Assembly (NCBI GenBank): GCA_001247695.2
Contig: LGRX02027831.1
Location: forward strand, 33,326-97,325
From: Cymbomonas tetramitiformis
Taxonomy: Eukaryota > Chlorophyta > Pyramimonadophyceae > Pyramimonadales > Pyramimonadaceae
Direction of reading: 5' to 3'
DNA length: 64,000 nt
The translations under genes were made by a program, and so were the position numbers. Below are positions 1-64,000 of the stretch, in pieces (within the stretch, counting starts at the first letter, position 1; each line of letters opens with the position of its first letter). The notes beneath the pieces were generated by a model that worked only from the letters and a program-made list of their open reading frames with translations, searched no databases and had not been told where the DNA came from.

Positions 1-3000
1 TTGGTTCCCAGCCTTCGTGATGCGTTTCGTAGGCCAAGCTAAATCCAGGGACCAGCGGTACATGAAGGACTTGATTTCCAGCGGCGTGAGATTCGCCTCC
101 TCCCGTGCATAGTGCGTCTTCACCCTCTGGCAAGTCTGGCACTGAGTGACCACTGCTTGCACATCCTGTTTCATGCCTGCCCAGTAATGGCGTTGCCACA
201 ACAGGTTCAGTGTCCGCCTGATGCCCCAATGGCCGGTCCTCTCATGGTGCTCACGCACCAACTGAATCCTGTCACAGGGCTTGGGCACCAGCAGCTCCTT
301 ACCACTGACGGTGACCATGTATAACTCGCCCATGAGCTCGTCCCAACGGTGACGCGCTGCTCTCTTCCTTACCCTGTGATACTCCTCGTTGGGCACCTCC
401 ACTCTTCCTCCTGTCTTGACCCACGCGAGGCATAGCTCGTCCTCGTGTATATCGGGGTATATTTCTCGGAGTGACTCCTGGTTGGTTACGCTGGCTAGCA
501 TGGCAACCATTCTCGTAGTGTCAGGCAGCTTAGGCAGCCTCATCTCTTTCTCCTTTGTCACCGGTGCCCATTCTGGGGCTGAGCTCGTCTCTGCTGGCTT
601 GCCTCCAGGTCTTGAAAAGGCCTGCCGGTGACGTGCTTCATAGCCCGCGAGCTTCATGGAGGCCATCTTCCACTGTCTGCGACGTGGAACAGCGTCGGCG
701 GTGCCTAGCCCCTGTGTACCTTTCTGCCCCTGGCTGCACATGCGTTGCAGTCGTTCTTCCCAGTCCTGATGGCTGAGGCGTCGCGCGACTTGCTGGGTGT
801 AGCCGCTGGAACTGGTGATCCACTCTGCTAGTTGTGCTCGCACCGGCTCAGCCGTGTCCTCGGAGGTGGCAGCCACCTTGGTGGATTTCGCGATAGGGAT
901 GGCAACTAGCGTGCCATGCTCCTCCTCCTCACTCTCCTCACTCTTCGGCAGTTTGGTCGTGCTGACCTCGGCAATCGCATACAATAGCTCCATTGCTCTT
1001 CGATCCATAGCAAGGCCAAGCACTCCTGCCAATTCTTCGTCCTTCATGCCATGCGCCGCGCGCAGCTCACCCGCGCTGTACCCCATGGCAACTGCCTTCT
1101 CGTCCAGGTTAACCTCTCTGGTCTCCCCCACTTCATCATCATCTCCTTTCCTCACCACTGTGCCTGCGCGAGGCGCGCGAAAAGCACGAGAGTTTTGCGT
1201 CGCCAAGATGGTTGGCAATACTCTCATAGGCTCCCCCACAACGTTGGCGGTGTAGTGAGGCTTCCTGTCTCCTGTGACAACCCTGCGCGGCTTCCAGCCT
1301 CGCTGCAAAATATCGCGCACGTATCTGTCTGGTGGTCTGTCCACCCGCTCCATCACCAGATTGAACTGCTGATTTTGAAACAGATTGCTCCAATATGCTC
1401 GTAGGCGATGCGCGTATGATCCCGCGCGCGCCGCGTCAAAGGACACCGGCTGGCCCACCACTCTGTTGATGATGGGAAACACCTCCTTCCTGATCTTCGA
1501 GTTCTCCCTGTGTGACAACGGAGAAACGTTTTCTAGCACATATGCTGGCGGTCTCTGAGGCTGCAGCTGTTGCAGCGTGGAGAGGACTCGCACTGCCTGG
1601 TAGAACAGTCTGCTGTGCCTGCCCTCCAGACCAGCCAGCTTGCCAGCTGGTGACAGGTCCTGGCATGGATATCCACACACCATGACCCACTGTTCTCCAC
1701 TCAATGCCCCTGCATGTACAAGGTCAATGAGGCTGGTGTCTTCGATGTTGCTGGGCAGTTGCTCCAAGTGGGCTGCCTCGGCACGAAACAAGTCAGGATG
1801 ACGGCGGCTGAGCGCCATGCACCTGGCCCTGGCTACCGTCTGGCTGGACTTCGAGATGTCCTGGTAGAGGTACTGGTTGACCTTAACTCCGCAGCGCAAG
1901 AGCATCTCTAGTCCAGCACACAGGCCCCCACACGGCTCGTAGCAGACCACGCCCTCTTCCCTGGCTTCCCGGAAGAAGCTCTTGTCAATCACTCTCGTGT
2001 CGATCTTCTTCGGCACTTTGAGCTTGCCACCCTCCATGGTCTCGTCGCCGTATATCGCCGGTGAGCCCCCGGAATGCATACCCCTGATTGGCCGGACCTG
2101 GCTGAGGGCATCCCAGGCGACTCGAGTCAACCTGCCCGAGCACCTGGCCACTTCCGGGTGGTCAGTGTCAAACATGACCCCCTTGTTACACTCCAGCTCT
2201 TCTTGGTAGTGCAAGTCAAACAGTCGATGGACTGCGCTGGTCCCCAGCTGTTCCCTGACCATGTTCTCGCAGTAGTTGGCCACCTGGGCTTCTGGGCTTA
2301 CTTCGGGACCAAGTGGTGGCTCCCTGGTCACTTCCAAGCAAATGATGTCTGTGAAGCAGCGCGCTGGCCTCTCGGCACGCCCCGCTTCCCTGGCTCGGTC
2401 CCCTTCACGGTCCAAACGGGCACCAGTCTCGTCTGCGGTGCTGGGCAGTGGGTACCTGGATGGCACATCCGCGTTCTCATTCTTCGGACCTGGTCGGTAC
2501 TGGACCGTGAACTCAAACTCCTGGAGGCTGATGGCCCAGCGTAGGTGTTGACCCTGTAGGTCCCCCTTCTCCATGAGTGTTGTGAGCGGCGAATGGTCGG
2601 TAATCAGCGTGAAGTGGATCCCGTGCAGGTACTGTCGTAATGTGCGGATGGCCCACACCACTGCCAGCATCTCACCCTGGAAGCTCGCGTACTGTCTCTC
2701 GGTCTTCGACAGCGAGCGGCTGATGACCACACAGATGTGCTCTACGCCATTCTCGTCCTTCTGACCCAGCACTGCGCCAATGCCATGGTTGCTCCAGTCC
2801 GTGTAGAGGAAGATGGGCTTGCTGTAATCAATGGGCTTCAAACATCTCCCCGAACATAGGGCGTCCTTCAATGCCTGCAATGCCTGGTCCTGATCCTTCC
2901 CCCAAGCTTCCTTGACATCCAACACTTCCTTTCTGAGCAAGTCGTTCAATGGTCGTGCCATCTCTGAGTAGTTGGGTCCCATGGGTTCCCCCACCAGACC

Positions 3001-5138
3001 TTTGTAATAGTTCATGAGTCCAAGGATGGAGCGTACTCCAGTTTTATCCTCGGGCTTGGGCAGCTCTTGGATGGCCTTGCACTTGATGTCCTGCGCGCCA
3101 ATGGTGTTATAGCCGATGCGGTAGCCCAAGAAGTCCACCGTGGCTGACCCGAAGGTCGACTTGCCCGAATGCAGGCGTATCCCTGCATCCCCCAAAGTGC
3201 GAAGCACGGCTTCCACATCCTTGATGTGCTGCTCAGCGGTGTCTGAGTATATGCACACGTCATCGACGTACGCCACCGTGCAGTGTTGCAGGTGACGTAA
3301 CTCGTAGTCCATGATCCTGATGAAGGCTGCGGTCGCTCCAGCTGCTCCAAACGGCATGGATGTGTAGCGATAAAGCTGGTTGCCCCACCAGAACGCTGTC
3401 TTGTCCCTGTCCTCCTCAGTGGTCATGGGAATCTGGTGGAACGCCTTGGTCGCGTCCAGGGTAGTCTTGAACTTGGCCTTGGCCACGCGCTGGTAGAGCT
3501 CTTCTGGACGATGTGGTAACGTGTTATCCTTCAGCGACAACCGGTTCGTATTCCGGAGGTCGACGCAGAATCTCGTCGAGGTCCACTGTCCAGTGTCGTG
3601 ATCCTTCTTCCCCGCGACCACCACGTTGCTGGCGTGTCTGCAGTGCTGCGAAGCCGGCTCGATGAAGCCATATTCCAGCAGTTCCTTGCAGTGCAGGTCG
3701 ATGATCTCCTGCTCTCCCGGGCTGTATTTCCTCGGTCGTTGGTAAGCTACCTTAGTCTCGTCCTTGAAAGGGATGGCGAAGGTCGCATGTGCCGCGCCCC
3801 CATGGTAGCCTTTGATGTCCTGCGGCTTGTTGGCGAAGCAGTAGCTGCACCTCCTTACCACGTTGCGCATCTCCTCCCAATTCTCCTCGGTGAACTCGGG
3901 ATGTCCTCCAAAGGTGGCATTGAGCTCGGTGTCCAGCCACGCGGCCTCGTCCTTGGTGACCCTGGTCGTGCCCCCTGGCTGTAACGTGTCCAGCACCGTG
4001 TGCGGAAGCACCTCGTCTCGCTCTGCCACCATAGCCTCCCATCCGGTGTCCCATTGGCGCGAAGACCTCTGGTCTTCCCAGGCGGTCCTGACAGATCTGG
4101 TCGGCGAGCCCGAGCATGATCCCATCGTAAGCACGCCCTGAAACTCCCCAGGGGCCACAGCGGCCACCCAAGCAGCCACCGCTAGCAGCAGCAAAAGTTT
4201 TAAAATTCTGCTGGTACCCACTGGTTTAACTGGAGGGTGAAGGGTCAGTATGCAAGTCAACATCCTCCACCCCCCTTGCATACGGCCCAGGCCTCCTCCC
4301 GCAGACACGTAGACCACCAGCGCCAAGACCGATGCCACATAGATACAGTGCGCCACCTGGTAGCAAGCGGCTGTGAACTGCAGGCGCTGCAGTCGGGCAG
4401 CAAAGCGCGGCTTCTGCATGCGCCGAGGAACAGCGGCCAGCGTAGCCGGCCCTGCGGCCAAGATCCGCTGGGCGACCGCCAGCGCACGACCTATCTGAGT
4501 CTCCAGCGTGGCGAACGCGCCACCATCGTAAATCAAGCAGGAGCATGGCAACCCATGGTGGATAACGTGGGCGCCAACTGTCAAGACGCACCCCAGAGTG
4601 CCGACCATGTGCGTGAAGTGCATGGGGAGCATGGCGAGACAGAACCGTAGCAGTGGCACGTACCACAGCCCACGCCGGGCATGGTGGACCCCAGCTACCT
4701 CAAGGGCCCCCTTGGTCAACAGCAGTAGGTGCCTAGCCAGCTCCAACAGCACTCGCAGAGGCGCCTGTTGATGTGCCCATGGTTCGAGTGGTGCTGTGTG
4801 CATGGCCCACAATGCGCGTGCCATGGCTCTGCGGGGCACCCCAGTGTGGAATGCCCAGCAGGCGACGACCCCACCAAGAAATCTGGATACCTCCATAGCC
4901 ATCCATACTGCCATTACTGCAAAATGAGGCAGCTGCGGCCAATGCAAGCGCACGAACACCCCCACGAGCAGGAAGCACACCTGAGTGCGCTTCGCCCGCC
5001 TATCATTGGCGGGCTGCGTGCCCGGCTTTTCGCCGGGGCTGCTTCTCAGTGACGGGCGCGCCGGGCTGCAGCCGGCCCGGTGCCCCCTTGAAAAGGCCCC
5101 AGTGCGCTCTCCCTTCTCCTCTCCTCCCAGATTTCATC
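1..5138 (-). CDS. Gypsy pol polyprotein with multi-helix region, RT, RNase H, cytosine methyltransferase and integrase (incomplete)
   Basis: The frame is open from a stop near 5138 to the window edge. Approximate residues: 53-333 hydrophobic helices; 450-710 reverse transcriptase with AYVDDVCIYSD (YVDD at about 3270); 770-886 RNase H (IFLYTDWSNHGIGAVLG, then TDHSPL); 1050-1393 a C5-cytosine methyltransferase; 1626-1670 the integrase zinc finger (HX-type histidines near 250 and CQTCQ near 135); then the start of the integrase core, with the first catalytic Asp in WSLDLAY near position 45. There is no ATG before about position 4914. The frame overlaps the end of gag-protease by 93 nt in the -1 phase, so expression by frameshifting or splicing is likely. 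The integrase C-terminus is outside the window. Identification of RT, RNase H and integrase is firm. Confidence 0.88.
960..1990 (-). other. DNMT3-like C5-cytosine methyltransferase domain inside pol
   Basis: In order on the minus strand: motif I YEPCGGLCAGLEMLL (near 1935), a motif II-like YLYQDIS, motif IV GYPCQDLSPAGKLAGLEGR with the catalytic PCQ (near 1660), motif VI YVLENV (near 1540), and motif VIII-like AHRLRAYWSNL (near 1405). The last resembles the AHRARYFWGN block of DNMT3-type enzymes more than the QRR block of bacterial Dcm enzymes. All catalytic residues needed for cytosine C5 methylation are visible. The domain lies between RNase H and integrase, in frame with both, so it is translated as part of pol. 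Cytosine methyltransferases captured by LTR retrotransposons have been reported in a charophyte alga and in dinoflagellates; whether this is the same family cannot be decided here. Confidence 0.85.
4150..4985 (-). other. Hydrophobic multi-helix region at N-terminus of pol
   Basis: Between gag-protease and reverse transcriptase the pol frame encodes about 280 residues with five or six strongly hydrophobic stretches, for example VCFLLVGVFVRLHW, AVMAVWMAMEV, a run around WYVPLLRFCLAMLPM, VAHCIYVASVLALVVYV and KLLLLLAVAAWVAAVAP. Such a multi-pass membrane-like segment is not a normal part of Ty3/gypsy pol. It could anchor the polyprotein to membranes or be a captured membrane protein. No family is recognised, and the segment could also be a cryptic product of a GC-rich frame. 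Confidence 0.5.
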
Positions 5139-8100
5139 ATAACTTTGGCGTCCCTGGGGAGCACGCGACGCGCCGTTGCCGGCATGTCGACCGCGAGCCG
5201 CGTCCTGACGATGAGCGCCTTCCCTGGGACTCGGAGATCTCCTCCTGCGCTGACCAGCTCGTGGCGAACGCTGCTGCACGGCACTCGCAGTTGGACTCTG
5301 TGGGCGCGCCGCAGGATGGCCTGAAGGTCGAGTGTCGACACGCGCAACGCGGCCACTGGAACGCTCCGGGCTGCTGGGCGCTGTAGAGCTCGGGGTTGAT
5401 GGCACGTACGAAATGGAGTCCTGCTCTTGTGCAGCTGGAGGCACGGCTTCAGTCTGCTGCGTGCAGACGGAATGTGCCGGGGATCTCAGAATGTCGTGGA
5501 TTGACTGGTGCTCAGGTCTCTGTGCCATGTTGCACTCCAAGCCCCTGGTCTGTGTCCCGCCGAGAGCTCGGCCAGAGCAGAGTGCCTGCGTGGGCGTGGC
5601 TCGCGCGCCATCACGACCATCAAGCCCAGGGCAGTCTGGCCCAAGCGTGCTCATCCTCGCAGTCGCGCGGGCAGCACGAGGTCGTTCTTCATATTCTCTG
5701 ATGATCTCCTGACGCGCCCGTATCGATTCCGAGAGAGCCGCCATGGTGAGGTTGTTTGCTGCGACCTCGGCTTGCCCTCGCGCCAAACTGGCAGACAATC
5801 CAACAAGTCTTTCACTGATGACCTCCACGCTGTCTTCATCCTCTGTCTGCGGCGATGGTGTTCTGGTGCGGCACGTGTGAGTGCTCACACCCTCAGCAGC
5901 CGCGAGGTCGGAAGAGTATCCCGAGATGCTGCCATCTTCCTCCTCACTTCCTGCATCCTCTCCCTCGATTGGGTCCAAGCACCTCATGAAGTCGTTGCGA
6001 AGACGCACCTGCACCTCTGCCCGACGTGCCTCAGCCAGCAATGCCGGGCCCACCGAGGATGTGAACGCAGACAATGGTTCTCGATGCATCACTGCCACCT
6101 TTCTCCAGGTCTCCCAGCTACAGCAGTCGAACTTGCGCGTCCCTGAGGAGAGGTACTCCAAGGTGAACGCCATCTCACTGGGTCCTCGCTCACGGTAGTA
6201 GCGATTGTCCTCGAAGAGGTAGTAGACGGCCTTGGACTGGGCGTTGGCACGGGTCTTGAACACCCGTAGGGTGCCCTGCTGCGGGCCATCGCTCAAATGG
6301 CTTCTGGCTATCTCCAAGAGTTGAGTACGATCAACAAGATGCTCCATGTGTTTCTGTAAGGTGCCGAGGAGTCCTCCCGTGCAGCCTTTCGACTGCCCAC
6401 CCAGAGGCAGAAACTCTCCCCGTTGTCCCACTCCTGCGGAGGAGGAGTACTGGTGCAGGGTCTTGCTGCTGAGTCGCTGCGTGTGCACCCCCTTTCCTCG
6501 CTGCGCGAAGGGCTTACCAAGTTGGAACTCGATTTCGCCCATGAAACAACGGTACTGGATGAGGAAGACCGTCTGTCCATGCAGCGCCGTGAACTCTGAG
6601 ATCCCTCCCAGATCCAGCCAGTCGGCTTCCCCAGCTGTGTTCTCGCTGCGAGTGGGCGACTCTGGCTCGTAGGTGCCCTGGAACACTGAAGCGTGATACT
6701 CTAACATGGCAGGGTCGAAGACGCCATTGGGCCAGGTCTGATGCCTCAGACGAAGCGTAGCTGAGGATGGTGGCGGTGCGGAGCCAGATGGTCCTGCCTC
6801 ATCCCCCCTGACCGTCCTCGGCGTCCTCAGAGTCTTGGACGTGCGTACTGGAGGGTTCCTTCTGGCCCCATAAGTGTCCAGCGCGTCATGTGCTTGCTCC
6901 TCTGTCTTGCACGCACCAAGCATCACTCTAGCGTTGTCCCCCAGGTGTAGGTACTCCACGGCGGCGGCGTTCGTGCTGAACACCTCGCCACTGCCTCCTT
7001 CCCCATCTGTCACCGGGTAGAACTTCCCCACTTTGTCCGCTGCGTCTGACAGCGTGAGCTGCGGTACCACCTTCACATTCTCGTCCTCCACACCAGCCAC
7101 CTCCATATCATACCTCACCTTCAGGCGAGCCCGAAGGTCAGCGATGTCCACTCGCTGCACGTACTTCAGATGCTGGTATTGCCAACGCTGGTCCTTCTCA
7201 TAGTAAAAAGGCAGCTGGAACTCGCCAGTCATCTTACCCATGGGGGTCATGGTGGCGGCACCTTCCATGGTGTGACGTACCATACGCTCCATGAGATCCC
7301 ACTGGGCGCGAGTGTGCTCGCTGAGCACGCAGAACTGACGCGCCACCTTGTCCCACATGAGCTTGCCCGTTACGACCCCTGGGTAAGTCTGATGGGTGTT
7401 GAGGGTCTCCTGAACACTCGCCATCGTGTACCTTCCAGCCTCCCGATGGGCACCACAGTCAGGGAGTGGGACCTGGTCGTTGTCCTTCCTGCCGCTCGCC
7501 CTTGTGGTCCAGGTCTCTGAGGGTATCTTCGTCTCCTTGTCAACCTTCTGGTCCACCAACGTAAAGTCGGGCCACAGTAGCTCCGTCTCCAAGATGGTCT
7601 TGTATTCTCCACAACGCGAGAACTTGACCCGCACAAATCCTGCGTCTACACCACCTCCATCGCCCTCTTCGCAGAGTGTGCACAGACGAGCATAGCCCGT
7701 GCGGTCGATGTACAAGCGCTGCTGAGACCAGCTGCTCTCCTTGTCTTGGTAATCCCACGGGTTCACTGCCATGCCCACCCATGGCTGTACGCTGGCCAGC
7801 TTGAAGTCAGCTTCGCTCGCGGCCTCTTGCTCCAGCGTGAGGTCTGGATAGCGAGGGTCTGACTGAGTCGTGGCCAGGCTGGCTGGCATGACGGACCCCC
7901 TCCCATCTGGCTCTTCAGCACTGGACCACTCACCTCTGGTCGCCACATTGGCTTCCCGTTGGCTGCGTGATGATGCTTGTAGCATGCCCAACATCTGGTC
8001 TGTTAAGGACGTGCCAGGCACTGGAGGTTCGTACGTTGCGCTCTCGGCGTGTGAGCTGACCCGCCCAGTGAGCTCGACTTGCATCATTGAGCTGGGTCTC

Positions 8101-11100
8101 AAGAAGCCCGCCTCCACCATGGACTGGCAGCGCGCCTCGAGCCTCTCCCTCTCCTCCGAGTTGAACCTTCTCAGTCTCATCTCCTCTAGCCATGACGCCA
8201 GGCTGTCCATTAGCTCGGGGTGGTTTCGCGAGAATGCACAAGGTGCAGGCGCACACCTTTCCCCTGCGAGGGCCAGACGGTCTTCTCCCCTTGTGTCCAG
8301 GGACACCGCTTCACGTGGTGGTAGCGCGCAGCCCTCAAAAGCGGGGGCAAGAGTGCGCGCTGCCGTGGCATCGACGTCGAAGATCTCAGTCGCCAGGCAC
8401 ACTCTCGGGTCTTCGTTCCGCTTGCTCCTTGCATCAACGGGCGGCGTCAACTCGATCAACGGCAGCGTGACCTTCTCCCTCATGCCCAGTGACACCGCGG
8501 CCTCAGAAGTGGCGATGCCTCGGTAGAGGTCGATGGTCAGCTTGAGTGCGTTCTTCAGGGGTCCCGTGCCCACCAAGAAATCCCACGTAGTGTCGTTGGT
8601 GTAAGTGACGAAGGCATGGAGCCGATGCAGAGTCATGTACGGCGTGCCCGCGGCGAGGACCACATCCACGTAGCAGTACTTGGTGAATTCTGCAGGGCTG
8701 CCATCACATCTAGCCACCCTGGCCCCTGTCTCCGCATCAAAGATGGTCAAGCCCAACCTGTTGGCTGTCCTGATGGGGATAATGTTGCAGTTGGCTCCAG
8801 TGTCCAGAAGAAGCGCTTTGTACAACATGAGCAGGCCTCCAGAGGCCATCAGAGCCATCCCTTGTGCCAAAGACTCGTTGAGGAGCTTGCATACAGGTTG
8901 GACCTGTGCCATGGCAGTGAGCTGTTCCTCTGTAAGGCCACTGAGCATCTTCTTCTTCAATAGCTCGTACGCCTTGGCCTCCATGGTCCCTGCATGCAGC
9001 TCGCCCCTCTCGCTGAAGTCTCTCACCCCGTAGCTCTCCTGGACGGTGGCCGCTGCAGCAGTTACATGCACCGCCGTCCTCCCCTTCCTGGGCTGCTCCA
9101 CCGTGTCCTCCGGCATCTCGTCCAGAGGAACCTCTTCTTCGTCACTGTCGTCGCCCGACTCCATGCCCGGGCAATCGTCATCATCGTCGCTGTCGTCGCC
9201 CGACTCCATGCCCGGGCAGTCGTCATCCTCGTCGCTGATGTCCTGGCAGTCTGCTGCTGAGGCTGTCGGCACGGGGAGCTGGTTGTTCTCAGCCAGTTCC
9301 ACCAAGGTCTCCACACCCCTTGGAGCTGTTATGCGCCCCTCTGCCACGAGTCCAGCAGCTAGCTTACGGAAAGCTGCTCCCAGACTCTTGATCACGGAGG
9401 CCATGAGCTGCACCTTCCTCTGCATCTCGTCCGCCGCAGGCGCCATGGGCACCTGTGCGTCTGCCTCGTACTCCTCGGGTGTCTTCACTGGGAAGCCCCT
9501 CATGCGTTGGGTACTTCCCAGGGCTACTGCTGGAGCCGCCGTGAGTTCAGACTCCGCACTCTTGCACAGCGTCTCGGGGAGTGCCCCCAGACCCAAGGTG
9601 TTGAGGGCGCTCGAGAGCTCCTCTTCGCCCATCTCCTCGGCCATAGCTGAGAGTAACTCGGTTGGAGGGCCAGACGACACTCCTACCCCTGCGCTGCCAT
9701 GGTGGTGCGCGCGTGCATCGACGGTGTGAGTCTCCCTCTCCGCGACGTGCGCTGCGACTGGCTCCTCGTCGGAGCCCTCATCCTCGGACAGCACCTGCGA
9801 CTTCACACTGCCCGCACGACTGGCCGTCTTCCTAGCAGCCACCATGCCCTGGTACTCTGCCTTCAACGCCTCAGGGTTGCCAGTGGCGCCCTTCTGCTTG
9901 TCCTCCGGTGCCTGTTTGGCTCTGTACTTGTCTTTCTCGTCGTTGGACAGCTGCTGCCAGTCCGTCACCAGGATGCCCCAGTCAGAGTTCTTGAAGCGGT
10001 TCTTCAGGTTGTACATGCGCAGGGCGGCATTCTCCGCGTCCCACCACTTGCTGGAACCAAGTCTGCTCTCGTGGAACCCAGCAGGCATCTTGACGTGTTT
10101 GTAGCCACTCCTGCACTGCTCGGGATCGGACTCATGCCAGCCCCCTCCAAAGCAGCGCAAGCACTTGGGCTTGTCGTTCGTACGCACGCCCTCTGCTGGC
10201 GGCGGCGTCTTGTTGTAGGAGGCCTTCTTAGCTCTTTCGGCAACATTCACCTCCTTCTTCATCTTCTTAGAAGGTGGTGTATCTGCCTTCTTGCTGCTCT
10301 CCAGTTCGCCTGACTGCCCCACCTCAGAGGACTCAATCTTCTTGATCGAGTTCTTTATCGCCTTGAGGTCAAGGCCATGCTGTCGCGCCTCCCAGGTGGA
10401 GTACTGGCAGCCACACCGCCTGGTGATCTCCTGGAGGAAGGTGAGGATCCAAGACTCTGCATCGCCCTTGAGCTTGTCTTGAACCTCGACGATGGCCTCC
10501 AGGTCCTTCCAGGTCACCCGATTGGGTGGCGGGAACTGTGCCCTCAGTTGCTCCTTCACCCGCGTCTGGAAGACCTTGATGCGCAGGTTGTCCACGCAGT
10601 CCTCGATGAAGGTACGCAGCTCTTCGTCGCTCAACACCTTCCCAGTGTTGAGCTGCATTTCCCTGCGTTGGCACATCTTCATGTAGGTCAGCCCATCCTG
10701 CCCCACCTCCTGTGGCTTCTGTGTCAACAGATCCACCTTCTCTTGTGTCCCTTTCATCATGAACTTCTTGTCAAGGGCAGCGATGAAACCCCTGAGCGCG
10801 TAGAAGTACTGGGTATCACGGGTGCCATCACGTCCCGTCAAGCCTTTCAGGGAGGTTCCATCAGTCAGATATTCGTCGGAAACCTCCCCTTGGGCGTCTT
10901 GGTTCGTCACTGGCCTCGCTATCACCCACGTGGTGCCAGTGTTCATCTCATTAAAAGGGGGCCTAGCACACGGAATGGTACCCTCGAGTGGGCCATGCTC
11001 GCTAGTGTCCTTGAGGACTCGGTCCATGTTGGAGGCCACTACCCCCCCTTTTTCATAGTTCTCGCGCCACCAGCTGAGAGCTTGCGAATTCTCTCCAGCC

Positions 11101-11498
11101 AGACACGCAGGGACGATGTCCCACAGATACTCAAAGTCAGGGGGAGTTTCTCTCAGGGTCTTCATCTGTGCTTCGGTGAGCGTGCCAGCCCCGGACCTGA
11201 GCCTCCTCCTGACGTTGGCGTTGTGCTGCCGTACGAAATTCTCGCACATGTCGGCGAACTCCCTCAGGAACTTGGGCCGATCTTCTTCCTTGGTGCCCGT
11301 GTAGTTGGGCAGCGTACCAAGGTTGATGCGCGCGGAGTCAGTGTACTCCATGTCTTCCTCAAAGATTACTAACGGCTCCTGGGCCTGGGCTTGAGGTTGT
11401 ACTGGTGCTTGGGCCTCAGGCTGTACTGGTGCTTGGGCCTCAGGCTGGCCACTGGCAGCCCCTTCCTCTCCTTCCAGCTCTGTGAAGTGCTGGCTCAC
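5046..11498 (-). CDS. Gag-protease polyprotein of gypsy element A
   Basis: This is a 2150-codon frame. The first codon shown is GTG; the frame stays open upstream to a TGA near 11610 without any ATG, and the first in-frame ATG is at about 11351, so the true start is uncertain. Visible parts: Gln/Ala/Pro repeats at the N-terminus, a zinc-knuckle-like CLRCFGGGWHESDPEQC near residue 445, two copies of an acidic repeat (CPGMESGDDSD) near residues 755-790, and a retropepsin active site LLLDTGANCNIIP near residue 896. The 1200 residues after the protease, with several acidic or Ser/Pro-rich stretches, are not recognised and are long for this family. The stop TGA (5046-5048) lies inside the start of the pol frame. 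Confidence 0.8.
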   Translation of the reverse strand: MSQHFTELEGEEGAASGQPEAQAPVQPEAQAPVQPQAQAQEPLVIFEEDMEYTDSARINLGTLPNYTGTKEEDRPKFLREFADMCENFVRQHNANVRRRLRSGAGTLTEAQMKTLRETPPDFEYLWDIVPACLAGENSQALSWWRENYEKGGVVASNMDRVLKDTSEHGPLEGTIPCARPPFNEMNTGTTWVIARPVTNQDAQGEVSDEYLTDGTSLKGLTGRDGTRDTQYFYALRGFIAALDKKFMMKGTQEKVDLLTQKPQEVGQDGLTYMKMCQRREMQLNTGKVLSDEELRTFIEDCVDNLRIKVFQTRVKEQLRAQFPPPNRVTWKDLEAIVEVQDKLKGDAESWILTFLQEITRRCGCQYSTWEARQHGLDLKAIKNSIKKIESSEVGQSGELESSKKADTPPSKKMKKEVNVAERAKKASYNKTPPPAEGVRTNDKPKCLRCFGGGWHESDPEQCRSGYKHVKMPAGFHESRLGSSKWWDAENAALRMYNLKNRFKNSDWGILVTDWQQLSNDEKDKYRAKQAPEDKQKGATGNPEALKAEYQGMVAARKTASRAGSVKSQVLSEDEGSDEEPVAAHVAERETHTVDARAHHHGSAGVGVSSGPPTELLSAMAEEMGEEELSSALNTLGLGALPETLCKSAESELTAAPAVALGSTQRMRGFPVKTPEEYEADAQVPMAPAADEMQRKVQLMASVIKSLGAAFRKLAAGLVAEGRITAPRGVETLVELAENNQLPVPTASAADCQDISDEDDDCPGMESGDDSDDDDDCPGMESGDDSDEEEVPLDEMPEDTVEQPRKGRTAVHVTAAAATVQESYGVRDFSERGELHAGTMEAKAYELLKKKMLSGLTEEQLTAMAQVQPVCKLLNESLAQGMALMASGGLLMLYKALLLDTGANCNIIPIRTANRLGLTIFDAETGARVARCDGSPAEFTKYCYVDVVLAAGTPYMTLHRLHAFVTYTNDTTWDFLVGTGPLKNALKLTIDLYRGIATSEAAVSLGMREKVTLPLIELTPPVDARSKRNEDPRVCLATEIFDVDATAARTLAPAFEGCALPPREAVSLDTRGEDRLALAGERCAPAPCAFSRNHPELMDSLASWLEEMRLRRFNSEERERLEARCQSMVEAGFLRPSSMMQVELTGRVSSHAESATYEPPVPGTSLTDQMLGMLQASSRSQREANVATRGEWSSAEEPDGRGSVMPASLATTQSDPRYPDLTLEQEAASEADFKLASVQPWVGMAVNPWDYQDKESSWSQQRLYIDRTGYARLCTLCEEGDGGGVDAGFVRVKFSRCGEYKTILETELLWPDFTLVDQKVDKETKIPSETWTTRASGRKDNDQVPLPDCGAHREAGRYTMASVQETLNTHQTYPGVVTGKLMWDKVARQFCVLSEHTRAQWDLMERMVRHTMEGAATMTPMGKMTGEFQLPFYYEKDQRWQYQHLKYVQRVDIADLRARLKVRYDMEVAGVEDENVKVVPQLTLSDAADKVGKFYPVTDGEGGSGEVFSTNAAAVEYLHLGDNARVMLGACKTEEQAHDALDTYGARRNPPVRTSKTLRTPRTVRGDEAGPSGSAPPPSSATLRLRHQTWPNGVFDPAMLEYHASVFQGTYEPESPTRSENTAGEADWLDLGGISEFTALHGQTVFLIQYRCFMGEIEFQLGKPFAQRGKGVHTQRLSSKTLHQYSSSAGVGQRGEFLPLGGQSKGCTGGLLGTLQKHMEHLVDRTQLLEIARSHLSDGPQQGTLRVFKTRANAQSKAVYYLFEDNRYYRERGPSEMAFTLEYLSSGTRKFDCCSWETWRKVAVMHREPLSAFTSSVGPALLAEARRAEVQVRLRNDFMRCLDPIEGEDAGSEEEDGSISGYSSDLAAAEGVSTHTCRTRTPSPQTEDEDSVEVISERLVGLSASLARGQAEVAANNLTMAALSESIRARQEIIREYEERPRAARATARMSTLGPDCPGLDGRDGARATPTQALCSGRALGGTQTRGLECNMAQRPEHQSIHDILRSPAHSVCTQQTEAVPPAAQEQDSISYVPSTPSSTAPSSPERSSGRVARVDTRPSGHPAARPQSPTASAVQQRSPRAGQRRRRSPSPREGAHRQDAARGRHAGNGASRAPQGRQSYDEIWEERRRESALGPFQGGTGPAAARRARH

Positions 11499-11631
11499 CC
11501 GTATCGCTCTCTGGGCACGCCTCTCTGCCCTTTGTTGCTCCTGACGGTCAGTCTTGGATTCCGTTGCTACCTTCCCGGTGGAGAAGAGATACTGGTGTGA
11601 AGGCTCTTTTCACTCCACACTTCCCAGCTTA

Positions 11632-12162
11632 CCAGTACGGATGAATCCGTCCCTGGCCTCACCTTTCAGTGCTTTGCTCTAAGTAGCAATCACTGCCAGG
11701 ATAATCTCGTCCATGACTGGTGAGCAAGGTTTCATCTGTGACCCGACCCTGTCTTATACTGGCTCTTCTAGATGTCCAGCAAGGTTGCCTCTGCCCTCAG
11801 TGTCTCTCTCTGGTCCACGCAGTAAATCAGCAGAACGCCAGCATGGGTCAAGTGGCTACAAAGAATGCTGTCGTGATAGTGTACACTGACAGTCCTGTTT
11901 CGCTCCACGCCTTCAGGCGTACCAGTACGGATGAATCCGTCCCTGGCTTTACCGTCTGGTGCTTTGCTCCAGCAGGATGTCACTCCCCGAAATAGCCCAG
12001 CACATAATTCTCAACGCTGCAATCATGTTGCAAAATTGGCAACCGGTTCCGCTCTGATCGCTGTCGCTGTACTTTGCAAGACTGGTGAACTTCGAGTGTC
12101 GCAACAGCCTGCTTCCCTCAACCTCTTCCAAGGCTTACCAGTACGGATAAATCCGTCCCTGG
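11632..12162 (-). repeat. Three copies of a nested stem-loop in the leader of element A
   Basis: Copies at 11632-11656, 11922-11946 and 12138-12162. Each is a hairpin ACGGATGAATCCGT (third copy with one base change) enclosed by CCAG...CTGG, so two nested stems form. About 20 further bases after each copy are also conserved (TCACC..TTCAG..GCTTTGCTC), whereas the DNA between copies is not. Their place just upstream of gag suggests a leader or LTR function such as packaging, dimerisation or regulation; that is inference. Confidence 0.7.
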
Positions 12163-12165
12163 CAT

Positions 12166-14628
12166 CACCATTCAGAGGTCTCGTTCTTCAGGACTGCTGT
12201 TGAACTCTCAGCATTACAGACGACATGTCTGTAATATGGCACATTTTTGTTTTGAAAAGGACTGTTAATTACAGTTCTGACGCTATCGCACAAGGGCAAG
12301 TCCACAAATGTATGTCTTTACAAGCAGAAGAATACTGTATCTTATAAATTATCTCATAACACTGCTGTTTTCGCGGTCTTAAGCGAGTCCTGGCTATTTT
12401 CGGAATCACTGTTACGAAGGCAAAACAAAAATGAGCGTCTGCCTCACCCTGCTACGCCGCCCTACATATTCTCGCTATCTCCAAACAAGTGTAACACCCA
12501 TCCGTATTTCCGTATCTCGTCACTGTCATGACTCCTCGCGCGTATCGTACTGCGCGTGTCACACGTTCGTCACAGAGACTGCTACAGCAAGTGTCACAAC
12601 CCGGCTGAGGTACACGATAAGCCGTGGTTTGTGACAAACCTCACAGGTGCTTCATTAGCCAAGGAAGGCTATTGGGCTGATAGGCACTTTAGCATGGAGG
12701 ACGGATCAAGTCATGCATGCATATATTAAGCACAATTTTGCAAATGGTCAGTCAGCATATCGATCTGACATGTCATAAGGACTCAAGAAAGATATGCATG
12801 TTCAAGGTCTTTAATTATCATCGTGTCGTTTCACGCACTGTCCGATGCTAAAATCTACGGAATCTAACGGCGCTAACATTGAACATCCTGTGCAGATATC
12901 TCGAAACAAGCTGTCACCCGAATCTACAGACGTTGAATGATAGAATTTGTCCAATCGAATATCGTCTATGAAACTCAGTCGGCTAAACCTGTGACATTCA
13001 GTGCCGATCTATGGATTGGTGTCACGTCACGGAGTCGGCAGTCGGCATACGGCAGTCGGTCACCAGTTTATAGAATGGCATTTCCCCATTTTGCCCTCCC
13101 CGACATGACGTAGATTCCCAATCGTAGGAAATATTCCTCCACATCAGAAATCGGGAAGACCGTGCGATTTTTCATCTGACCGGTGTGGTAAGCCTACTAT
13201 CCCACCCGGTTGACCCGGAAGGACCCTTTAAAACATGCGTCGGGCTGCTGCCCGCACATGAATTTTGGCAATTACTCTGCAAATTTCCCAACATGTATCA
13301 CAACATTGTAAACATGTGTTCACTGTGATATATGTGCGTCGTTTGGCACTCGAAACGTAGCGAAAGAAGCCGTACTTCGCGTTTTAGGATGCTCGCCGGG
13401 AGTGAGGGGTTACCCTTGAGGTACTAAACGATTGCGTAGCGAGATGTACAGGGATGAGTCTCCGCCAAGTTTTCACGCAAAATTAACTTAAGTTGACGTT
13501 GCTTTTGATGGCGCGTTTGCCGTTATTCCAGTTGATGTTGATAGCGCGTTTGCCGTTATTCCATCCGTATTCGCGGATGTGCGCAAGCCGCGAAGGGGGT
13601 TCGCATTGCGGACTTCAAACGCGTTTTGGGCATCCGCGGTTCTGCGGATGCTCAAGACAGCGACTGAAACTAACTTCATTACATGCTTATAAAGTGTTGG
13701 AGAGAGGTCCACACTGTTCGAACACTCATAAGTTCGAGACTGCAAAACGTTTGTTCCAATTGCCCCGTTTATAGCGGTACAATGATGAAAACGTGCGGGA
13801 TCTTTACGCACGCGCTCATCATGTCCAATAAAAAAGTTCACTACGTAAAACACAATGTAAAGTATTATTACAAAGTTATAGGTCTTACAACTTCGGAATA
13901 ATATCATAAGCATAGGCTCACTGTAGCAGAAATATCAAGTCATTTCTTTGAAAGCGGTGCTTGGGACGCAACATCAGGCTGAAAAACACAGAAGGTGCGA
14001 GTCGCTTTACCGACGTGGCACGTAGATTTAGTCGGCAGAGAGTCGTCTCTCTCGAAAGCCGTCGAAAGAAAGCAGGCCTCCATCAGATCGAAGGATGCAC
14101 AGGGCATGCTGCGACGGTCAGACGACAAAAGATGCCATGTTAGGCCCATGACAGGCCTTTCTATAACCCGTCGACTCCAAAAACTCAGGTTTGCGAGAGC
14201 GTGACATGGTCCTGACATGCCAGTCGACCTACGTCGACCTACGTCGTCCTAACCAATCAGCGTGCTGTGATCAAACAATTGACATGGTCAGACGACACAC
14301 TATCGCGCGTGACGTGACACCAATCCATAGATCCACCCTCAGTGTATTGTATAACGTCGTACTCCACGGGTCATCCCACCCATCGATCGAGGCTGATGAC
14401 AGTGAATTATCGATCGACAGATTAATAATATCTGTTATCTGACGATCGTCACTTCAGTTCTCGGTTCCAGACTTGCAGTAATAAATCATACGCTAATTTT
14501 ATTCAGCAAACGTGTACAGTCCGTGTAGCATTCCCCTTCTTTGATATATGCTCAAGACTAGGGTTATTGTAACTCGTAAACCCTTATGAGTCCCATAAGG
14601 GCTATTACATTTATTGGCGCAAGGGGTA
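12166..14628. other. No recognisable gene
   Basis: I see no gene I can support. A 141-codon minus-strand frame (13488-13913) has a hydrophobic start but its 3' part is made of a short direct repeat (GCGCGTTTGCCGTTATTCCA at about 13511 and 13541), so it is probably not a gene. Short direct repeats of GGCAGTCGG occur near 13034-13056. The base composition is more AT-rich than in element A. Confidence 0.5.
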
Positions 14629-14657
14629 CTAGTAGAATATCCTATGCTACGTGCGAT

Positions 14658-14680
14658 GGAAGCGTGGTGGGCCCACACCC
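14658..14680 (+). other. Initiator tRNA-Met 5'-half match (possible primer-binding site)
   Basis: These 23 bases (GGAAGCGTGGTGGGCCC and following) resemble the D-arm to anticodon-loop part of plant-type initiator tRNA-Met, with mismatches at the end. The segment is bracketed by 12-bp direct repeats CTAGTAGAATAT (14629-14640 and 14680-14691). Because a related sequence touches the LTR of element E (20850-20874), the best explanation is the primer-binding site of a minus-strand element using a half-tRNA primer, as Drosophila copia does. Confidence 0.45.
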
Positions 14681-14749
14681 TAGTAGAATATGCAGGAGAA
14701 ACACTTCCGTCTCGGAAACAGATCATTGGCTAAGCTCCATGAAACGGCC

Positions 14750-14828
14750 ATCCGATAGCATTTGTGCTATCGGATAACTAGCCAAATAATAATGAGTACT
14801 GTACTATACAGTGCCACTGTACAGTACT
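14750..14828. repeat. Two perfect hairpins
   Basis: Positions 14750-14760 and 14765-14775 form an 11-bp perfect stem (ATCCGATAGCA) with a 4-base loop. Positions 14795-14804 and 14819-14828 form a second stem (AGTACTGTAC). The second motif also occurs as a single copy in the LTR of element E (CTAGTACTGTAC), which supports this region being the LTR of element D. Confidence 0.6.
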
Positions 14829-15190
14829 ACTACCCCTGCTAGTGGAGTCACTGTACCGAAATAATGAAGGGGTTCAGGCAAGGGGGAAGTCAGAGCCCAT
14901 AATAACAGCCCTGAAACCTAAAGTCCAGCACACCACCTGGAACCGTGACCAGGGCAAAGCTAGGATGTAACACGAGTGGAGCAAACTATACGAAACAAAC
15001 ACGTAACTACTCAGCTTGGGTGGAAACAGATACATTTCTAGATGGGTGTCCGGAGTCTCGAACCGGTACATCCCACTACTGGGCTAAGGCTAGACCGGAA
15101 CCACCAGGATATACATTAAGCAACTCAGCCACTTTCAAGATGGTCAGCGGCGCCGAGTTCATCTGTGGTCCACTACTGAGAGAAAGAGCC

Positions 15191-15408
15191 CGTAGTAAAT
15201 TGAAATGTTGTAAATGTAGCATCGCCAGACCAAAGTGGGTCATGCGAATCACCGATCGAAATTGCAGCAGACCCAAATGGGGACACGAGTAACGATGCCG
15301 TAGTTAATTGAAACTGTGTAAATGTAGCACCACCAGACCCAAGCGGGCCAGGTGGATCACCGATCGAAATTGAAGCAGACCCAACTGGGTGCACGAGTGA
15401 CGATGCCG
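15191..15408. repeat. Tandem duplication, about 109-bp unit, two copies
   Basis: Units 15191-15298 and 15299-15408 both begin CGTAGT.AATTGAAA and share blocks such as CACCGATCGAAATTG. They lie in the 3' untranslated part of element D. The equivalent part of element E also carries tandem repeats, of a different sequence. Confidence 0.8.
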
Positions 15409-15545
15409 ATTGTACCGGAACTGATCTGCCGATTGAAGCTTGCAGGTCACGATTGTCGATCGAAGTGACCCAAAGTGAGGAGAAGACATCCGAGAATATG
15501 GCACGATCCGAAAGCTGAACTGAAGAAGTTTGCATGGCTCCGGGT

Positions 15546-16189
15546 TCAACCAGGCCCCTGCCTGTCACCACCACCGACAGTGTAAGTCGCAATAGCCGTA
15601 GCAGAAAACAGGAATGTCCCAATAAAAAAGATACGGCGTGCAAATGAGTTGCTCCCAAAAGTCCTGCCGCCCGCTGGTACCCCGAACTGTTGCATTAACA
15701 CTGCAGTCTCTGGCGGAGCACACCCGGTGCAATCAGACTCATAGTCAGTGCCAGAGTCAGAGGCGAGGTCAATTGGGCTCGAGTTAAAGGCAAGCAGATC
15801 AGCCGGTAGAGATTCAAAATACTTTGACGGCTCAGCACGTGGCTGCAGTTGTTTGTCTGGTAGTTGCGAAACATCAAAGGTAGACATGGCAAGCTGACGG
15901 CGGGGATCGTTGTTGTTCATGCGGTAGTCACCGACCGCTCGTACACCTCCAGCAGACATCACCAGCAGACGGTGGGAGCAATTGAACTGCACAGCGCAGG
16001 GGCAAATGGAGCACCCGTGGTGGCAAATGTGACCCGGCCTAGAGACAGGCAAGACTCGGGCGAGTCAGCGGTAGCAGCATCAGCTGCATCCTGAAAATGT
16101 TGCATGGCGGTAGGCTCTGCGGCAAAATAATGAGCAGTCAACTCACAGACAGTCTCGGATTGCCCCACAAGAGCGCACAAATGCTCCAT
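15546..16189 (-). pseudogene. Degenerate ORF of element D with acidic stretch and membrane helix
   Basis: Two overlapping frames (15959-16189 and 15546-16052) together give a protein-like sequence whose second part has SPIDLASDSGTDYES followed by a hydrophobic helix (RRIFFIGTFLFSATAIA). Element E has the same order: PVELSVIDDDSDSD and then a hydrophobic helix. This suggests a shared accessory protein of this non-autonomous family. The frame change between the two parts suggests decay. Function unknown; no family recognised. Confidence 0.35.
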
Positions 16190-16784
16190 GGCCTCAGCGT
16201 CGCCAGCGTCGTAGTACGCGCCTCAGGTCACCCTAATATGTTCTGCCGTCGTAGGGATGCCACTGGCAATCCTCGTCCGTCCTGCCGTTGTTGTTGGTGT
16301 ATGAGTTGCTGCTGCTGGGCATCATGAAGTTTCTGTGCTGCAGCTAGCTGCATCAAAATCATGTAGGTGTATAACAAATGCTTTCTGGATCAGGGGAGAA
16401 GTCCTGTCGCGATTGACCGGTCCCTGGCCGAGAGAGTCTCCCAAAAAGAGGGTTTAGCCGAAGATTGGCCGAAAGAATTCTGAACCTTAAGTATGCAAAA
16501 AGATGTCAAAACAAGAAAAAAAACAAATGTTTTCTCGAAAACTGGCCATTAAGCTCTCACCGTTTAAAATCAACCCTCGAGCAGCCGAACGAGTGCCGCA
16601 GGGCGTGTTGTGGAGCCATAAGAGGCCAGTGATGTGTTAACACGCTGCACGGCATCACCGAGGATAGATTCTTGGTTTTCTTGCGATGGAAGAAATACGT
16701 GCGTGCTTCTTGATGCTGCCGCCACAGCTTCCTCTCTGACTCCGCCTCAATTATACGCCGGGAAGCTTGCTGCGACCCAGATCT

Positions 16785-16836
16785 CCCATCCATCCCCCAT
16801 CCATTCCATCCCCCAGCCATTCCATCCCCCATCCAT
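16785..16836. repeat. CCATCCC minisatellite
   Basis: Imperfect tandem repeats of a 7-15-base pyrimidine-rich unit (CCATCCCCCATCCATT). Simple-sequence expansion; no function visible. Confidence 0.8.
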
Positions 16837-16935
16837 CATCTTCATCGAAGGAGTCCAAGCCAAATCAGCAAACGATTTGCGCCAAAGTCTGAGAGATCCT
16901 AAGAAGATCGCACAATGTACAGCGATAGTGGATTG

Positions 16936-17127
16936 TGTGAGATATATTGTTACGCCAATATATCGGGTGTCACTGTGAAAGGCTCATACAAGTGTAAACT
17001 CATTATCAAGATAAACGAATATAAGGCGGTCTGTGACCTAGGTATCTGTCACCTAGTACTGTACAAGTACTGGTACAGCTAACGGGAGTCAGAGCAAGTT
17101 ATGACCTACGGGTCACTGAATCCAGCA
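16936..17127 (-). repeat. 3' LTR of element E
   Basis: 192 bp, identical to 20875-21066 except for one base in CTGTACAAGTACTGG. Starts TG and ends CA on both strands, as expected for an LTR. Confidence 0.95.
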
Positions 17128-17331
17128 CACCTCCCTGTGACTGTACATAGTGACTGTTACAGGTGGCAGAGAGCGGAGCACAGACAAAGTATAAAAGTTC
17201 CGAAACGACAAACAGCAAGAAGCTGGAAACTGCTAGTGGGAGGCCTGTGCTTTAGCCAGGGCGGTCCCATTCTAAAATTGCTGCTAGGTAACTGCTTTAA
17301 GCTAAGTTCCTACAGCCAATCTCAAAGCTAC

Positions 17332-19365
17332 TTAGCCACTTTCAAAGTGGTCCACAAAGCTGCAGAGTTCACCAGAGTTGAAGAAGTTGTCAGAGTCAAA
17401 GATGTGCAACCAGAACCAGAGTCCAGAAGCCATAGTCCGTAACTGCAGTCCGAAGCCAGAGTCCAGAAGCCAGAAGCCAGAACCAGAATCCAGAAGCCAG
17501 AGTCCAGAACCACATGCGTGGAGCAAATTTAGGATTCCAGAAATGTAAAAACAAAAGTCCCAGTCTGCCGAAACCAGAGAAGCAAAAGAAATGCTAAAAG
17601 GTAAAGTAAAAGGCAAGACAGACGGACAGTTGGCAGTCACCCCGGTGGGATGTACGGCTGCGGAGAAGTCAACGGCTCGATCGAGCACCACCGAACCCTG
17701 AACCGCCGAGACACATGCAAGGCACATGAGGGCGGGCAGGGCAAGAGATGCAAAAGATAAGGTCCTCGGCAACTTTGCCACACCGACACGTGAAAGCGTA
17801 GTCGGCGGGGCCGAAGGAATCTCGCCTCCGTGGGAAGAAAAAATATCCGAGTCACTGTCATCGTCGATCACGGAAAGCTCTACCGGGTGAGTTTGCCCTT
17901 CAGCAAACTCAATCGAGCACAAATTCAGTGAAGAGTTGTCGGGGCATGCCGGGTGAAACCTGTCCATGAGGGTCACCTGGAGGGGCTCCTCAAAAGGAGA
18001 CTCGTGAGCCGCTGGGTCCGACGGCAAAACCGGGTAAAGCGGCTGAGTCTCGATCTCGTGATTGGCAGGTGGTGGCACATCGCACACCACCTGCGGCACA
18101 GACAATGTGCCAAGGTGTAGGGTTGCTGGCACACTGGCCGTGGCAGCACCACCGACCTCTGCAGCCGCAGCCGCAGACCGCAGAGAGGCGAGCACGCCTC
18201 GTGCGTCGGCAAGTACATCCCCCATGCCGGTTTCCGATGTAGTACGCCCCAAACCCGCATAGTGGGCACGTAATCTCACGTCGTGCCCTGTCGGGTAAGT
18301 AAGGGCTGTTCCATTTATTGTCCTATGGAGGGGGGTGGAAGGCACTTCCTTTTTGTCCGGAGGAAGGGTGGGGTGGCATGGTGGTCCATTAACACTGCTT
18401 AACCCCTAAACGGCGGAAGGAATTTCGGGGTTTTGAAAATTGGGGTTCAATTACAATAACTTTGGCACAAGGGTCCTGCCTCGACTTTTGAAAATAGTGT
18501 CGGAAAGGTCTTCTCAAGACGAATCGCATGCAAACGTTGAAAATGCATGACACTTGACAACGACGACGTGATTGTCAACTGAAAAATGTTGATGGATGTG
18601 CACATCGTTAACAATTTAAGCCCTAATATTGACCCTAGACCTCCGGGTATAATCTTACAAAGTGCTCAACATGCGGTTAGGGCTACTTAGATTGTTAGGG
18701 GTGTGTAACACTATGTCACATGTGCCCTAGATGTAACTCATTATGGTCAAGCTAAAATAGAGTGCGTCTCGGTAAATATTAAGAGCATCGTCGCGAAATG
18801 TTTGCTTCCAAGTGCATGCCTGCGTGTGGCTCGATGAGAGCTTTTCAAAACTGTCTTCAAAAATGAATTTGAGTTAATATTTCTCGCCGAGAAAATCAAT
18901 TTTGAGTGTTTGATGAGCTAGCTCATCACGTAGCAGTTTAGGGGTTAATACTGTATTTTCACCTCTAAATGTCCGCTGGGTGGGAGGGGGCCATATGCCA
19001 TGCCTTCCGCCCCCTCCCCATAGGACAATAAATGGACCAGCCCTAAAGGGCTCAGGGTCGTCACGTACCAGCGGTCGGTCGTGCTGGTGGCACAACTTGG
19101 CAAATTCCCCGTCGTTCTCGTCGTCGAAGGCAGCTTGAAAGGCCGAGACGACGAGGTCCATGTCCATGGCGGCATCACGTAGGTCCACATCACACGATGG
19201 AACCACACACCGCCGGGCAACGTGCCGTGTCATGAAAGTGTCCTGGGCAGAGAGGGCACTCCTGTACGAAGGCCGAAGATGCAGAGTGGAAAGAAATGCA
19301 CCTAGCCGCATGCGTAGAACGCGATTGGGACCAATTTTCCTCCTTCGGGAGCGGGGAGGCCGCAA
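17332..19365 (-). CDS. Second ORF of element E, interrupted by a MITE
   Basis: Two frames of equal phase (19365-19044 and 18302-17332) are separated by the 741-bp MITE plus its 3-bp duplication. Removing them keeps the phase (744 is a multiple of 3) and gives one continuous frame of about 430 codons. Visible features: an acidic stretch DDDSDSD, one strongly hydrophobic helix (SFASLALPALMCLACVSAV) and a C-terminal part encoded by a minisatellite. The layout matches the ORF in remnant D. No family recognised; a membrane-anchored accessory or envelope-like product is possible but unproven. The first codon shown for the left part is not ATG. Confidence 0.45.
17411..17512. repeat. CCAGAAGCCAGAGT minisatellite
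   Basis: About seven imperfect copies of a 6-14-base unit (CCAGAAGCCAGAGT). They are translated on the minus strand as Ser/Gly/Leu/Trp repeats at the end of the second ORF of E. Confidence 0.8.
18303..19043. mobile_element. Harbinger/PIF-like MITE inside element E
   Basis: A 741-bp element with terminal inverted repeats of about 42 bp (GGGCTGTTCCATTTATTGTC at the left; the right end is its complement with few mismatches) and flanking TAA on both sides (18300-18302 and 19044-19046). The TWA duplication and GGGC ends are typical of PIF/Harbinger elements. No transposase is present. It interrupts the second ORF of E, so it arrived after E or in an ancestor of E. A further copy of the same terminus lies at 55638. 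Confidence 0.85.
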
Positions 19366-19375
19366 AACGATGCTT

Positions 19376-20502
19376 TCATCCTACTCGACGGTCACGCCCA
19401 TGAAACTTACCGTCGGGTCGACGGTTGCGGTCGTCGCGCCATTTGGACGGCGGAAACTTGACCCCACCGGCGCCGTGCCGACGGGGAAATCCATCCCGTG
19501 GCGGCGGTGTGTCACGGCCGCTACCATGCTCCTCATGACGAAGCGAGGCAAGTAGGGTAGAGGCCTCACCCACGATACGAACAAACTCCTCGAGGAAGTC
19601 CCTCACGTCATGCTGGCTCCCACATGCATGACTCGCGTACGCCGCTGCGAGAGGTGTGTGCGCCGATATAGGTGCGTGTGCCTTGGGGCGGGTGGGAGGG
19701 CCATCAGGGTTTGCACACCACCACACCTCGAGAACGTGCGTGTAAATCTCCTCGATCGCCACTTTAGCCAATTCGGTGTCAAGGCGGAGTGGGGTGATTA
19801 CCTCACGGTAAAACTCACTGTCAAGTGCCGCCAGCAGCTGCCGCTTGGCGGCCTTGTCGTCGAGTGTTCCAGCCCCAGAAGCGGCGATGGCCTTGATGCA
19901 CTCGTCAAATTGTGCCACTAGGGGCTCTGGGTCGTCCGAGGGTCCAAAAAATAAATACCCAATACCTCCTCGTGATGGCGTAGCGGCCGATGCCTAGGCG
20001 GCAAAAACCGCTTGGTAATCTCAAGGAGGGCACGCTTACCGTCGCGCGGAGAAATCCTAGCCGACGCATCAACCCACCTTCGAGCTGGAGAGTGGGGAGT
20101 GGTTAAGGAAACCAACGAGCGAAGCAAAATGTCATTGTAGATCGGGTGTACCTCCTTGTCGACGTCTACGAGGTCAAACGTGTCCTCGTTGGCGGAGTCC
20201 TTGTTAACAAAGGACGTCTCTAGTGCAGACACCAAGGAGTCCCAAAGCAGTTGACGATGTGGCTCGCTCCCGGAAAATGTGGACGCCTTGTTACCTAAGG
20301 TGTCCTTCGCAACACGCTTTACAACGTCAATGTCCCAAGACGATTGCAAAACCGCGTTCCCGCGTGTTCTGTCAGCAGCCGCAAGGGCAATATGCGCTGA
20401 CTGTGGAGTGCTCCTATAGCGAGCACCCACGTTTCTAGCAAAAACTGAATCTAGGCGCATTCTAGCGCCAACGGCCGGTGCTCCAACTGAAGATGACGTC
20501 AT
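19376..20502 (-). CDS. Gag-like protein of element E, in two frames
   Basis: Frame one (20502-19918, with an ATG start) and frame two (19918-19376) overlap near 19.92-20.0 kb; the second is open back to about 19985. Frame two contains a helical capsid-like stretch (FDECIKAIAASGAGTLDDKA and the following ALDSEFYREVITPL), of the kind found in copia-type gag (UBN2/gag-polypeptide families), followed by an Arg/Gly-rich tail that may bind RNA. No zinc knuckle is visible. The junction is at a run of six T (near 19950), so programmed slippage or a simple frameshift mutation are both possible. Assignment to gag rests on position and character. Confidence 0.55.
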
Positions 20503-20849
20503 CAGAATTAAATCCTACAGGAGGGGCGTTGGGGAAAAGGCGAGTTGAAAATTGTGAGGTGGCGAGCGCCGGCAATGCAGTTACGGAGTGGGAGGTCGAA
20601 AGGGGTCGAACGAAACCAACGAAGTTGAAGATGCGGCGGCCAAGGAGATGTCGACAAGGGTGATCAAGCCCAGTCAAAAACAAATTCCAACGCAGACACT
20701 CGTAGGATAAGTCGAAATTTCCAATCCAAAATCTCACCGTAACATAGCGCAAGCCGCACGCTCTAAATGGGCCAATTCAACACCTCGCGAGGCCCCAACG
20801 CCCCGCCAATCGGAATAGTTTAGCCAATCATGGCAAAGCTAGCAGTGAA

Positions 20850-20874
20850 GAAAGCGGGGTGATACCCCATAACC
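20850..20874 (-). promoter_or_regulatory. Primer-binding site of element E (half tRNA-iMet type)
   Basis: Directly next to the 5' LTR. The plus strand reads CCCCATAACC against the LTR, matching the 3' end of the 5' half of initiator tRNA-Met cut in the anticodon loop. Further tRNA-like bases (AAGCGGGGTG) lie just beyond. This priming mode is established for copia and Ty5; that this element uses it is inference. Confidence 0.6.
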
Positions 20875-21066
20875 TGTGAGATATATTGTTACGCCAATAT
20901 ATCGGGTGTCACTGTGAAAGGCTCATACAAGTGTAAACTCATTATCAAGATAAACGAATATAAGGCGGTCTGTGACCTAGGTATCTGTCACCTAGTACTG
21001 TACGAGTACTGGTACAGCTAACGGGAGTCAGAGCAAGTTATGACCTACGGGTCACTGAATCCAGCA
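20875..21066 (-). repeat. 5' LTR of element E
   Basis: 192 bp, matching 16936-17127 with one base difference. It is followed outside by the target duplication GATTG. Confidence 0.95.
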
Positions 21067-21303
21067 GATTGGAACACCGTCCTGGTGCCACACTCTTGAA
21101 GGGCCTGGAGTGTCTGGATCTGGAGCCCCGAGGCATGAAAGTTGTGCAACTCGCGTACGCGTGGCGGGAGCCTTCATTCAGAGTTGCTTAGCGCGGTCTC
21201 GTCTTACTCTGGGGCAAGTAAGGCGGCTTAGTGATAGAGAGTTCTGCTGTGGGTCTGGGCATCACCCGCTCCTTTCCAATCTCGGATTCCATGGCCTCGT
21301 TCC

Positions 21304-21609
21304 TCAGGGGCTCCACAGCTGATAGTTCTCATGAAGGGCGACGTGGGCTTGCTTCTCATTTACTGCAGCCTCATATTTCCAGTGGTCCCGCTCGCTCTGC
21401 ATCTGCTCCCTCTTGCGCTTCTCTGCATTGTGCATGTTGCGTAGGTCGCTGAGCGGAATTTTTGACCACTTCAGCCGGGCTTGCTTAATAGGGTCGAGAC
21501 GCTCCATATCTGCCACTGTGGCGATCCATCCACACTTCTCCCCACGCCCGCACCGCCTGCTTGCAAGCTCGTGTGTTTCTCCACGGTCGTTCTGCGCCCA
21601 GCACTGCAT
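21304..21609 (-). CDS. Possible exon, helical protein
   Basis: A 101-codon frame starting with ATG. Its second half is charged and predicted helical (SDLRNMHNAEKRKREQMQSE and on), unlike a random frame. Element E inserted about 240 bp downstream of its stop. No family recognised and no clear splice signals tested; it may be one exon of a larger host gene. Confidence 0.3.
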   Translation of the reverse strand: MQCWAQNDRGETHELASRRCGRGEKCGWIATVADMERLDPIKQARLKWSKIPLSDLRNMHNAEKRKREQMQSERDHWKYEAAVNEKQAHVALHENYQLWSP

Positions 21610-23262
21610 CCGTCAGGTCGGAATACGCAACCAAAAGCTTAATGCTAACACAAATAACAGTGAAAGCGTTGCGATTACAATATACATACAACGCGCACAA
21701 CCTTCTGTCATTCACGAATGAAACATCATTAATCCTACAAACATACCTCTGAGAGGCAGACAATGCACATCTATCCGGATAACCAGCACAAAATTCGCCC
21801 TGCATTTGATCATTGCTGTCCTCCTACGGTGTCAGATGTTGCCATATCTTATTAGTACTAAAAGGTACCATTTCCATGACCATATCGCATAAATTTTCCC
21901 AAAGCAGAATGGTTTATAGTGACTATCCCGTAAGTGCATATGGTTTTGAAATGTTGAGCGTAATTAGTCACGACAACACGTTTAGCAAGTCCCGTAAAGC
22001 CCGAAAAGCTTACCTTATCTCAGTAATCCTCCTAACGTTCTACAAGCCCACAAGATGCATTATCCGCCATGCGTAAGCGATACTTGAATAGCAGACCCAT
22101 CACGCCCCTAACAAAGTCCACCCAGGGGCATAACGCATGCGCCGAAGGCAGAGGTGCTCTTTCACCTGTTCCAATATTTTGGATAGGAGGTCGTGCGTCC
22201 GCCTCGATGATTGTACCCTGCATAGGACTTTTCGCGGACCACGAACACCTATGCAAAGTGCCGATGTTCATTGAATCGATGGTGCATGACTGGCTTTCAA
22301 CGGAGCAACAGTTATAGCGTGCCGTCATTAGTACCTCCGAGCAGCTCTAGCTTGACGGCATCAGTACATCTGAGCAGTTCTAGGTTGACGCCATCCGTGC
22401 AACTGAGCAGATCTAGCTTGACGCCATCAGTACACATCAGCAACTTTGTATTGTCTCAATCTCGTCAGCACCTGGTCGATATTCTAAGAAATACCGGGTG
22501 CTTACGATCCCGCTATGCAATGTGTGCCACGTCGTCGCACCTGCCTGCACACATTCGAGACGACAAGATGCGCGGGTTTCCACGTTTAGGTACTATAAGG
22601 ATTAAACTTGCCACCTCTAAAACTAAAAATACAATAATGCCGCAGTGCTCCGATTCCTGTGGTGCAGGATACGTCACGGGTCTGTCGCCCGCAAATTTCG
22701 GGGGGACAAAACAAGCGTGCTCCTGCAGCGCAATATGCGTATTTGAAACCCACTCATCGGTTCGGAATGAGTGAATATCAATGGCTAGTCAGGAGGGCCA
22801 CTTGCGGCTGAAGAGTCAGGTTGTGTTTGTTTGCTTGTTTGGACAAGAGCCGTGTTTAGGAGTGGGGACCCTTGCGGTGCGAGAACAGCGCTCTGTGCGA
22901 GGCGAGTTAGTGGGCCTTTGCCCAACGTCGCAATACAGTACCTCGCGACCTTCTCGATGACGCTGAAGTCGAAGTTCCTGGTGCACTAGGTGACGAGTGC
23001 ACGAAGTTCCGGATTCCCAATCTGACACGTGCGGGACAGCGGTAGGCCGCGTAAGCGTGTGTAAGTGCATAATGAGTGCAAGGTTGCTCGCGGTGGCTTA
23101 ATAGCCCCACAAGGTAGAAGGTACCCCGGCAGCAGTCACGGCGGCAGCGCTGCCTAACAGAAGCCCACGGGATACATCGATGGCCCTCACGTAGGGATCA
23201 GGTGATATCTGGTACGAACCTAATCAACCGTGAGAAGACTGAAGCACAAGGAGTGTGCGAGA
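21610..23262. other. No recognisable gene; one tandem repeat
   Basis: Short frames on both strands do not resemble known proteins. The stretch holds the 33-bp tandem repeat at 22339-22437 and otherwise mixed-composition DNA. The part next to 23.2 kb may be the 3' end of the decayed transposase to the right. Confidence 0.45.
22339..22437. repeat. 33-bp tandem repeat, three copies
   Basis: Units start at 22339, 22372 and 22405, each GAGCAG.TCTAG.TTGACG followed by CATC.GT. They are 80-90% alike by eye. Confidence 0.85.
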
Positions 23263-25027
23263 TCACCGATTCGCGAGGAACTTACCGCGTCTCTCACCAT
23301 CGGACGCAGATAACGGCATATTAGCTGCAAAAAGTGTTGTCGGTGGGCACGATGTGCACTTGACCGTCGCCATCACCGGTATGTGTGCGGGCGTTTTCAT
23401 TGCATACTCCATGACATTGATTGACCTCGATCGGATAAGCATGAGCGCCGCCCGCGACGTGCTGATGTCCACGGGGCAAATCTCGGGCAGGGGGTTCTGG
23501 GCGTGGAAAATGCTTTCTCGGCGGGAACACTGGAGGAGTCTTCCGTGAAATTCATCGAGCGTGAGGGTGGAATGCTCGGTCACGAAGGTTTTTATCCAAT
23601 GGTGAGAGCCCTCCTCCACACTCAGGTGTGACGGCTTCCCGGCGGGGAGATTCCCGTCGGGCCACGTGCCCCGCTTTCCCCACCAGTAGGTAGCGAACCA
23701 CTCGGTGTGTCGGTGATGTAGACTTCACCTTTTGCATTGTACTTAGCCAGAAGCATGCCGAACGCTCGCTCACGGAGTGGAGCAAAGGACACTTGACGGA
23801 GACGCCCAACATCTTGTTTGAAGGTGTCGTAGTTAGCCGCAACGACAAACGCATGTTTCTTGCCGTTGATGGTGTACTGACAGAGTATGGAAGTAACAGA
23901 AGGCGATCACTAAGTCGTCTTCGGTGTATGTGCCCTCCACGTCGTACATGTCAGGAAGCTCGCCACCCTCGTCCACCACCTTACAGAGCGCAAGTAGCAT
24001 GAACTCCACGTTCTTCGGGAAGCGACGGTTGGCTTGGTAAAAAAGCCCAACCCCTATCCTGCCCGAACATGCGTGGGCGCCAAATAACGTAGTGCAACTC
24101 GTAGATATCCATGAGAACTATGAGGTCTATAAGCTCGTACATTAGATCATCTTCGTGCGACTTAACCGCCACATACACGAGGGCATAGCGCGATGCGCTT
24201 GACGTTCCGCCTGTCTCCACGGGTAGTCCGCATCTCAGTAGCTTATAGGTGTCGTCACGTTGAAGCATTTTGAAGCGGATGAATAGGACGTAGCTTGGCC
24301 TTGCATGGTGGTGTATATGACAGTGAATCGCTTGCGGAGCGCCTGTACCGTGATAGTCTTGTACCAGCTGCTTGTAGGCGGTGTAAAAAGCTTTCAAGCG
24401 CGTTTGCCCAACGAAGAATGTGTGCTTGTGAAAGCTCCAATTGTGGGCGGTGAGCAGGTTCTTCAGTTGCTCGAGGAAGAATTGGGCGCCTGAAGTTCTC
24501 CCGAGAGCACGAATGCTATCGGTGAGTTCCTTCTCGGCCTCATCATACTCAATCTTCCATTTGTCTCGTTTCCACGGTTGCAGCAGGTCAAGGATAGCCG
24601 TGGCTTCCGTTGGAACAGGTGGAAGAGATTCCTCCGTGGCAAACCTCTCGTCGGGTAACGGCACGTAGGTGTTGACCGGGGAAAGAAACTTCCCATCGAA
24701 GAATGCAAGCACTCCCGGTTCGTGCTCATCGGTCGTGTCGTTGTCGCGGTGCATGAAAAGGAGATTTGCATCTTTGGCGCGCTCCATGTATTGGGCGTAG
24801 GTCTCAATTTCGTCATCGGCAAGAAGCTTAGGACGAGTGTTATAGACATAGGACTTCACAACCTCATAAGTAGGTTTCTCAATCAATGAGGTTTCATCTT
24901 GCAGAGCATTCCACACATGCGTTGGCGTGTGCCTCTTCACAATGAGCTTGTTGGTAAATGTTTTAGTAGCTTGGCATAAGCCTTTACCCGAGCAGTCTGC
25001 GTGCTCATGTTCGTTGGCCTGCTGCAA
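23263..25027 (-). pseudogene. Mutator-like (MULE) transposase, decayed
   Basis: The longest frame (25027-23981) has a leader like that of MULE transposases and then MLQRDDTYKLLRCGLPVETG...VYVAVKSHEDDLMYEL, which fits the first catalytic Asp block and the following block of the MULE DDE domain. The downstream parts continue in two other frames (23.98-23.63 kb) and end with a GTWPDGNLPAGKPS...EEGSHHWIKTF block that fits the late conserved W...N..E..H..IK region. At least two frameshifts and one in-frame stop separate the pieces, so the gene is broken. Terminal inverted repeats were not found. Confidence 0.55.
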
Positions 25028-27322
25028 GCTGTACTACTGTTTGCCTTCGTCAGAAACCCTAGTTGCCAGTTGAATCTCAACGCGCAACCATAAGTCTTGT
25101 GTATGGAGCACTTAAATTTGTAACTTGTGACTCCTTTCTTCGAGGTGTAGGCTCTTTGATCTTTGCTATACCCGTCGGGGCATATTTAGTGCACACGTTT
25201 CGTGCACACTTGCATACAGTCCACGTCGGAAAGAATACCACGCCAAGTTACTTGCGAACGGCGCTTGCGGATGTTATTGTTAACACCTTGTAATTCATCG
25301 TCACTATTGTCCGATTCATCTTGGTATATTTCTTGCCCTGATTTTTTGCGGGGCTATCCCAAGTAACATCCGCCATCAGTGTTGTCGCTTCTAACGAAGG
25401 AAACTAGAATGAAACAAGTTATGATAACCGAACTAATCCTTGCGGTGGCGTCTAGCGGTGTACAACAAAGTAATACAGCACAACACGGTGTACAGTACCG
25501 TGCACGGTATGTATTACGTAATGTCGTAATCACTATTCCCCAAAAATAAATGATCGATTTTATTCCCGAATCTCGTTTTTATCCCCCCGGAAATACCATG
25601 CCGGAATATCTCTACAAGAACAAACCACCCACATCGTATTTCGGAGGGAGAGTATGCTTGCACCGTCCTTCAAAACCCGGGTGATAAGGGTCCGTATAAT
25701 CGGATTAAAATTGGGAAAATGCCGCTATACGTTCCACCGACTTGTACTGCTTGGCTCTGTCTAACATTGTGTCTCAGCATTGCCTGGAGCTTCGTTCCAT
25801 ACCGTCGATCAAGGAAGTTTGGTATCTCGGTTGCGTGCTCGGGATCCAGCCCCGAACAATCCTCCGTTAAAACTGGAGCGCATGACGTGCAATCGCTTGG
25901 ACACGTTCGTAAAAGGAATCAGGCAAGTCCTCGGGGAATGATCGACAAGATCGTGTCACAGTCTGTCAATAATCGAAGCACCTAGACGAATCGATCACAG
26001 GAAAGATGTGCAACCAACATTTTTTGTTTTTGTTTTGTGGGTGGGTGGGGGGTGGGGGGGAGGGTGCCAAAGTTTCCGCTGGCTATTTTATTTGAGCCAT
26101 GAAATTTGCCAAAATAAGAAACCAATGGGTGCCAGCTAGCGAGTCTACTCGAGGATTTTCCAATTTCTTACGTGATAAGACATGCGCGTGGAATAAGAGC
26201 AATTTGACCCGATACAAAAGCCGGCAAAATGGTGATATTCGTATAAAAGATTATTCACATGTGATATGTAAAGACGTGTATGTGTGCTATCTGCAGCTTT
26301 CTGAGAGTAAGGGCGATGGATACGAAATCCCTGGCATTATCACATCTCCTAGTAGATTACTTGTTCATTTGCATCCACCAATCCCTCATTCAAAAGGCGA
26401 TCCAAAATATAGATATATGACGATACGATTTACCCAAACTTCAAATGCGTTATTATGTGTACGGGGTAGCCCATCTGGAAACAAAGTGGGAAGACAATTT
26501 CATGAGGCAAGGCATACCTTCACTGAGCAAGGCCATTCGCTTGCAATACGATGTTACCCTATACTTTCGCATGAGTCACAAGGTCGTGTCGACCAGCACC
26601 GGGGGTCAGACTTACTTGAACCAAAACAGCTCACAAGTATGGCACAGTGTAAAAGCTGGAGAGTGGGTTTTTTGAAAATCGGTGTCGTGTTATCAATTTA
26701 TGCTGTTCCCGCCTGCAAACACCTATTGTGCTAGACCTCCGGAACTCCATTTGGCTGAAGGCACAAAATCTCTGGAGAACCAAGGAAAAAGGCAACTGCA
26801 CTCGGGTGAGAGAAACTTAACTAAGCAACAATGTCTTGGCAATACAACGCAGCCGTTAGGCAGACTGAATACTAGTTGTAAAGAGGTGCTGGGAAGCTCA
26901 AAACAGGTTTACGGGTTGGATTCGTTCTCAAGTATGTGTCTTTTCTCAGATATCCACTAGGTGACAGCCGCTGCGTTCCTACCAGAACACCGCACATGTA
27001 AACAGCTAGGGGTACCTTGTAAGTGGAAAAAAGCAGCAGCAGCAGCAACCTTCAGAGACGCCGGACTGTCGCTAAAGAGTGAAAGGGTACTTGAGAGCAC
27101 CTTACTTTTGTGTGTTGGAGTGAGCATCGGCTCCCCAGAGGACGCTTGCAGCCTTCCAAGCTTATCTCTATTGTATTTACATCTATTTATATTTGTATTG
27201 TTCTTATCCTACAAGGCCTCACAGCTGTTGTCTACCAGACCTCTACGCATTCAGACCGTTAAAATATTTGCGCTACATAAACTGTGGTCTCAACTCTAAT
27301 ACTAAAGGAGAGTTCTAAATCT
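25028..27322. other. AT-rich stretch without a supported gene
   Basis: It contains a G/T-rich run (26016-26066) and a 211-codon plus-strand frame (26099-26734, ATG start) that matches nothing I know and lacks domain features; its size is notable for AT-rich DNA but I would not call it a gene on this evidence. Confidence 0.45.
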
Positions 27323-27766
27323 CTATGCAAGGACCATATCAGATAATAGGTTCTTGAACTTCTCATAACTTATGCTTCCGTCCGAGTCGACCACCCCATT
27401 CAGTTCATCATCCACGCATAGTCCAAAATCAGAGACCAGTCCCACTAGTTTTGCTGCTTCTATTCGACCGCTCGTATCGCTGCAACCGCCAAGTGCTTGC
27501 CATGCCTCCAAGGTCTCCATATCCTCAGTCTCGTAACTCGCTTTATTCGTTTCAACAATTTTCAAGTAATCGCCGAAGTTGATCTCGCCCTTCGCGCTTT
27601 CATCCACCTGTTGTATCATCAAGCGAACTTCCTCCTCTGTGCGATTGTTTCCCAACTCTTGTAAGAGACCTTTGAGCTCCACCGCGTCTAAAACTCCAGA
27701 CCCGTCACGATCCAACTGACGGTAAGATCGACGGCAAACCTCGATGTCATCTTCGGACATAGGCAT
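27323..27766 (-). CDS. EF-hand calmodulin-superfamily protein, axonemal DC3-like
   Basis: 147 residues from an ATG at 27766 (MPMSEDDIEVCRRSYRQLDR). The frame is open 71 codons further up, but that part looks like untranslated sequence and the chosen start gives the usual size of calmodulin-like proteins. One canonical EF-hand loop (DRDGSGVLDAVE) is present; the second (DESAKGEINFGD), third (CSDTSGRIEAAK) and fourth (VDSDGSISYEK) loops are degenerate, so perhaps one calcium ion is bound. The third-fourth pair, with EAWQALGG, resembles outer-dynein-arm docking complex DC3-type and related flagellar EF-hand proteins. It appears intronless. It is the only clear host-type gene here and sits among repeats. 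DC3-like is a guess; membership of the EF-hand family is firm. Confidence 0.75.
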   Translation of the reverse strand: MPMSEDDIEVCRRSYRQLDRDGSGVLDAVELKGLLQELGNNRTEEEVRLMIQQVDESAKGEINFGDYLKIVETNKASYETEDMETLEAWQALGGCSDTSGRIEAAKLVGLVSDFGLCVDDELNGVVDSDGSISYEKFKNLLSDMVLA

Positions 27767-28256
27767 GATGCCTCTGCCTGTTACAGTAAGGACGTTACAG
27801 TCAGAACTCCGCGAAGGATAAAAGGTGGATACGTCAGGGAGGTCGCACTGCCTCGGGACATGAAATTCACAGAAGATTATCTTTTGGGAGTACGGTCTGG
27901 ACCGTGAAACAGATATGAATAAAATAGCGGAATAAGCGATTGCAAGCACCTTGCAGGAAACAACATGTATCATGAGCATGCGTGTTCATAGTTCGGGGGG
28001 AGCTGAAGCAAAAGGTATACCTTAGAATTGCGAGCAAGAACTGTAGCGTCAAGTCAAAAGAAAAGCTACCTCAGGGAACAAATTGGAAGCTGATGCTCAG
28101 TAAAATGTCTGACGAGCAAGAATATGCACCAGTTACCAAAGTTTGGACTGCTTTTTTAGGGAGAGAGCACTTTTGAATTGACCTGGTATATTTGGGAGTT
28201 TGATTGTTTAAAAATCGTTTGGTTATGATATTGTTGCGCTGGGACAAATAACCAAT

Positions 28257-28292
28257 ATATAGGGGGTACGTGAACGTACAGGTGGGGAAAAA
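28257..28292 (+). repeat. 36-bp direct repeat, copy 1
   Basis: Identical to 30017-30052, 1.76 kb away. It contains the inverted repeat GTACGTGAACGTAC. The pair may mark the edges of a mobile or duplicated segment. Confidence 0.85.
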
Positions 28293-28390
28293 ATAAACCC
28301 CCCCCTGAGTATCCATCATCCGCATCATCATCATGTGAAGAGTGAGAGACCCGCGGCAAATAGAGGCGGCGACCAAGAGGGGGTTGGGTA

Positions 28391-28625
28391 CCTCTGGGGG
28401 GCTCCGCCCCCCAGACCCCCCTTCATTTTTCTCTGATGACCTGAATTACATTATTAACGCCGTGTGAAGTCATACGTTGTCATTTATGCATGAACTGCAT
28501 GTAATGTGGGGGCTACCGCTGGGGGCTCTGCCCCCCTTCATTATTCACTGATGACTTGGGTTAAATATAATTAAAATTTAATTATTACCGCACTGTGAAG
28601 TCATACCTTGTCATTCATGGATGAC
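28391..28625. repeat. About 120-bp tandem unit with G/C hairpin, two copies
   Basis: Each copy starts with a GGGGGCTC.GCCCCCC hairpin, then CTTCATT, TGATGAC and GTGTGAAGTCATAC, ending in TGTCATT.ATG. The second copy has extra AT-rich bases. No coding capacity. Confidence 0.7.
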
Positions 28626-28656
28626 CTTTATATTTATATTTAATTTTATTTATACT

Positions 28657-28708
28657 GTCGTGTCGTGTCGTGTCGTGTCGTGTCGTGTCGTGTCGTGTCG
28701 TGTCGTGT
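28657..28708. repeat. (GTCGT)n microsatellite
   Basis: About ten perfect copies of the pentamer, followed by degenerate GTGTC/GTACAG repeats to about 28800. It is not the telomere repeat of any group I know. Confidence 0.9.
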
Positions 28709-28805
28709 GTACAGTGACACACTGAGTCGTGTGTCACAGCTCACTGTGTCGTGTGTCACAGCTCTACTCTGTGTCGTGTACAGCGTACAGTGTACAGCCT
28801 ACGAT

Positions 28806-29006
28806 TCTGGCTTCATTTTTTCGACAATGACACAGTGTTAAGAGCCACTGAATTTTCGGAATCCGTTCACACATTTCTCAGATTTGAAGAATGAAGACGT
28901 AAAAAAAACTGAGACAGAAATCGTATACAGCGTACAGTGTCACAGTGTCTGGCTTCATTTTTTCGCACTGTTAAGGGGAATGACACAGTGTTAAGAGCCA
29001 CTGAAT
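28806..29006. repeat. Direct repeat of about 50 bp
   Basis: 28806-28855 and 28948-29006 share TCTGGCTTCATTTTTTCG and CACAGTGTTAAGAGCCACTG. The second copy has a short insertion. Confidence 0.75.
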
Positions 29007-30400
29007 TATATTTCCCGATTTTTCAAAAGAGGGGGATCTTCGATTCCATCTCCGATTTTTTCCCCAATATTTTATTTGTTGTCGGAGCTGGACTGGTACG
29101 GGTATCAATTTGTTACAAGAGATACTTCCTATATATAAATATAGGCTACACGCCTCTGATATGCAAGTTTATATAATTTATTCTTGGGGGCACGTGGGAA
29201 TCTTTTAATTATCTTTTCGTCAGTTGTGGAGTGCACGATACCCATTGGTCGAAGTCAGGCAAAATACGGTCGCTAGCCAATGGATTGCTAAAGGAGTTTC
29301 AGTAGTTCAGGACGCACCTCAAAGACCCATCAATTTGGTGCAGTTCACGTTTATGCGTTTATTTATGACGTAATTTATTACGGAAATGATAATGATCCTC
29401 CGATGAAGAATGAATGGTGAAGGAGATGATCGCGATGCTTCTGTTGGCTTAAGTATATAAAGGCTTATCAATCTCAGCAGTATTTTGCGTTCTTTTCATA
29501 TTCGATATAATTCCAAGAGAGTTATTATAGTTATAGTTATAGGAAACGACCAGAATTTGTCGATTCACGTGTCGATTCATGCCACGTGTAATAAACTAGT
29601 CATGTAAAGTGCCCATTTCCGCTTCCGCCTGCAAATCTACACTTGGCAATTCCTTGTAAAAGTGAAGGGAATCGATTCCTATGGTTTCCTGAGTACAACT
29701 GTAAACCTGAAAAGATCTCTTAAGATTATTTCCTTTCCGCTCTCGAAATCGAGCCATCCGGAATACCATACAATCCATGTTTGTCCATTAGACCAATAGC
29801 AATAGCCGGATTATACATTATTGATCATACGACATATTTATATAAATAAAATACCTTTAAACTATTATTTATATGTTGTTCTTATGCATGCGATAGCCAA
29901 TGGCATGTGTTCACGTTCACACCAAGGGGAATATAAATAAACAGTTCACAATTCTATACCCCTTGGTTCACACCTATAAAGGTCGAGGTCGTGTCACATC
30001 AGTCACATAAAAGAGAATATAGGGGGTACGTGAACGTACAGGTGGGGAAAAATCAATTTCCAAATTACTAGGTTGGTGGCCATTGAATTGAAGTAGACGT
30101 GTATTGACGATAGTTGGTATTTAAAGTGTTAACACCGATCCCCCCCTCGATCCTCGCAAAAAAGAATTATCTCCGTCAGATCGATGGTCGCCGATCGACA
30201 GTCAAGGGTTCGAACAAAGGTTTAACTCATATTTTATTCGGTTTACCTCATTTTTATATTTTATATTATAATATTAATTATTCAGACGACATTCTGTCGA
30301 TATATTTATAAATATATGTAAATATATATACAAACATATCTGCGATTGAAATTTTGTTTGCAGCTTTCATCTCAACGACGCAAATCGATTTCATCCACCA
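29007..30400. other. AT-rich stretch, no gene seen
   Basis: Only short frames. It contains small tandem repeats such as TTATAG near 29530-29548 and the second 36-bp repeat. Confidence 0.5.
30017..30052 (+). repeat. 36-bp direct repeat, copy 2
   Basis: Identical to 28257-28292, same orientation; the sequences diverge at once on both sides. Confidence 0.85.
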
Positions 30401-30590
30401 GCGTCACGCAAAAGAGCGTCACGCAAAAGAGCGTCACGCAAAAGAGCGTCACGCAAAGCTAGGCTATAAACTACTACACTATACGTCTCCCAAAGCTAGG
30501 CTGTGCTGTAAACTACTACACTATACGTCTCCCAAAGCTAGGCTGTAAACTACTACACTAATACGTCACCCAAAAGAGCGTGACGCAAAG
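30401..30590. repeat. Nested tandem repeats
   Basis: About 3.7 perfect copies of GCGTCACGCAAAAGA (30401-30457), followed by three copies of a 35-45-bp unit with TAAACTACTACACTA and CCCAAAGCTAGGCTG. There are no spacers, so this is not a CRISPR array. Confidence 0.9.
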
Positions 30591-31409
30591 CAATGTTCGT
30601 TCTGTAATAGCTGGTTTTTGCGAAATCAAACCTCTAAAAATTTATACACAAAAGCGTGACGTCATAAAACAGACTTTTTCAAAGAGGGGGACAATCTAAA
30701 GATTTTTCCCCAATTTGATATGGCGAGTTGTGATTAGTTGCACGATAGTTTGTGAACAACTCTTGGTTTCATGGTCTGAGGTCTCAGCTCTCGGCTCTCG
30801 GCTCTTGGCGCGGCGCCTCGCCAAAAATAAAAAGTGCGATGTTCATGAAGGGAGCAGGGTCGAGGGTGGTGTCAACTCAAGGTGAGGGTCAACCCTCAAC
30901 GCGGGTCTGTGGCTGTGGTTCCAGGGAAGAAGTGTCCCCTCCCCGACGCAACGTGATTGAATGTACGCCCGCTGAATTGGTCAAATCACGAATCCACAAT
31001 CCTGAATATTTTCATCATTCGCGCGCGCGCATGCACCTTGCAGTTTCTGGCGTGCGGCATGCAGGATCATCATTTATGTTTTATATGTCCAGTCGTAGTC
31101 GTGGCCTCGTGGCGAAGGATAGCGATAGTCATGTCATGCTCTGCGTTGGCTTTGACTGCTGCTGCTCGGCGTTGGCTTTGACGTGCGTGGTGCATCTCCG
31201 AAGGTCGTCTTAAAAGCTATTATCAATTATGAATTATCGCTCCGCCGAAACGCCCGACGCAAGGGATACGAGCCTATTGTCCATTAGCCTAAGTTGGCTC
31301 CAGCCAACCTAATTCGGCTTTAAGTTGGCTACGCCCACTTAACTTTTGGTGGGCTTATTGAGAGTTCATATGTCATGTCATATGTCATAATGACATATAG
31401 TCGTCGAGT

Positions 31410-31432
31410 GGAAGCGTGGTGGGCCCATAACC
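31410..31432 (+). other. Exact-looking 23-base match to tRNA-iMet 5' half
   Basis: It covers the D-arm to anticodon-loop part of plant-type initiator tRNA-Met and ends in GGGCCCATAACC. By analogy with element E this may be the primer-binding site of a lost LTR element whose LTR would lie to the right. No LTR pair was found near it, and a retro-inserted tRNA fragment is the alternative. Confidence 0.5.
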
Positions 31433-31891
31433 TCATGAAAGAGGAGATATATATAATGGGTATATATATCAGTGCAGAGACGGAAACTGGACTACGTTCG
31501 GGCTTTCGGATAGAGGACTAAGATGAAGATAATAAAATACCGAGGTGGTTTATTGTCGGGCGATCACGCGGGGTGGCAGGTTGCAAGTGACACTCAGGGC
31601 AAGGGGTGACACTACGGGGACACTGACTGTCATACGTGACACAAAGTCATGTTCCGCGTGATGTTGTCAGTACGGTCGACTATGACATGTACAGTCATAA
31701 TGTCCGTCATCCACTTAAGGTAAGTGACATCTGTCATCGAGAGGCCAGGTATTGGCATCGAGATGGCGAACAAGCAAGACAAGTCTTGAAGAACCGAAGT
31801 GTTCTGAGAAGACGCGTCTTCGCTTCAAGCATGAAATGAACAGCATGCGAGTATCAAAGGCTATTTCGACCAGCCGATACGGGAAGTTCAC

Positions 31892-31953
31892 CCAGTGCCC
31901 TCGGGTTCACAACCCGATGGTGGTAACGCATGAGAGTTGCGTGAGGGCACTGG
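31892..31953. other. Predicted three-way-junction RNA structure
   Basis: An 11-bp outer stem (CCAGTGCCCTC with GAGGGCACTGG) encloses two hairpins: GGGTT-CAC-AACCC and ACGCA-TGAGAGT-TGCGT, joined by a 10-base linker. There is no hammerhead core and no tRNA T-arm. Structure only; no sequence family recognised. Confidence 0.5.
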
Positions 31954-32060
31954 AAGTATATGAGGAGCATTGGGCTCATGCAAGCACTTCTGGCCACCAG
32001 ACTGCTGCACTCATACCCCACCAAATACTCTCGCGTGCTTGCTACTTGGCTACTATCCTA

Positions 32061-32110
32061 TGGTCCTTGTGGGAGGACCATAATCGATTATGGTCCTCCC
32101 ACAAGGACCA
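32061..32110. repeat. 50-bp perfect palindrome
   Basis: Two 25-base arms without mismatch, centred on ATCGAT. Each arm contains the hairpin unit TGGTCCTTGTGGGAGGACCA, which recurs at 32883 and 33082. Confidence 0.95.
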
Positions 32111-32882
32111 ATGTTGCAAGAATTTAATTGGGCATTGGTTCGGATCTAGAAGGCGCGCCCAATGATTTTTAGTATCAATGGGACATATATTAATTACTTC
32201 GATGCTTGGTCCGGCCTGGATCCACCCAATATATCCATGGCGTTCGCATTTGCGACAAGCACCCTCAACTTTTTCAGATTGCATTTTTTGAAAATTCAAA
32301 AAGGCACAAAAAGATACGATATCTTCAATAATTTTTTGGGAATAGTATGTGCAGGCTACACCTGCGTCCATGCGATCATATCGATCTTATACACATGTCC
32401 CCATCATATTTGGGTCATACGTCATGTTGGAGTGCATATATTGGCCATCTCTAATGCTTATTAACAACCGTACACCTTTTTAGTCGGTTTTTTAGCCGGA
32501 ATGGGATAATCGGTGCAAACATGACCCATTATCCACGATGCCCGCTAGAGTGCATTCACAGTGTGGTAGGAGCGTATGGTGCTTAAACTTTTGAAGTATA
32601 TCCATAAAATGATTTTTTGAAAGCTTAACATAAGTCGTATGGGCAAGTATGTGAGCGATGTGCACTCGTTAGCTTGACGCGAAGTGAAAATTAGAAGTGC
32701 AAAAATCACAAAATCCTTATTTCACTCGGGAGTGATCACCCGCCACGGTAAACGAGAGCTCAGATGGCGACTAGAGTGTGGACTATCCAACTAAGTTTTC
32801 ATATTTGGTCATAAACTCAAGGTGTGCGACCATGAGCGGCCAACACCGCGCACCATGCAACCGCTAGGACGCTTAAAGACTA

Positions 32883-32902
32883 TGGTCCTTGTGGGAGGAC
32901 CA
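32883..32902 (+). repeat. Hairpin repeat unit, copy 3
   Basis: TGGTCCTTGTGGGAGGACCA, identical to both arms of the palindrome at 32061-32110. It folds with a 7-bp stem. Confidence 0.85.
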
Positions 32903-33081
32903 TCTTTTTTTCGACGATTTCGATAAAAAACATATCAAAAGCGCACCCTTTAAGCACGCCCCTCTAGCACACGCGTGGACGATCCTGTAGGGGAAATTAT
33001 TCAATTGACTCATAAATATGATGCCAAAAGCACGTATATGCCTCAAAGATCCATGTGGCACTCATAATAGTCATCGCGCGT

Positions 33082-33101
33082 TGGTCCTTGTGGGAGGACC
33101 A
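33082..33101 (+). repeat. Hairpin repeat unit, copy 4
   Basis: Identical 20 bases to the unit at 32883; flanks differ. Confidence 0.85.
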
Positions 33102-36100
33102 TGGATTTGGATAGTAGCCATACTGTTCAATAGCAGCCGCGTCACATATTAGGTTCGCATAGAACCGTGACAGTGGTATTCTCCGCTCAGGCGAAGAACG
33201 AGAACACGAGTGTGTGCAGCAGACTTGATATATATCGTATATAGAATTGTATACGGCGCGACATAGTTCGCATACACATATATTTCGAATATCTTCACGC
33301 ATACGACAACTTTCGCGGCAATATCGTCAGCGAACGGCGGAGTGTGCAACAATATCCTCAACGCGATCATATTCGCAGCTAACAGCATATCATCAGTGAA
33401 TAAATAGCGACAAGGTGTGCGCACGAGCGTACGAATCGTACATGTATGCTGTCATAATATCGCAGGGTTGGTACGGTATGCGAGAATCAAGCGCGCGAAC
33501 GAAAAATGATCGTCAGTATATATGATTCGCATCAAGCGCGACAGGGACGCACGAAATTTCGTTATCAGCGCATTCGCATTCGTACTGTGCGACAAACACC
33601 AGCGACAGCGACATACGCATTCATACTGTGCGAAAGAGATGTGCGACAGCGATGTTCGCAAATGTTCCGCACGAATCGTTCAGTGCGACGCACACGTACG
33701 ATGATTTTAGCTCGTTCAGTGCGACGCACGCGTGCGATGATTTTAGCTTATGCAGGGGACGCATGATTTGTGGCGCATCGGCATGCAGCGCGACATACAT
33801 ATGTGTTACGCGCAGACATAGTATGCGATCACGATGTTCATACAATAATTCGCAGATGGACATACAATACTTCGCAGTTGGACGCACAATTTTGCACAAG
33901 ATGGACATATGATGCTGCGCAGACATAATGTGTGCTATACCAATCATCAGTATACACACATATGCTGTGCAAAAATAACGATGCTATCATCATTTCACAC
34001 ACATGCTGTGGTATACACTATGCACCACTATACCATACTGTCATTATTATAACAACATGCTGCGATTGACAGTGAGTGACAAGTTATCACACTTTTGCCA
34101 CTTGTCACAGGTCATTATCACTATCACATACTGCAACTTGCTACATATATTGTAACTTGTGCACCCAATCACACTGTGATAATAATCAGTCTATCACATA
34201 AACTTAGCATACTTGCACATATACATACCAGCCTGATCACGATAACGGCTTGGCATACAATATGCATATACCAACAGTGCAACATAGATGTATATGCAGA
34301 GGATTAAAAAGTAAGGGCTTATCAGTAAACCATCGTGTAGTTCTGTTGATCGATTCGATGGCGATCTGTCCGCGCCTAACCGACCATGGGCTTGTACCCC
34401 ATGGAACCGGGGGTTTATCCAGCAATACACCTATATCACACTGCAACATGCATATCTCATATACATGCTAGATCTTGCATCAATATACCATCTAGCATAC
34501 CTGCATTGCAAGTATAGGCTATAATGAAAATCCAATTGGTATAAGGTGCCAGTCTTGGTCATTAAGACAGGAATTAGCTCAGTTATTCCTGGCGGAGGAT
34601 TTGGGATGGAATAATTGTTCTCCTGTTGATCAAGATGGAATACACACCGGAACCACTTGTGAAAATATACCAATCAACTCATCATCCATCATGACGAGAA
34701 GTGCAGGATTACAACTATACTAACTAAATTGATATGCATCATACTTGCTATATGCTGTCCAGTGGTATACAGACTAACTTGTATGATTAATCACTATCAA
34801 TTTGCTTAAGTGTACTAACTCCGGTAAGTACCTGCACAATGCACAAATCACTGACATTACTATGTATATTGACATTACACTGATTCAGTAAGTGTAAATG
34901 ATCAATTATAATATCAACATTACATGTATGATACATAGATACCATCCAACAAACACATGTGCGTGTTGGATGTCAGTGATGGCGATAGCTAAGGGAACAG
35001 GATAAATCCACATGCTGAAGGGCTGGATGGAGAATATCTCCAGACCCGAAGGCAGTATAAAGTGTTCACAAAGCAGCTGGTCACTGCTGAACACTGTCCA
35101 TACCCTTTTCACTCTATCGTTGGAGCAACATCATCATCTACATTGCATTCTGACAGTTGATTCAGTTTCGATCACTTCAATGCATGTAATAAATCTCGCA
35201 GATCAGAATTCATCTTGACAGTGATGTAGCTGATAGAGGTTATCACAGACACTGCTCTGATCGTTCGAGCTTTGTTCTGATTTACTTGGAAACTGAAGAT
35301 ATCGTTTTGATACTCTTTCAGTGCATCTCTATATGCCCAAGTAAATGGTAGATTACTATGAGCATTTGCTCAAGTTACTTAGTATCTGGATGGTAATGCC
35401 ATCCAGAGTATTGTCATAGATCCAAAGAGATAAAGCAGACCTCCAGCAGACCCATTCGTGGGTAGCCAACGCGATCAACGGCCACTGACAGGCGACGGAA
35501 CCGAGGAGTAAGTCTCGCCTTAAGCTACTGGCTAAGGTTATCTAAGGAGTTGACAGTCCTAAGTAAGTAATCAACTGACAAGTTATCACTTAAGTGACTG
35601 CAAGTCACTATTGATACACCTACATATTCGTATTAGGGTTTGGTCTATTTGTCATGGGTTTCAATCAGTAAAACCCAATATACCAAATATTGACCATACA
35701 TATATCTTCACATAACAACATGAAAAATGTCAATTTCAATTTCATGTATTCAAGTGAGATATATTGCAGAGTTGTGACAGATGTATACATCATGGTATAC
35801 ACTGAGGCTTATACACTGAGACTTATAAGTCAATAAGTGGCGAAAATAGGTGAAAATCTCACACGTTAGATTTCAAAATGAAAATTTGAGTCCATTTTTT
35901 TTCGCGGATCCAAATTTTCACCTATTAAGGTATATGGGGAAAATACCTGAGCACTTCACACCTCGTGTAACACCCTAAAATTCGTGTGCAAAAACTTAGG
36001 GGTGTAACGTACAGCTCAAAGATCACATGATAAGCAGTGACATGCTGAATGCAGTTTTGCTTCATTCCTTCAGGAAACATGCATACTACTCAATTTTGAT

Positions 36101-36262
36101 ATAAATAGGTGTTACTGATACTATGTAACACCCTAAGATCACTGCAGGTGATAAGGGTCATAGTAACCCGTAACACCCTAAAATGCCACTAAATACTGGC
36201 GAACAACACTGTATTTGGCATTAATGTCATGCTGAAATCAGCACATACATGACTGATATTTC
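33102..36262. other. AT-rich stretch without supported genes
   Basis: It contains a 36-bp tandem duplication (33679-33749, TTCAGTGCGACGCAC unit), repeated GTAACACCCTAA (near 35968, 36124 and 36170) and mostly short random frames. The right part probably includes the LTR and leader of the truncated gypsy element H, but I could not define an LTR. Confidence 0.45.
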
Positions 36263-36328
36263 GGGCAACAACCCAAGAACTGTAGGGCAACAACCCAAGA
36301 ACTGTAGGGCAACATCCCAAGAACTGTA
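36263..36328. repeat. 22-bp tandem repeat, three copies
   Basis: GGGCAACAACCCAAGAACTG unit, 36263-36284, 36285-36306 and 36307-36328; the last has one base change. Followed by AT and AC microsatellites (about 36480-36512) just before the gag start. Confidence 0.9.
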
Positions 36329-36556
36329 CAGCTGCCTCCTGTAAGGATTGCATGCTACTTGATGAGGTATTAGGCACTTGACAACTGCCTATGGTTTTCA
36401 CACTTCGTTGAGGGGGGAAGAAGGTGGAATCATGTATATATACTTCACCTCATTATATCAATGTACAAATATAATACATGTATATATATATATATATCAC
36501 ACACACACACACATCCAATTTTGAAGGTTTTGTTGGTGTGGTGTTTTGTTTTATAG

Positions 36557-38148
36557 ATGGCAGTACCAGCTATAGATGCTGATCCGTCTAATTGGTTCTT
36601 TGACATCCTGGGTTCATATGATCACTTCAGCAGATTTAAAGTACCAAAATGGTTAACTGGTTATGCTGACACTCAGACCCGGTATGATGACATAGGGTAC
36701 TTCGATGCCATCAGCAGAATGAAACCAGACATGAGTCGGTATAGAGATCCACAGACAGAGCCTCAGGAACCAGATGAGGAGTATACGGAGGATCATGCTC
36801 CGCCTGTCTTCGCAGACCCAGATGATGGCCAGATGCTCTCAGCACCAGTTCCAGCAGCACTTGTTCCCAAGGTGAAAATGAATCCACCAAAGGAATACAA
36901 AGTCGGACAGGATGCAGAGGTATGGATGGAGACAGTGGACAGATATTTTCAGTTCACATATCCAGGAGCACCAGACAAGGATCTCATCACAGTCTTTATC
37001 ACCTTCCTTCAGAATAATGACAGACATTTCTTTCATGTCGTGGCTAAAACACCTGATGCCACATATGAAAATGTCAGGAACACATTCCTGATTCCTCAGG
37101 CAGTTCGGGAATCCCCACAAGCAGCCAGTTGCCAGAAAGCATTTGATGGCACTACAGCAGGGTAACCAGACTTTCTCGGATTGCCTACGTACATTCACAT
37201 CACTGGCTTCGTTAGCATCAGTTGATTTGGAGGATGTCCTGATCAAGGATAGGTTTGTCAGCAATATGGAATCAGACCTCAGGAAACAGTTCCATCTCAG
37301 GTTCCTTACGGAAGATGAAAGGAATAACTTGTCGTGGGCAAAAACCACACAGGTTCTGCTCGACTTGAATTATGTAGTTCATTCGAAGCAGGCAGAGACC
37401 CTACATTATAGGGGACAGAAGGAACAGTCAAGAGGTCCAGCTAAGAAGGATAAGGATAAGGGTCGTGGCAACAAGCCATATGACCGTGGCAATCAGAATC
37501 GTGGCAATCAGAATCAGGCCAACCAGAATTCCCAAAAGAATAAAGGGAAAGGCAAAGGAAAAGGAAAAGGATCAGCATCATCTCCTTCCCAGTCTTGTCA
37601 GCGTTGTGGTCGTCCTGGTCACACCAAAAAGGATTGCTTCGCCACCAGCACAGCAGATGGGAAAACCATACAAGGCAATCCTCCAGCTCCCAATCCTAAT
37701 CGTTGGAATCAGAACAGAGGACAGCAGCAACAGAATAATCAGGGTGGTAAAAGTGAGTCTAACAAGCTCCTAAAAACAGTCAACACCCTGGTTAAGGAGC
37801 TTCAGAATCAGCAGAGCATCAATGCAGCAGTTGCAGCTCCAGCATCAGCTCTAGCTCCTCAGGGAAACTCTCCGGGTACCGGGCAGGTACCAGTGATGAG
37901 GACTCCCCGATAGATCAGTCTGAACATGCCACTGAAGCAAGTGGCCGGGTTGAGAGTATCTCAGAAGAAGTCCTATCCAGTCTGACACTTCAGTTCCAGC
38001 AGATTGATACTCCCTCAGATCACATCGCACAGATGCGATCACAGACAGCACAGCTGAAATCACAGAAGAAGCTGTTGTTGTATAAAGGGAAAGTATATAG
38101 ACAGAGTACTGATGTCTTGATAGATCCAGGAGCTACATCCACACTAGG
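36557..38148 (+). pseudogene. Gypsy-type gag-protease, truncated (element H)
   Basis: The frame starts at ATG 36557 (MAVPAIDADPSNWFF). Residues 110-190 carry a retrotransposon gag domain (KVGQDAEVWMETVDRYFQFT). The frame shifts near 37145 into a second frame with the rest of gag, a Lys/Gly/Gln/Asn-rich RNA-binding stretch and a standard CCHC zinc knuckle (CQRCGRPGHTKKDC). A second shift near 37890 leads to a protease start with VLIDPGATSTL, where Asp-Pro-Gly replaces the usual Asp-Thr/Ser-Gly. The sequence is then lost abruptly at 38148, before reverse transcriptase. Two shifts plus truncation make this a dead copy. Confidence 0.8.
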
Positions 38149-38154
38149 AAGGAT

Positions 38155-38480
38155 TTGTGTTAAAAACTGTTAATGATGTGTTAAAAAATGTTAATCGAGT
38201 GTTAAATAGTGTTAATGTGGAAACTGGGTGTTAATCAAGTGTTAATACGCGAAAATTTTCATAATGGGCTATATTATAGGCGGAAAAGTGTTAATGAGGT
38301 GTGAAGAAAGTGTTAACCGTTGGCGAGGGAGTGCGAGGGAGTGTTAATGGGGCAGTTCAGGAGTGTTAACGGAAGGCTGCATCTGTTAATCGCGGTATAA
38401 TCACGCTGCTGGGAATTATATTGGAGCCAGAACACACGCCTGTTTCGCCGATGCATTTGAAAAGTGTTAATACCCAGCGC
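38155..38480 (+). repeat. Cluster of 14 GTTAA motifs (mostly GTGTTAA)
   Basis: All copies are in the same orientation, 8-60 bp apart, beginning exactly where gypsy element H is cut off. Dense same-strand short motifs are typical of subterminal regions of DNA transposons, where they bind transposase. No transposase or matching end was found. Confidence 0.75.
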
Positions 38481-38934
38481 AGCCACCGCACCGTGCGTGA
38501 TGAGGGTCGATCTCCTGGCACTAGAACAATGTATTAGTTATATATTAGACCAAAACCATGCTCTGGTGACTGAAGAAAATATAATTTGGGTGTTGGGGGA
38601 CTGGAAGCAATTATACACAAGAAAATGTCCGCCTGGATCTCCCCCTGCTGTACACGTACATGTAGTCAACACCCTCGCGACGACTTGTGTCACGAGAATT
38701 TGAAATAACCTCACCCGACCGTCACGTAGTTTTCCTCAAACTTCCTTCACCCGCCTTAAACTTTCACCACGACCACTTTTCAGCTTTCTTCGACAACGCC
38801 CACTTATTCGACTGACCAACCCTCGTAGTCGCACCGTTGTGTTCTTTAATGAATCTTTTCCGTATGTCCCTTGTTATTGGCGTGTGCACTTAAGGTTTCT
38901 GCTCTTGGGAGTTTCACAGATCTGCAGACCCTTG

Positions 38935-39192
38935 GCTAGCGGAAAAACTGTTCACCAAACGACCTTTTTGACTTGACCGGCGTTTTCGTCGCGAAAAACT
39001 AACTCATGTAACCACATCATTCGTATGGTTTGAGTAATTTATCGGGAAAATGGGTTCTCACTTCGCAACCCTACGATGTAGGCTACAGTTTTTTCAGTTT
39101 GATAGTTTCTAGTGGCATTAGCTCAACTTTTAGAGCGCCAAACCAATCGGTTTGGAGGTTCTCGGTGAAAGTCCGAGATGCCACACAATAGA
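38935..39192 (+). repeat. SINE-like unit with tRNA-like 3' domain, copy 1
   Basis: A 258-bp unit repeated at 39241-39510 with over 85% identity by eye. It begins CAGACCCTT.GCTAGCGG and ends with a 73-base cloverleaf (39112-39184): a 7-bp perfect acceptor stem GTGGCAT/ATGCCAC, D-stem GCTC/GAGC, anticodon-like stem CCAAA/TTTGG with 8-base loop, T-stem CTCGG/CCGAG with loop TGAAAGT. The A-box-like part is good; the T-loop lacks TTCRA. Confidence 0.75.
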
Positions 39193-39240
39193 CTCTCTTT
39201 CACTATCTTCCCATCTTCCTCTTGAAGATACACGGTTTTT

Positions 39241-39510
39241 CAGACCCTTCGCTAGCGGGAAAAGTACTCATCGCACGACTTTTTTAACTTGACCTGCGTT
39301 TTCGTCGCGAAAAACTGACACATGTAGGGACTTCGTTCGTATGTTTTGAGTGATTTATCGGGAAAATGGGATCTTGCTTCGCAACCCTACGATGTAGGCT
39401 ACAGTTTTTTTTCAGTCTGATAGTTTCTAGTGGCATTAGCTCAACTTTTAGAGCGCCAAACCAATCGGTTTGGAGGTTCTCGGTGAAAGTCCGAGATGCC
39501 ACACAATAGA
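39241..39510 (+). repeat. SINE-like unit with tRNA-like 3' domain, copy 2
   Basis: Tandem relative of 38935-39192. Its cloverleaf at 39430-39502 is identical in all 73 bases, whereas the upstream part differs at many places. Stronger conservation of the tRNA-like part suggests that it is the functional part. Confidence 0.75.
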
Positions 39511-39762
39511 GGTGCGCTTCCTACTTTGATAGGACCGGACTTGAGGCATAGAAAGCACTAGTGTTTAACTGCATCTTGTCCATCTTAGTGCTATCTAGAT
39601 GACCTGGTAGTCTTGTGCTTACTAGGAACTTAGCAATCCGCTTGCCAAAAAGTAGCCACTTTCAAGTCAAAGCTGTGAAAACTAGCCCACCTAGAGTCTT
39701 GTGAAACCTTATTTGCTTTGTCGCTATTGGGTAAGCCCTTAACATTTTGGGTACAAAATTTG

Positions 39763-39803
39763 GTGGCACTAGCTCAAAGGTAGAGCGCCAAACCATCATG
39801 GTC
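39763..39803 (+). repeat. Partial tRNA-like unit
   Basis: GTGGCACTAGCTCAAAGGTA and GAGCGCCAAACC match the 5' half of the cloverleaves at 39112 and 39430; the 3' half is missing. Confidence 0.6.
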
Positions 39804-40357
39804 CCTCTTGAAAGTTACTCAATTTTTCGCTCTACAATATTGGCTACTGAATTTCCGGTTTGGTTTGGTTGTTTCTTGTGGCATAGATAAACCGAAAGAA
39901 TATGAAGTGAGCATATGGGCAAGACAAATAAAGACGAGAACCTGTTTAAGCTAACTTTGAAGAGTATTCAACACTAACAGCTGAGTTAGTACACAGTACC
40001 AACTGTACCAAAGTTAGCACACTACCAAAGTATATCTGTCACGTCTGTCACCAGCTGGACAAACCCGGCGCGGTACCATGAGAAGCCGGCGTTTGTTACA
40101 GCTGTCGCAAACGCGTGCACATGATGGGACGAATACTGCCGGACCCGAGCAACCTCAACACTCGCGGATATACATAAACTCGTCTTTAACATTCACTTGT
40201 GTCGGTAATTATCCAGGCAAACTTAACACAGCACAAGATCGTGGAGCTACAATTTTTTTGAAATTCTGATATTCTGAGATCGAATGCTAAGCTCTTATAT
40301 GCAAGCCCAGATTTCCAACATCCCCCATCTGTAGCTGCTGCCTGCAGTAGCACAGAC

Positions 40358-40493
40358 TCAAATATGGGCTTGTTCAGCATACTGGGTCGTATCACCATCT
40401 GCCATGAACTTGCCCAAACTGAAAGTGAACATACCAATGCCTTCACCTTCTCCACCCTGTAACATCCTGGCTCTGACCAGCGGGTTCTTGAAC
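40358..40493 (-). pseudogene. 3' end of the PHD/methyltransferase-like gene split by element I
   Basis: Read leftward from the target duplication, this continues the frame that stops being host sequence at 54618, for about 45 codons up to a TGA at 40358-40360. The phase fits if element I and one copy of the 5-bp duplication are removed. It is the C-terminus of the gene whose larger part is at 54618-55649. Confidence 0.7.
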
Positions 40494-41179
40494 TGTGCCC
40501 AGAGGCACAGCGTGAGCCGATATGCCTATGCGTCCGTATGTGTGTCATCGGGGGTAATCTGGGATTGGCACGATGACAGTGAAATTGGGCTTGAAATCAC
40601 GATGAGAATGAATACCAGATGTCCGGGGTATGACAGTATGACACTATGACAGTATGACAGTATGACACTATAGTAGTATGACAGTACTGTGGGGGGTGTC
40701 ATCGTGGAACTCAGTCAGACCCTCGAAGAATGGTCAGATTCGCATCGGGGTTGAAAAGACAATGAAATCGAATATCAGATATCAAGGTTATGACAGTATG
40801 ACAGTATGACGCTATGACAGTATGACAGTATGACAGTACAGTAGTATGACAGTACTGTGGGGCAGTCATCGTGTCAGTCTGTCGGCATAACATCTGAATC
40901 GAGAATGACGAATCGGAATTAGAAATGAGATCGGATCGGGAATTGAACGTTGAGCCGAAGTGTGACATCGGCTGTCGAGTGGTTGACCCTGCAACCTGAG
41001 TGACGAGTGAATAAGTGGAGCACTTGAGAAGTGTTTAGCCTTCAGAACTCGGAACCGAATTATCGTTTGTACCTCAATCTGGCCCTGATCCAGTATATTA
41101 TAAAAATCCGAATTGTGTACCTTTGCACGTTCAATCAAAAACATATCTCCGAGCATCTGTCGTAGTGCCCACGGGCACA
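40494..41179 (+). repeat. 5' LTR of element I
   Basis: 686 bp with internal arrays of the octamer TATGACAG (40629-40690 and 40788-40860) and two copies of a block around GTATGACAGTACTGTGGGG. Differs from the 3' LTR at three places. Confidence 0.97.
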
Positions 41180-41181
41180 TT

Positions 41182-41193
41182 TGGTATCAGTGT
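41182..41193 (+). promoter_or_regulatory. Primer-binding site (tRNA-iMet)
   Basis: TGGTATCAG lies two bases after the 5' LTR. This is the standard complement of the 3' end of initiator tRNA-Met (TGGTATCAGAGC); nine bases match. Confidence 0.8.
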
Positions 41194-41962
41194 GCTGCGA
41201 ATTCGCCCCTGCGCAACTCGCCCACGGACCTATTGGAACTTTCGTTGTAATACAGGGGGAGAGCTGTACTTCCGGCTATACGTGCGCAAAATTTGCCTCT
41301 GTAAGTACATTTTTTTTCGTATACAACGGCCGTATTCTCTGGGAAATATCTTCAAAACGTCATATTTCAGCTCCTTAACACTGGGGGCTCAAACTGGCTC
41401 AGAAACCCAAGCATTCGTTTTCCGATCTTAAACCCGAAGTCCGTCCCAGGCCACAAACGACCGTCAGGGAGCACCCTGAAGGGTTTCCCCGGTCTACAGT
41501 AGCCAAGAAAACCATATAGCTTACCTTTCAGAGCCCCAAAAAGGCGAAAAACCGCCCAAAACAGCCAAAAATAGCCGTTTTTGACAGTTTCCAGCCTACC
41601 CCAAAACCTCTCCCAGTAGCCCCCACCACCGAAAAACCCCTCCTTAGACCCCATAGAACAGCCTAGAAACCCCTGATACCGCCCTCACGGCCATCAGCAG
41701 CGGGGAAAGCTCCACCAAACAGCGCTTTCAGCAGTTCCTGGACGTTTCTGGCAGCTCTTCAGCACCTCCTGGTATCCTCCAGCAGTGCCCTGACTGGAGC
41801 TTTTTTGGGACCTACGGAGCATAAATACCGTCTGGGACTTTACTGGACCTCTGCATTGGACCTGGCACCCTTCCTTTCGTTGCTGCTTGACCCTTGCTCG
41901 CGCGCCTAGGCACTCAAAAATCGTGTCGCGGAGCCCTGGCCAAATTTTGAGTTCGCTGGTGT
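41194..41962 (+). other. Leader of element I
   Basis: About 770 bp between primer-binding site and first ATG-led ORF. Pyrimidine-rich in its second half (CCCC-rich near 41590-41640). No gene seen; it may contain packaging and translation signals. Confidence 0.6.
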
Positions 41963-42139
41963 ATGGCAGTACCCCCAGACCCAGACAAATGCAGAAGAGC
42001 GTGGTGGAAGCAAGGACCTATTAAGTGGGTATTCCCTCCAGACCCTACCTACCCACCAGCAGGCGCTTTCTGGCAGAGCGGTTTCAGCGGTCCTCCTTCC
42101 CCCTCTTCCTCTGACGACGAAGAGGAGAACAGCGACTGA
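41963..42139 (+). CDS. Small Pro-rich ORF with acidic tail, upstream of gag
   Basis: 58 codons from ATG 41963 (MAVPPDPDKCRRAWW) to TGA 42137-42139. It is rich in Pro and Trp and ends SSSDDEEENSD. A second frame ending 42377, open back through this ORF but without its own ATG, also ends in Pro/Ser and an acidic tail (ESDIDEDETD). No family recognised. The shared MAVP start with the gag of element H (36557) hints at a gag N-terminal piece, but this is weak. Confidence 0.35.
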   Translation: MAVPPDPDKCRRAWWKQGPIKWVFPPDPTYPPAGAFWQSGFSGPPSPSSSDDEEENSD

Positions 42140-42462
42140 ACGCCTGGGCAGAGCCAAGCTGGCTATCCCACCAGTGTATCACAATTTCGTGTGGCATCAG
42201 GTTGGAAACTACCACTTCCACTACCCGCACACCCAAGACCTAACAGCCTTCCCCGCGCTCCCTGGTTCATTCCCAATACAAGTGATCGACGAGTGGCCTT
42301 GGGTCCCCCCATCTCCACCTGGAAGCCCCGCTCCTTCGCCTCCAGAGAGTGACATCGACGAGGACGAGACTGATTAAATAAAAAGGCGAGCACTCACTAC
42401 TTTTGCTCACCTGTGGCTATTGCCACACCCAGTCTGTGAACTCAACCAGCTCAGCAGTCAGA

Positions 42463-43494
42463 ATGTCACAGCAGACATCAGAATCCTTTCCCAGCATGGG
42501 TGTCAGCGCAGAGTCGTTACACCACCCACTGTTCTCCCCCATCACCTTCCCATCTCCTACCACATACGCTTCCGCTCACCCCCTTCCACATCCAGGCACC
42601 ACCATGCCCTACACTGCGGTGCCCCGCCCATATACCATGCCGGATGGCACCCCCGCACAGGCTGTATGGAACGGCGTCAATTGGGTACTGCCCCAATCAG
42701 CGCCCCTCGCTGGGGGAGTGTCACCAGTGCCGTTCACACTGGGAACCCACCACCCCATGGGCTCATATCCCACACCATTCCAACAACAGCTGCAGCAACA
42801 GCAGCAGTGGCTCGCGTACCAGCAGCAGCAACAGCAGTGGCTTCAGCAGCAGTCACTGGAACCGATGCAGCAGCAGTTACAGCAGCAGCAGTTACAGCAG
42901 CAGCAGCAGCAGCAGCAGCAACAGCGGCCGCAGCCGCAACAACAGTCACAGCAGCCCCATCAGCTGGTACCAGCTACCTCCGCGCTTCATGACTCTGGTG
43001 CGGATCTCTCACCGCTGCAGCACTTCATCAGTATCGGCGCCGCAGCCCTGCCAGATCCTCTGCAGGTACCCCTTGACAGCGGAGCTCAGCAGAGCGCCTC
43101 GGGCGGGGCCCAGCTCTTGGTACGCCATCTCCCCGCGGTGGCAGCAGCCTCAGAGACCCGCCGGAGTCGACGCTCCCGAAGAGTATCCTCGGGCCCCGCG
43201 ACGCACGGCCGGCACATTCCGGGTCTGAGCCATGCATCTGATCACTCCGACCCCGAGTCCGGCACGGACGTCAGCCGCACCAGCACGGGGACCAGGGGCA
43301 GCCGAAGCACGCAGGCACGGGCTGAGCGCAGCAGGGAAGATATCTTCCTGGGATTGGCCGGCCCGGGGCCGTATCACGGAGGCCCGGGCCGAAGGCGGGC
43401 CGAAGGAAAAGTTGCGGATGGGCCGAGTCGCATTGAGGGGAAAATCGATAAATTTCCAAAATTTTATCGATTTTTGACAAATTGTCATACCTAA
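42463..43494 (+). CDS. Gln-rich N-terminal part of gag of element I
   Basis: First ATG at 42463 (MSQQTSESFPSMGVS); the frame is open slightly further up. Residues about 105-170 are an almost pure Gln tract encoded by CAG/CAA repeats (42780-42960), followed by Ser/Arg-rich sequence. The frame runs into an inserted 250-bp segment at 43346 and stops in it at 43494. Low complexity makes function hard to read; its position argues for the N-terminal region of gag. Confidence 0.5.
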   Translation: MSQQTSESFPSMGVSAESLHHPLFSPITFPSPTTYASAHPLPHPGTTMPYTAVPRPYTMPDGTPAQAVWNGVNWVLPQSAPLAGGVSPVPFTLGTHHPMGSYPTPFQQQLQQQQQWLAYQQQQQQWLQQQSLEPMQQQLQQQQLQQQQQQQQQQRPQPQQQSQQPHQLVPATSALHDSGADLSPLQHFISIGAAALPDPLQVPLDSGAQQSASGGAQLLVRHLPAVAAASETRRSRRSRRVSSGPATHGRHIPGLSHASDHSDPESGTDVSRTSTGTRGSRSTQARAERSREDIFLGLAGPGPYHGGPGRRRAEGKVADGPSRIEGKIDKFPKFYRFLTNCHT

Positions 43495-43606
43495 AATTAA
43501 AATTTTGCGCCTGCGGCGGGCAATTTTGGGTTCGGGCCGCGACGGGCCGAAATGTGGCCGAAGTAAATTCCCAATGCGGGCCGAGTCACCTCCGCGGAAG
43601 ATATCT
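43346..43606. mobile_element. Small insertion with 11-bp target duplication in gag of element I
   Basis: GGAAGATATCT occurs at 43335-43345 and 43596-43606, bracketing 250 bp that differ in composition: GGCCGA-rich ends and an AT-rich centre (AAAATCGATAAATTTCC). The 9-11-bp duplication suggests a Mutator-like MITE, but clear inverted ends are not visible. Joining the flanks at the duplication does not unite the Gln-rich frame with the gag frame, so the phase also changed. Confidence 0.6.
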
Positions 43607-46126
43607 ACACTGGAGCGCAGGCGGAGGGTCGCCCACAGGTCCGGCTCTGACTCGGACGCGAGCAGCCGGAGCGAGCACATTCGCAGGGAAGTCCTGGCGG
43701 CAGTACAGGCCCTGGATATCTCCGCGGTGATCTCGAGGGGTCTCGCCCTGCCTGGCGCGACGGCTTCTGCAGGAGCCTCCCCTCCAGGCGACCCTCAGAG
43801 CAGCGCACAGGGGGCCCTGACGGCGGACCATCCACTCGAGGCGGACGCCGCTGACAGCGTAACCCCCCCAGTGTCTCAGACTGTCGCGGAAACCGCTCCC
43901 GCCGAACCTCCCACTCAGGGTCGGCCGGACCCCCTCAACATGATGGTGGCTCGCCGGCGGCAGTCGATGGAGACGGTAGTGCACGGCGGTGGCAACCCTG
44001 AATCGGAGCCCGGAGACCCCAGTTCAAGCGACTCGCCACCAGGGCCCCCCAGTGATCCACCCCAAGATCCCCCTGACGACCCCGCACCAGAGCCCTCCTA
44101 CCCTCAGTACCCAGAGGTCAGGGCTCTCTTCGTCACCCACGACGGTGGGTCATTGTGGGTGCACCAGTCAGCGGGGGTGCGAGGCGCGGCAACCGTTTCC
44201 CTGCCATGGGATGAACGCCGCCGGGCTGGGGTACAGGGCGACGCCATTCTGTTCAGGATCATGCACCTGCTGGGAGCGCCGCTGACCGCATATGCGCGCA
44301 TGGGAGGCCGCCTACACCACGCACCCCTACCACTTACCAACCCTCGTGTGGAGACCTGGGTTCTCATGGTCGACCGCGAGGTCATGGATATGGCAATGGG
44401 GGACCCAGCCGCAGCCAATGTGCGGTCTACGAGCATGGGGCAGCCAGTGTGGGAGTGGATCCCTGCCACTGCGCGGGAGTCGGAGATGCAGAACTTCGAC
44501 CAGGACGGGCTCGCCGCGTGGTCAGAAGTCAGCAACTCCGATTGGTACCGGAGCATGAGCGTGGTGGCCGCACAACCATCCACACCCCTGCCCTTCCATA
44601 CACCTCTTCCACTCCCCGCTCCACCATCAACCCCTGCAGTACCGCCCACCTCGACTGCAGTCCCCACAAATCCCGCGCCTGCACTCCCACCCGCGCATGC
44701 CCCAGGACTACCACCTCCAGCCCGTTTCCCCCACTCCGCCGCCGCAAATCCCGTTCACTCTACCGCTGCTGCGAACCCCGCACTCTCTCCCAGCGCCACC
44801 CCCTTCGTACCAGGCATCGTCCGATTGCCGCAGGGCACTAATCTGCGAGCATCCTCAGACGAGGTCCGCCTGGAGCACAAGACCAAGGAGATGGTGCAGA
44901 AGCTGATCAAGAGTGTGTCCAGATTCCCTCGCTCCGCGTCCGACACCAAGTCGGCCGACAAGGATGGCCTCCTGACGCAGTTGGAGCACTACTCCAACAT
45001 GGTGCGGAAGATATTCCAAGAGGCCATCGTGATCGAGGCGCTGACCACTCCCAGCTGTACGCCATCTGTATCGGCGTACCAGGCGAGCGTGTCGAGCCTC
45101 CTTTGGAGTTTTAAGGAGCACACTCTTCAGGACCAGCAGAAGAAATTCTTGGAGCGTGCGGCGGGGACCTTCGGGTCTGACCAGGCTTGGCACCGGCGCT
45201 ACGTAGAGCTGGACGTGTTCTTCAGCGATCTGGCGGTGTGTTCTCTAACACAGGCCTACCTGGAGAATGCACACGGAGAGGCCATTGCACTGAGGCAGGC
45301 GACGAACGAGACAGCGGCGGAGTATTTTTCGCCGTTGGAGACTCGCATCATGGCCTCCGTCAACTTCCTGGCTGGCAGAGTCCCCAATTGCGTGGAGATG
45401 TCCAACCTGTCGATGCTCTCCACGTACCGCCGAGGGTTAAAATATGCACCCAAGGTGATGCGGCGCCTGAGAGCCATCCACTTGGACGTCTCCAAACCAG
45501 AAGAGTGGGAAAGGAAGGCCGTCGCTGACGATATCCCAGGCACCCACAACGCCTTGTTGAAGATTCGGGAAGTCGCTGAGGAGGTGGGGAGCGACATTGA
45601 CACGGAGGCGGCTCAGAGGCGCTCTCAAGACCGTCCTCCCCGTACTGTTTCCTTCGCCAACCCATCACCTCGCACCCCCTTCTTCAGGCGTACCCCCTCT
45701 TCGAATCGCCCAGCTCTTGCCATGCTGGAGAATGGGCCTGCCACCACCGTTGCCGCGGCAGTGGCCCCATTGCCACCACCACCTGGCCTCTCCCGCCCCG
45801 ACGCTCCGAAAGTCCGCCGGTGCTTCGCCTGCGGCTCTGCGGAGCACATCGTCCGTAACTGCACGGACGAGGCTAAGCTCAAGGAGTGGAGGGCCAATGC
45901 ACCCACTCGATTGGCAAATTCCCCTGGGTTTGTGGCCGCCGTCGTCTGGGCCATCGAGCAGCAGGAGGACATCTCCTCGGTAGATGGCGTCCCAGAGGAG
46001 TTCTCCGAGGAGGTCTTGGCACTTGCTACCTGTGAGGACGAGCAGAGCTACCCGACCCTGGCGGCCCTCGCAGGTATCGAGCTTGTGGAGGGTGACGGCC
46101 TTCCTCCGGTGGAGAGCGATGAATGA
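43596..46126 (+). CDS. Gag (capsid and zinc knuckle) of element I
   Basis: The frame ends in TGA at 46124-46126; nominal upstream start codons fall inside the inserted segment, so the coding limit is placed at the duplication. It has an Arg-rich start, long Pro/Ser-rich linkers, a helical capsid-like part (about 44860-45600, for example QLEHYSNMVRKIFQEAIV) and a standard zinc knuckle CFACGSAEHIVRNC (45820-45861), then an acidic tail. This is the usual order of a gypsy gag. The frame after the TGA is open in the same phase for another 158 codons (to 46600). Confidence 0.75.
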
Positions 46127-46494
46127 CTGGCCGGCGACCAGCCCCAGACCCTGCCCCTCGAGGAAGTGAGGTCATGTCCCGACGATCAGACCCTCTCCGC
46201 CCTGGAGAAGCGGTCAGAGCCAGTGGAACCCCGACGCGCACGAGGACGCAGAGACCCTTGGGGCCACCGTCCCCATCCCAAGAGCGTGGCCTTCACCTCT
46301 GGGACCCGCTTGCGACGCACCTACCGCTCAGCTGGTGCCCCATCGCTGCCGAGGGATGACCTGACCAGCCACCCTCTTGCAGAAAGTAACCCCCTCGATG
46401 AGCCGTCACTACCTCTTGATGACGGCCCTGCTTATACACAGGCAAGGATCGAGGGTCGGAGGGGGCGGCGAGTCCCCCGGCACAGACCCCCATT

Positions 46495-47256
46495 ATGGGC
46501 AGCAACCGCGGAGAGCCCCGTGATCTTCGCCCCCGACCGCGTGTTGTCCTACCACTGCCCAACTATCAGTCCAACCTCGCAGACCCGCAGAAGAGGCTAA
46601 CTGCGTGGCACTGGAAGAGGGATCTGTATTCTCTCCCCCTTGAAGTCGCCATGCAAAAAGTTCGCAGAGCTCTGCGCAAATCCCCGGAGGCTGCCAAGGA
46701 CCTGGTGGATAAGATGTGGGAGCGTACTCGTAGCCGCATACGCTCTGGGAGTCGATCGCCGAAGGAGCACGTGAACCGCGCCAACCAGCTGGCGGAGAGG
46801 GTACGCATTGCCCGTGAACCTCAAGATCGTAGAGAGGGCCATCAGCGCATCGCACTGTGGCACCTCCTCTCACACGACGGTCACCAGCAGGTCCTCGAGT
46901 CCCCTAGCGCCAGCCCCTCCGACCTCTACGCAGCTTGGAGAGAGCTGTCGCCCGCCGAGCAGCTGGAGGCGATCGCCACTTCGAGTCCAGATTCCTCCCC
47001 CGGTAGCAGGCTGTGGGAAAAAGGAGGGTGCACGAAGAGCAGCAGCGAGATCCTCGACCTCTCTCTGCACCCTGGACACCGAAGTGGGCACGATACCCGG
47101 GACAGCGGGAGACGTGGGCTTACCTGGCGCCTGGTGCAGTCTACACGCAGTGCACCAGTACAAGATGAGGAAGCTGGGTCCCAGCCCCTTGGGAGCATCC
47201 CCTCCATCATCCCCACTGGTCGAGCCCACGACAGAGACGACGTCCTCGCGCCATGA
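46495..47256 (+). CDS. Linker ORF between gag and protease of element I
   Basis: 253 codons from ATG 46495, in a different phase from gag and protease. The first 170 residues look like a real charged helical protein (LPLEVAMQKVRRALRKSPEA and following); the last part is weaker. It overlaps the protease ORF by about 450 bp, so the coding path probably changes frame around 47.0 kb. No family recognised. Confidence 0.4.
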   Translation: MGSNRGEPRDLRPRPRVVLPLPNYQSNLADPQKRLTAWHWKRDLYSLPLEVAMQKVRRALRKSPEAAKDLVDKMWERTRSRIRSGSRSPKEHVNRANQLAERVRIAREPQDRREGHQRIALWHLLSHDGHQQVLESPSASPSDLYAAWRELSPAEQLEAIATSSPDSSPGSRLWEKGGCTKSSSEILDLSLHPGHRSGHDTRDSGRRGLTWRLVQSTRSAPVQDEEAGSQPLGSIPSIIPTGRAHDRDDVLAP

Positions 47257-48823
47257 CAACGCGCCGGCTACCCCGGGAGGAAACCTTGAAGGTCCATCTG
47301 ACTGCGTAGTGACGGAGGAGACCTCCACACCCAGCTCGCTTTGCTTCACCCAACAGATGACCACCGTCAGAACGCATGAAGCAGATGAAGCGCCGCCCCG
47401 TCTCGACAGCCACCCCATCGCTGAAGACCCTGAGGTGATGGAAGAGGAGTCCTCAGTCAATTCGCTCTGCTTCACCCAGCAGATGGCAGCCGCTGGGACC
47501 CCTGAGGCGAGAACTGACCACCAGAGCTCCCACCAACTCGCCCACAACTCCCCCACTAGCAGCCCTCAGCATGACGAGGATCCCCTCACCCATGGCAGTC
47601 TCACCAACGGTGTCGCTACCCATGCGAGCCCCACAACAAGCGGCACTACCCACGTGAGCCCCACAGTAAGCGGCACTACCCATGTAAGCCCTACCACCAG
47701 CGGCACTACCCATGTGAGCCCTACTACCAGTAACACCACCCATGTGAGCCCTACCACCAGCGACACCACTCATGTCAGCCCCACCTCGAGCGAATGCACC
47801 TCAGCGGGCACCCTGCTGACGGCGAGTGTAGACAACCTCGTCAGTCATCCGACTGAAGATGTTGATTTGCTGGATGAGGAGTTCTACGCCGCGTGTAGGC
47901 AAACGTTGGAAGAATGCCGCGAGGCCTCGGACAACCTCCTCCCCAACCTCAAGTGCAAAAGCATACGCACAGATGGGGGAGTTCAGTGGAAGACCGACAT
48001 TGAGGGTACCCTCGCAGCGGCACATGACGAAGAAGGACCGCTGCTGCTGGTGTTCTATGCAACCCTCAGAGGGCACACGGTCAAGGTGCTGATCGACTCG
48101 GGGGCCTCTGACAACTTCATCTCGGAGCAGAGCGCCAAGCGATGTGGCCTCACAACACGAGCCGGCTCCGAGATGCGAGTCACCTTGGCGGATGGATCTG
48201 TGAAGATCACTGGCGCCACCGCGTACGCCAAGTTTAACACGCACACCACCACGGGCACCTATACGGAGAACGCCCTTGCCCTCCGGATCCTACCACTGGG
48301 CATACAGGTGGATGTTATCCTTGGCGGAAGATGGTTGCGCAGTCACTCTCCTGTCACTCTGGGCTACGAAGGGAATGGCCCCGTCTCCTTCCTCAGGAAG
48401 TCCCGCAGTGGTAAGATTGGGGATCGCGTCACCATCACAGGCTGTTCTCCTGGGAAAGCATCTGGAGACAGGTCTCCGAAGGGCACGGCCTGTGCGGGAT
48501 TGGTGGATGAGGTGTTCCTGACCCCTGCCCAGTTGAAGAAGTACCTGGTGTACGCGGAAACGCAGAAGCTACGCGGCAATGGCGACCCGGAGATACAACC
48601 CGCCTGGCTCATGATGGCCGAGAAGTCCCCCGATGATACTGCTTCTGCCTTTGCAGCCACGGCTATCGACTCTGAGAACGCCGAACCCGCTGCGGATACT
48701 GAAGATGCAGAGGTGAGCCCTGAATGGACCCTCAAGTTTCAGGACTTCTGGGGTGAGGAGTACAAGAAGGAGATGACGACTGCCCTACCGAACATCGATA
48801 GACTCAGACATGACCCCCAATAA
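46808..48823 (+). CDS. Protease region of element I
   Basis: A 671-codon frame with a non-ATG first codon; the protein-like part begins near 47.0 kb. It contains two copies of SLCFTQQM (near 47340 and 47465), six tandem 10-residue repeats (TTHVSPTTSG, 47612-47792) and a retropepsin site VKVLIDSGASDNFI (near 48095) followed by the second conserved block (VDVILGGRWLRSH). It ends with TAA at 48821-48823; the RT frame continues in the same phase right after it. Confidence 0.75.
   Translation: MPVNLKIVERAISASHCGTSSHTTVTSRSSSPLAPAPPTSTQLGESCRPPSSWRRSPLRVQIPPPVAGCGKKEGARRAAARSSTSLCTLDTEVGTIPGTAGDVGLPGAWCSLHAVHQYKMRKLGPSPLGASPPSSPLVEPTTETTSSRHDNAPATPGGNLEGPSDCVVTEETSTPSSLCFTQQMTTVRTHEADEAPPRLDSHPIAEDPEVMEEESSVNSLCFTQQMAAAGTPEARTDHQSSHQLAHNSPTSSPQHDEDPLTHGSLTNGVATHASPTTSGTTHVSPTVSGTTHVSPTTSGTTHVSPTTSNTTHVSPTTSDTTHVSPTSSECTSAGTLLTASVDNLVSHPTEDVDLLDEEFYAACRQTLEECREASDNLLPNLKCKSIRTDGGVQWKTDIEGTLAAAHDEEGPLLLVFYATLRGHTVKVLIDSGASDNFISEQSAKRCGLTTRAGSEMRVTLADGSVKITGATAYAKFNTHTTTGTYTENALALRILPLGIQVDVILGGRWLRSHSPVTLGYEGNGPVSFLRKSRSGKIGDRVTITGCSPGKASGDRSPKGTACAGLVDEVFLTPAQLKKYLVYAETQKLRGNGDPEIQPAWLMMAEKSPDDTASAFAATAIDSENAEPAADTEDAEVSPEWTLKFQDFWGEEYKKEMTTALPNIDRLRHDPQ
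47612..47792 (+). repeat. 30-bp coding tandem repeat, six copies
   Basis: Each unit encodes about SGTTHVSPTT. The in-frame unit length shows that the repeat expanded within coding sequence. Confidence 0.85.
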
Positions 48824-51800
48824 GATGAAGCCAACATTAACCTGGACCCTGAGCTGAGCAAGAAGGGGCCGCCCTGCCAGCGCATCTACAAGAAGTTTGC
48901 AGAGGAACTCCGACAACTTCGAGAACGCGTGGAGACCCTGATGTCCAAGGGCTACATCCGACCCTCTTCCAGCCCTTATGCAGCTCCCTGTCTGATGGTC
49001 CCCAAACCGGGGAACCCCAAGGAGCTGCGACTGGTAATCGACTACCGGCTCCTCAACCGCCAGACAGTTAAGGACAAGTATCCTCTCCCAGACATCCAGA
49101 TGATGTTCGACGAGATGCAGGGTGCGAAGTTCTTCTCTTCGTTCGACGCGGTGGATGGCTTCTGGCAAGTACCGATGGCACCAGGAGATGTCGAGAAGAC
49201 CGCTTTCACCACCCAGATGGGGTCATATGAGTGGTTGGTCATGCCGCAGGGGCTGCAGAATTCACCGTCTCAGTACCAGCGACGGATGCAGCGGGCCTTG
49301 GGTCATCTCCCATTTGTCCGGATCTTCATCGATGACGTGGTCGTCTTCAGCAACACCGCTGCAGAGCACTACGAACACGTCAAACAACTGCTCCTGACGT
49401 GCAGGGAGAAGGGCGTCTTCCTCAATAGGTCCAAGTGCCAACTGTTGAAGAAATCCTTGCGGTTCCTTGGCCACTGTATCTCCGCGGATGGCTGCAGACC
49501 CCAACACGACAAGGTGGCTGCAGTGAGGGACTGGCCCGAGCTGGAGACGGTTACCCACGTCAGGCAGTTCTTGGGCCTGGCGGGGTATTACCGCAGATTC
49601 ATTCACTGCTTCTCCGAGATCGCCCAGCCCCTCACCCGGTTGACCAAGTCGGACGTACCCTGGGAGTGGGGTCCCATGCAGCAGTGGGCCTTCGAGGAGC
49701 TGAAGAAGGCCCTCACATCAGCGCCAGTGCTCGCCTTGCCCAACATTAAGGGTGCCGCAGACGGCACAGCACCTTTCGTGGTGCAGACGGATGCTAGCGG
49801 CATCGCTCTTGGGGGAGTACTGATGCAAGACAATGGAGATGGTCTTGGGCTGCGCGTGATAGCATACGAGAGCCGCCAGTTCTCAGCCGCCGAGCAGAAT
49901 TATCACACCGGCGAGCGTGAGCTAGGTGCTCTACACCACTGTACCACCGTCACCTGGCGGCATTATCTCATCTTCACCAACTTCCGCATCCAGGGTGATC
50001 ACCGCCCCCTTGAATGGCTGATGGAACCTGGCAGAGAGCTTAGCCGCAGACAGGCACGCTGGTACATGGATCTGGTGGAGGTGGGAGTCCCGAGAATGGA
50101 GTACATCAAGGGAGCGCTGCTGCTGGTACCAGACGCCCTGTCCAGAAGACCCGACTTCAAAGACAAGGACGTGCGCGAGGGGTTGAAGGAGGCAGGAGTG
50201 ATCGACCCCACCTCAGACCTGCCGAAAGACCCTCTGGCAACGCTGGAGTCTGAATGCTTCTCCAGCTCACCACCCGCAGCTCATCCCCACTGGGCTCAGA
50301 CGGTTGACTGTTGGCTCTCAGCAGTGGAAACCCTCTCCGTGGCGGAACAGGCCATGGACATGGGGGAGACCATCGCTCTCGTTAATCCGAAGCTCTATAA
50401 GGGAATGAAGGAGGATCACCTCGACTTCGACATGCCTGACTGGCCTGAAGCTGATAGCGCGAAGCCGACAGAAGCTCCACACGAACCCCCTGACAGAGCT
50501 CCACCCCAGATAAGGATAACGAGGAGTATGTCACGCGCTGGGAAAGCCTCTACGACCCCAGCGCCTCCACAGTTGGCGTCACCGAAGACGCGAACGCCTA
50601 CATCACGAGCTGACGCATCGGAGGCGCCCACTGAGAAGGTGCCAGCGAGCTCACCAACCCCGCAGCAGGCGCCCCAGCAGTCAACTCCATCCCCGGTCCT
50701 TCACCCACAAAAACGGCAGGCTCCCCCAGAGGACTCACAGAATTGGCGTGTCCGAGCAGAGTACTCCTCGAAGTACGCCGAGAAATTTGGACCCTTCGAT
50801 GTGGACGCCTGTTGTGACTTTGGCGGCCGCAACAGACAGGCGGATAGATTCTGGACAGACTGCCTTTCAGAGAAATGGAGGGGCCTTCGGGTTTGGTGTA
50901 ACCCTCCATATAACTCCAAGCACATTACGGTGGAGGCGATTTTGAACAAGTATATCGCAGAATGGAAGGCAGACCCAGAAAACACCTCAGCAGTCTTCGT
51001 TCTACCAGATCACCAGTCCAAGCTCCCCGCGTGGCGCAAACTTTTCAGAAAGGCCAATATGCAGATTGTGGAGGTCATCCCTACTCACGATGATAAGGGC
51101 GAGCCCAATCAGTTCTTCGAGAACCCAGATGGGAAGGCCTTCGACCTTCGTTGGCCTGTTCTGATAGTACACGCCCCTCCCGCCAAACCACAGCCAGCAC
51201 GCGTGAGGCATCCGCGAACAGCCCCCGCTGTGATAAGGACAGGTGAGGCAGCAGCCTTCAGAGACGCAGCCTCCCAGCAGTCGGACTCAAAGTTCCTGCG
51301 TGCGTTGAAAGCGGAGTACACCCGAGAGGGGACACTTCGTTCGCTGCGAGGGAAAGTGAAGGCGGCACCACACCAATGCCTACAGGACTTCAGGCTGGTG
51401 GGTGAAGTGGTTTGGAGGACCGCAGCAGGGAGATATCAGTTGGTGCTGGGGGAGGACTCTCCACTTCGAGAAGTAGTGATTCGTCATGCTCACGAGTCAT
51501 TGTCCTCGGGTCACACTGGGCGAGACAAGACTCTGGAGAGGGTGCTGCGACGCTTCTATTGGCGTGGTGCCGCGGAAGATGTGGGCACCTGGGTTGCATC
51601 CTGCGCGGTGTGCCAATCAGTAAGGCCGCGGGGGACTTACCCGGATGGGTTGCTAAACCCTCACAGCATCCCGAACAGACCATGGCAGGATGTCGCGGTG
51701 GACTTCGTCACCGGCCTGCCAGTATCAGAGAGAGGTAATGACGCTTTCGTGGCCTTCACTTGCAAGCTGACGAAGATGGTCCACGTTGTGCCGATGAACT

Positions 51801-52522
51801 TCGGCGACAGCTCTGCAGCTGTGGTGACCAGAATCTACTTTGACTCGGTGTGGCGCTTGCATGGCGCGCCTATGAAGATTGTCTCTGATCGTGACCCGCG
51901 GTTTCAAGATGCCTTCTGGCAGGAGCTCATGAGACTGATGGGTGTGAAGGTGGCTCGTACCACGCCGTACAACCCTCGGTTTGACGGCCAGGCGGAACAC
52001 AGCAACAGGGTTATTGAGGACATGCTCAGGTCCTTCGTAGACGCCAATGTGGAGGACTGGGATCTGTTCACCACTAACGTGGAGTTCGCGATCAATGACT
52101 CCAGGAGTGAATCTACTGGCTTCACGCCATTTGAACTGGTGTTCGGGTCTTCGCCGCTGTCGCAGTTAGACCTTTTCCTGGAGGCCGCACAGTCCACCGC
52201 TGGACGACGAACAGGGGGAGTAGGCACCGCACACGAAGTGGCCGTGAAATTTTCGTCGCAACTGCGGGACGCCAGACAGCGGTTAGAGCTGGCTCAACAG
52301 CGACAGCGCGAACAGTTTGATCGCAGGCACGGACAGCGGGAGTATGCTGTTGGAGATCTGGTCTGGATAGAGGCGAAACACCTTACGAAGAAGGTGATGG
52401 ATCGCTCCATCTGCAGGAAATTGACCAAGCGCTGGCATGGACCAGTCCCTGTGACCGAACGCTTCTTCAGCGATGTACAGATGACCATGCCAGAGGCCGA
52501 CAGGGGAGCTCCAGTAGCCTAG
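48824..52522 (+). CDS. Pol of element I: RT, RNase H, Dam-like methyltransferase, integrase
   Basis: Open from the TAA at 48823; the first Met codon in phase is at 48941. RT: GYIRPSSSPYAAPCLMVPK at the start, FIDDVVVFSN active site (near 49335), FLGLAGYYRRFI. RNase H: VVQTDASGIALGGVL (near 49785) and GDHRPLEW. Adenine methyltransferase: 50740-51180. Integrase: zinc finger HAHESLSSGHTG...CAVCQ (51488-51615), core with VDFVTGLP, SDRDPRF and FDGQAEHSNR giving the DDE triad. The frame ends at TAG 52520-52522, and its natural continuation (PPHWRIHDVFAQHRLKPY) lies in another phase, so a frameshift separates it from the chromodomain part. Domain calls are firm. Confidence 0.93.
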   Translation, partial: DEANINLDPELSKKGPPCQRIYKKFAEELRQLRERVETLMSKGYIRPSSSPYAAPCLMVPKPGNPKELRLVIDYRLLNRQTVKDKYPLPDIQMMFDEMQGAKFFSSFDAVDGFWQVPMAPGDVEKTAFTTQMGSYEWLVMPQGLQNSPSQYQRRMQRALGHLPFVRIFIDDVVVFSNTAAEHYEHVKQLLLTCREKGVFLNRSKCQLLKKSLRFLGHCISADGCRPQHDKVAAVRDWPELETVTHVRQFLGLAGYYRRFIHCFSEIAQPLTRLTKSDVPWEWGPMQQWAFEELKKALTSAPVLALPNIKGAADGTAPFVVQTDASGIALGGVLMQDNGDGLGLRVIAYESRQFSAAEQNYHTGERELGALHHCTTVTWRHYLIFTNFRIQGDHRPLEWLMEPGRELSRRQARWYMDLVEVGVPRMEYIKGALLLVPDALSRRPDFKDKDVREGLKEAGVIDPTSDLPKDPLATLESECFSSSPPAAHPHWAQTVDCWLSAVETLSVAEQAMDMGETIALVNPKLYKGMKEDHLDFDMPDWPEADSAKPTEAPHEPPDRAPPQIRITRSMSRAGKASTTPAPPQLASPKTRTPTSRADASEAPTEKVPASSPTPQQAPQQSTPSPVLHPQKRQAPPEDSQNWRVRAEYSSKYAEKFGPFDVDACCDFGGRNRQADRFWTDCLSEKWRGLRVWCNPPYNSKHITVEAILNKYIAEWKADPENTSAVFVLPDHQSKLPAWRKLFRKANMQIVEVIPTHDDKGEPNQFFENPDGKAFDLRWPVLIVHAPPAKPQPARVRHPRTAPAVIRTGEAAAFRDAASQQSDSKFLRALKAEYTREGTLRSLRGKVKAAPHQCLQDFRLVGEVVWRTAAGRYQLVLGEDSPLREVVIRHAHESLSSGHTGRDKTLERVLRRFYWRGAAEDVGTWVASCAVCQSVRPRGTYPDGLLNPHSIPNRPWQDVAVDFVTGLPVSERGNDAFVAFTCKLTKMVHVVPMNFGDSSAAVVTRIYFDSVWRLHGAPMKIVSDRDPRFQDAFWQELMRLMGVKVARTTPYNPRFDGQAEHSNRVIEDMLRSFVDANVEDWDLFTTNVEFAINDSRSESTGFTPFELVFGSSPLSQLDLFLEAAQSTAGRRTGGVGTAHEVAVKFSSQLRDARQRLELAQQRQREQFDRRHGQREYAVGDLVWIEAKHLTKKVMDRSICRKLTKRWHGPVPVTERFFSDVQMTMPEADRGAPVA
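50740..51180 (+). other. Dam-like N6-adenine methyltransferase domain inside pol
   Basis: About 145 residues between RNase H and integrase. Landmarks: GPFDVDACCDFG (like the DVCA block), DRFWTD, WRGLRVWCNPPYNS with the catalytic NPPY motif (50898-50915), AVFVLPDHQ, and a closing FDLRWPVLIVHAP strand. The pattern fits the phage/bacterial Dam-type family (phage N-6-adenine methyltransferase). It is in frame with both neighbours, so it is made as part of the polyprotein. I know of cytosine methyltransferases in LTR elements, but not of this type at this place. Confidence 0.85.
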
Positions 52523-52523
52523 C

Positions 52524-53744
52524 TACCGCCTACGCCTCCCTCCTCACTGGCGGATACACGACGTGTTCGCTCAACATCGCCTCAAACCGTACACCAGCGG
52601 TCAAGATACTTTCGCCGCACGCGATCACCTAGCAGTACCTGAAGAGGTGGTAGTGGACGGTCAGAAGGAAGCACACGTTGAGCGTATTCTTGCACGTCGA
52701 GTGCGGTCTGTTCGAGGAAAAGAGGTGGAAGAGTGGAAGGTTCGCTGGACTGGCTACTCCAAAGCTCACGACCAATGGAGGACGCGTGACAAACTTGAAC
52801 GCGGAGGTCCACTTCAACAGCTTCGTGAATTCGAGCAAGCGAGACTGCACATGGAAGCGCAAGTTCGCGACGAAGCCACTCGGCGACGCGAGCAACGTGG
52901 CCGTCACTCCGCTCAAGCCGGAATGACACTGGCCCACCTCATCACTAATCCCTGCGATGAACTGGACCAGCTCGAACAGATGGAATATGATACCCCCCTG
53001 CCGTGGGAACGCCAAGAGCGCGTGGAAGATGGGTCGTTGGCACTGGTGACAGAGCTGCTGGCGATACAGACGAAAGCAACCCGCACGCCCAGGATTCTCG
53101 TACTTTTCAGCGGTACTGGCTCAGTAGAGAGGGAATTCCTAAATTGCTTCCCCTCCGCTTCAGTGGTGACCCTCGACTCCGGACATATCTGGCAACCCAC
53201 TCATGTGTGTGACATCCTGCAATGGGACTACAGACAATACCCGCCTGGATTCTTCGATGTCGTTTGGGCAAGTCCCCCCTGCAGGCAGTACAGTCAAGCG
53301 CGCACCACTGGTGGACCCCCTGACCTTCCCCAGGCTGACAAAATCGTACGACGAGCATTGCAGATCATTGACTACCTGGAGCCGAAACATTGGTTCATGG
53401 AAAACCCCAGAGGTCGCTTCCCTAACGCGCTACGGCTTCGTCCTATGATGCGCCAGCTCCCTCCTCCGCTGGTGTGTACCTACTGCATGTACGGTACGCA
53501 GTACATGAAGCCCACCTGCATATGGACGAACTCAGCGCCACCCACGCCCCTGCTACGCTGTACTGCTTCAACACCGTGTGCGTGCAGATGGGCAACCGGT
53601 GCTCATCCAGAGACTGCTCAGCTTGGACCTCACCCGCAGCAGACTGGAGCGGGCCGATCTGCGAGTGTATATCCCGTGCCAGCACTTCTGCTACGACAAC
53701 TTTTCCGACATTTACGCCTCCGCAACACTGAAGACCCGCTTTAG
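52524..53744 (+). CDS. Integrase tail, chromodomain and C5-type methyltransferase of element I
   Basis: The frame, shifted relative to pol, begins with the conserved gypsy tail PPHWRIHDVFAQHRLKPY (52530-52590), followed by a chromodomain (VERILARRVRSVRGKEVEEW, then RWTGYSKAHDQW; 52670-52850) that could steer integration to marked chromatin, and then a methyltransferase-like domain (53090-53520). The C-terminal 70 residues are Arg/Pro/Leu-rich and may reflect another frame. A methyltransferase after the chromodomain is unusual. Confidence 0.8.
   Translation, partial: YRLRLPPHWRIHDVFAQHRLKPYTSGQDTFAARDHLAVPEEVVVDGQKEAHVERILARRVRSVRGKEVEEWKVRWTGYSKAHDQWRTRDKLERGGPLQQLREFEQARLHMEAQVRDEATRRREQRGRHSAQAGMTLAHLITNPCDELDQLEQMEYDTPLPWERQERVEDGSLALVTELLAIQTKATRTPRILVLFSGTGSVEREFLNCFPSASVVTLDSGHIWQPTHVCDILQWDYRQYPPGFFDVVWASPPCRQYSQARTTGGPPDLPQADKIVRRALQIIDYLEPKHWFMENPRGRFPNALRLRPMMRQLPPPLVCTYCMYGTQYMKPTCIWTNSAPPTPLLRCTASTPCACRWATGAHPETAQLGPHPQQTGAGRSASVYPVPALLLRQLFRHLRLRNTEDPL
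53090..53520 (+). other. C5-cytosine methyltransferase-like domain at the end of pol
   Basis: Motif I ILVLFSGTGSVEREF, motif IV WASPPCRQYSQAR with the catalytic Pro-Cys, motif VI-like WFMENPRG (ENP instead of ENV), and KPTCIWTN. This is the signature of a compact Dcm-like family also seen in phages and large viruses. The target-recognition part is short or missing, so activity is uncertain. It differs clearly from the DNMT3-like domain of element A. Confidence 0.75.
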
Positions 53745-53918
53745 ATTCCAAGTGGCACCCTTCTTCATGAAAGTGGTGCCCTGGTAGCGGCAGGCAAACT
53801 ATGCTCGAAGAGGGACCAGAGAACCTAAGAACTGGAAAAAGAAAGGAACCAGAAAACCTAAGAACTGGAACTTAGATGGGTACCTTAGCGGAGTGATCCC
53901 AGGAGGTAGACCACTCCT

Positions 53919-53932
53919 AAGGGGGGGAGAGT
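53919..53932 (+). promoter_or_regulatory. Polypurine tract of element I
   Basis: AAGGGGGGGAGAGT directly before the 3' LTR; expected plus-strand primer. Confidence 0.85.
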
Positions 53933-54617
53933 TGTGCCCGGAGGCACAGCGTGAGCCGATATGCCTATGCGTCCGTATGTGTGTCATCGGGGGTAATCTG
54001 GGATTGGCACGATGACAGTGAAATTGGGCTTGAAATCACGATGAGAATGAATACCAGATGTCCGGGGTATGACAGTATGACACTATGACAGTATGACAGT
54101 ATGACACTATAGTAGTATGACAGTACTGTGGGGGGTGTCATCGTGGAACTCAGTCAGACCCTCGAAGAATGGTCAGATTCGCATCGGGGTTGAAAAGACA
54201 ATGAAATCGAATATCAGATATCAAGGTTATGACAGTATGACAGTATGACGCTATGACATATGACAGTATGACAGTACAGTAGTATGACAGTACTGTGGGG
54301 CAGTCATCGTGTCAGTCTGTCGGCATAACATCTGAATCGAGAATGACGAATCGGAATTAGAAATGAGATCGGATCGGGAATTGAACGTTGAGCCGAAGTG
54401 TGACATCGGCTCTCGAGTGGTTGACCCTGCAACCTGAGTGACGAGTGAATAAGTGGAGCACTTGAGAAGTGTTTAGCCTTCAGAACTCGGAACCGAATTA
54501 TCGTTTGTACCTCAATCTGGCCCTGATCCAGTATATTATAAAAATCCGAATTGTGTACCTTTGCACGTTCAATCAAAAACATATCTCCGAGCATCTGTCG
54601 TAGTGCCCACGGGCACA
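53933..54617 (+). repeat. 3' LTR of element I
   Basis: 685 bp, same ends and internal octamer arrays as the 5' LTR. The minus-strand reading frame of the neighbouring gene runs into it, which is accidental. Confidence 0.97.
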
Positions 54618-55649
54618 TGAACACCAAGACCCACATACACCTGTGGCCAATAGGTCCATGTTCCAAATGTCCAATCACATGCAGGCGCCCAGACTGACTC
54701 AATCGTCTGAAGTACGCGGCTCTGCTCTCGGTCATATCTGTCAAATAGTAAGAAGGAACATGCACGCATGCCACCACACGGCTGGCCATAACTGCCAATG
54801 GAAACGCGATATCGAGCGCTGCAAACCAGGGAGAGGTCACCACGGCATCACAGACGCCATACTTCTCCTTCCATATGCGATAGTTACCTGGCTGAAGTGC
54901 ATCATGCGCCTCAGACCAACCCAGCTGAGAGTTCCAGTCATTATTCATAAATCTCAACTGTGACCATTGCTCCACCATCACTGCACTGATGACCCCAGTA
55001 CCTGCCCATGGGTCCCACACGCCATCGATGGACTTCCAGTCCACCTCTGTCGCCAAGCGCCTCACCTCGGAAGGCACTGTGATGACCAGCTCAAGCCCCC
55101 ACTGCAGTGCACTGGCTTCGCGCACCTGAGCCCTGGTCATATGTCTCAATTCTCCTCGTTTCTCAACTTCTTCTTCAGCCAAAGCAGGCACCCGAGGTGC
55201 ATCCCTCAGTTGCCTTGCCATTGCTTTCTGTTCTCGATACTTCTTGCTCAGCACGATCCCTCATTCCAGTGCCCTGGCATGAAGATCTGCACAGCCTCTG
55301 AGAGCTTGTCCTGTCTGCCCCAATCAACCTGATCTGGCATGTGAAGGAGCAAGTCCTTTTCTTCCAGCATCATCTCCCTTGACGAGATAGCATGCCATGG
55401 CTGAAACCTATCTCCCTTCACCACACGACGGGGACCCACGTCTGCTGGCAGCAGGCGCATGTCTGAGGACAGCTTCTCATTCAATTGCTGCTCCTTCATC
55501 CCCAATCTGTCCTCCAGGACACAAGAGCTCTTGATTTCCTGGGTCTGCACCTCAGCGCTAGCAGCTTGCATCCTCGTGCCTAAGCACCTAGGACATAGCC
55601 ACTCGCCTTCTGGTACTTCATCCAGTCTTTGGGGTAAGGGCTGTTCCAT
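54618..55649 (-). pseudogene. PHD-finger/methyltransferase-like gene, broken by element I and by a MITE end
   Basis: Two frames. 55649-55248 has the end of a PHD finger (LPQRLDEVPEGEWLCPRCLG); its first residues come from the Harbinger-like terminus at 55638, so the 5' part of the finger is lost. 55254-54618 carries a Rossmann-type methyltransferase core: VWDPWAGTGVISAVM (SAM-binding), NNDWNS, DAVVTSPWFAALDIA (SPW in place of the DPPY-type motif). The frames meet at 55250 with a shift. The last 105 residues of the long frame are LTR sequence; the true end is at 40358-40493. It may be an amino-methyltransferase, or a relic of another mobile element. Confidence 0.7.
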
Positions 55650-55690
55650 TTATTGTCCTATGGGGGGGGGTGGAAGGCACGTTGCTTGAA
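55638..55690 (+). mobile_element. Solitary Harbinger-like terminus
   Basis: GGGCTGTTCCATTTATTGTC and the following G-run match the left end of the MITE at 18303, again preceded by TAA (55635-55637). No matching right end was found up to 57 kb, so the element is truncated or much longer. It falls in the PHD-finger coding sequence. Confidence 0.7.
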
Positions 55691-56478
55691 CCCCCTCCCC
55701 CCCTGAGGACAACCATGCATACCGACCCCCCCTACCCTGAGGACACGATCACCGGAGCCCCCCCTCCCCCCTCCGGACACGCAAATTATGCAGACTTCAT
55801 TTCACTTTTATTATCGAAGTCGGAACTAACCGCAACCATGGGACATTCAAGGTTAATATATTTGTTGTGCGTAATAATCTTGATGGCGCTACATCCACAT
55901 ACGTCGATATGCATCTTTCCGCATGACGACGACGCGGGAGGAATGTGATACTTACACACGGGTACATACGTGTAATGCTCTACTCCGGCATGCTGAAACA
56001 CTTATTCGTGTAGACTTTACATACACACCAATTTTGGTTGAAATTGCTATAAAGTAATAGGATTGACATAATGCTTGATGCACATTTACGCTTACATATG
56101 CAAACAACAACTAAAAGCATTGGAGACATCATTTACAGACTCGCACCTATACGGCATGGAGGTTGTGTGTGTCTCGGGCGCTCGCCCACCAACCAACCAG
56201 TGCTTCATATGTATATATGTATATATGTATATATATTCAATGCTTCATTACTTCATATCCAAATCAATGATAAGATATCTCAAAGACGGGTGGATCTCTA
56301 TTGCGGTCGCGAAAAATGCTGACTGCGCTGTTTGATAAAAGCACAGTGCAATTGGGTTACCATTCAAAAGAACAAGAACGGGATCACTATGGGGAACAAG
56401 TAATTTGATGAGGCACTCACGTGAAGCCTTGATAACAAGCTGCTTGGCGAAGTCCGCTTGCACTTCTGCAAGTACTTT

Positions 56479-56676
56479 CTTAAGTTTTCTTAAGTTTTTC
56501 TTAAGTTTTCTTAAGTTTTCGATATAAACCCACACTATGCATATTTAAATCGGGGCAGTTAGCTATTGGCCGACAGTATACTTAAGAATTATACTTAAGA
56601 GAACTTAAGAAAATGTAAGTACGTGGAAGCTTCTTGGTAGGAGGATATTGTCCACATGGCTTAAGGATAACTTAAG
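56479..56676. repeat. Nine CTTAAG motifs, possible transposon end
   Basis: Four copies of TTTTCTTAAG lie left and five copies of CTTAAGA/CTTAAGG lie right of a 60-bp centre that contains CACTATGC (56533-56540). Several ACGTG motifs follow (56609-56825). CACTA elements start with CACTA and have subterminal repeats, and a CACTA-like transposase gene follows on the right, so 56533 may be its left end. The opposite end would be outside the window. Confidence 0.4.
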
Positions 56677-56883
56677 AAAACTGGAGAATCTTATCCAAAT
56701 GTAAGCACGTGATTGGCTGGAATGTAGGAGATATGCACACGTGTAAGAAAGCTATATGCTGGATATTTAAAGATTGTATACACATGCATGCACGTAATTG
56801 GTTGTTAAGAAGACACGTGTAGGCAGGACAATGCTTCCCATCGCAAAGATATTTACAAATGTAACATTGTGACTGGTTCCACA

Positions 56884-56915
56884 TTTAGGGTCTAAACCCT
56901 AAACCCTAAAACCCT
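56884..56915. repeat. Interstitial telomere-like tract
   Basis: TTTAGGG, then two CCCTAAA copies and a partial third on the same strand, i.e. inverted motifs of the plant-type telomere repeat. Confidence 0.7.
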
Positions 56916-56991
56916 TCAATCAAACAGTCAGCAGCTGGGTACCGCGTACACTACTATGGGATGCTACCCATTCCATCCAGCTTCCAGTTAA

Positions 56992-57038
<47 letters not shown>

Positions 57039-57039
57039 G
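56992..57039. repeat. (CTAT)n microsatellite
   Basis: Twelve perfect tetramer copies. Confidence 0.95.
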
Positions 57040-57312
57040 TATAACCCACGTGGCTTGGTGACATGCACGTGCAGAGTGACAGGCGAATGATTCTGCTGCC
57101 GTAGATAGATCTGCAGCACCGTTGGGAACGTCGGGGACTGCTCGCTGTTGCAGTTGAGAGAAGGCCTGGAAGCTGCGCATCCCACCCCAGATTCTCAGTA
57201 ACTTACACCCCTTGCCGCTTGTGACTTTTTCGAGCAGCCTAGGAGAAAATGGCACGTGCGACACCACAGGAAAGTTCACATTCTTATTACCTGAACGAAG
57301 CGCGGAAGGGGA

Positions 57313-58338
57313 TTAATGAATGCCTTGGATCTCACGCAGCAGGTGCACCGCATGGTAGAGGTTGTCGCCCGTGTCTTTACTCTTTGTTTCAACGAATAAT
57401 GCCTTCGTTCCGATGAGCGCGCATGGCAGTAGCAGCTCTACGTAATCATTTCTGGCGAGCACAGTGATTCCTTGGTTCTCCATATATTCATCTTCTACCT
57501 GACGGTACGCTCGCAAACTGGCCAAACGGCACACCGTATGCTGGCTCTCGGTGTCTATCACCAGGTAGTATGCAAGGACCTTCGCATATGGGAATTCTGA
57601 TAGGGAGTCCAGCCCAGTCGGGAGCAAGTTCCCGAAGCCAGTGTCCGAGATGGAAACGTGGTAGGAGACTCGCTTCTCCGCCCTCGTGTACAAGGAAGAC
57701 GTGAATTCCTCCAGATTCAGGGACATCCTCAAGTACACAATGATATCGCACGTGCATAATGCCTGTGCGCCCTGCTGCCGGGGGTGCAACATGCCAACCA
57801 AATGCTGCAGTTGTGCTAAGCAGCTTGCGAGGACGGGTGCGTCGTGAGCTACGCGCCTGCCGGTACCCATGAAATAGCAAGGAGATGTCTTAGCCTCCGC
57901 GGCTGGGTCCACAAGCCCGACCGAGACGACCGCTGCTTGGCCGGGGTAAACCTCGTTGGCTAACTCCGGTAGGGAGCGCATTGTTGGATGCAAGCTTACA
58001 TATGCCTCCAGGGCGAGCTTCTCGCACGTCCCATTCATGATGGCCTCCACAGGCTTGTTCTTGACGTGAGAGTCTTTCACGATTTCTTTCGCCCGCTGAA
58101 TACCTCGTTCCACCCAGAACTCCATGGCCGCACCCACATCCCCTAGATAGTATTCTTGCCGGAACAGGTGCACCACCGCCAGACGCATGTTGAATGTAAG
58201 CATCTTCGCCGGGCCCTTATCTTCCATGATCGCGGCGTGCTCCCACAAATGCTCCTTTGCCACCTCCCGCGCCCGCCGTACCTCCGTCTCCGTGAGGGGG
58301 CTATCTGCTGTTACCATCCCTCGCGTGTAATGCAACAC
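57313..58338 (-). CDS. CACTA/EnSpm-like transposase, C-terminal exon
   Basis: Last exon of a split gene read from 64000 to 57313. It begins at about RRAVLHYTRGMV and includes AKMLTFNMRLAVVHLFRQEY, which fits the N.H...H block downstream of the DDE domain in TNP2-type (Transposase_21/DUF4218) proteins, followed by an unrecognised C-terminus and a stop at 57313. Just upstream (58345-58470) is a small exon-like piece (MWTMEDFLNFV) after an acceptor GGGGGGCAG, but a TGA separates it from this exon in the frame that otherwise fits, so the gene may be slightly damaged. Confidence 0.55.
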   Translation of the reverse strand: MLHYTRGMVTADSPLTETEVRRAREVAKEHLWEHAAIMEDKGPAKMLTFNMRLAVVHLFRQEYYLGDVGAAMEFWVERGIQRAKEIVKDSHVKNKPVEAIMNGTCEKLALEAYVSLHPTMRSLPELANEVYPGQAAVVSVGLVDPAAEAKTSPCYFMGTGRRVAHDAPVLASCLAQLQHLVGMLHPRQQGAQALCTCDIIVYLRMSLNLEEFTSSLYTRAEKRVSYHVSISDTGFGNLLPTGLDSLSEFPYAKVLAYYLVIDTESQHTVCRLASLRAYRQVEDEYMENQGITVLARNDYVELLLPCALIGTKALFVETKSKDTGDNLYHAVHLLREIQGIH

Positions 58339-58624
58339 CGCCCGCCGCAGGTGTTGTCAGGCAGCCTCCATGACCATGTTCCAATGGACCAGCAGATCGC
58401 CAAACACCAAGGTGAGTAGTATACCACGAAATTCAGGAAATCCTCCATGGTCCACATACCTGCCCCCCAACACCCCTCCCCGGGTACGATTTACACAAAC
58501 TAACACAACAGCACACGCACTCCCCATAACGACAAACACCATTGCGCTTGTTCATGGATAGGTCAGGCACAGCCGCACCCTCACGTACCCTGCACATGTC
58601 GCGAGTCATTTCAGATAAGCACAA

Positions 58625-58825
58625 CGTTTGGCGCTCTGTTTGAGCTAATGCCACGAACGAATTGCAACCTGACAAAATCTGTCGCCAAAAAGATAGGGTT
58701 GCCAAGCGTGCCTCCATCTTTTCTTCTTTTCGATGGAGGCACACTTGGCAACCCTATCTTTTTGGCGACAGATTTTGTCAGGTTGCAATTCGTTCGTGGC
58801 ATTAGCTCAAACAGAGCGCCAAACG
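58625..58825. repeat. Foldback element, 94-bp arms, in a transposase intron
   Basis: Arms 58625-58718 and 58732-58825 are inverted copies with one mismatch, separated by 13 bases. The outer part of the right arm (GTGGCATTAGCTCAAACAGA and on) is the 5' half of the tRNA-like unit found at 39112, 39430 and 59719. The transcript would form a near-perfect 94-bp hairpin, a possible source of small RNA. Confidence 0.92.
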
Positions 58826-58834
58826 CTGCTATCA

Positions 58835-59668
58835 TCAGTGCGTTTGAGCCTCTTTCTGAAATAATGAGCAGGGAAGACTGGACGTGTACGCACCCAAGTA
58901 CTTCACCACGCAATGGTACGGGCGGCCTATGTCGTGAGGCGGTTGGATGAGGGCTGCCCGGCTTTGGATCTCATCAACAATCGCTTTCGGCAGAACCAGC
59001 CTAGGGTGCGTGTTGTTGCTCAGCTTGCCAAACCAGAGCTTGAGGCACCTCTTTACATTCCCGTACAACACACAATGTGCGAATGGGTGGGCATATGCGT
59101 GCATCGGGTCAAAGTACGGAATGCGCTCCAAGGCACCTCGTCCGTGTCTCCCTGTGGCGTGTGCTGGTTCGGCGCCCGATTCTGTGCTCGCCACCATCGA
59201 GGCGTGCATCTGCTTAGTGATCATTGCATCGGCATCGTCCGCCCACACCTTCTTTGACCCTTTAGAGTTGGTCCATCCTTGCTGCTCCACTTCCTTGAAA
59301 TAGCCCCGGAAATACATCCCTCGCCCCCCCGGCCCAACAGTTCCCTCAAACAGACTGTACGGATCGGCGCGGTAACTGCTAATTCCCATGAACCTGCCCA
59401 TCGTTATCCGCATAACGGAGTCGGCATACACCATTCCCAGGATCACGGTCAGCTGGTAAGATTTCTTGAGGAACGCATCGTGCACCACAAAAGCTGCTCC
59501 GTCAACCGTCTGACCCTTGCTCAGGCTGAGCATCTCGTCTTCGAAGAGCCCCCATACCACCAACGGATTAACAATCTTCTGCCGTGGCCCTTTTGTCATC
59601 CATAGGTACTTGTGAAACTTGTCACGGTGCCTCATCTGCATTCGTGCCACCCCCATTCCACCTTCCAT
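58835..59668 (-). CDS. CACTA/EnSpm-like transposase, exon with catalytic region
   Basis: The frame opens with ATG at 59668, but this is an internal exon, so its exact right border is not fixed. It ends near KYLG at a donor TTGG^GTGCGT (about 58890). DYFDPMHAYAHPFAHC-like sequence (here YFDPMHAYAHPFAHCVLYGN) fits the D.MH...LG..K block of TNP2 transposases; AKGQ and SKGSKKVWADDADAMI precede it. The following intron holds a long foldback element. Confidence 0.55.
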   Translation of the reverse strand: MEGGMGVARMQMRHRDKFHKYLWMTKGPRQKIVNPLVVWGLFEDEMLSLSKGQTVDGAAFVVHDAFLKKSYQLTVILGMVYADSVMRITMGRFMGISSYRADPYSLFEGTVGPGGRGMYFRGYFKEVEQQGWTNSKGSKKVWADDADAMITKQMHASMVASTESGAEPAHATGRHGRGALERIPYFDPMHAYAHPFAHCVLYGNVKRCLKLWFGKLSNNTHPRLVLPKAIVDEIQSRAALIQPPHDIGRPYHCVVKYLGAYTSSLPCSLFQKEAQTH

Positions 59669-59718
59669 TCCTCAAAGATATGCGATAGCATTTGGCTTCA
59701 GATTCCTGCAGAGTGCAA

Positions 59719-59786
59719 GTGGCGTTACCTAAAACAGAGCGCCAAACCCTTGGTTTGGAGATCTCGGTGAAAGTCCGAGATGCCAC
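59719..59786 (+). repeat. tRNA-like cloverleaf unit
   Basis: 68 bases: acceptor stem GTGGCGT/ATGCCAC, anticodon-like stem CCAAA/TTTGG with a 7-base loop CCCTTGG (CTT at the anticodon place), T-stem CTCGG/CCGAG with loop TGAAAGT. The D-stem is damaged (ACCT instead of GCTC). Same family as at 39112 and 39430; it lies between transposase exons. The odd T-loop argues against a working tRNA. Confidence 0.6.
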
Positions 59787-60126
59787 ACATTTACGAGGCG
59801 CGCTTCCTCGCACTTTCCCTTCCCCTCTCTTTTCCTTCCCCTCTCCCCTTGCAAGCTTGCTACTGCCACCATAATAAGCTAATAATGCCACAAGCCACAA
59901 GCTACGCTGGATACCTGGATTAACCTGTAGCCACTCCACCATCCAGATCCACCATCTTCATACGTACCGAGTAATGAAGGTCTTCGCTTTTGACCACCCC
60001 GACACCCATGGAGTAAGACCTGCACTCCACATCCCCGCGCACGCGCTCAGCCAGTTGCATCCGCGGCGGCTGGTTGCACGACATGCTTGTGTATATATGG
60101 GGTGTGCAAGATGGTGTGGGGGGGGG

Positions 60127-61692
60127 TCACCCAACATCTGAGTTGAACACTTGACAGTCATCCGCCCCGGGGGAAATCACCATCACGTGGTGCTCGGCGT
60201 ATTCCACATAAGGATCACCTCCAACGGGGGTTTCGATCCTAGGAGCGTCCTGTAAGAGAGCGCCCTTAACGGACGCGTGGCGGTTTATGGTTCTCGCCAG
60301 TTCCGATGTCCAGAAGTCACACTGTAAGCGCGCGTCTCGGCGGGCACGGGCCTTGCAAAACTCTGGGCATTCCATCCATCTTCGGATGGTATCCTCGATC
60401 GGGAAATAATAGAACCACTCCTTCGGGCGCAACTTCTCCCCGTCCGCGGTTTTCACAACCTCAAACCGTCTTTCCTTGCAGCGCTTGACAACGATACCCG
60501 CTTCGTCTTTCTCCAGCACCACACCGCACTCCTCCATTGGGTCCCATTTCCTCGGATCTGGCTCTCGGGGGAAATGTCGGCACCACCGCGGGCATACATG
60601 AACCGCATATGCCATGTGATCTTCTACTTGCATGTAAGTCCGCATCCTATATAGGGTGCTTGGCAAGCGACATCGGGTAGGCCCACCCAGCAGCATGAGC
60701 AGGACCTTCAGAAATCTGTCAAAAGCTGGCCGTGACCAGCCTTGGTCCATTCGCAACTGCATGAAGTAGTAGACCGCCTCACCAACGGTTATATCATTAT
60801 CCGGATTGTCACTAAACAGCGGTTCACCTGGGCGGATGTCCCATTGCAGGTTCTCCGGCGGAGGCATGTCCACGACATTTTCTTCCTCAGGCATGTCCAC
60901 GTCCTGCCCTTCCTCGGCCGTGCGCAAGAGTTCATCCATGAGACCTGCCTCCGTGGCCGTGCGCTCGTCCCACATGTCGTAGTCTGTTGGCCACGCCTGG
61001 TCGCAACCGTGGGCATGGAAGGCCTGCTTTATCAAACCGTGCGTACGAACCCCATACCGCATTGTTAGTTCTTTATACACCCGTTGTGGGCTGGCAATAC
61101 ACTTAGCACACAAGAATGTTGCTGTCGTACGTACCTGGACAAATATTTTTTCGTTATACTCGGTGGCATCACTTTCCAGACGTAGCTGCCCCAGTAGCCG
61201 TGCGGTCTCCGCGTCGTCAGGTCCCTCCTCGTCTGAGAAGCCATCGGCACTTGCTTTAAGAAGGTCAGGCACCTCCTCTAGGTCGAACGACATATTCTCT
61301 GGTACCGCGCTGCCATGTGAGGTCTGGTTCTCCGTTAATTGCTCGTCGGGGCCTAACAGTTCCCCAGGCATGCGCATGGCCCCAATACCGGCCGGCCACG
61401 TAGGTAGCTTCGTCACACGCCATCTCGAAGTAACATTGCCACTTGCCGCGTTTATTGTCTTCGCCACCTTGGTGAGGCGGTCATGCTCCGCCCGAAGCAA
61501 TGGCCCTCCTCCTGCAGGGGGCGCTCCGTCTCGTCGACGGAGGAGTGATCGCAGACTAGTGCGGGTGCCCTTGGACTCCGATGCAATGTCCATCACGTCA
61601 GATAGGCTAAGGCCGTACGTTGCATAAAGATCCTGCAAAAATACGACGATTGTTAGTATTCCACCATGGTTGTTGGCAAACAAAGGTTGCAC
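60127..61692 (-). CDS. CACTA/EnSpm-like transposase, large N-terminal/central exon
   Basis: 521 codons, opening without ATG (internal exon), with GATC-like spliced ends not determined. It includes LLGGPTRCRLPSTLYRMRTY, then CPRWCRHFPREP and RPKEWFYYFPIEDTIRRWME, which fit the zinc-binding C..C and the R..YFPL...R...... block at the start of Transposase_21. A very acidic linker (residues 150-180 and 265-290) precedes it. This exon gives the best evidence for the family. TNP2 proteins cut and move CACTA elements in the nucleus. Confidence 0.6.
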   Translation of the reverse strand: MQPLFANNHGGILTIVVFLQDLYATYGLSLSDVMDIASESKGTRTSLRSLLRRRDGAPPAGGGPLLRAEHDRLTKVAKTINAASGNVTSRWRVTKLPTWPAGIGAMRMPGELLGPDEQLTENQTSHGSAVPENMSFDLEEVPDLLKASADGFSDEEGPDDAETARLLGQLRLESDATEYNEKIFVQVRTTATFLCAKCIASPQRVYKELTMRYGVRTHGLIKQAFHAHGCDQAWPTDYDMWDERTATEAGLMDELLRTAEEGQDVDMPEEENVVDMPPPENLQWDIRPGEPLFSDNPDNDITVGEAVYYFMQLRMDQGWSRPAFDRFLKVLLMLLGGPTRCRLPSTLYRMRTYMQVEDHMAYAVHVCPRWCRHFPREPDPRKWDPMEECGVVLEKDEAGIVVKRCKERRFEVVKTADGEKLRPKEWFYYFPIEDTIRRWMECPEFCKARARRDARLQCDFWTSELARTINRHASVKGALLQDAPRIETPVGGDPYVEYAEHHVMVISPGADDCQVFNSDVG

Positions 61693-61973
61693 GCGCTGCC
61701 TCCCCCCCCCTCATCCCCACCCCGTGAACACTTGGCCAACAGGAGGACGATACTGTAGGCGCACCCGCAGCAATCATGTCGGCGAGGGAAGCTTTCAACC
61801 CGTGAGGCAAGTTGCGACAGGCAGTTGGAGCATGTACTTTGCGGGTTCTCAATATTAAAAATATTTGCATGTTTACGATGTCTAAGGGGCTGCGCCACGC
61901 CCTTCCCTAGCGCACTCCCTAGTGCGTATTGCATGTGCCCCACGTCTGTTCGCACACGACTGCCGTGTGGGTT

Positions 61974-62909
61974 CTATGAGTGATCGGGGTCCGCTAATTC
62001 CGTACTACGTCTCGGCGATTTATCAACACTACACCCGTTCCCAGAACGACGTGGTGCGCAGATGCTTCGGCCGCGCGTCCCCAAAGCCGCCTCGGTACTC
62101 GTCGGTTGTAAGTTCTCGGTTGTCACCGGAGCGATTTTCCACCACACTCGGTAGTCCTCCGTGACGTATAGCTCTGGGACGCGAACCAGATTCATTTGCA
62201 CCAGCTCGTCCCAGTCAAAAGTCTCCACGGAGAAGTCGTCGTGGAAAACAAAGTAATCGAAGGCTCCGACGGGATCCTCCGGTCGGTCTTCCCACGCTTT
62301 CACGCCGATGCAATGGCACCGCATCACGGGGGGGTGCCCCAGCGCGCGCCACGCTGCTGGCGTGTCATGCTCGAAGTAATCCATGCCAACGAAGATCTCC
62401 AGGTCGCGCACTGTGCCATTTAAGTCATGAACATCCGCAGGGTATATTTCCCCGTAGTCCGCATGCGAGAAGTCCTCCAGCAGGAACTCCCCCGCCTGTG
62501 TATTCTGATTCACGTGGAGCTTCTTCTGGTCCCGAGAGGACATCCCGGTGCGCACAAGGTGGGCCTTCCGTCCGACGGGGCAGATTTTGCTCATGTGCTT
62601 GTTGCCCTGTACACGCGCAGGCGCCGGTGGTTCCGCCATGCTCTTGGAGGAGCGCGCCGTTCGCGGAACGCCACGCCTTTGCACTGAAGATACCTTCTTC
62701 CAGGTGGCTTTAAAGGCAGCCTGAAGCGCCTCGGACGATTCCTTGTGTTTTAGCAGGTCGGCCATCCAGCGCTTGTCCAGCGTCTCACGGGCCTGGTTCT
62801 CGTAGTGGTTGGCATGCTTGACAGGCAGAAGATTGAATCCAGGCATATGTACCGTAAAGAACACGGCCTTCGCAGTCATATTCACGCGCTTCCCCGTTTC
62901 CTTGTGCAC
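61974..62909 (-). CDS. Exon upstream of the transposase domain, unknown function
   Basis: 311 codons in a frame that is open further right to about 63050 (KRRKLSQLFFGEESALEGLQ), so the exon is longer than the nominal start, which is GTG. The sequence is protein-like (HANHYENQARETLDKRWMAD; DFSHADYGEIYPADVHDL) and continues the minus-strand gene, but no domain is recognised. The last 40 residues near 61974-62110 look like intron. It could be the N-terminus of the transposase or a separate protein of the same element. Confidence 0.45.
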   Translation of the reverse strand: MHKETGKRVNMTAKAVFFTVHMPGFNLLPVKHANHYENQARETLDKRWMADLLKHKESSEALQAAFKATWKKVSSVQRRGVPRTARSSKSMAEPPAPARVQGNKHMSKICPVGRKAHLVRTGMSSRDQKKLHVNQNTQAGEFLLEDFSHADYGEIYPADVHDLNGTVRDLEIFVGMDYFEHDTPAAWRALGHPPVMRCHCIGVKAWEDRPEDPVGAFDYFVFHDDFSVETFDWDELVQMNLVRVPELYVTEDYRVWWKIAPVTTENLQPTSTEAALGTRGRSICAPRRSGNGCSVDKSPRRSTELADPDHS

Positions 62910-63059
62910 TCGGGCGACATGCGCGACGAGGGTGGCGATGTCCAGCTGCTCTACTTGTGGAAGCAGGTCTTGCAGCAGGCGTTGCAGGCCCTCAAGGGCG
63001 CTTTCCTCCCCGAAGAACAGCTGGCTTAGCTTGCGCCTCTTGACTGCGAGCCATACAAT

Positions 63060-63384
63060 ATCACGTCACCAACTACCCACAGGGCCCGGCTAGTCAAATC
63101 GACAACAAAGACTGCACGCACGGGCCGACTTACATGCTATATTGTTCTCCACCTGCAGCTCGTACGCGTTCTTTAGCCGAGGGCTGGTACGCACAGGTAA
63201 TCGAAGGCACTCTGGAACTGCAAACCAGTCAACATCACGTCACCACCTACACACGGTGCCAGGCTAGTCAAACCGACAACGGAAACTGGTCCCAGGGGCC
63301 GACTTACTTGCTATATTGTTCTCCACCTGCAGGTCATTCGCGTTCTCATGCTGCGTGTTTAGCCGAGGGCTGGTACGCACAGGT
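63060..63384. repeat. Tandem duplication covering an exon end and splice donor
   Basis: 63060-63198 and 63234-63384 are direct repeats of about 140-150 bp. On the minus strand each has LQVENNIA followed by a donor-like A.GTAAGTCGG. The gene therefore has a duplicated exon 3' end. Confidence 0.8.
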
Positions 63385-63674
63385 GCCGAGTCGCTCCCTG
63401 GAACGTCTTCTGGGGCTGCTTGTGAAGCCACGGATTGCTCCCCGTTGATTCGTTGGCCTGTTGCGCGCGCGGCACGTCGGAGCCTCGTGCGCTGGAATCT
63501 AGCGCTGGTTCGCGGAGTCATCTCTGCCCCGGGCGCCTGTGCGCCGGACACTGCTGCCCCCCCCCCATGCAGATGTGCACCCCCCGGTTCTCCTGCCGCA
63601 TCAGCCACCGTTGGCGTGCCGCACTGCGTGGTAGGGCTTGTTGGCGGGGTCGACACCTCCGTCCTCGGTGCCAT
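63264..63674 (-). CDS. Ser/Pro/Ala-rich exon of the same gene
   Basis: ATG-led frame (MAPRTEVSTPPTSPTTQ) that is low in complexity, ending in NANDLQVENNIA at the splice donor CAA^GTAAGT (about 63309); the residues after that are intron. It may join the upstream exon (63720-64000) by splicing or through the C-run near 63712. No family recognised. Confidence 0.4.
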   Translation of the reverse strand: MAPRTEVSTPPTSPTTQCGTPTVADAAGEPGGAHLHGGGAAVSGAQAPGAEMTPRTSARFQRTRLRRAARATGQRINGEQSVASQAAPEDVPGSDSAPVRTSPRLNTQHENANDLQVENNIASKSAPGTSFRCRFD

Positions 63675-63724
63675 GGGCTCCGCCCGCGCCCCACCTGCCG
63701 CAATGGGGGGGGGTGACTGGTAAG

Positions 63725-64000
63725 CGCTTCAGCGCGTGTCAGTGGAATCACGAGATGGGGCCTCTTCGACGCCAGCGCCTGAAGGTTGAAGCTTTTGCAC
63801 GCTGCCAAATCATCCGCTTGAAACCGAGCCAGCGTCATTCCCTTTTGCTGCATTATGCCGGCCCGGCGATTGTATAAACGAGCGTTCACTTTTCTCGTCG
63901 CCTCTTTCTGCGTCAGCATGGGGTAAATGGTGGTGACCTTCTCCACGATCATCGCATGCCGTTGCTTCGCTGGGGGGTCCCGCTTGAACGCCTTGCTGAG
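63725..64000 (-). CDS. 5' exon of the transposase-like gene (runs off the window)
   Basis: Open from the window edge: LSKAFKRDPPAKQRHAMIVE and on to PLTRAEAL near 63730. Basic and helical, perhaps DNA-binding. The gene start is outside the window. Confidence 0.4.

Follow-up and report, generated by a model that had tools for sequence, protein, structure and literature searches.

A predicted DIRS-type adenine methyltransferase domain in the Pol polyprotein of a Ty3/Gypsy chromovirus family of Cymbomonas tetramitiformis

Retroelements that encode DNA methyltransferases pose a puzzle, because silencing marks should harm retroelements. A locus in the genome of the marine green alga Cymbomonas tetramitiformis raises this question for adenine methylation. 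Within the 64,000-nucleotide stretch of DNA analysed here (GenBank assembly GCA_001247695.2, contig LGRX02027831.1, positions 33,326 to 97,325; hereafter the window), a reading of the sequence alone had placed a Dam-like adenine methyltransferase of phage type in a gypsy pol, as a current part of the element that would add 6mA to what a retroelement can write. Does the domain belong to this family, is it kept by the element, and where did it come from? The element concerned, element I, is a 14.1 kb Ty3/Gypsy chromovirus at window 40494-54617 on the + strand, with the following features.

40489..40493, no strand: left target-site duplication TGAAC (read directly from the letters)
40494..41179, +: 5' LTR, TGTGCCC...GGGCACA (repeat search, LTR alignment, letters)
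41182..41190, +: primer-binding site TGGTATCAG, 3' of the 5' LTR (read directly from the letters)
43478..46126, +: gag-like ORF, 882 aa (ORF list, Pfam)
46124..46126, +: gag TGA, then CTG (46124-46129); four long-frame copies continue into pol without a change of frame
46775..48823, +: ORF with aspartic protease, PF13650 at 48059-48328 (ORF list, Pfam)
48824..52522, +: reverse transcriptase-RNase H-Dam-integrase ORF, 1,232 aa (ORF list, Pfam)
48998..49474, +: reverse transcriptase, PF00078 (Pfam)
49667..50077, +: RNase H, PF17919/PF17917 (Pfam)
50723..51187, +: predicted DIRS-type Dam (N6-adenine methyltransferase) domain, PF05869 (Pfam, PHROG, alignment, fold model, structure match)
51458..51976, +: integrase, H2C2 zinc-binding domain and rve core (Pfam; rve below cut-off; D, D, E by eye)
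52674..52838, +: chromodomain, PF00385, in ORF 52518-53744 (Pfam; frame shifted in the window copy)
53061..53663, +: C5-type (Dcm-like) DNA methyltransferase domain (Pfam, PHROG, motifs FSGTG, SPPC, ENP)
53920..53932, +: polypurine tract AGGGGGGGAGAGT, just 5' of the 3' LTR (read directly)
53933..54617, +: 3' LTR (repeat search, LTR alignment, letters)
54618..54622, no strand: right target-site duplication TGAAC (read directly from the letters)

Element I is placed among the Ty3/Gypsy chromoviruses by its LTRs, its short target-site duplication, its PR-RT-RH-IN order and a chromodomain 3' of the integrase. We take the primer-binding site to be of the initiator-Met (iMet-like) type. The LTRs end in TG...CA and are 99.56% identical over 687 aligned columns, as near-identical as first noted. 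A CCHC knuckle in the gag-like ORF (aa 781-796) scores 17.7 bits, under the Pfam cut-off of 20.8. The location proposed for the methyltransferase, between RNase H and integrase, is borne out by the Pfam order in the 1,232-aa ORF: RVT_1 (E 1.9e-32), RNase H (3.9e-27), PF05869 (2.6e-7), H2C2 (2.8e-17) and rve (1.5e-5), of which the H2C2 match is not under its cut-off and the rve match, at 25.6 bits, is under its cut-off of 32.6. The description of this arrangement as one open frame holds from reverse transcriptase to integrase and fails beyond it: the window copy carries a TAA at 48821-48823, between the protease and reverse transcriptase frames, a frame change near 52518, ahead of the chromodomain, and broken frames at ~46.6-46.8 kb, between gag and protease. 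Upstream of the protease, a 30-bp tandem repeat (47588-47797) encodes THVSPTTSG-like repeats. GTAC occurs 64 times in 40494-54617 against 30.6 expected under a first-order model, an excess of ~2-fold, and is 1.35-fold over expectation in the rest of the window.

The Dam domain comprises 155 residues that enclose the stretch originally singled out (50740-51180), and it sits after a linker of ~215 residues 3' of RNase H. The PF05869 match reaches 30.9 bits against a gathering score of 28.1 and covers model positions 5-78 of 169 only (42.6 bits over positions 7-79 of 169 in the related polyprotein P0011); for the rest of the domain the assignment draws on conservation in relatives and on the fold model. 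The domain stretch by itself also matches PHROG 111, 'DNA methyltransferase', with an E of 1.5e-12. DVDAC lies at 50798-50812 and an intact NPPY at 50900-50911; D-A-C and N-P-P are invariant in 22 aligned rows, with Y or F next after N-P-P, and a second alignment (A2) has 12 rows. We take the two motifs to be the SAM site (D-x-x-A/C) and the catalytic motif (NPP[YF]). The predicted structure is a class I methyltransferase fold. Window 50723-51187 is thereby confirmed, at the level of sequence, as a domain of the adenine-N6 methyltransferase family with predicted activity, and the Pfam search suggested by the sequence-only reading gave a match above cut-off in place of the family-less result that would have undone it.

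That the domain writes 6mA is plausible. The best structural match to the fold model is, however, an enzyme acting on RNA caps, and the Foldseek top list (best E 5.3e-4) also holds protein and small-molecule methyltransferases; both observations count against the explanation that we favour, in which the element's DNA would be methylated. A PDB sequence search with the domain returned only three weak, unrelated matches (best E 0.03). One alternative is an active adenine-N6 methyltransferase whose substrate is RNA, either genomic or messenger, in which m6A or cap-proximal m6Am would affect translation, packaging or reverse transcription; we regard this as possible, if on the unlikely side.

Whether the domain is kept by the element was addressed with other copies in the genome (851.7 Mb in 25,745 contigs). 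We found 23 relatives with pol context, 17 of them from Cymbomonas tetramitiformis. The identical 155 residues occur at 142 places, the window included, among 150 places scored out of 7,687 first-look candidates, and a single one of the 150 holds a stop. Open frames of at least 1,000 aa surround 112 of the 142, and frames of at least 2,500 aa surround 23. Five long-frame copies, chosen for length, have neither the TAA nor the frame change of the window copy: the window copy is damaged and the family is not. One frame of 2,536 aa contains, in order, PR, RT, RNase H, Dam, H2C2, rve, SH3, chromodomain and PF00145, with rve below cut-off and PF00145 at cut-off, and in P0011 (2,077 aa) the order is unchanged from the protease onwards, with both of these matches below cut-off. 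Pol follows the gag TGA-CTG in the same frame both in the window and in four of the five copies with long frames (the slice of the fifth began inside pol), and this shared frame makes readthrough of the gag stop into pol possible.

Lists sorted by protein score, and copies chosen for long frames, are biased to unchanged proteins, and we therefore replaced them with a sample picked by DNA: of 1,936 first-look candidates we took the 40 that best matched a 401-base piece of RNase H DNA, or 39 once the window was dropped. As the 39 nearest of 1,936 candidates, these speak for young copies. Dam is whole-length in 35 of the 39 (5 with an indel) and partial in 1, and 3 give no match in a 565-base slice, which does not tell loss from displacement. 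In all, 29 are full and ungapped and 1 more ends a base early, so that ten were left out of the pN/pS calculation (3 without a match, 5 with an indel, 1 partial, 1 a base short). Over all pairs of the 29 ungapped copies pN/pS is 0.061 (0.0035/0.0568), and 28 of them are free of stops. The 29 and the window together show 27 distinct synonymous variants and 13 distinct nonsynonymous ones (0.13 per site); 12 of these 13 are confined to one or two copies, including the one stop and one N60H, at the N of NPPY. The copies with no match, a partial domain, an indel, the stop or N60H are counted against our favoured explanation. The sets that this sample replaced gave a pN/pS of 0.118 for 15 copies from a list sorted by profile score (16 rows, L087-L089 and L091-L103, with L087 and L089 the same place, and L090 and L104-L108 dropped) and a Dam pN of 0, by choice of copies, for the five long-frame copies. 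Compared with 15 copies from a distant subfamily, the window shows saturation at synonymous sites and a dN of 0.33-0.34; across subfamilies Dam identity is 50-79% (17 relatives), against 19-40% for the preceding linker (14 scored).

These results support the view that the Dam domain still belongs to the element family and is maintained in it by selection, as a current part of the element had been proposed, and the suggested comparison of copies, in the 39 picked by RNase H, did not bring out the general absence or decay that would have refuted this. That the match reflects chance or a decayed passenger, for which one might point to the damage in some copies, the window's among them, is extremely improbable, and we reject it in view of the significant Pfam and PHROG matches, the 142 identical places, the low pN/pS and the retention of the domain across subfamilies with saturated synonymous change. 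It is also conceivable that the domain has lost methyl transfer and is retained for another role, for example to bind nucleic acid or sense SAM and so position RNase H and integrase. Its shortness, with no separate target-recognition part seen (as judged from length and fold model), would suit such a role, and the function of the DIRS methyltransferase domain has been described as unknown (PMC3266345); the invariance of NPP and DAC and the rarity of nonsynonymous change, as expected of an enzyme, speak against it, and we consider it unlikely.

Element I appears to encode a second writer. The C5-type domain in ORF 52518-53744 matches PF00145 at 1.2e-4 (22.1 bits against a cut-off of 22; 22.0 bits in L144 and 20.0, below cut-off, in P0011) and phrog_757 at 2.6e-17, and is 29.5% identical to a Bacillus phage protein annotated as a cytosine-C5 specific methylase. 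FxGxG, PC and ENV/ENP motifs together with the family match assign it to the C5 enzymes, borderline in Pfam; the domain reads FSGTG, SPPC and ENP at these motifs. A PDB sequence search with this domain gave nothing at E up to 0.1. Its pN/pS is 0.09 in the five long-frame copies chosen for length. Burns et al. (2015) described three scaffolds of more than 10,000-fold coverage with chromodomain-, RNase H- and cytosine methyltransferase-like regions, and reported transcriptome sequences in 19 of 23 scaffolds above 5,000-fold; an adenine methyltransferase is not named among the scaffold contents in the consulted portion of that article (PMC5741210). This description would fit an element of the same kind.

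The window also holds other features. Another Gypsy-type polyprotein on the minus strand (1-5133, where the ORF leaves the window, and 5046-11609) has a C5 methyltransferase (PF00145, 7.2e-10) between RNase H and integrase H2C2, giving the window two Gypsy elements that bear a methyltransferase at this junction; a 2,187-aa ORF beside it has no Pfam match. Element I itself is inserted into a minus-strand frame (54623-55260) with the stretch WDPWAGTG ... VVTSPWF, which looks methyltransferase-like; the frame has no Pfam or PHROG match, and when the flanks of element I are joined it stays open for ~45 further residues. An inverted repeat at 58622-58828 has 97-nt arms that are 98% complementary and lie 13 nt apart.

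As to origin, the best PF05869-scored places of the genome include DIRS-like loci, and in L081-L086 an RNase H-like end is followed almost directly, by reading, by D-R-D-D-W-K...C-N-P-P-F (D-T-D-D-W at the start in L081). The firmest DIRS case is L112: its 760-aa ORF matches reverse transcriptase (5.9e-11) and Dam (6e-12), both above cut-off, and a 360-aa ORF matches tyrosine recombinases (phrog_1 1.2e-6; PF00589 2.4e-4, below cut-off). In L110 reverse transcriptase and Dam also exceed their cut-offs, and the recombinase match is weaker (0.094). Neither L112 (0.22) nor L110 (0.036) has a significant Pfam match to RNase H, and a 252-aa ORF adjoining the Dam ORF of L082 has no Pfam match. In addition, three Copia-type polyproteins carry a PF05869 Dam flanked by gag zinc knuckles on one side and the Pol beta-barrel (protease) domain on the other, assigned by Pfam in P0023 (knuckles by reading) and P0041 and by precomputed domains and reading in P0040. 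When P0023 was compared with the genome's own Copia elements (29 scored of 12,214 candidates), its integrase and reverse transcriptase parts matched and its Dam part did not.

Comparison of profiles (13 Gypsy, 5 DIRS, 3 Copia and 12 phage rows) places the Gypsy Dam nearest to DIRS, with an E of 4.1e-34 over 140 columns, against 1.8e-20 over 106 for phage and 1.1e-19 over 88 for Copia; mean identities to it are 35%, 24% and 29%, respectively. In trees the Gypsy, DIRS and Copia domains group together against the 12 sampled phage rows with 100/100 support. Since the DIRS loci are nearest by profile and the retroelement versions group apart from the phage sample, we do not favour the earlier label of phage type. 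The idea that the Gypsy lineage newly acquired its Dam gene from a phage or giant virus, independently of DIRS, would draw on the motifs common to the phage enzymes, on the phage profile match and PHROG 111, and on an alga that eats bacteria and holds many viral elements (PMC10675990). Against it stand this single clade, the clade of Gypsy and Copia against 24 phage rows that was obtained before DIRS rows were added (100/99), the higher identity to DIRS, the mere three annotated phage records that matched, at 25%, and the start of most Gypsy relatives, D-R-Q-D-W-K, which resembles D-R-D-D-W-K of DIRS (the window itself has D-S-Q-N-W-R). We consider such a capture quite improbable with respect to this sample, in which the 12 phage-type proteins were drawn from 80 retained viral loci.

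The order among the three retroelement groups is less sharply drawn. Gypsy forms one side of a branch with 94/90 support without short rows and 72/89 with them, and the best tree without short rows joins Copia with DIRS (87/85). Without short rows no arrangement of the three is rejected (p-AU 0.34-0.44), and Gypsy with DIRS is rejected in none of three tree tests (p-AU 0.32, 0.38 and 0.34). Tests that included four short unplaced proteins gave strong rejections (Copia with DIRS, p-AU 0.005; Gypsy with Copia, 1.35e-7, and 1.7e-63 in another such test), which we discarded because P0034 groups with the Copia rows yet lies outside the constrained group, forcing the result. The three-way comparison and the position of Copia next to DIRS count against our favoured explanation and keep alternatives in play, in that the domain may have passed from Gypsy to DIRS or come to both from a shared, unsampled source. 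A DIRS-type Dam domain most likely moved into the LTR element. This direction seems the likelier one because DIRS elements occur widely across the Unikonta, which make up one half of eukaryotes (PMC3783388), whereas the Gypsy form has Cymbomonas as the sole named species among the relatives found.

Taken jointly, we consider it fairly probable that a Cymbomonas Gypsy chromovirus gained a DIRS-type Dam at the junction of RNase H and integrase, with recombination or template switching involving a DIRS element as the most likely route, and that it uses this domain to mark its own cDNA. According to this model, intact copies would make Gag and then, in frame past the TGA, a Pol of ~2,535 aa with the layout PR-RT-RH-Dam-IN-chromodomain-C5 methyltransferase. 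The enzyme would be packaged together with reverse transcriptase and integrase, take SAM, and methylate adenines of the new cDNA before or during integration, while the C-terminal domain would add 5-methylcytosine. Such marks might shield the cDNA or determine the chromatin state at a new insertion. Counts of GATC and CpG in the element show no clear methylation footprint, a point against the model. A bolder proposal, which we offer tentatively and hold to be rather doubtful as a whole, is that one Gypsy polyprotein combines adenine and cytosine writers with reverse transcriptase, integrase and a chromodomain possibly reading chromatin, that the element labels its own cDNA or new insertions doubly, with 6mA and 5mC, and in this way controls the protection and chromatin state of each new copy, and that the adenine writer is a cassette exchangeable among DIRS, Gypsy and Copia. 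That the Gypsy domain is akin to that of DIRS, and that Dam also occurs separately in Copia, does suggest that the adenine methyltransferase passes as a module from one retroelement order to another, and if so, the old, unexplained DIRS domain looks like a useful part and not a lineage relic. A high-copy and apparently young family with adenine- and cytosine-type domains, in an alga already nanopore-sequenced, makes it testable whether new copies are marked, on which base, and whether marking helps integration, protection or silencing.

Parts of this picture are already in print, both for Dam in DIRS and for C5 enzymes in Gypsy elements (KnitGypsy-Dnmt3, PMC5890265); in open-licence PMC literature we found no Dam in Gypsy or Copia and no polyprotein with both writers. 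KnitGypsy-Dnmt3 of Klebsormidium, like element I, has a DNA methyltransferase in a Gypsy Pol ORF under purifying selection, but its enzyme is a eukaryotic Dnmt3 cytosine methyltransferase (PMC5890265), whereas in element I an adenine-type Dam follows RNase H and the C terminus carries a small, phage-like C5 domain. Retroelements that encode their own DNA methyltransferase also include LINE and DIRS elements of Symbiodinium with a Dnmt, but unlike the Dam of element I these are cytosine enzymes, in other retroelement orders (PMC5890265). An orchid Gypsy lineage has also gained an adenine-methylation enzyme, in this case an m6A demethylase that acts as an eraser on RNA and occupies an additional ORF (PMC9289625). 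Phage N6-adenine methyltransferases (PHROG 111 / PF05869) share family and motifs with the Dam of element I but are free-standing proteins with ~24% mean identity to it (12 compared). The closest system by profile is that of the DIRS elements, which are described as carrying a Dam/MT domain (PMC3783388, PMC5890265, PMC6338049), credited to Goodwin and Poulter in PMC6338049, so that retroelements with an adenine methyltransferase were in themselves already known (PMC3783388, PMC5890265). The DIRS domain is of the same family (PF05869) and likewise C-terminal to RNase H in pol, following it nearly at once in the DIRS loci and after the ~215-aa linker in element I. DIRS elements are described as having a tyrosine recombinase, no DDE integrase and no aspartic protease (PMC3783388). 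Their repeats are inverted or split; element I, with LTRs, a target-site duplication, an aspartic protease, an rve/DDE integrase and a chromodomain, is not a DIRS element, and shares with them the adenine methyltransferase-family domain.
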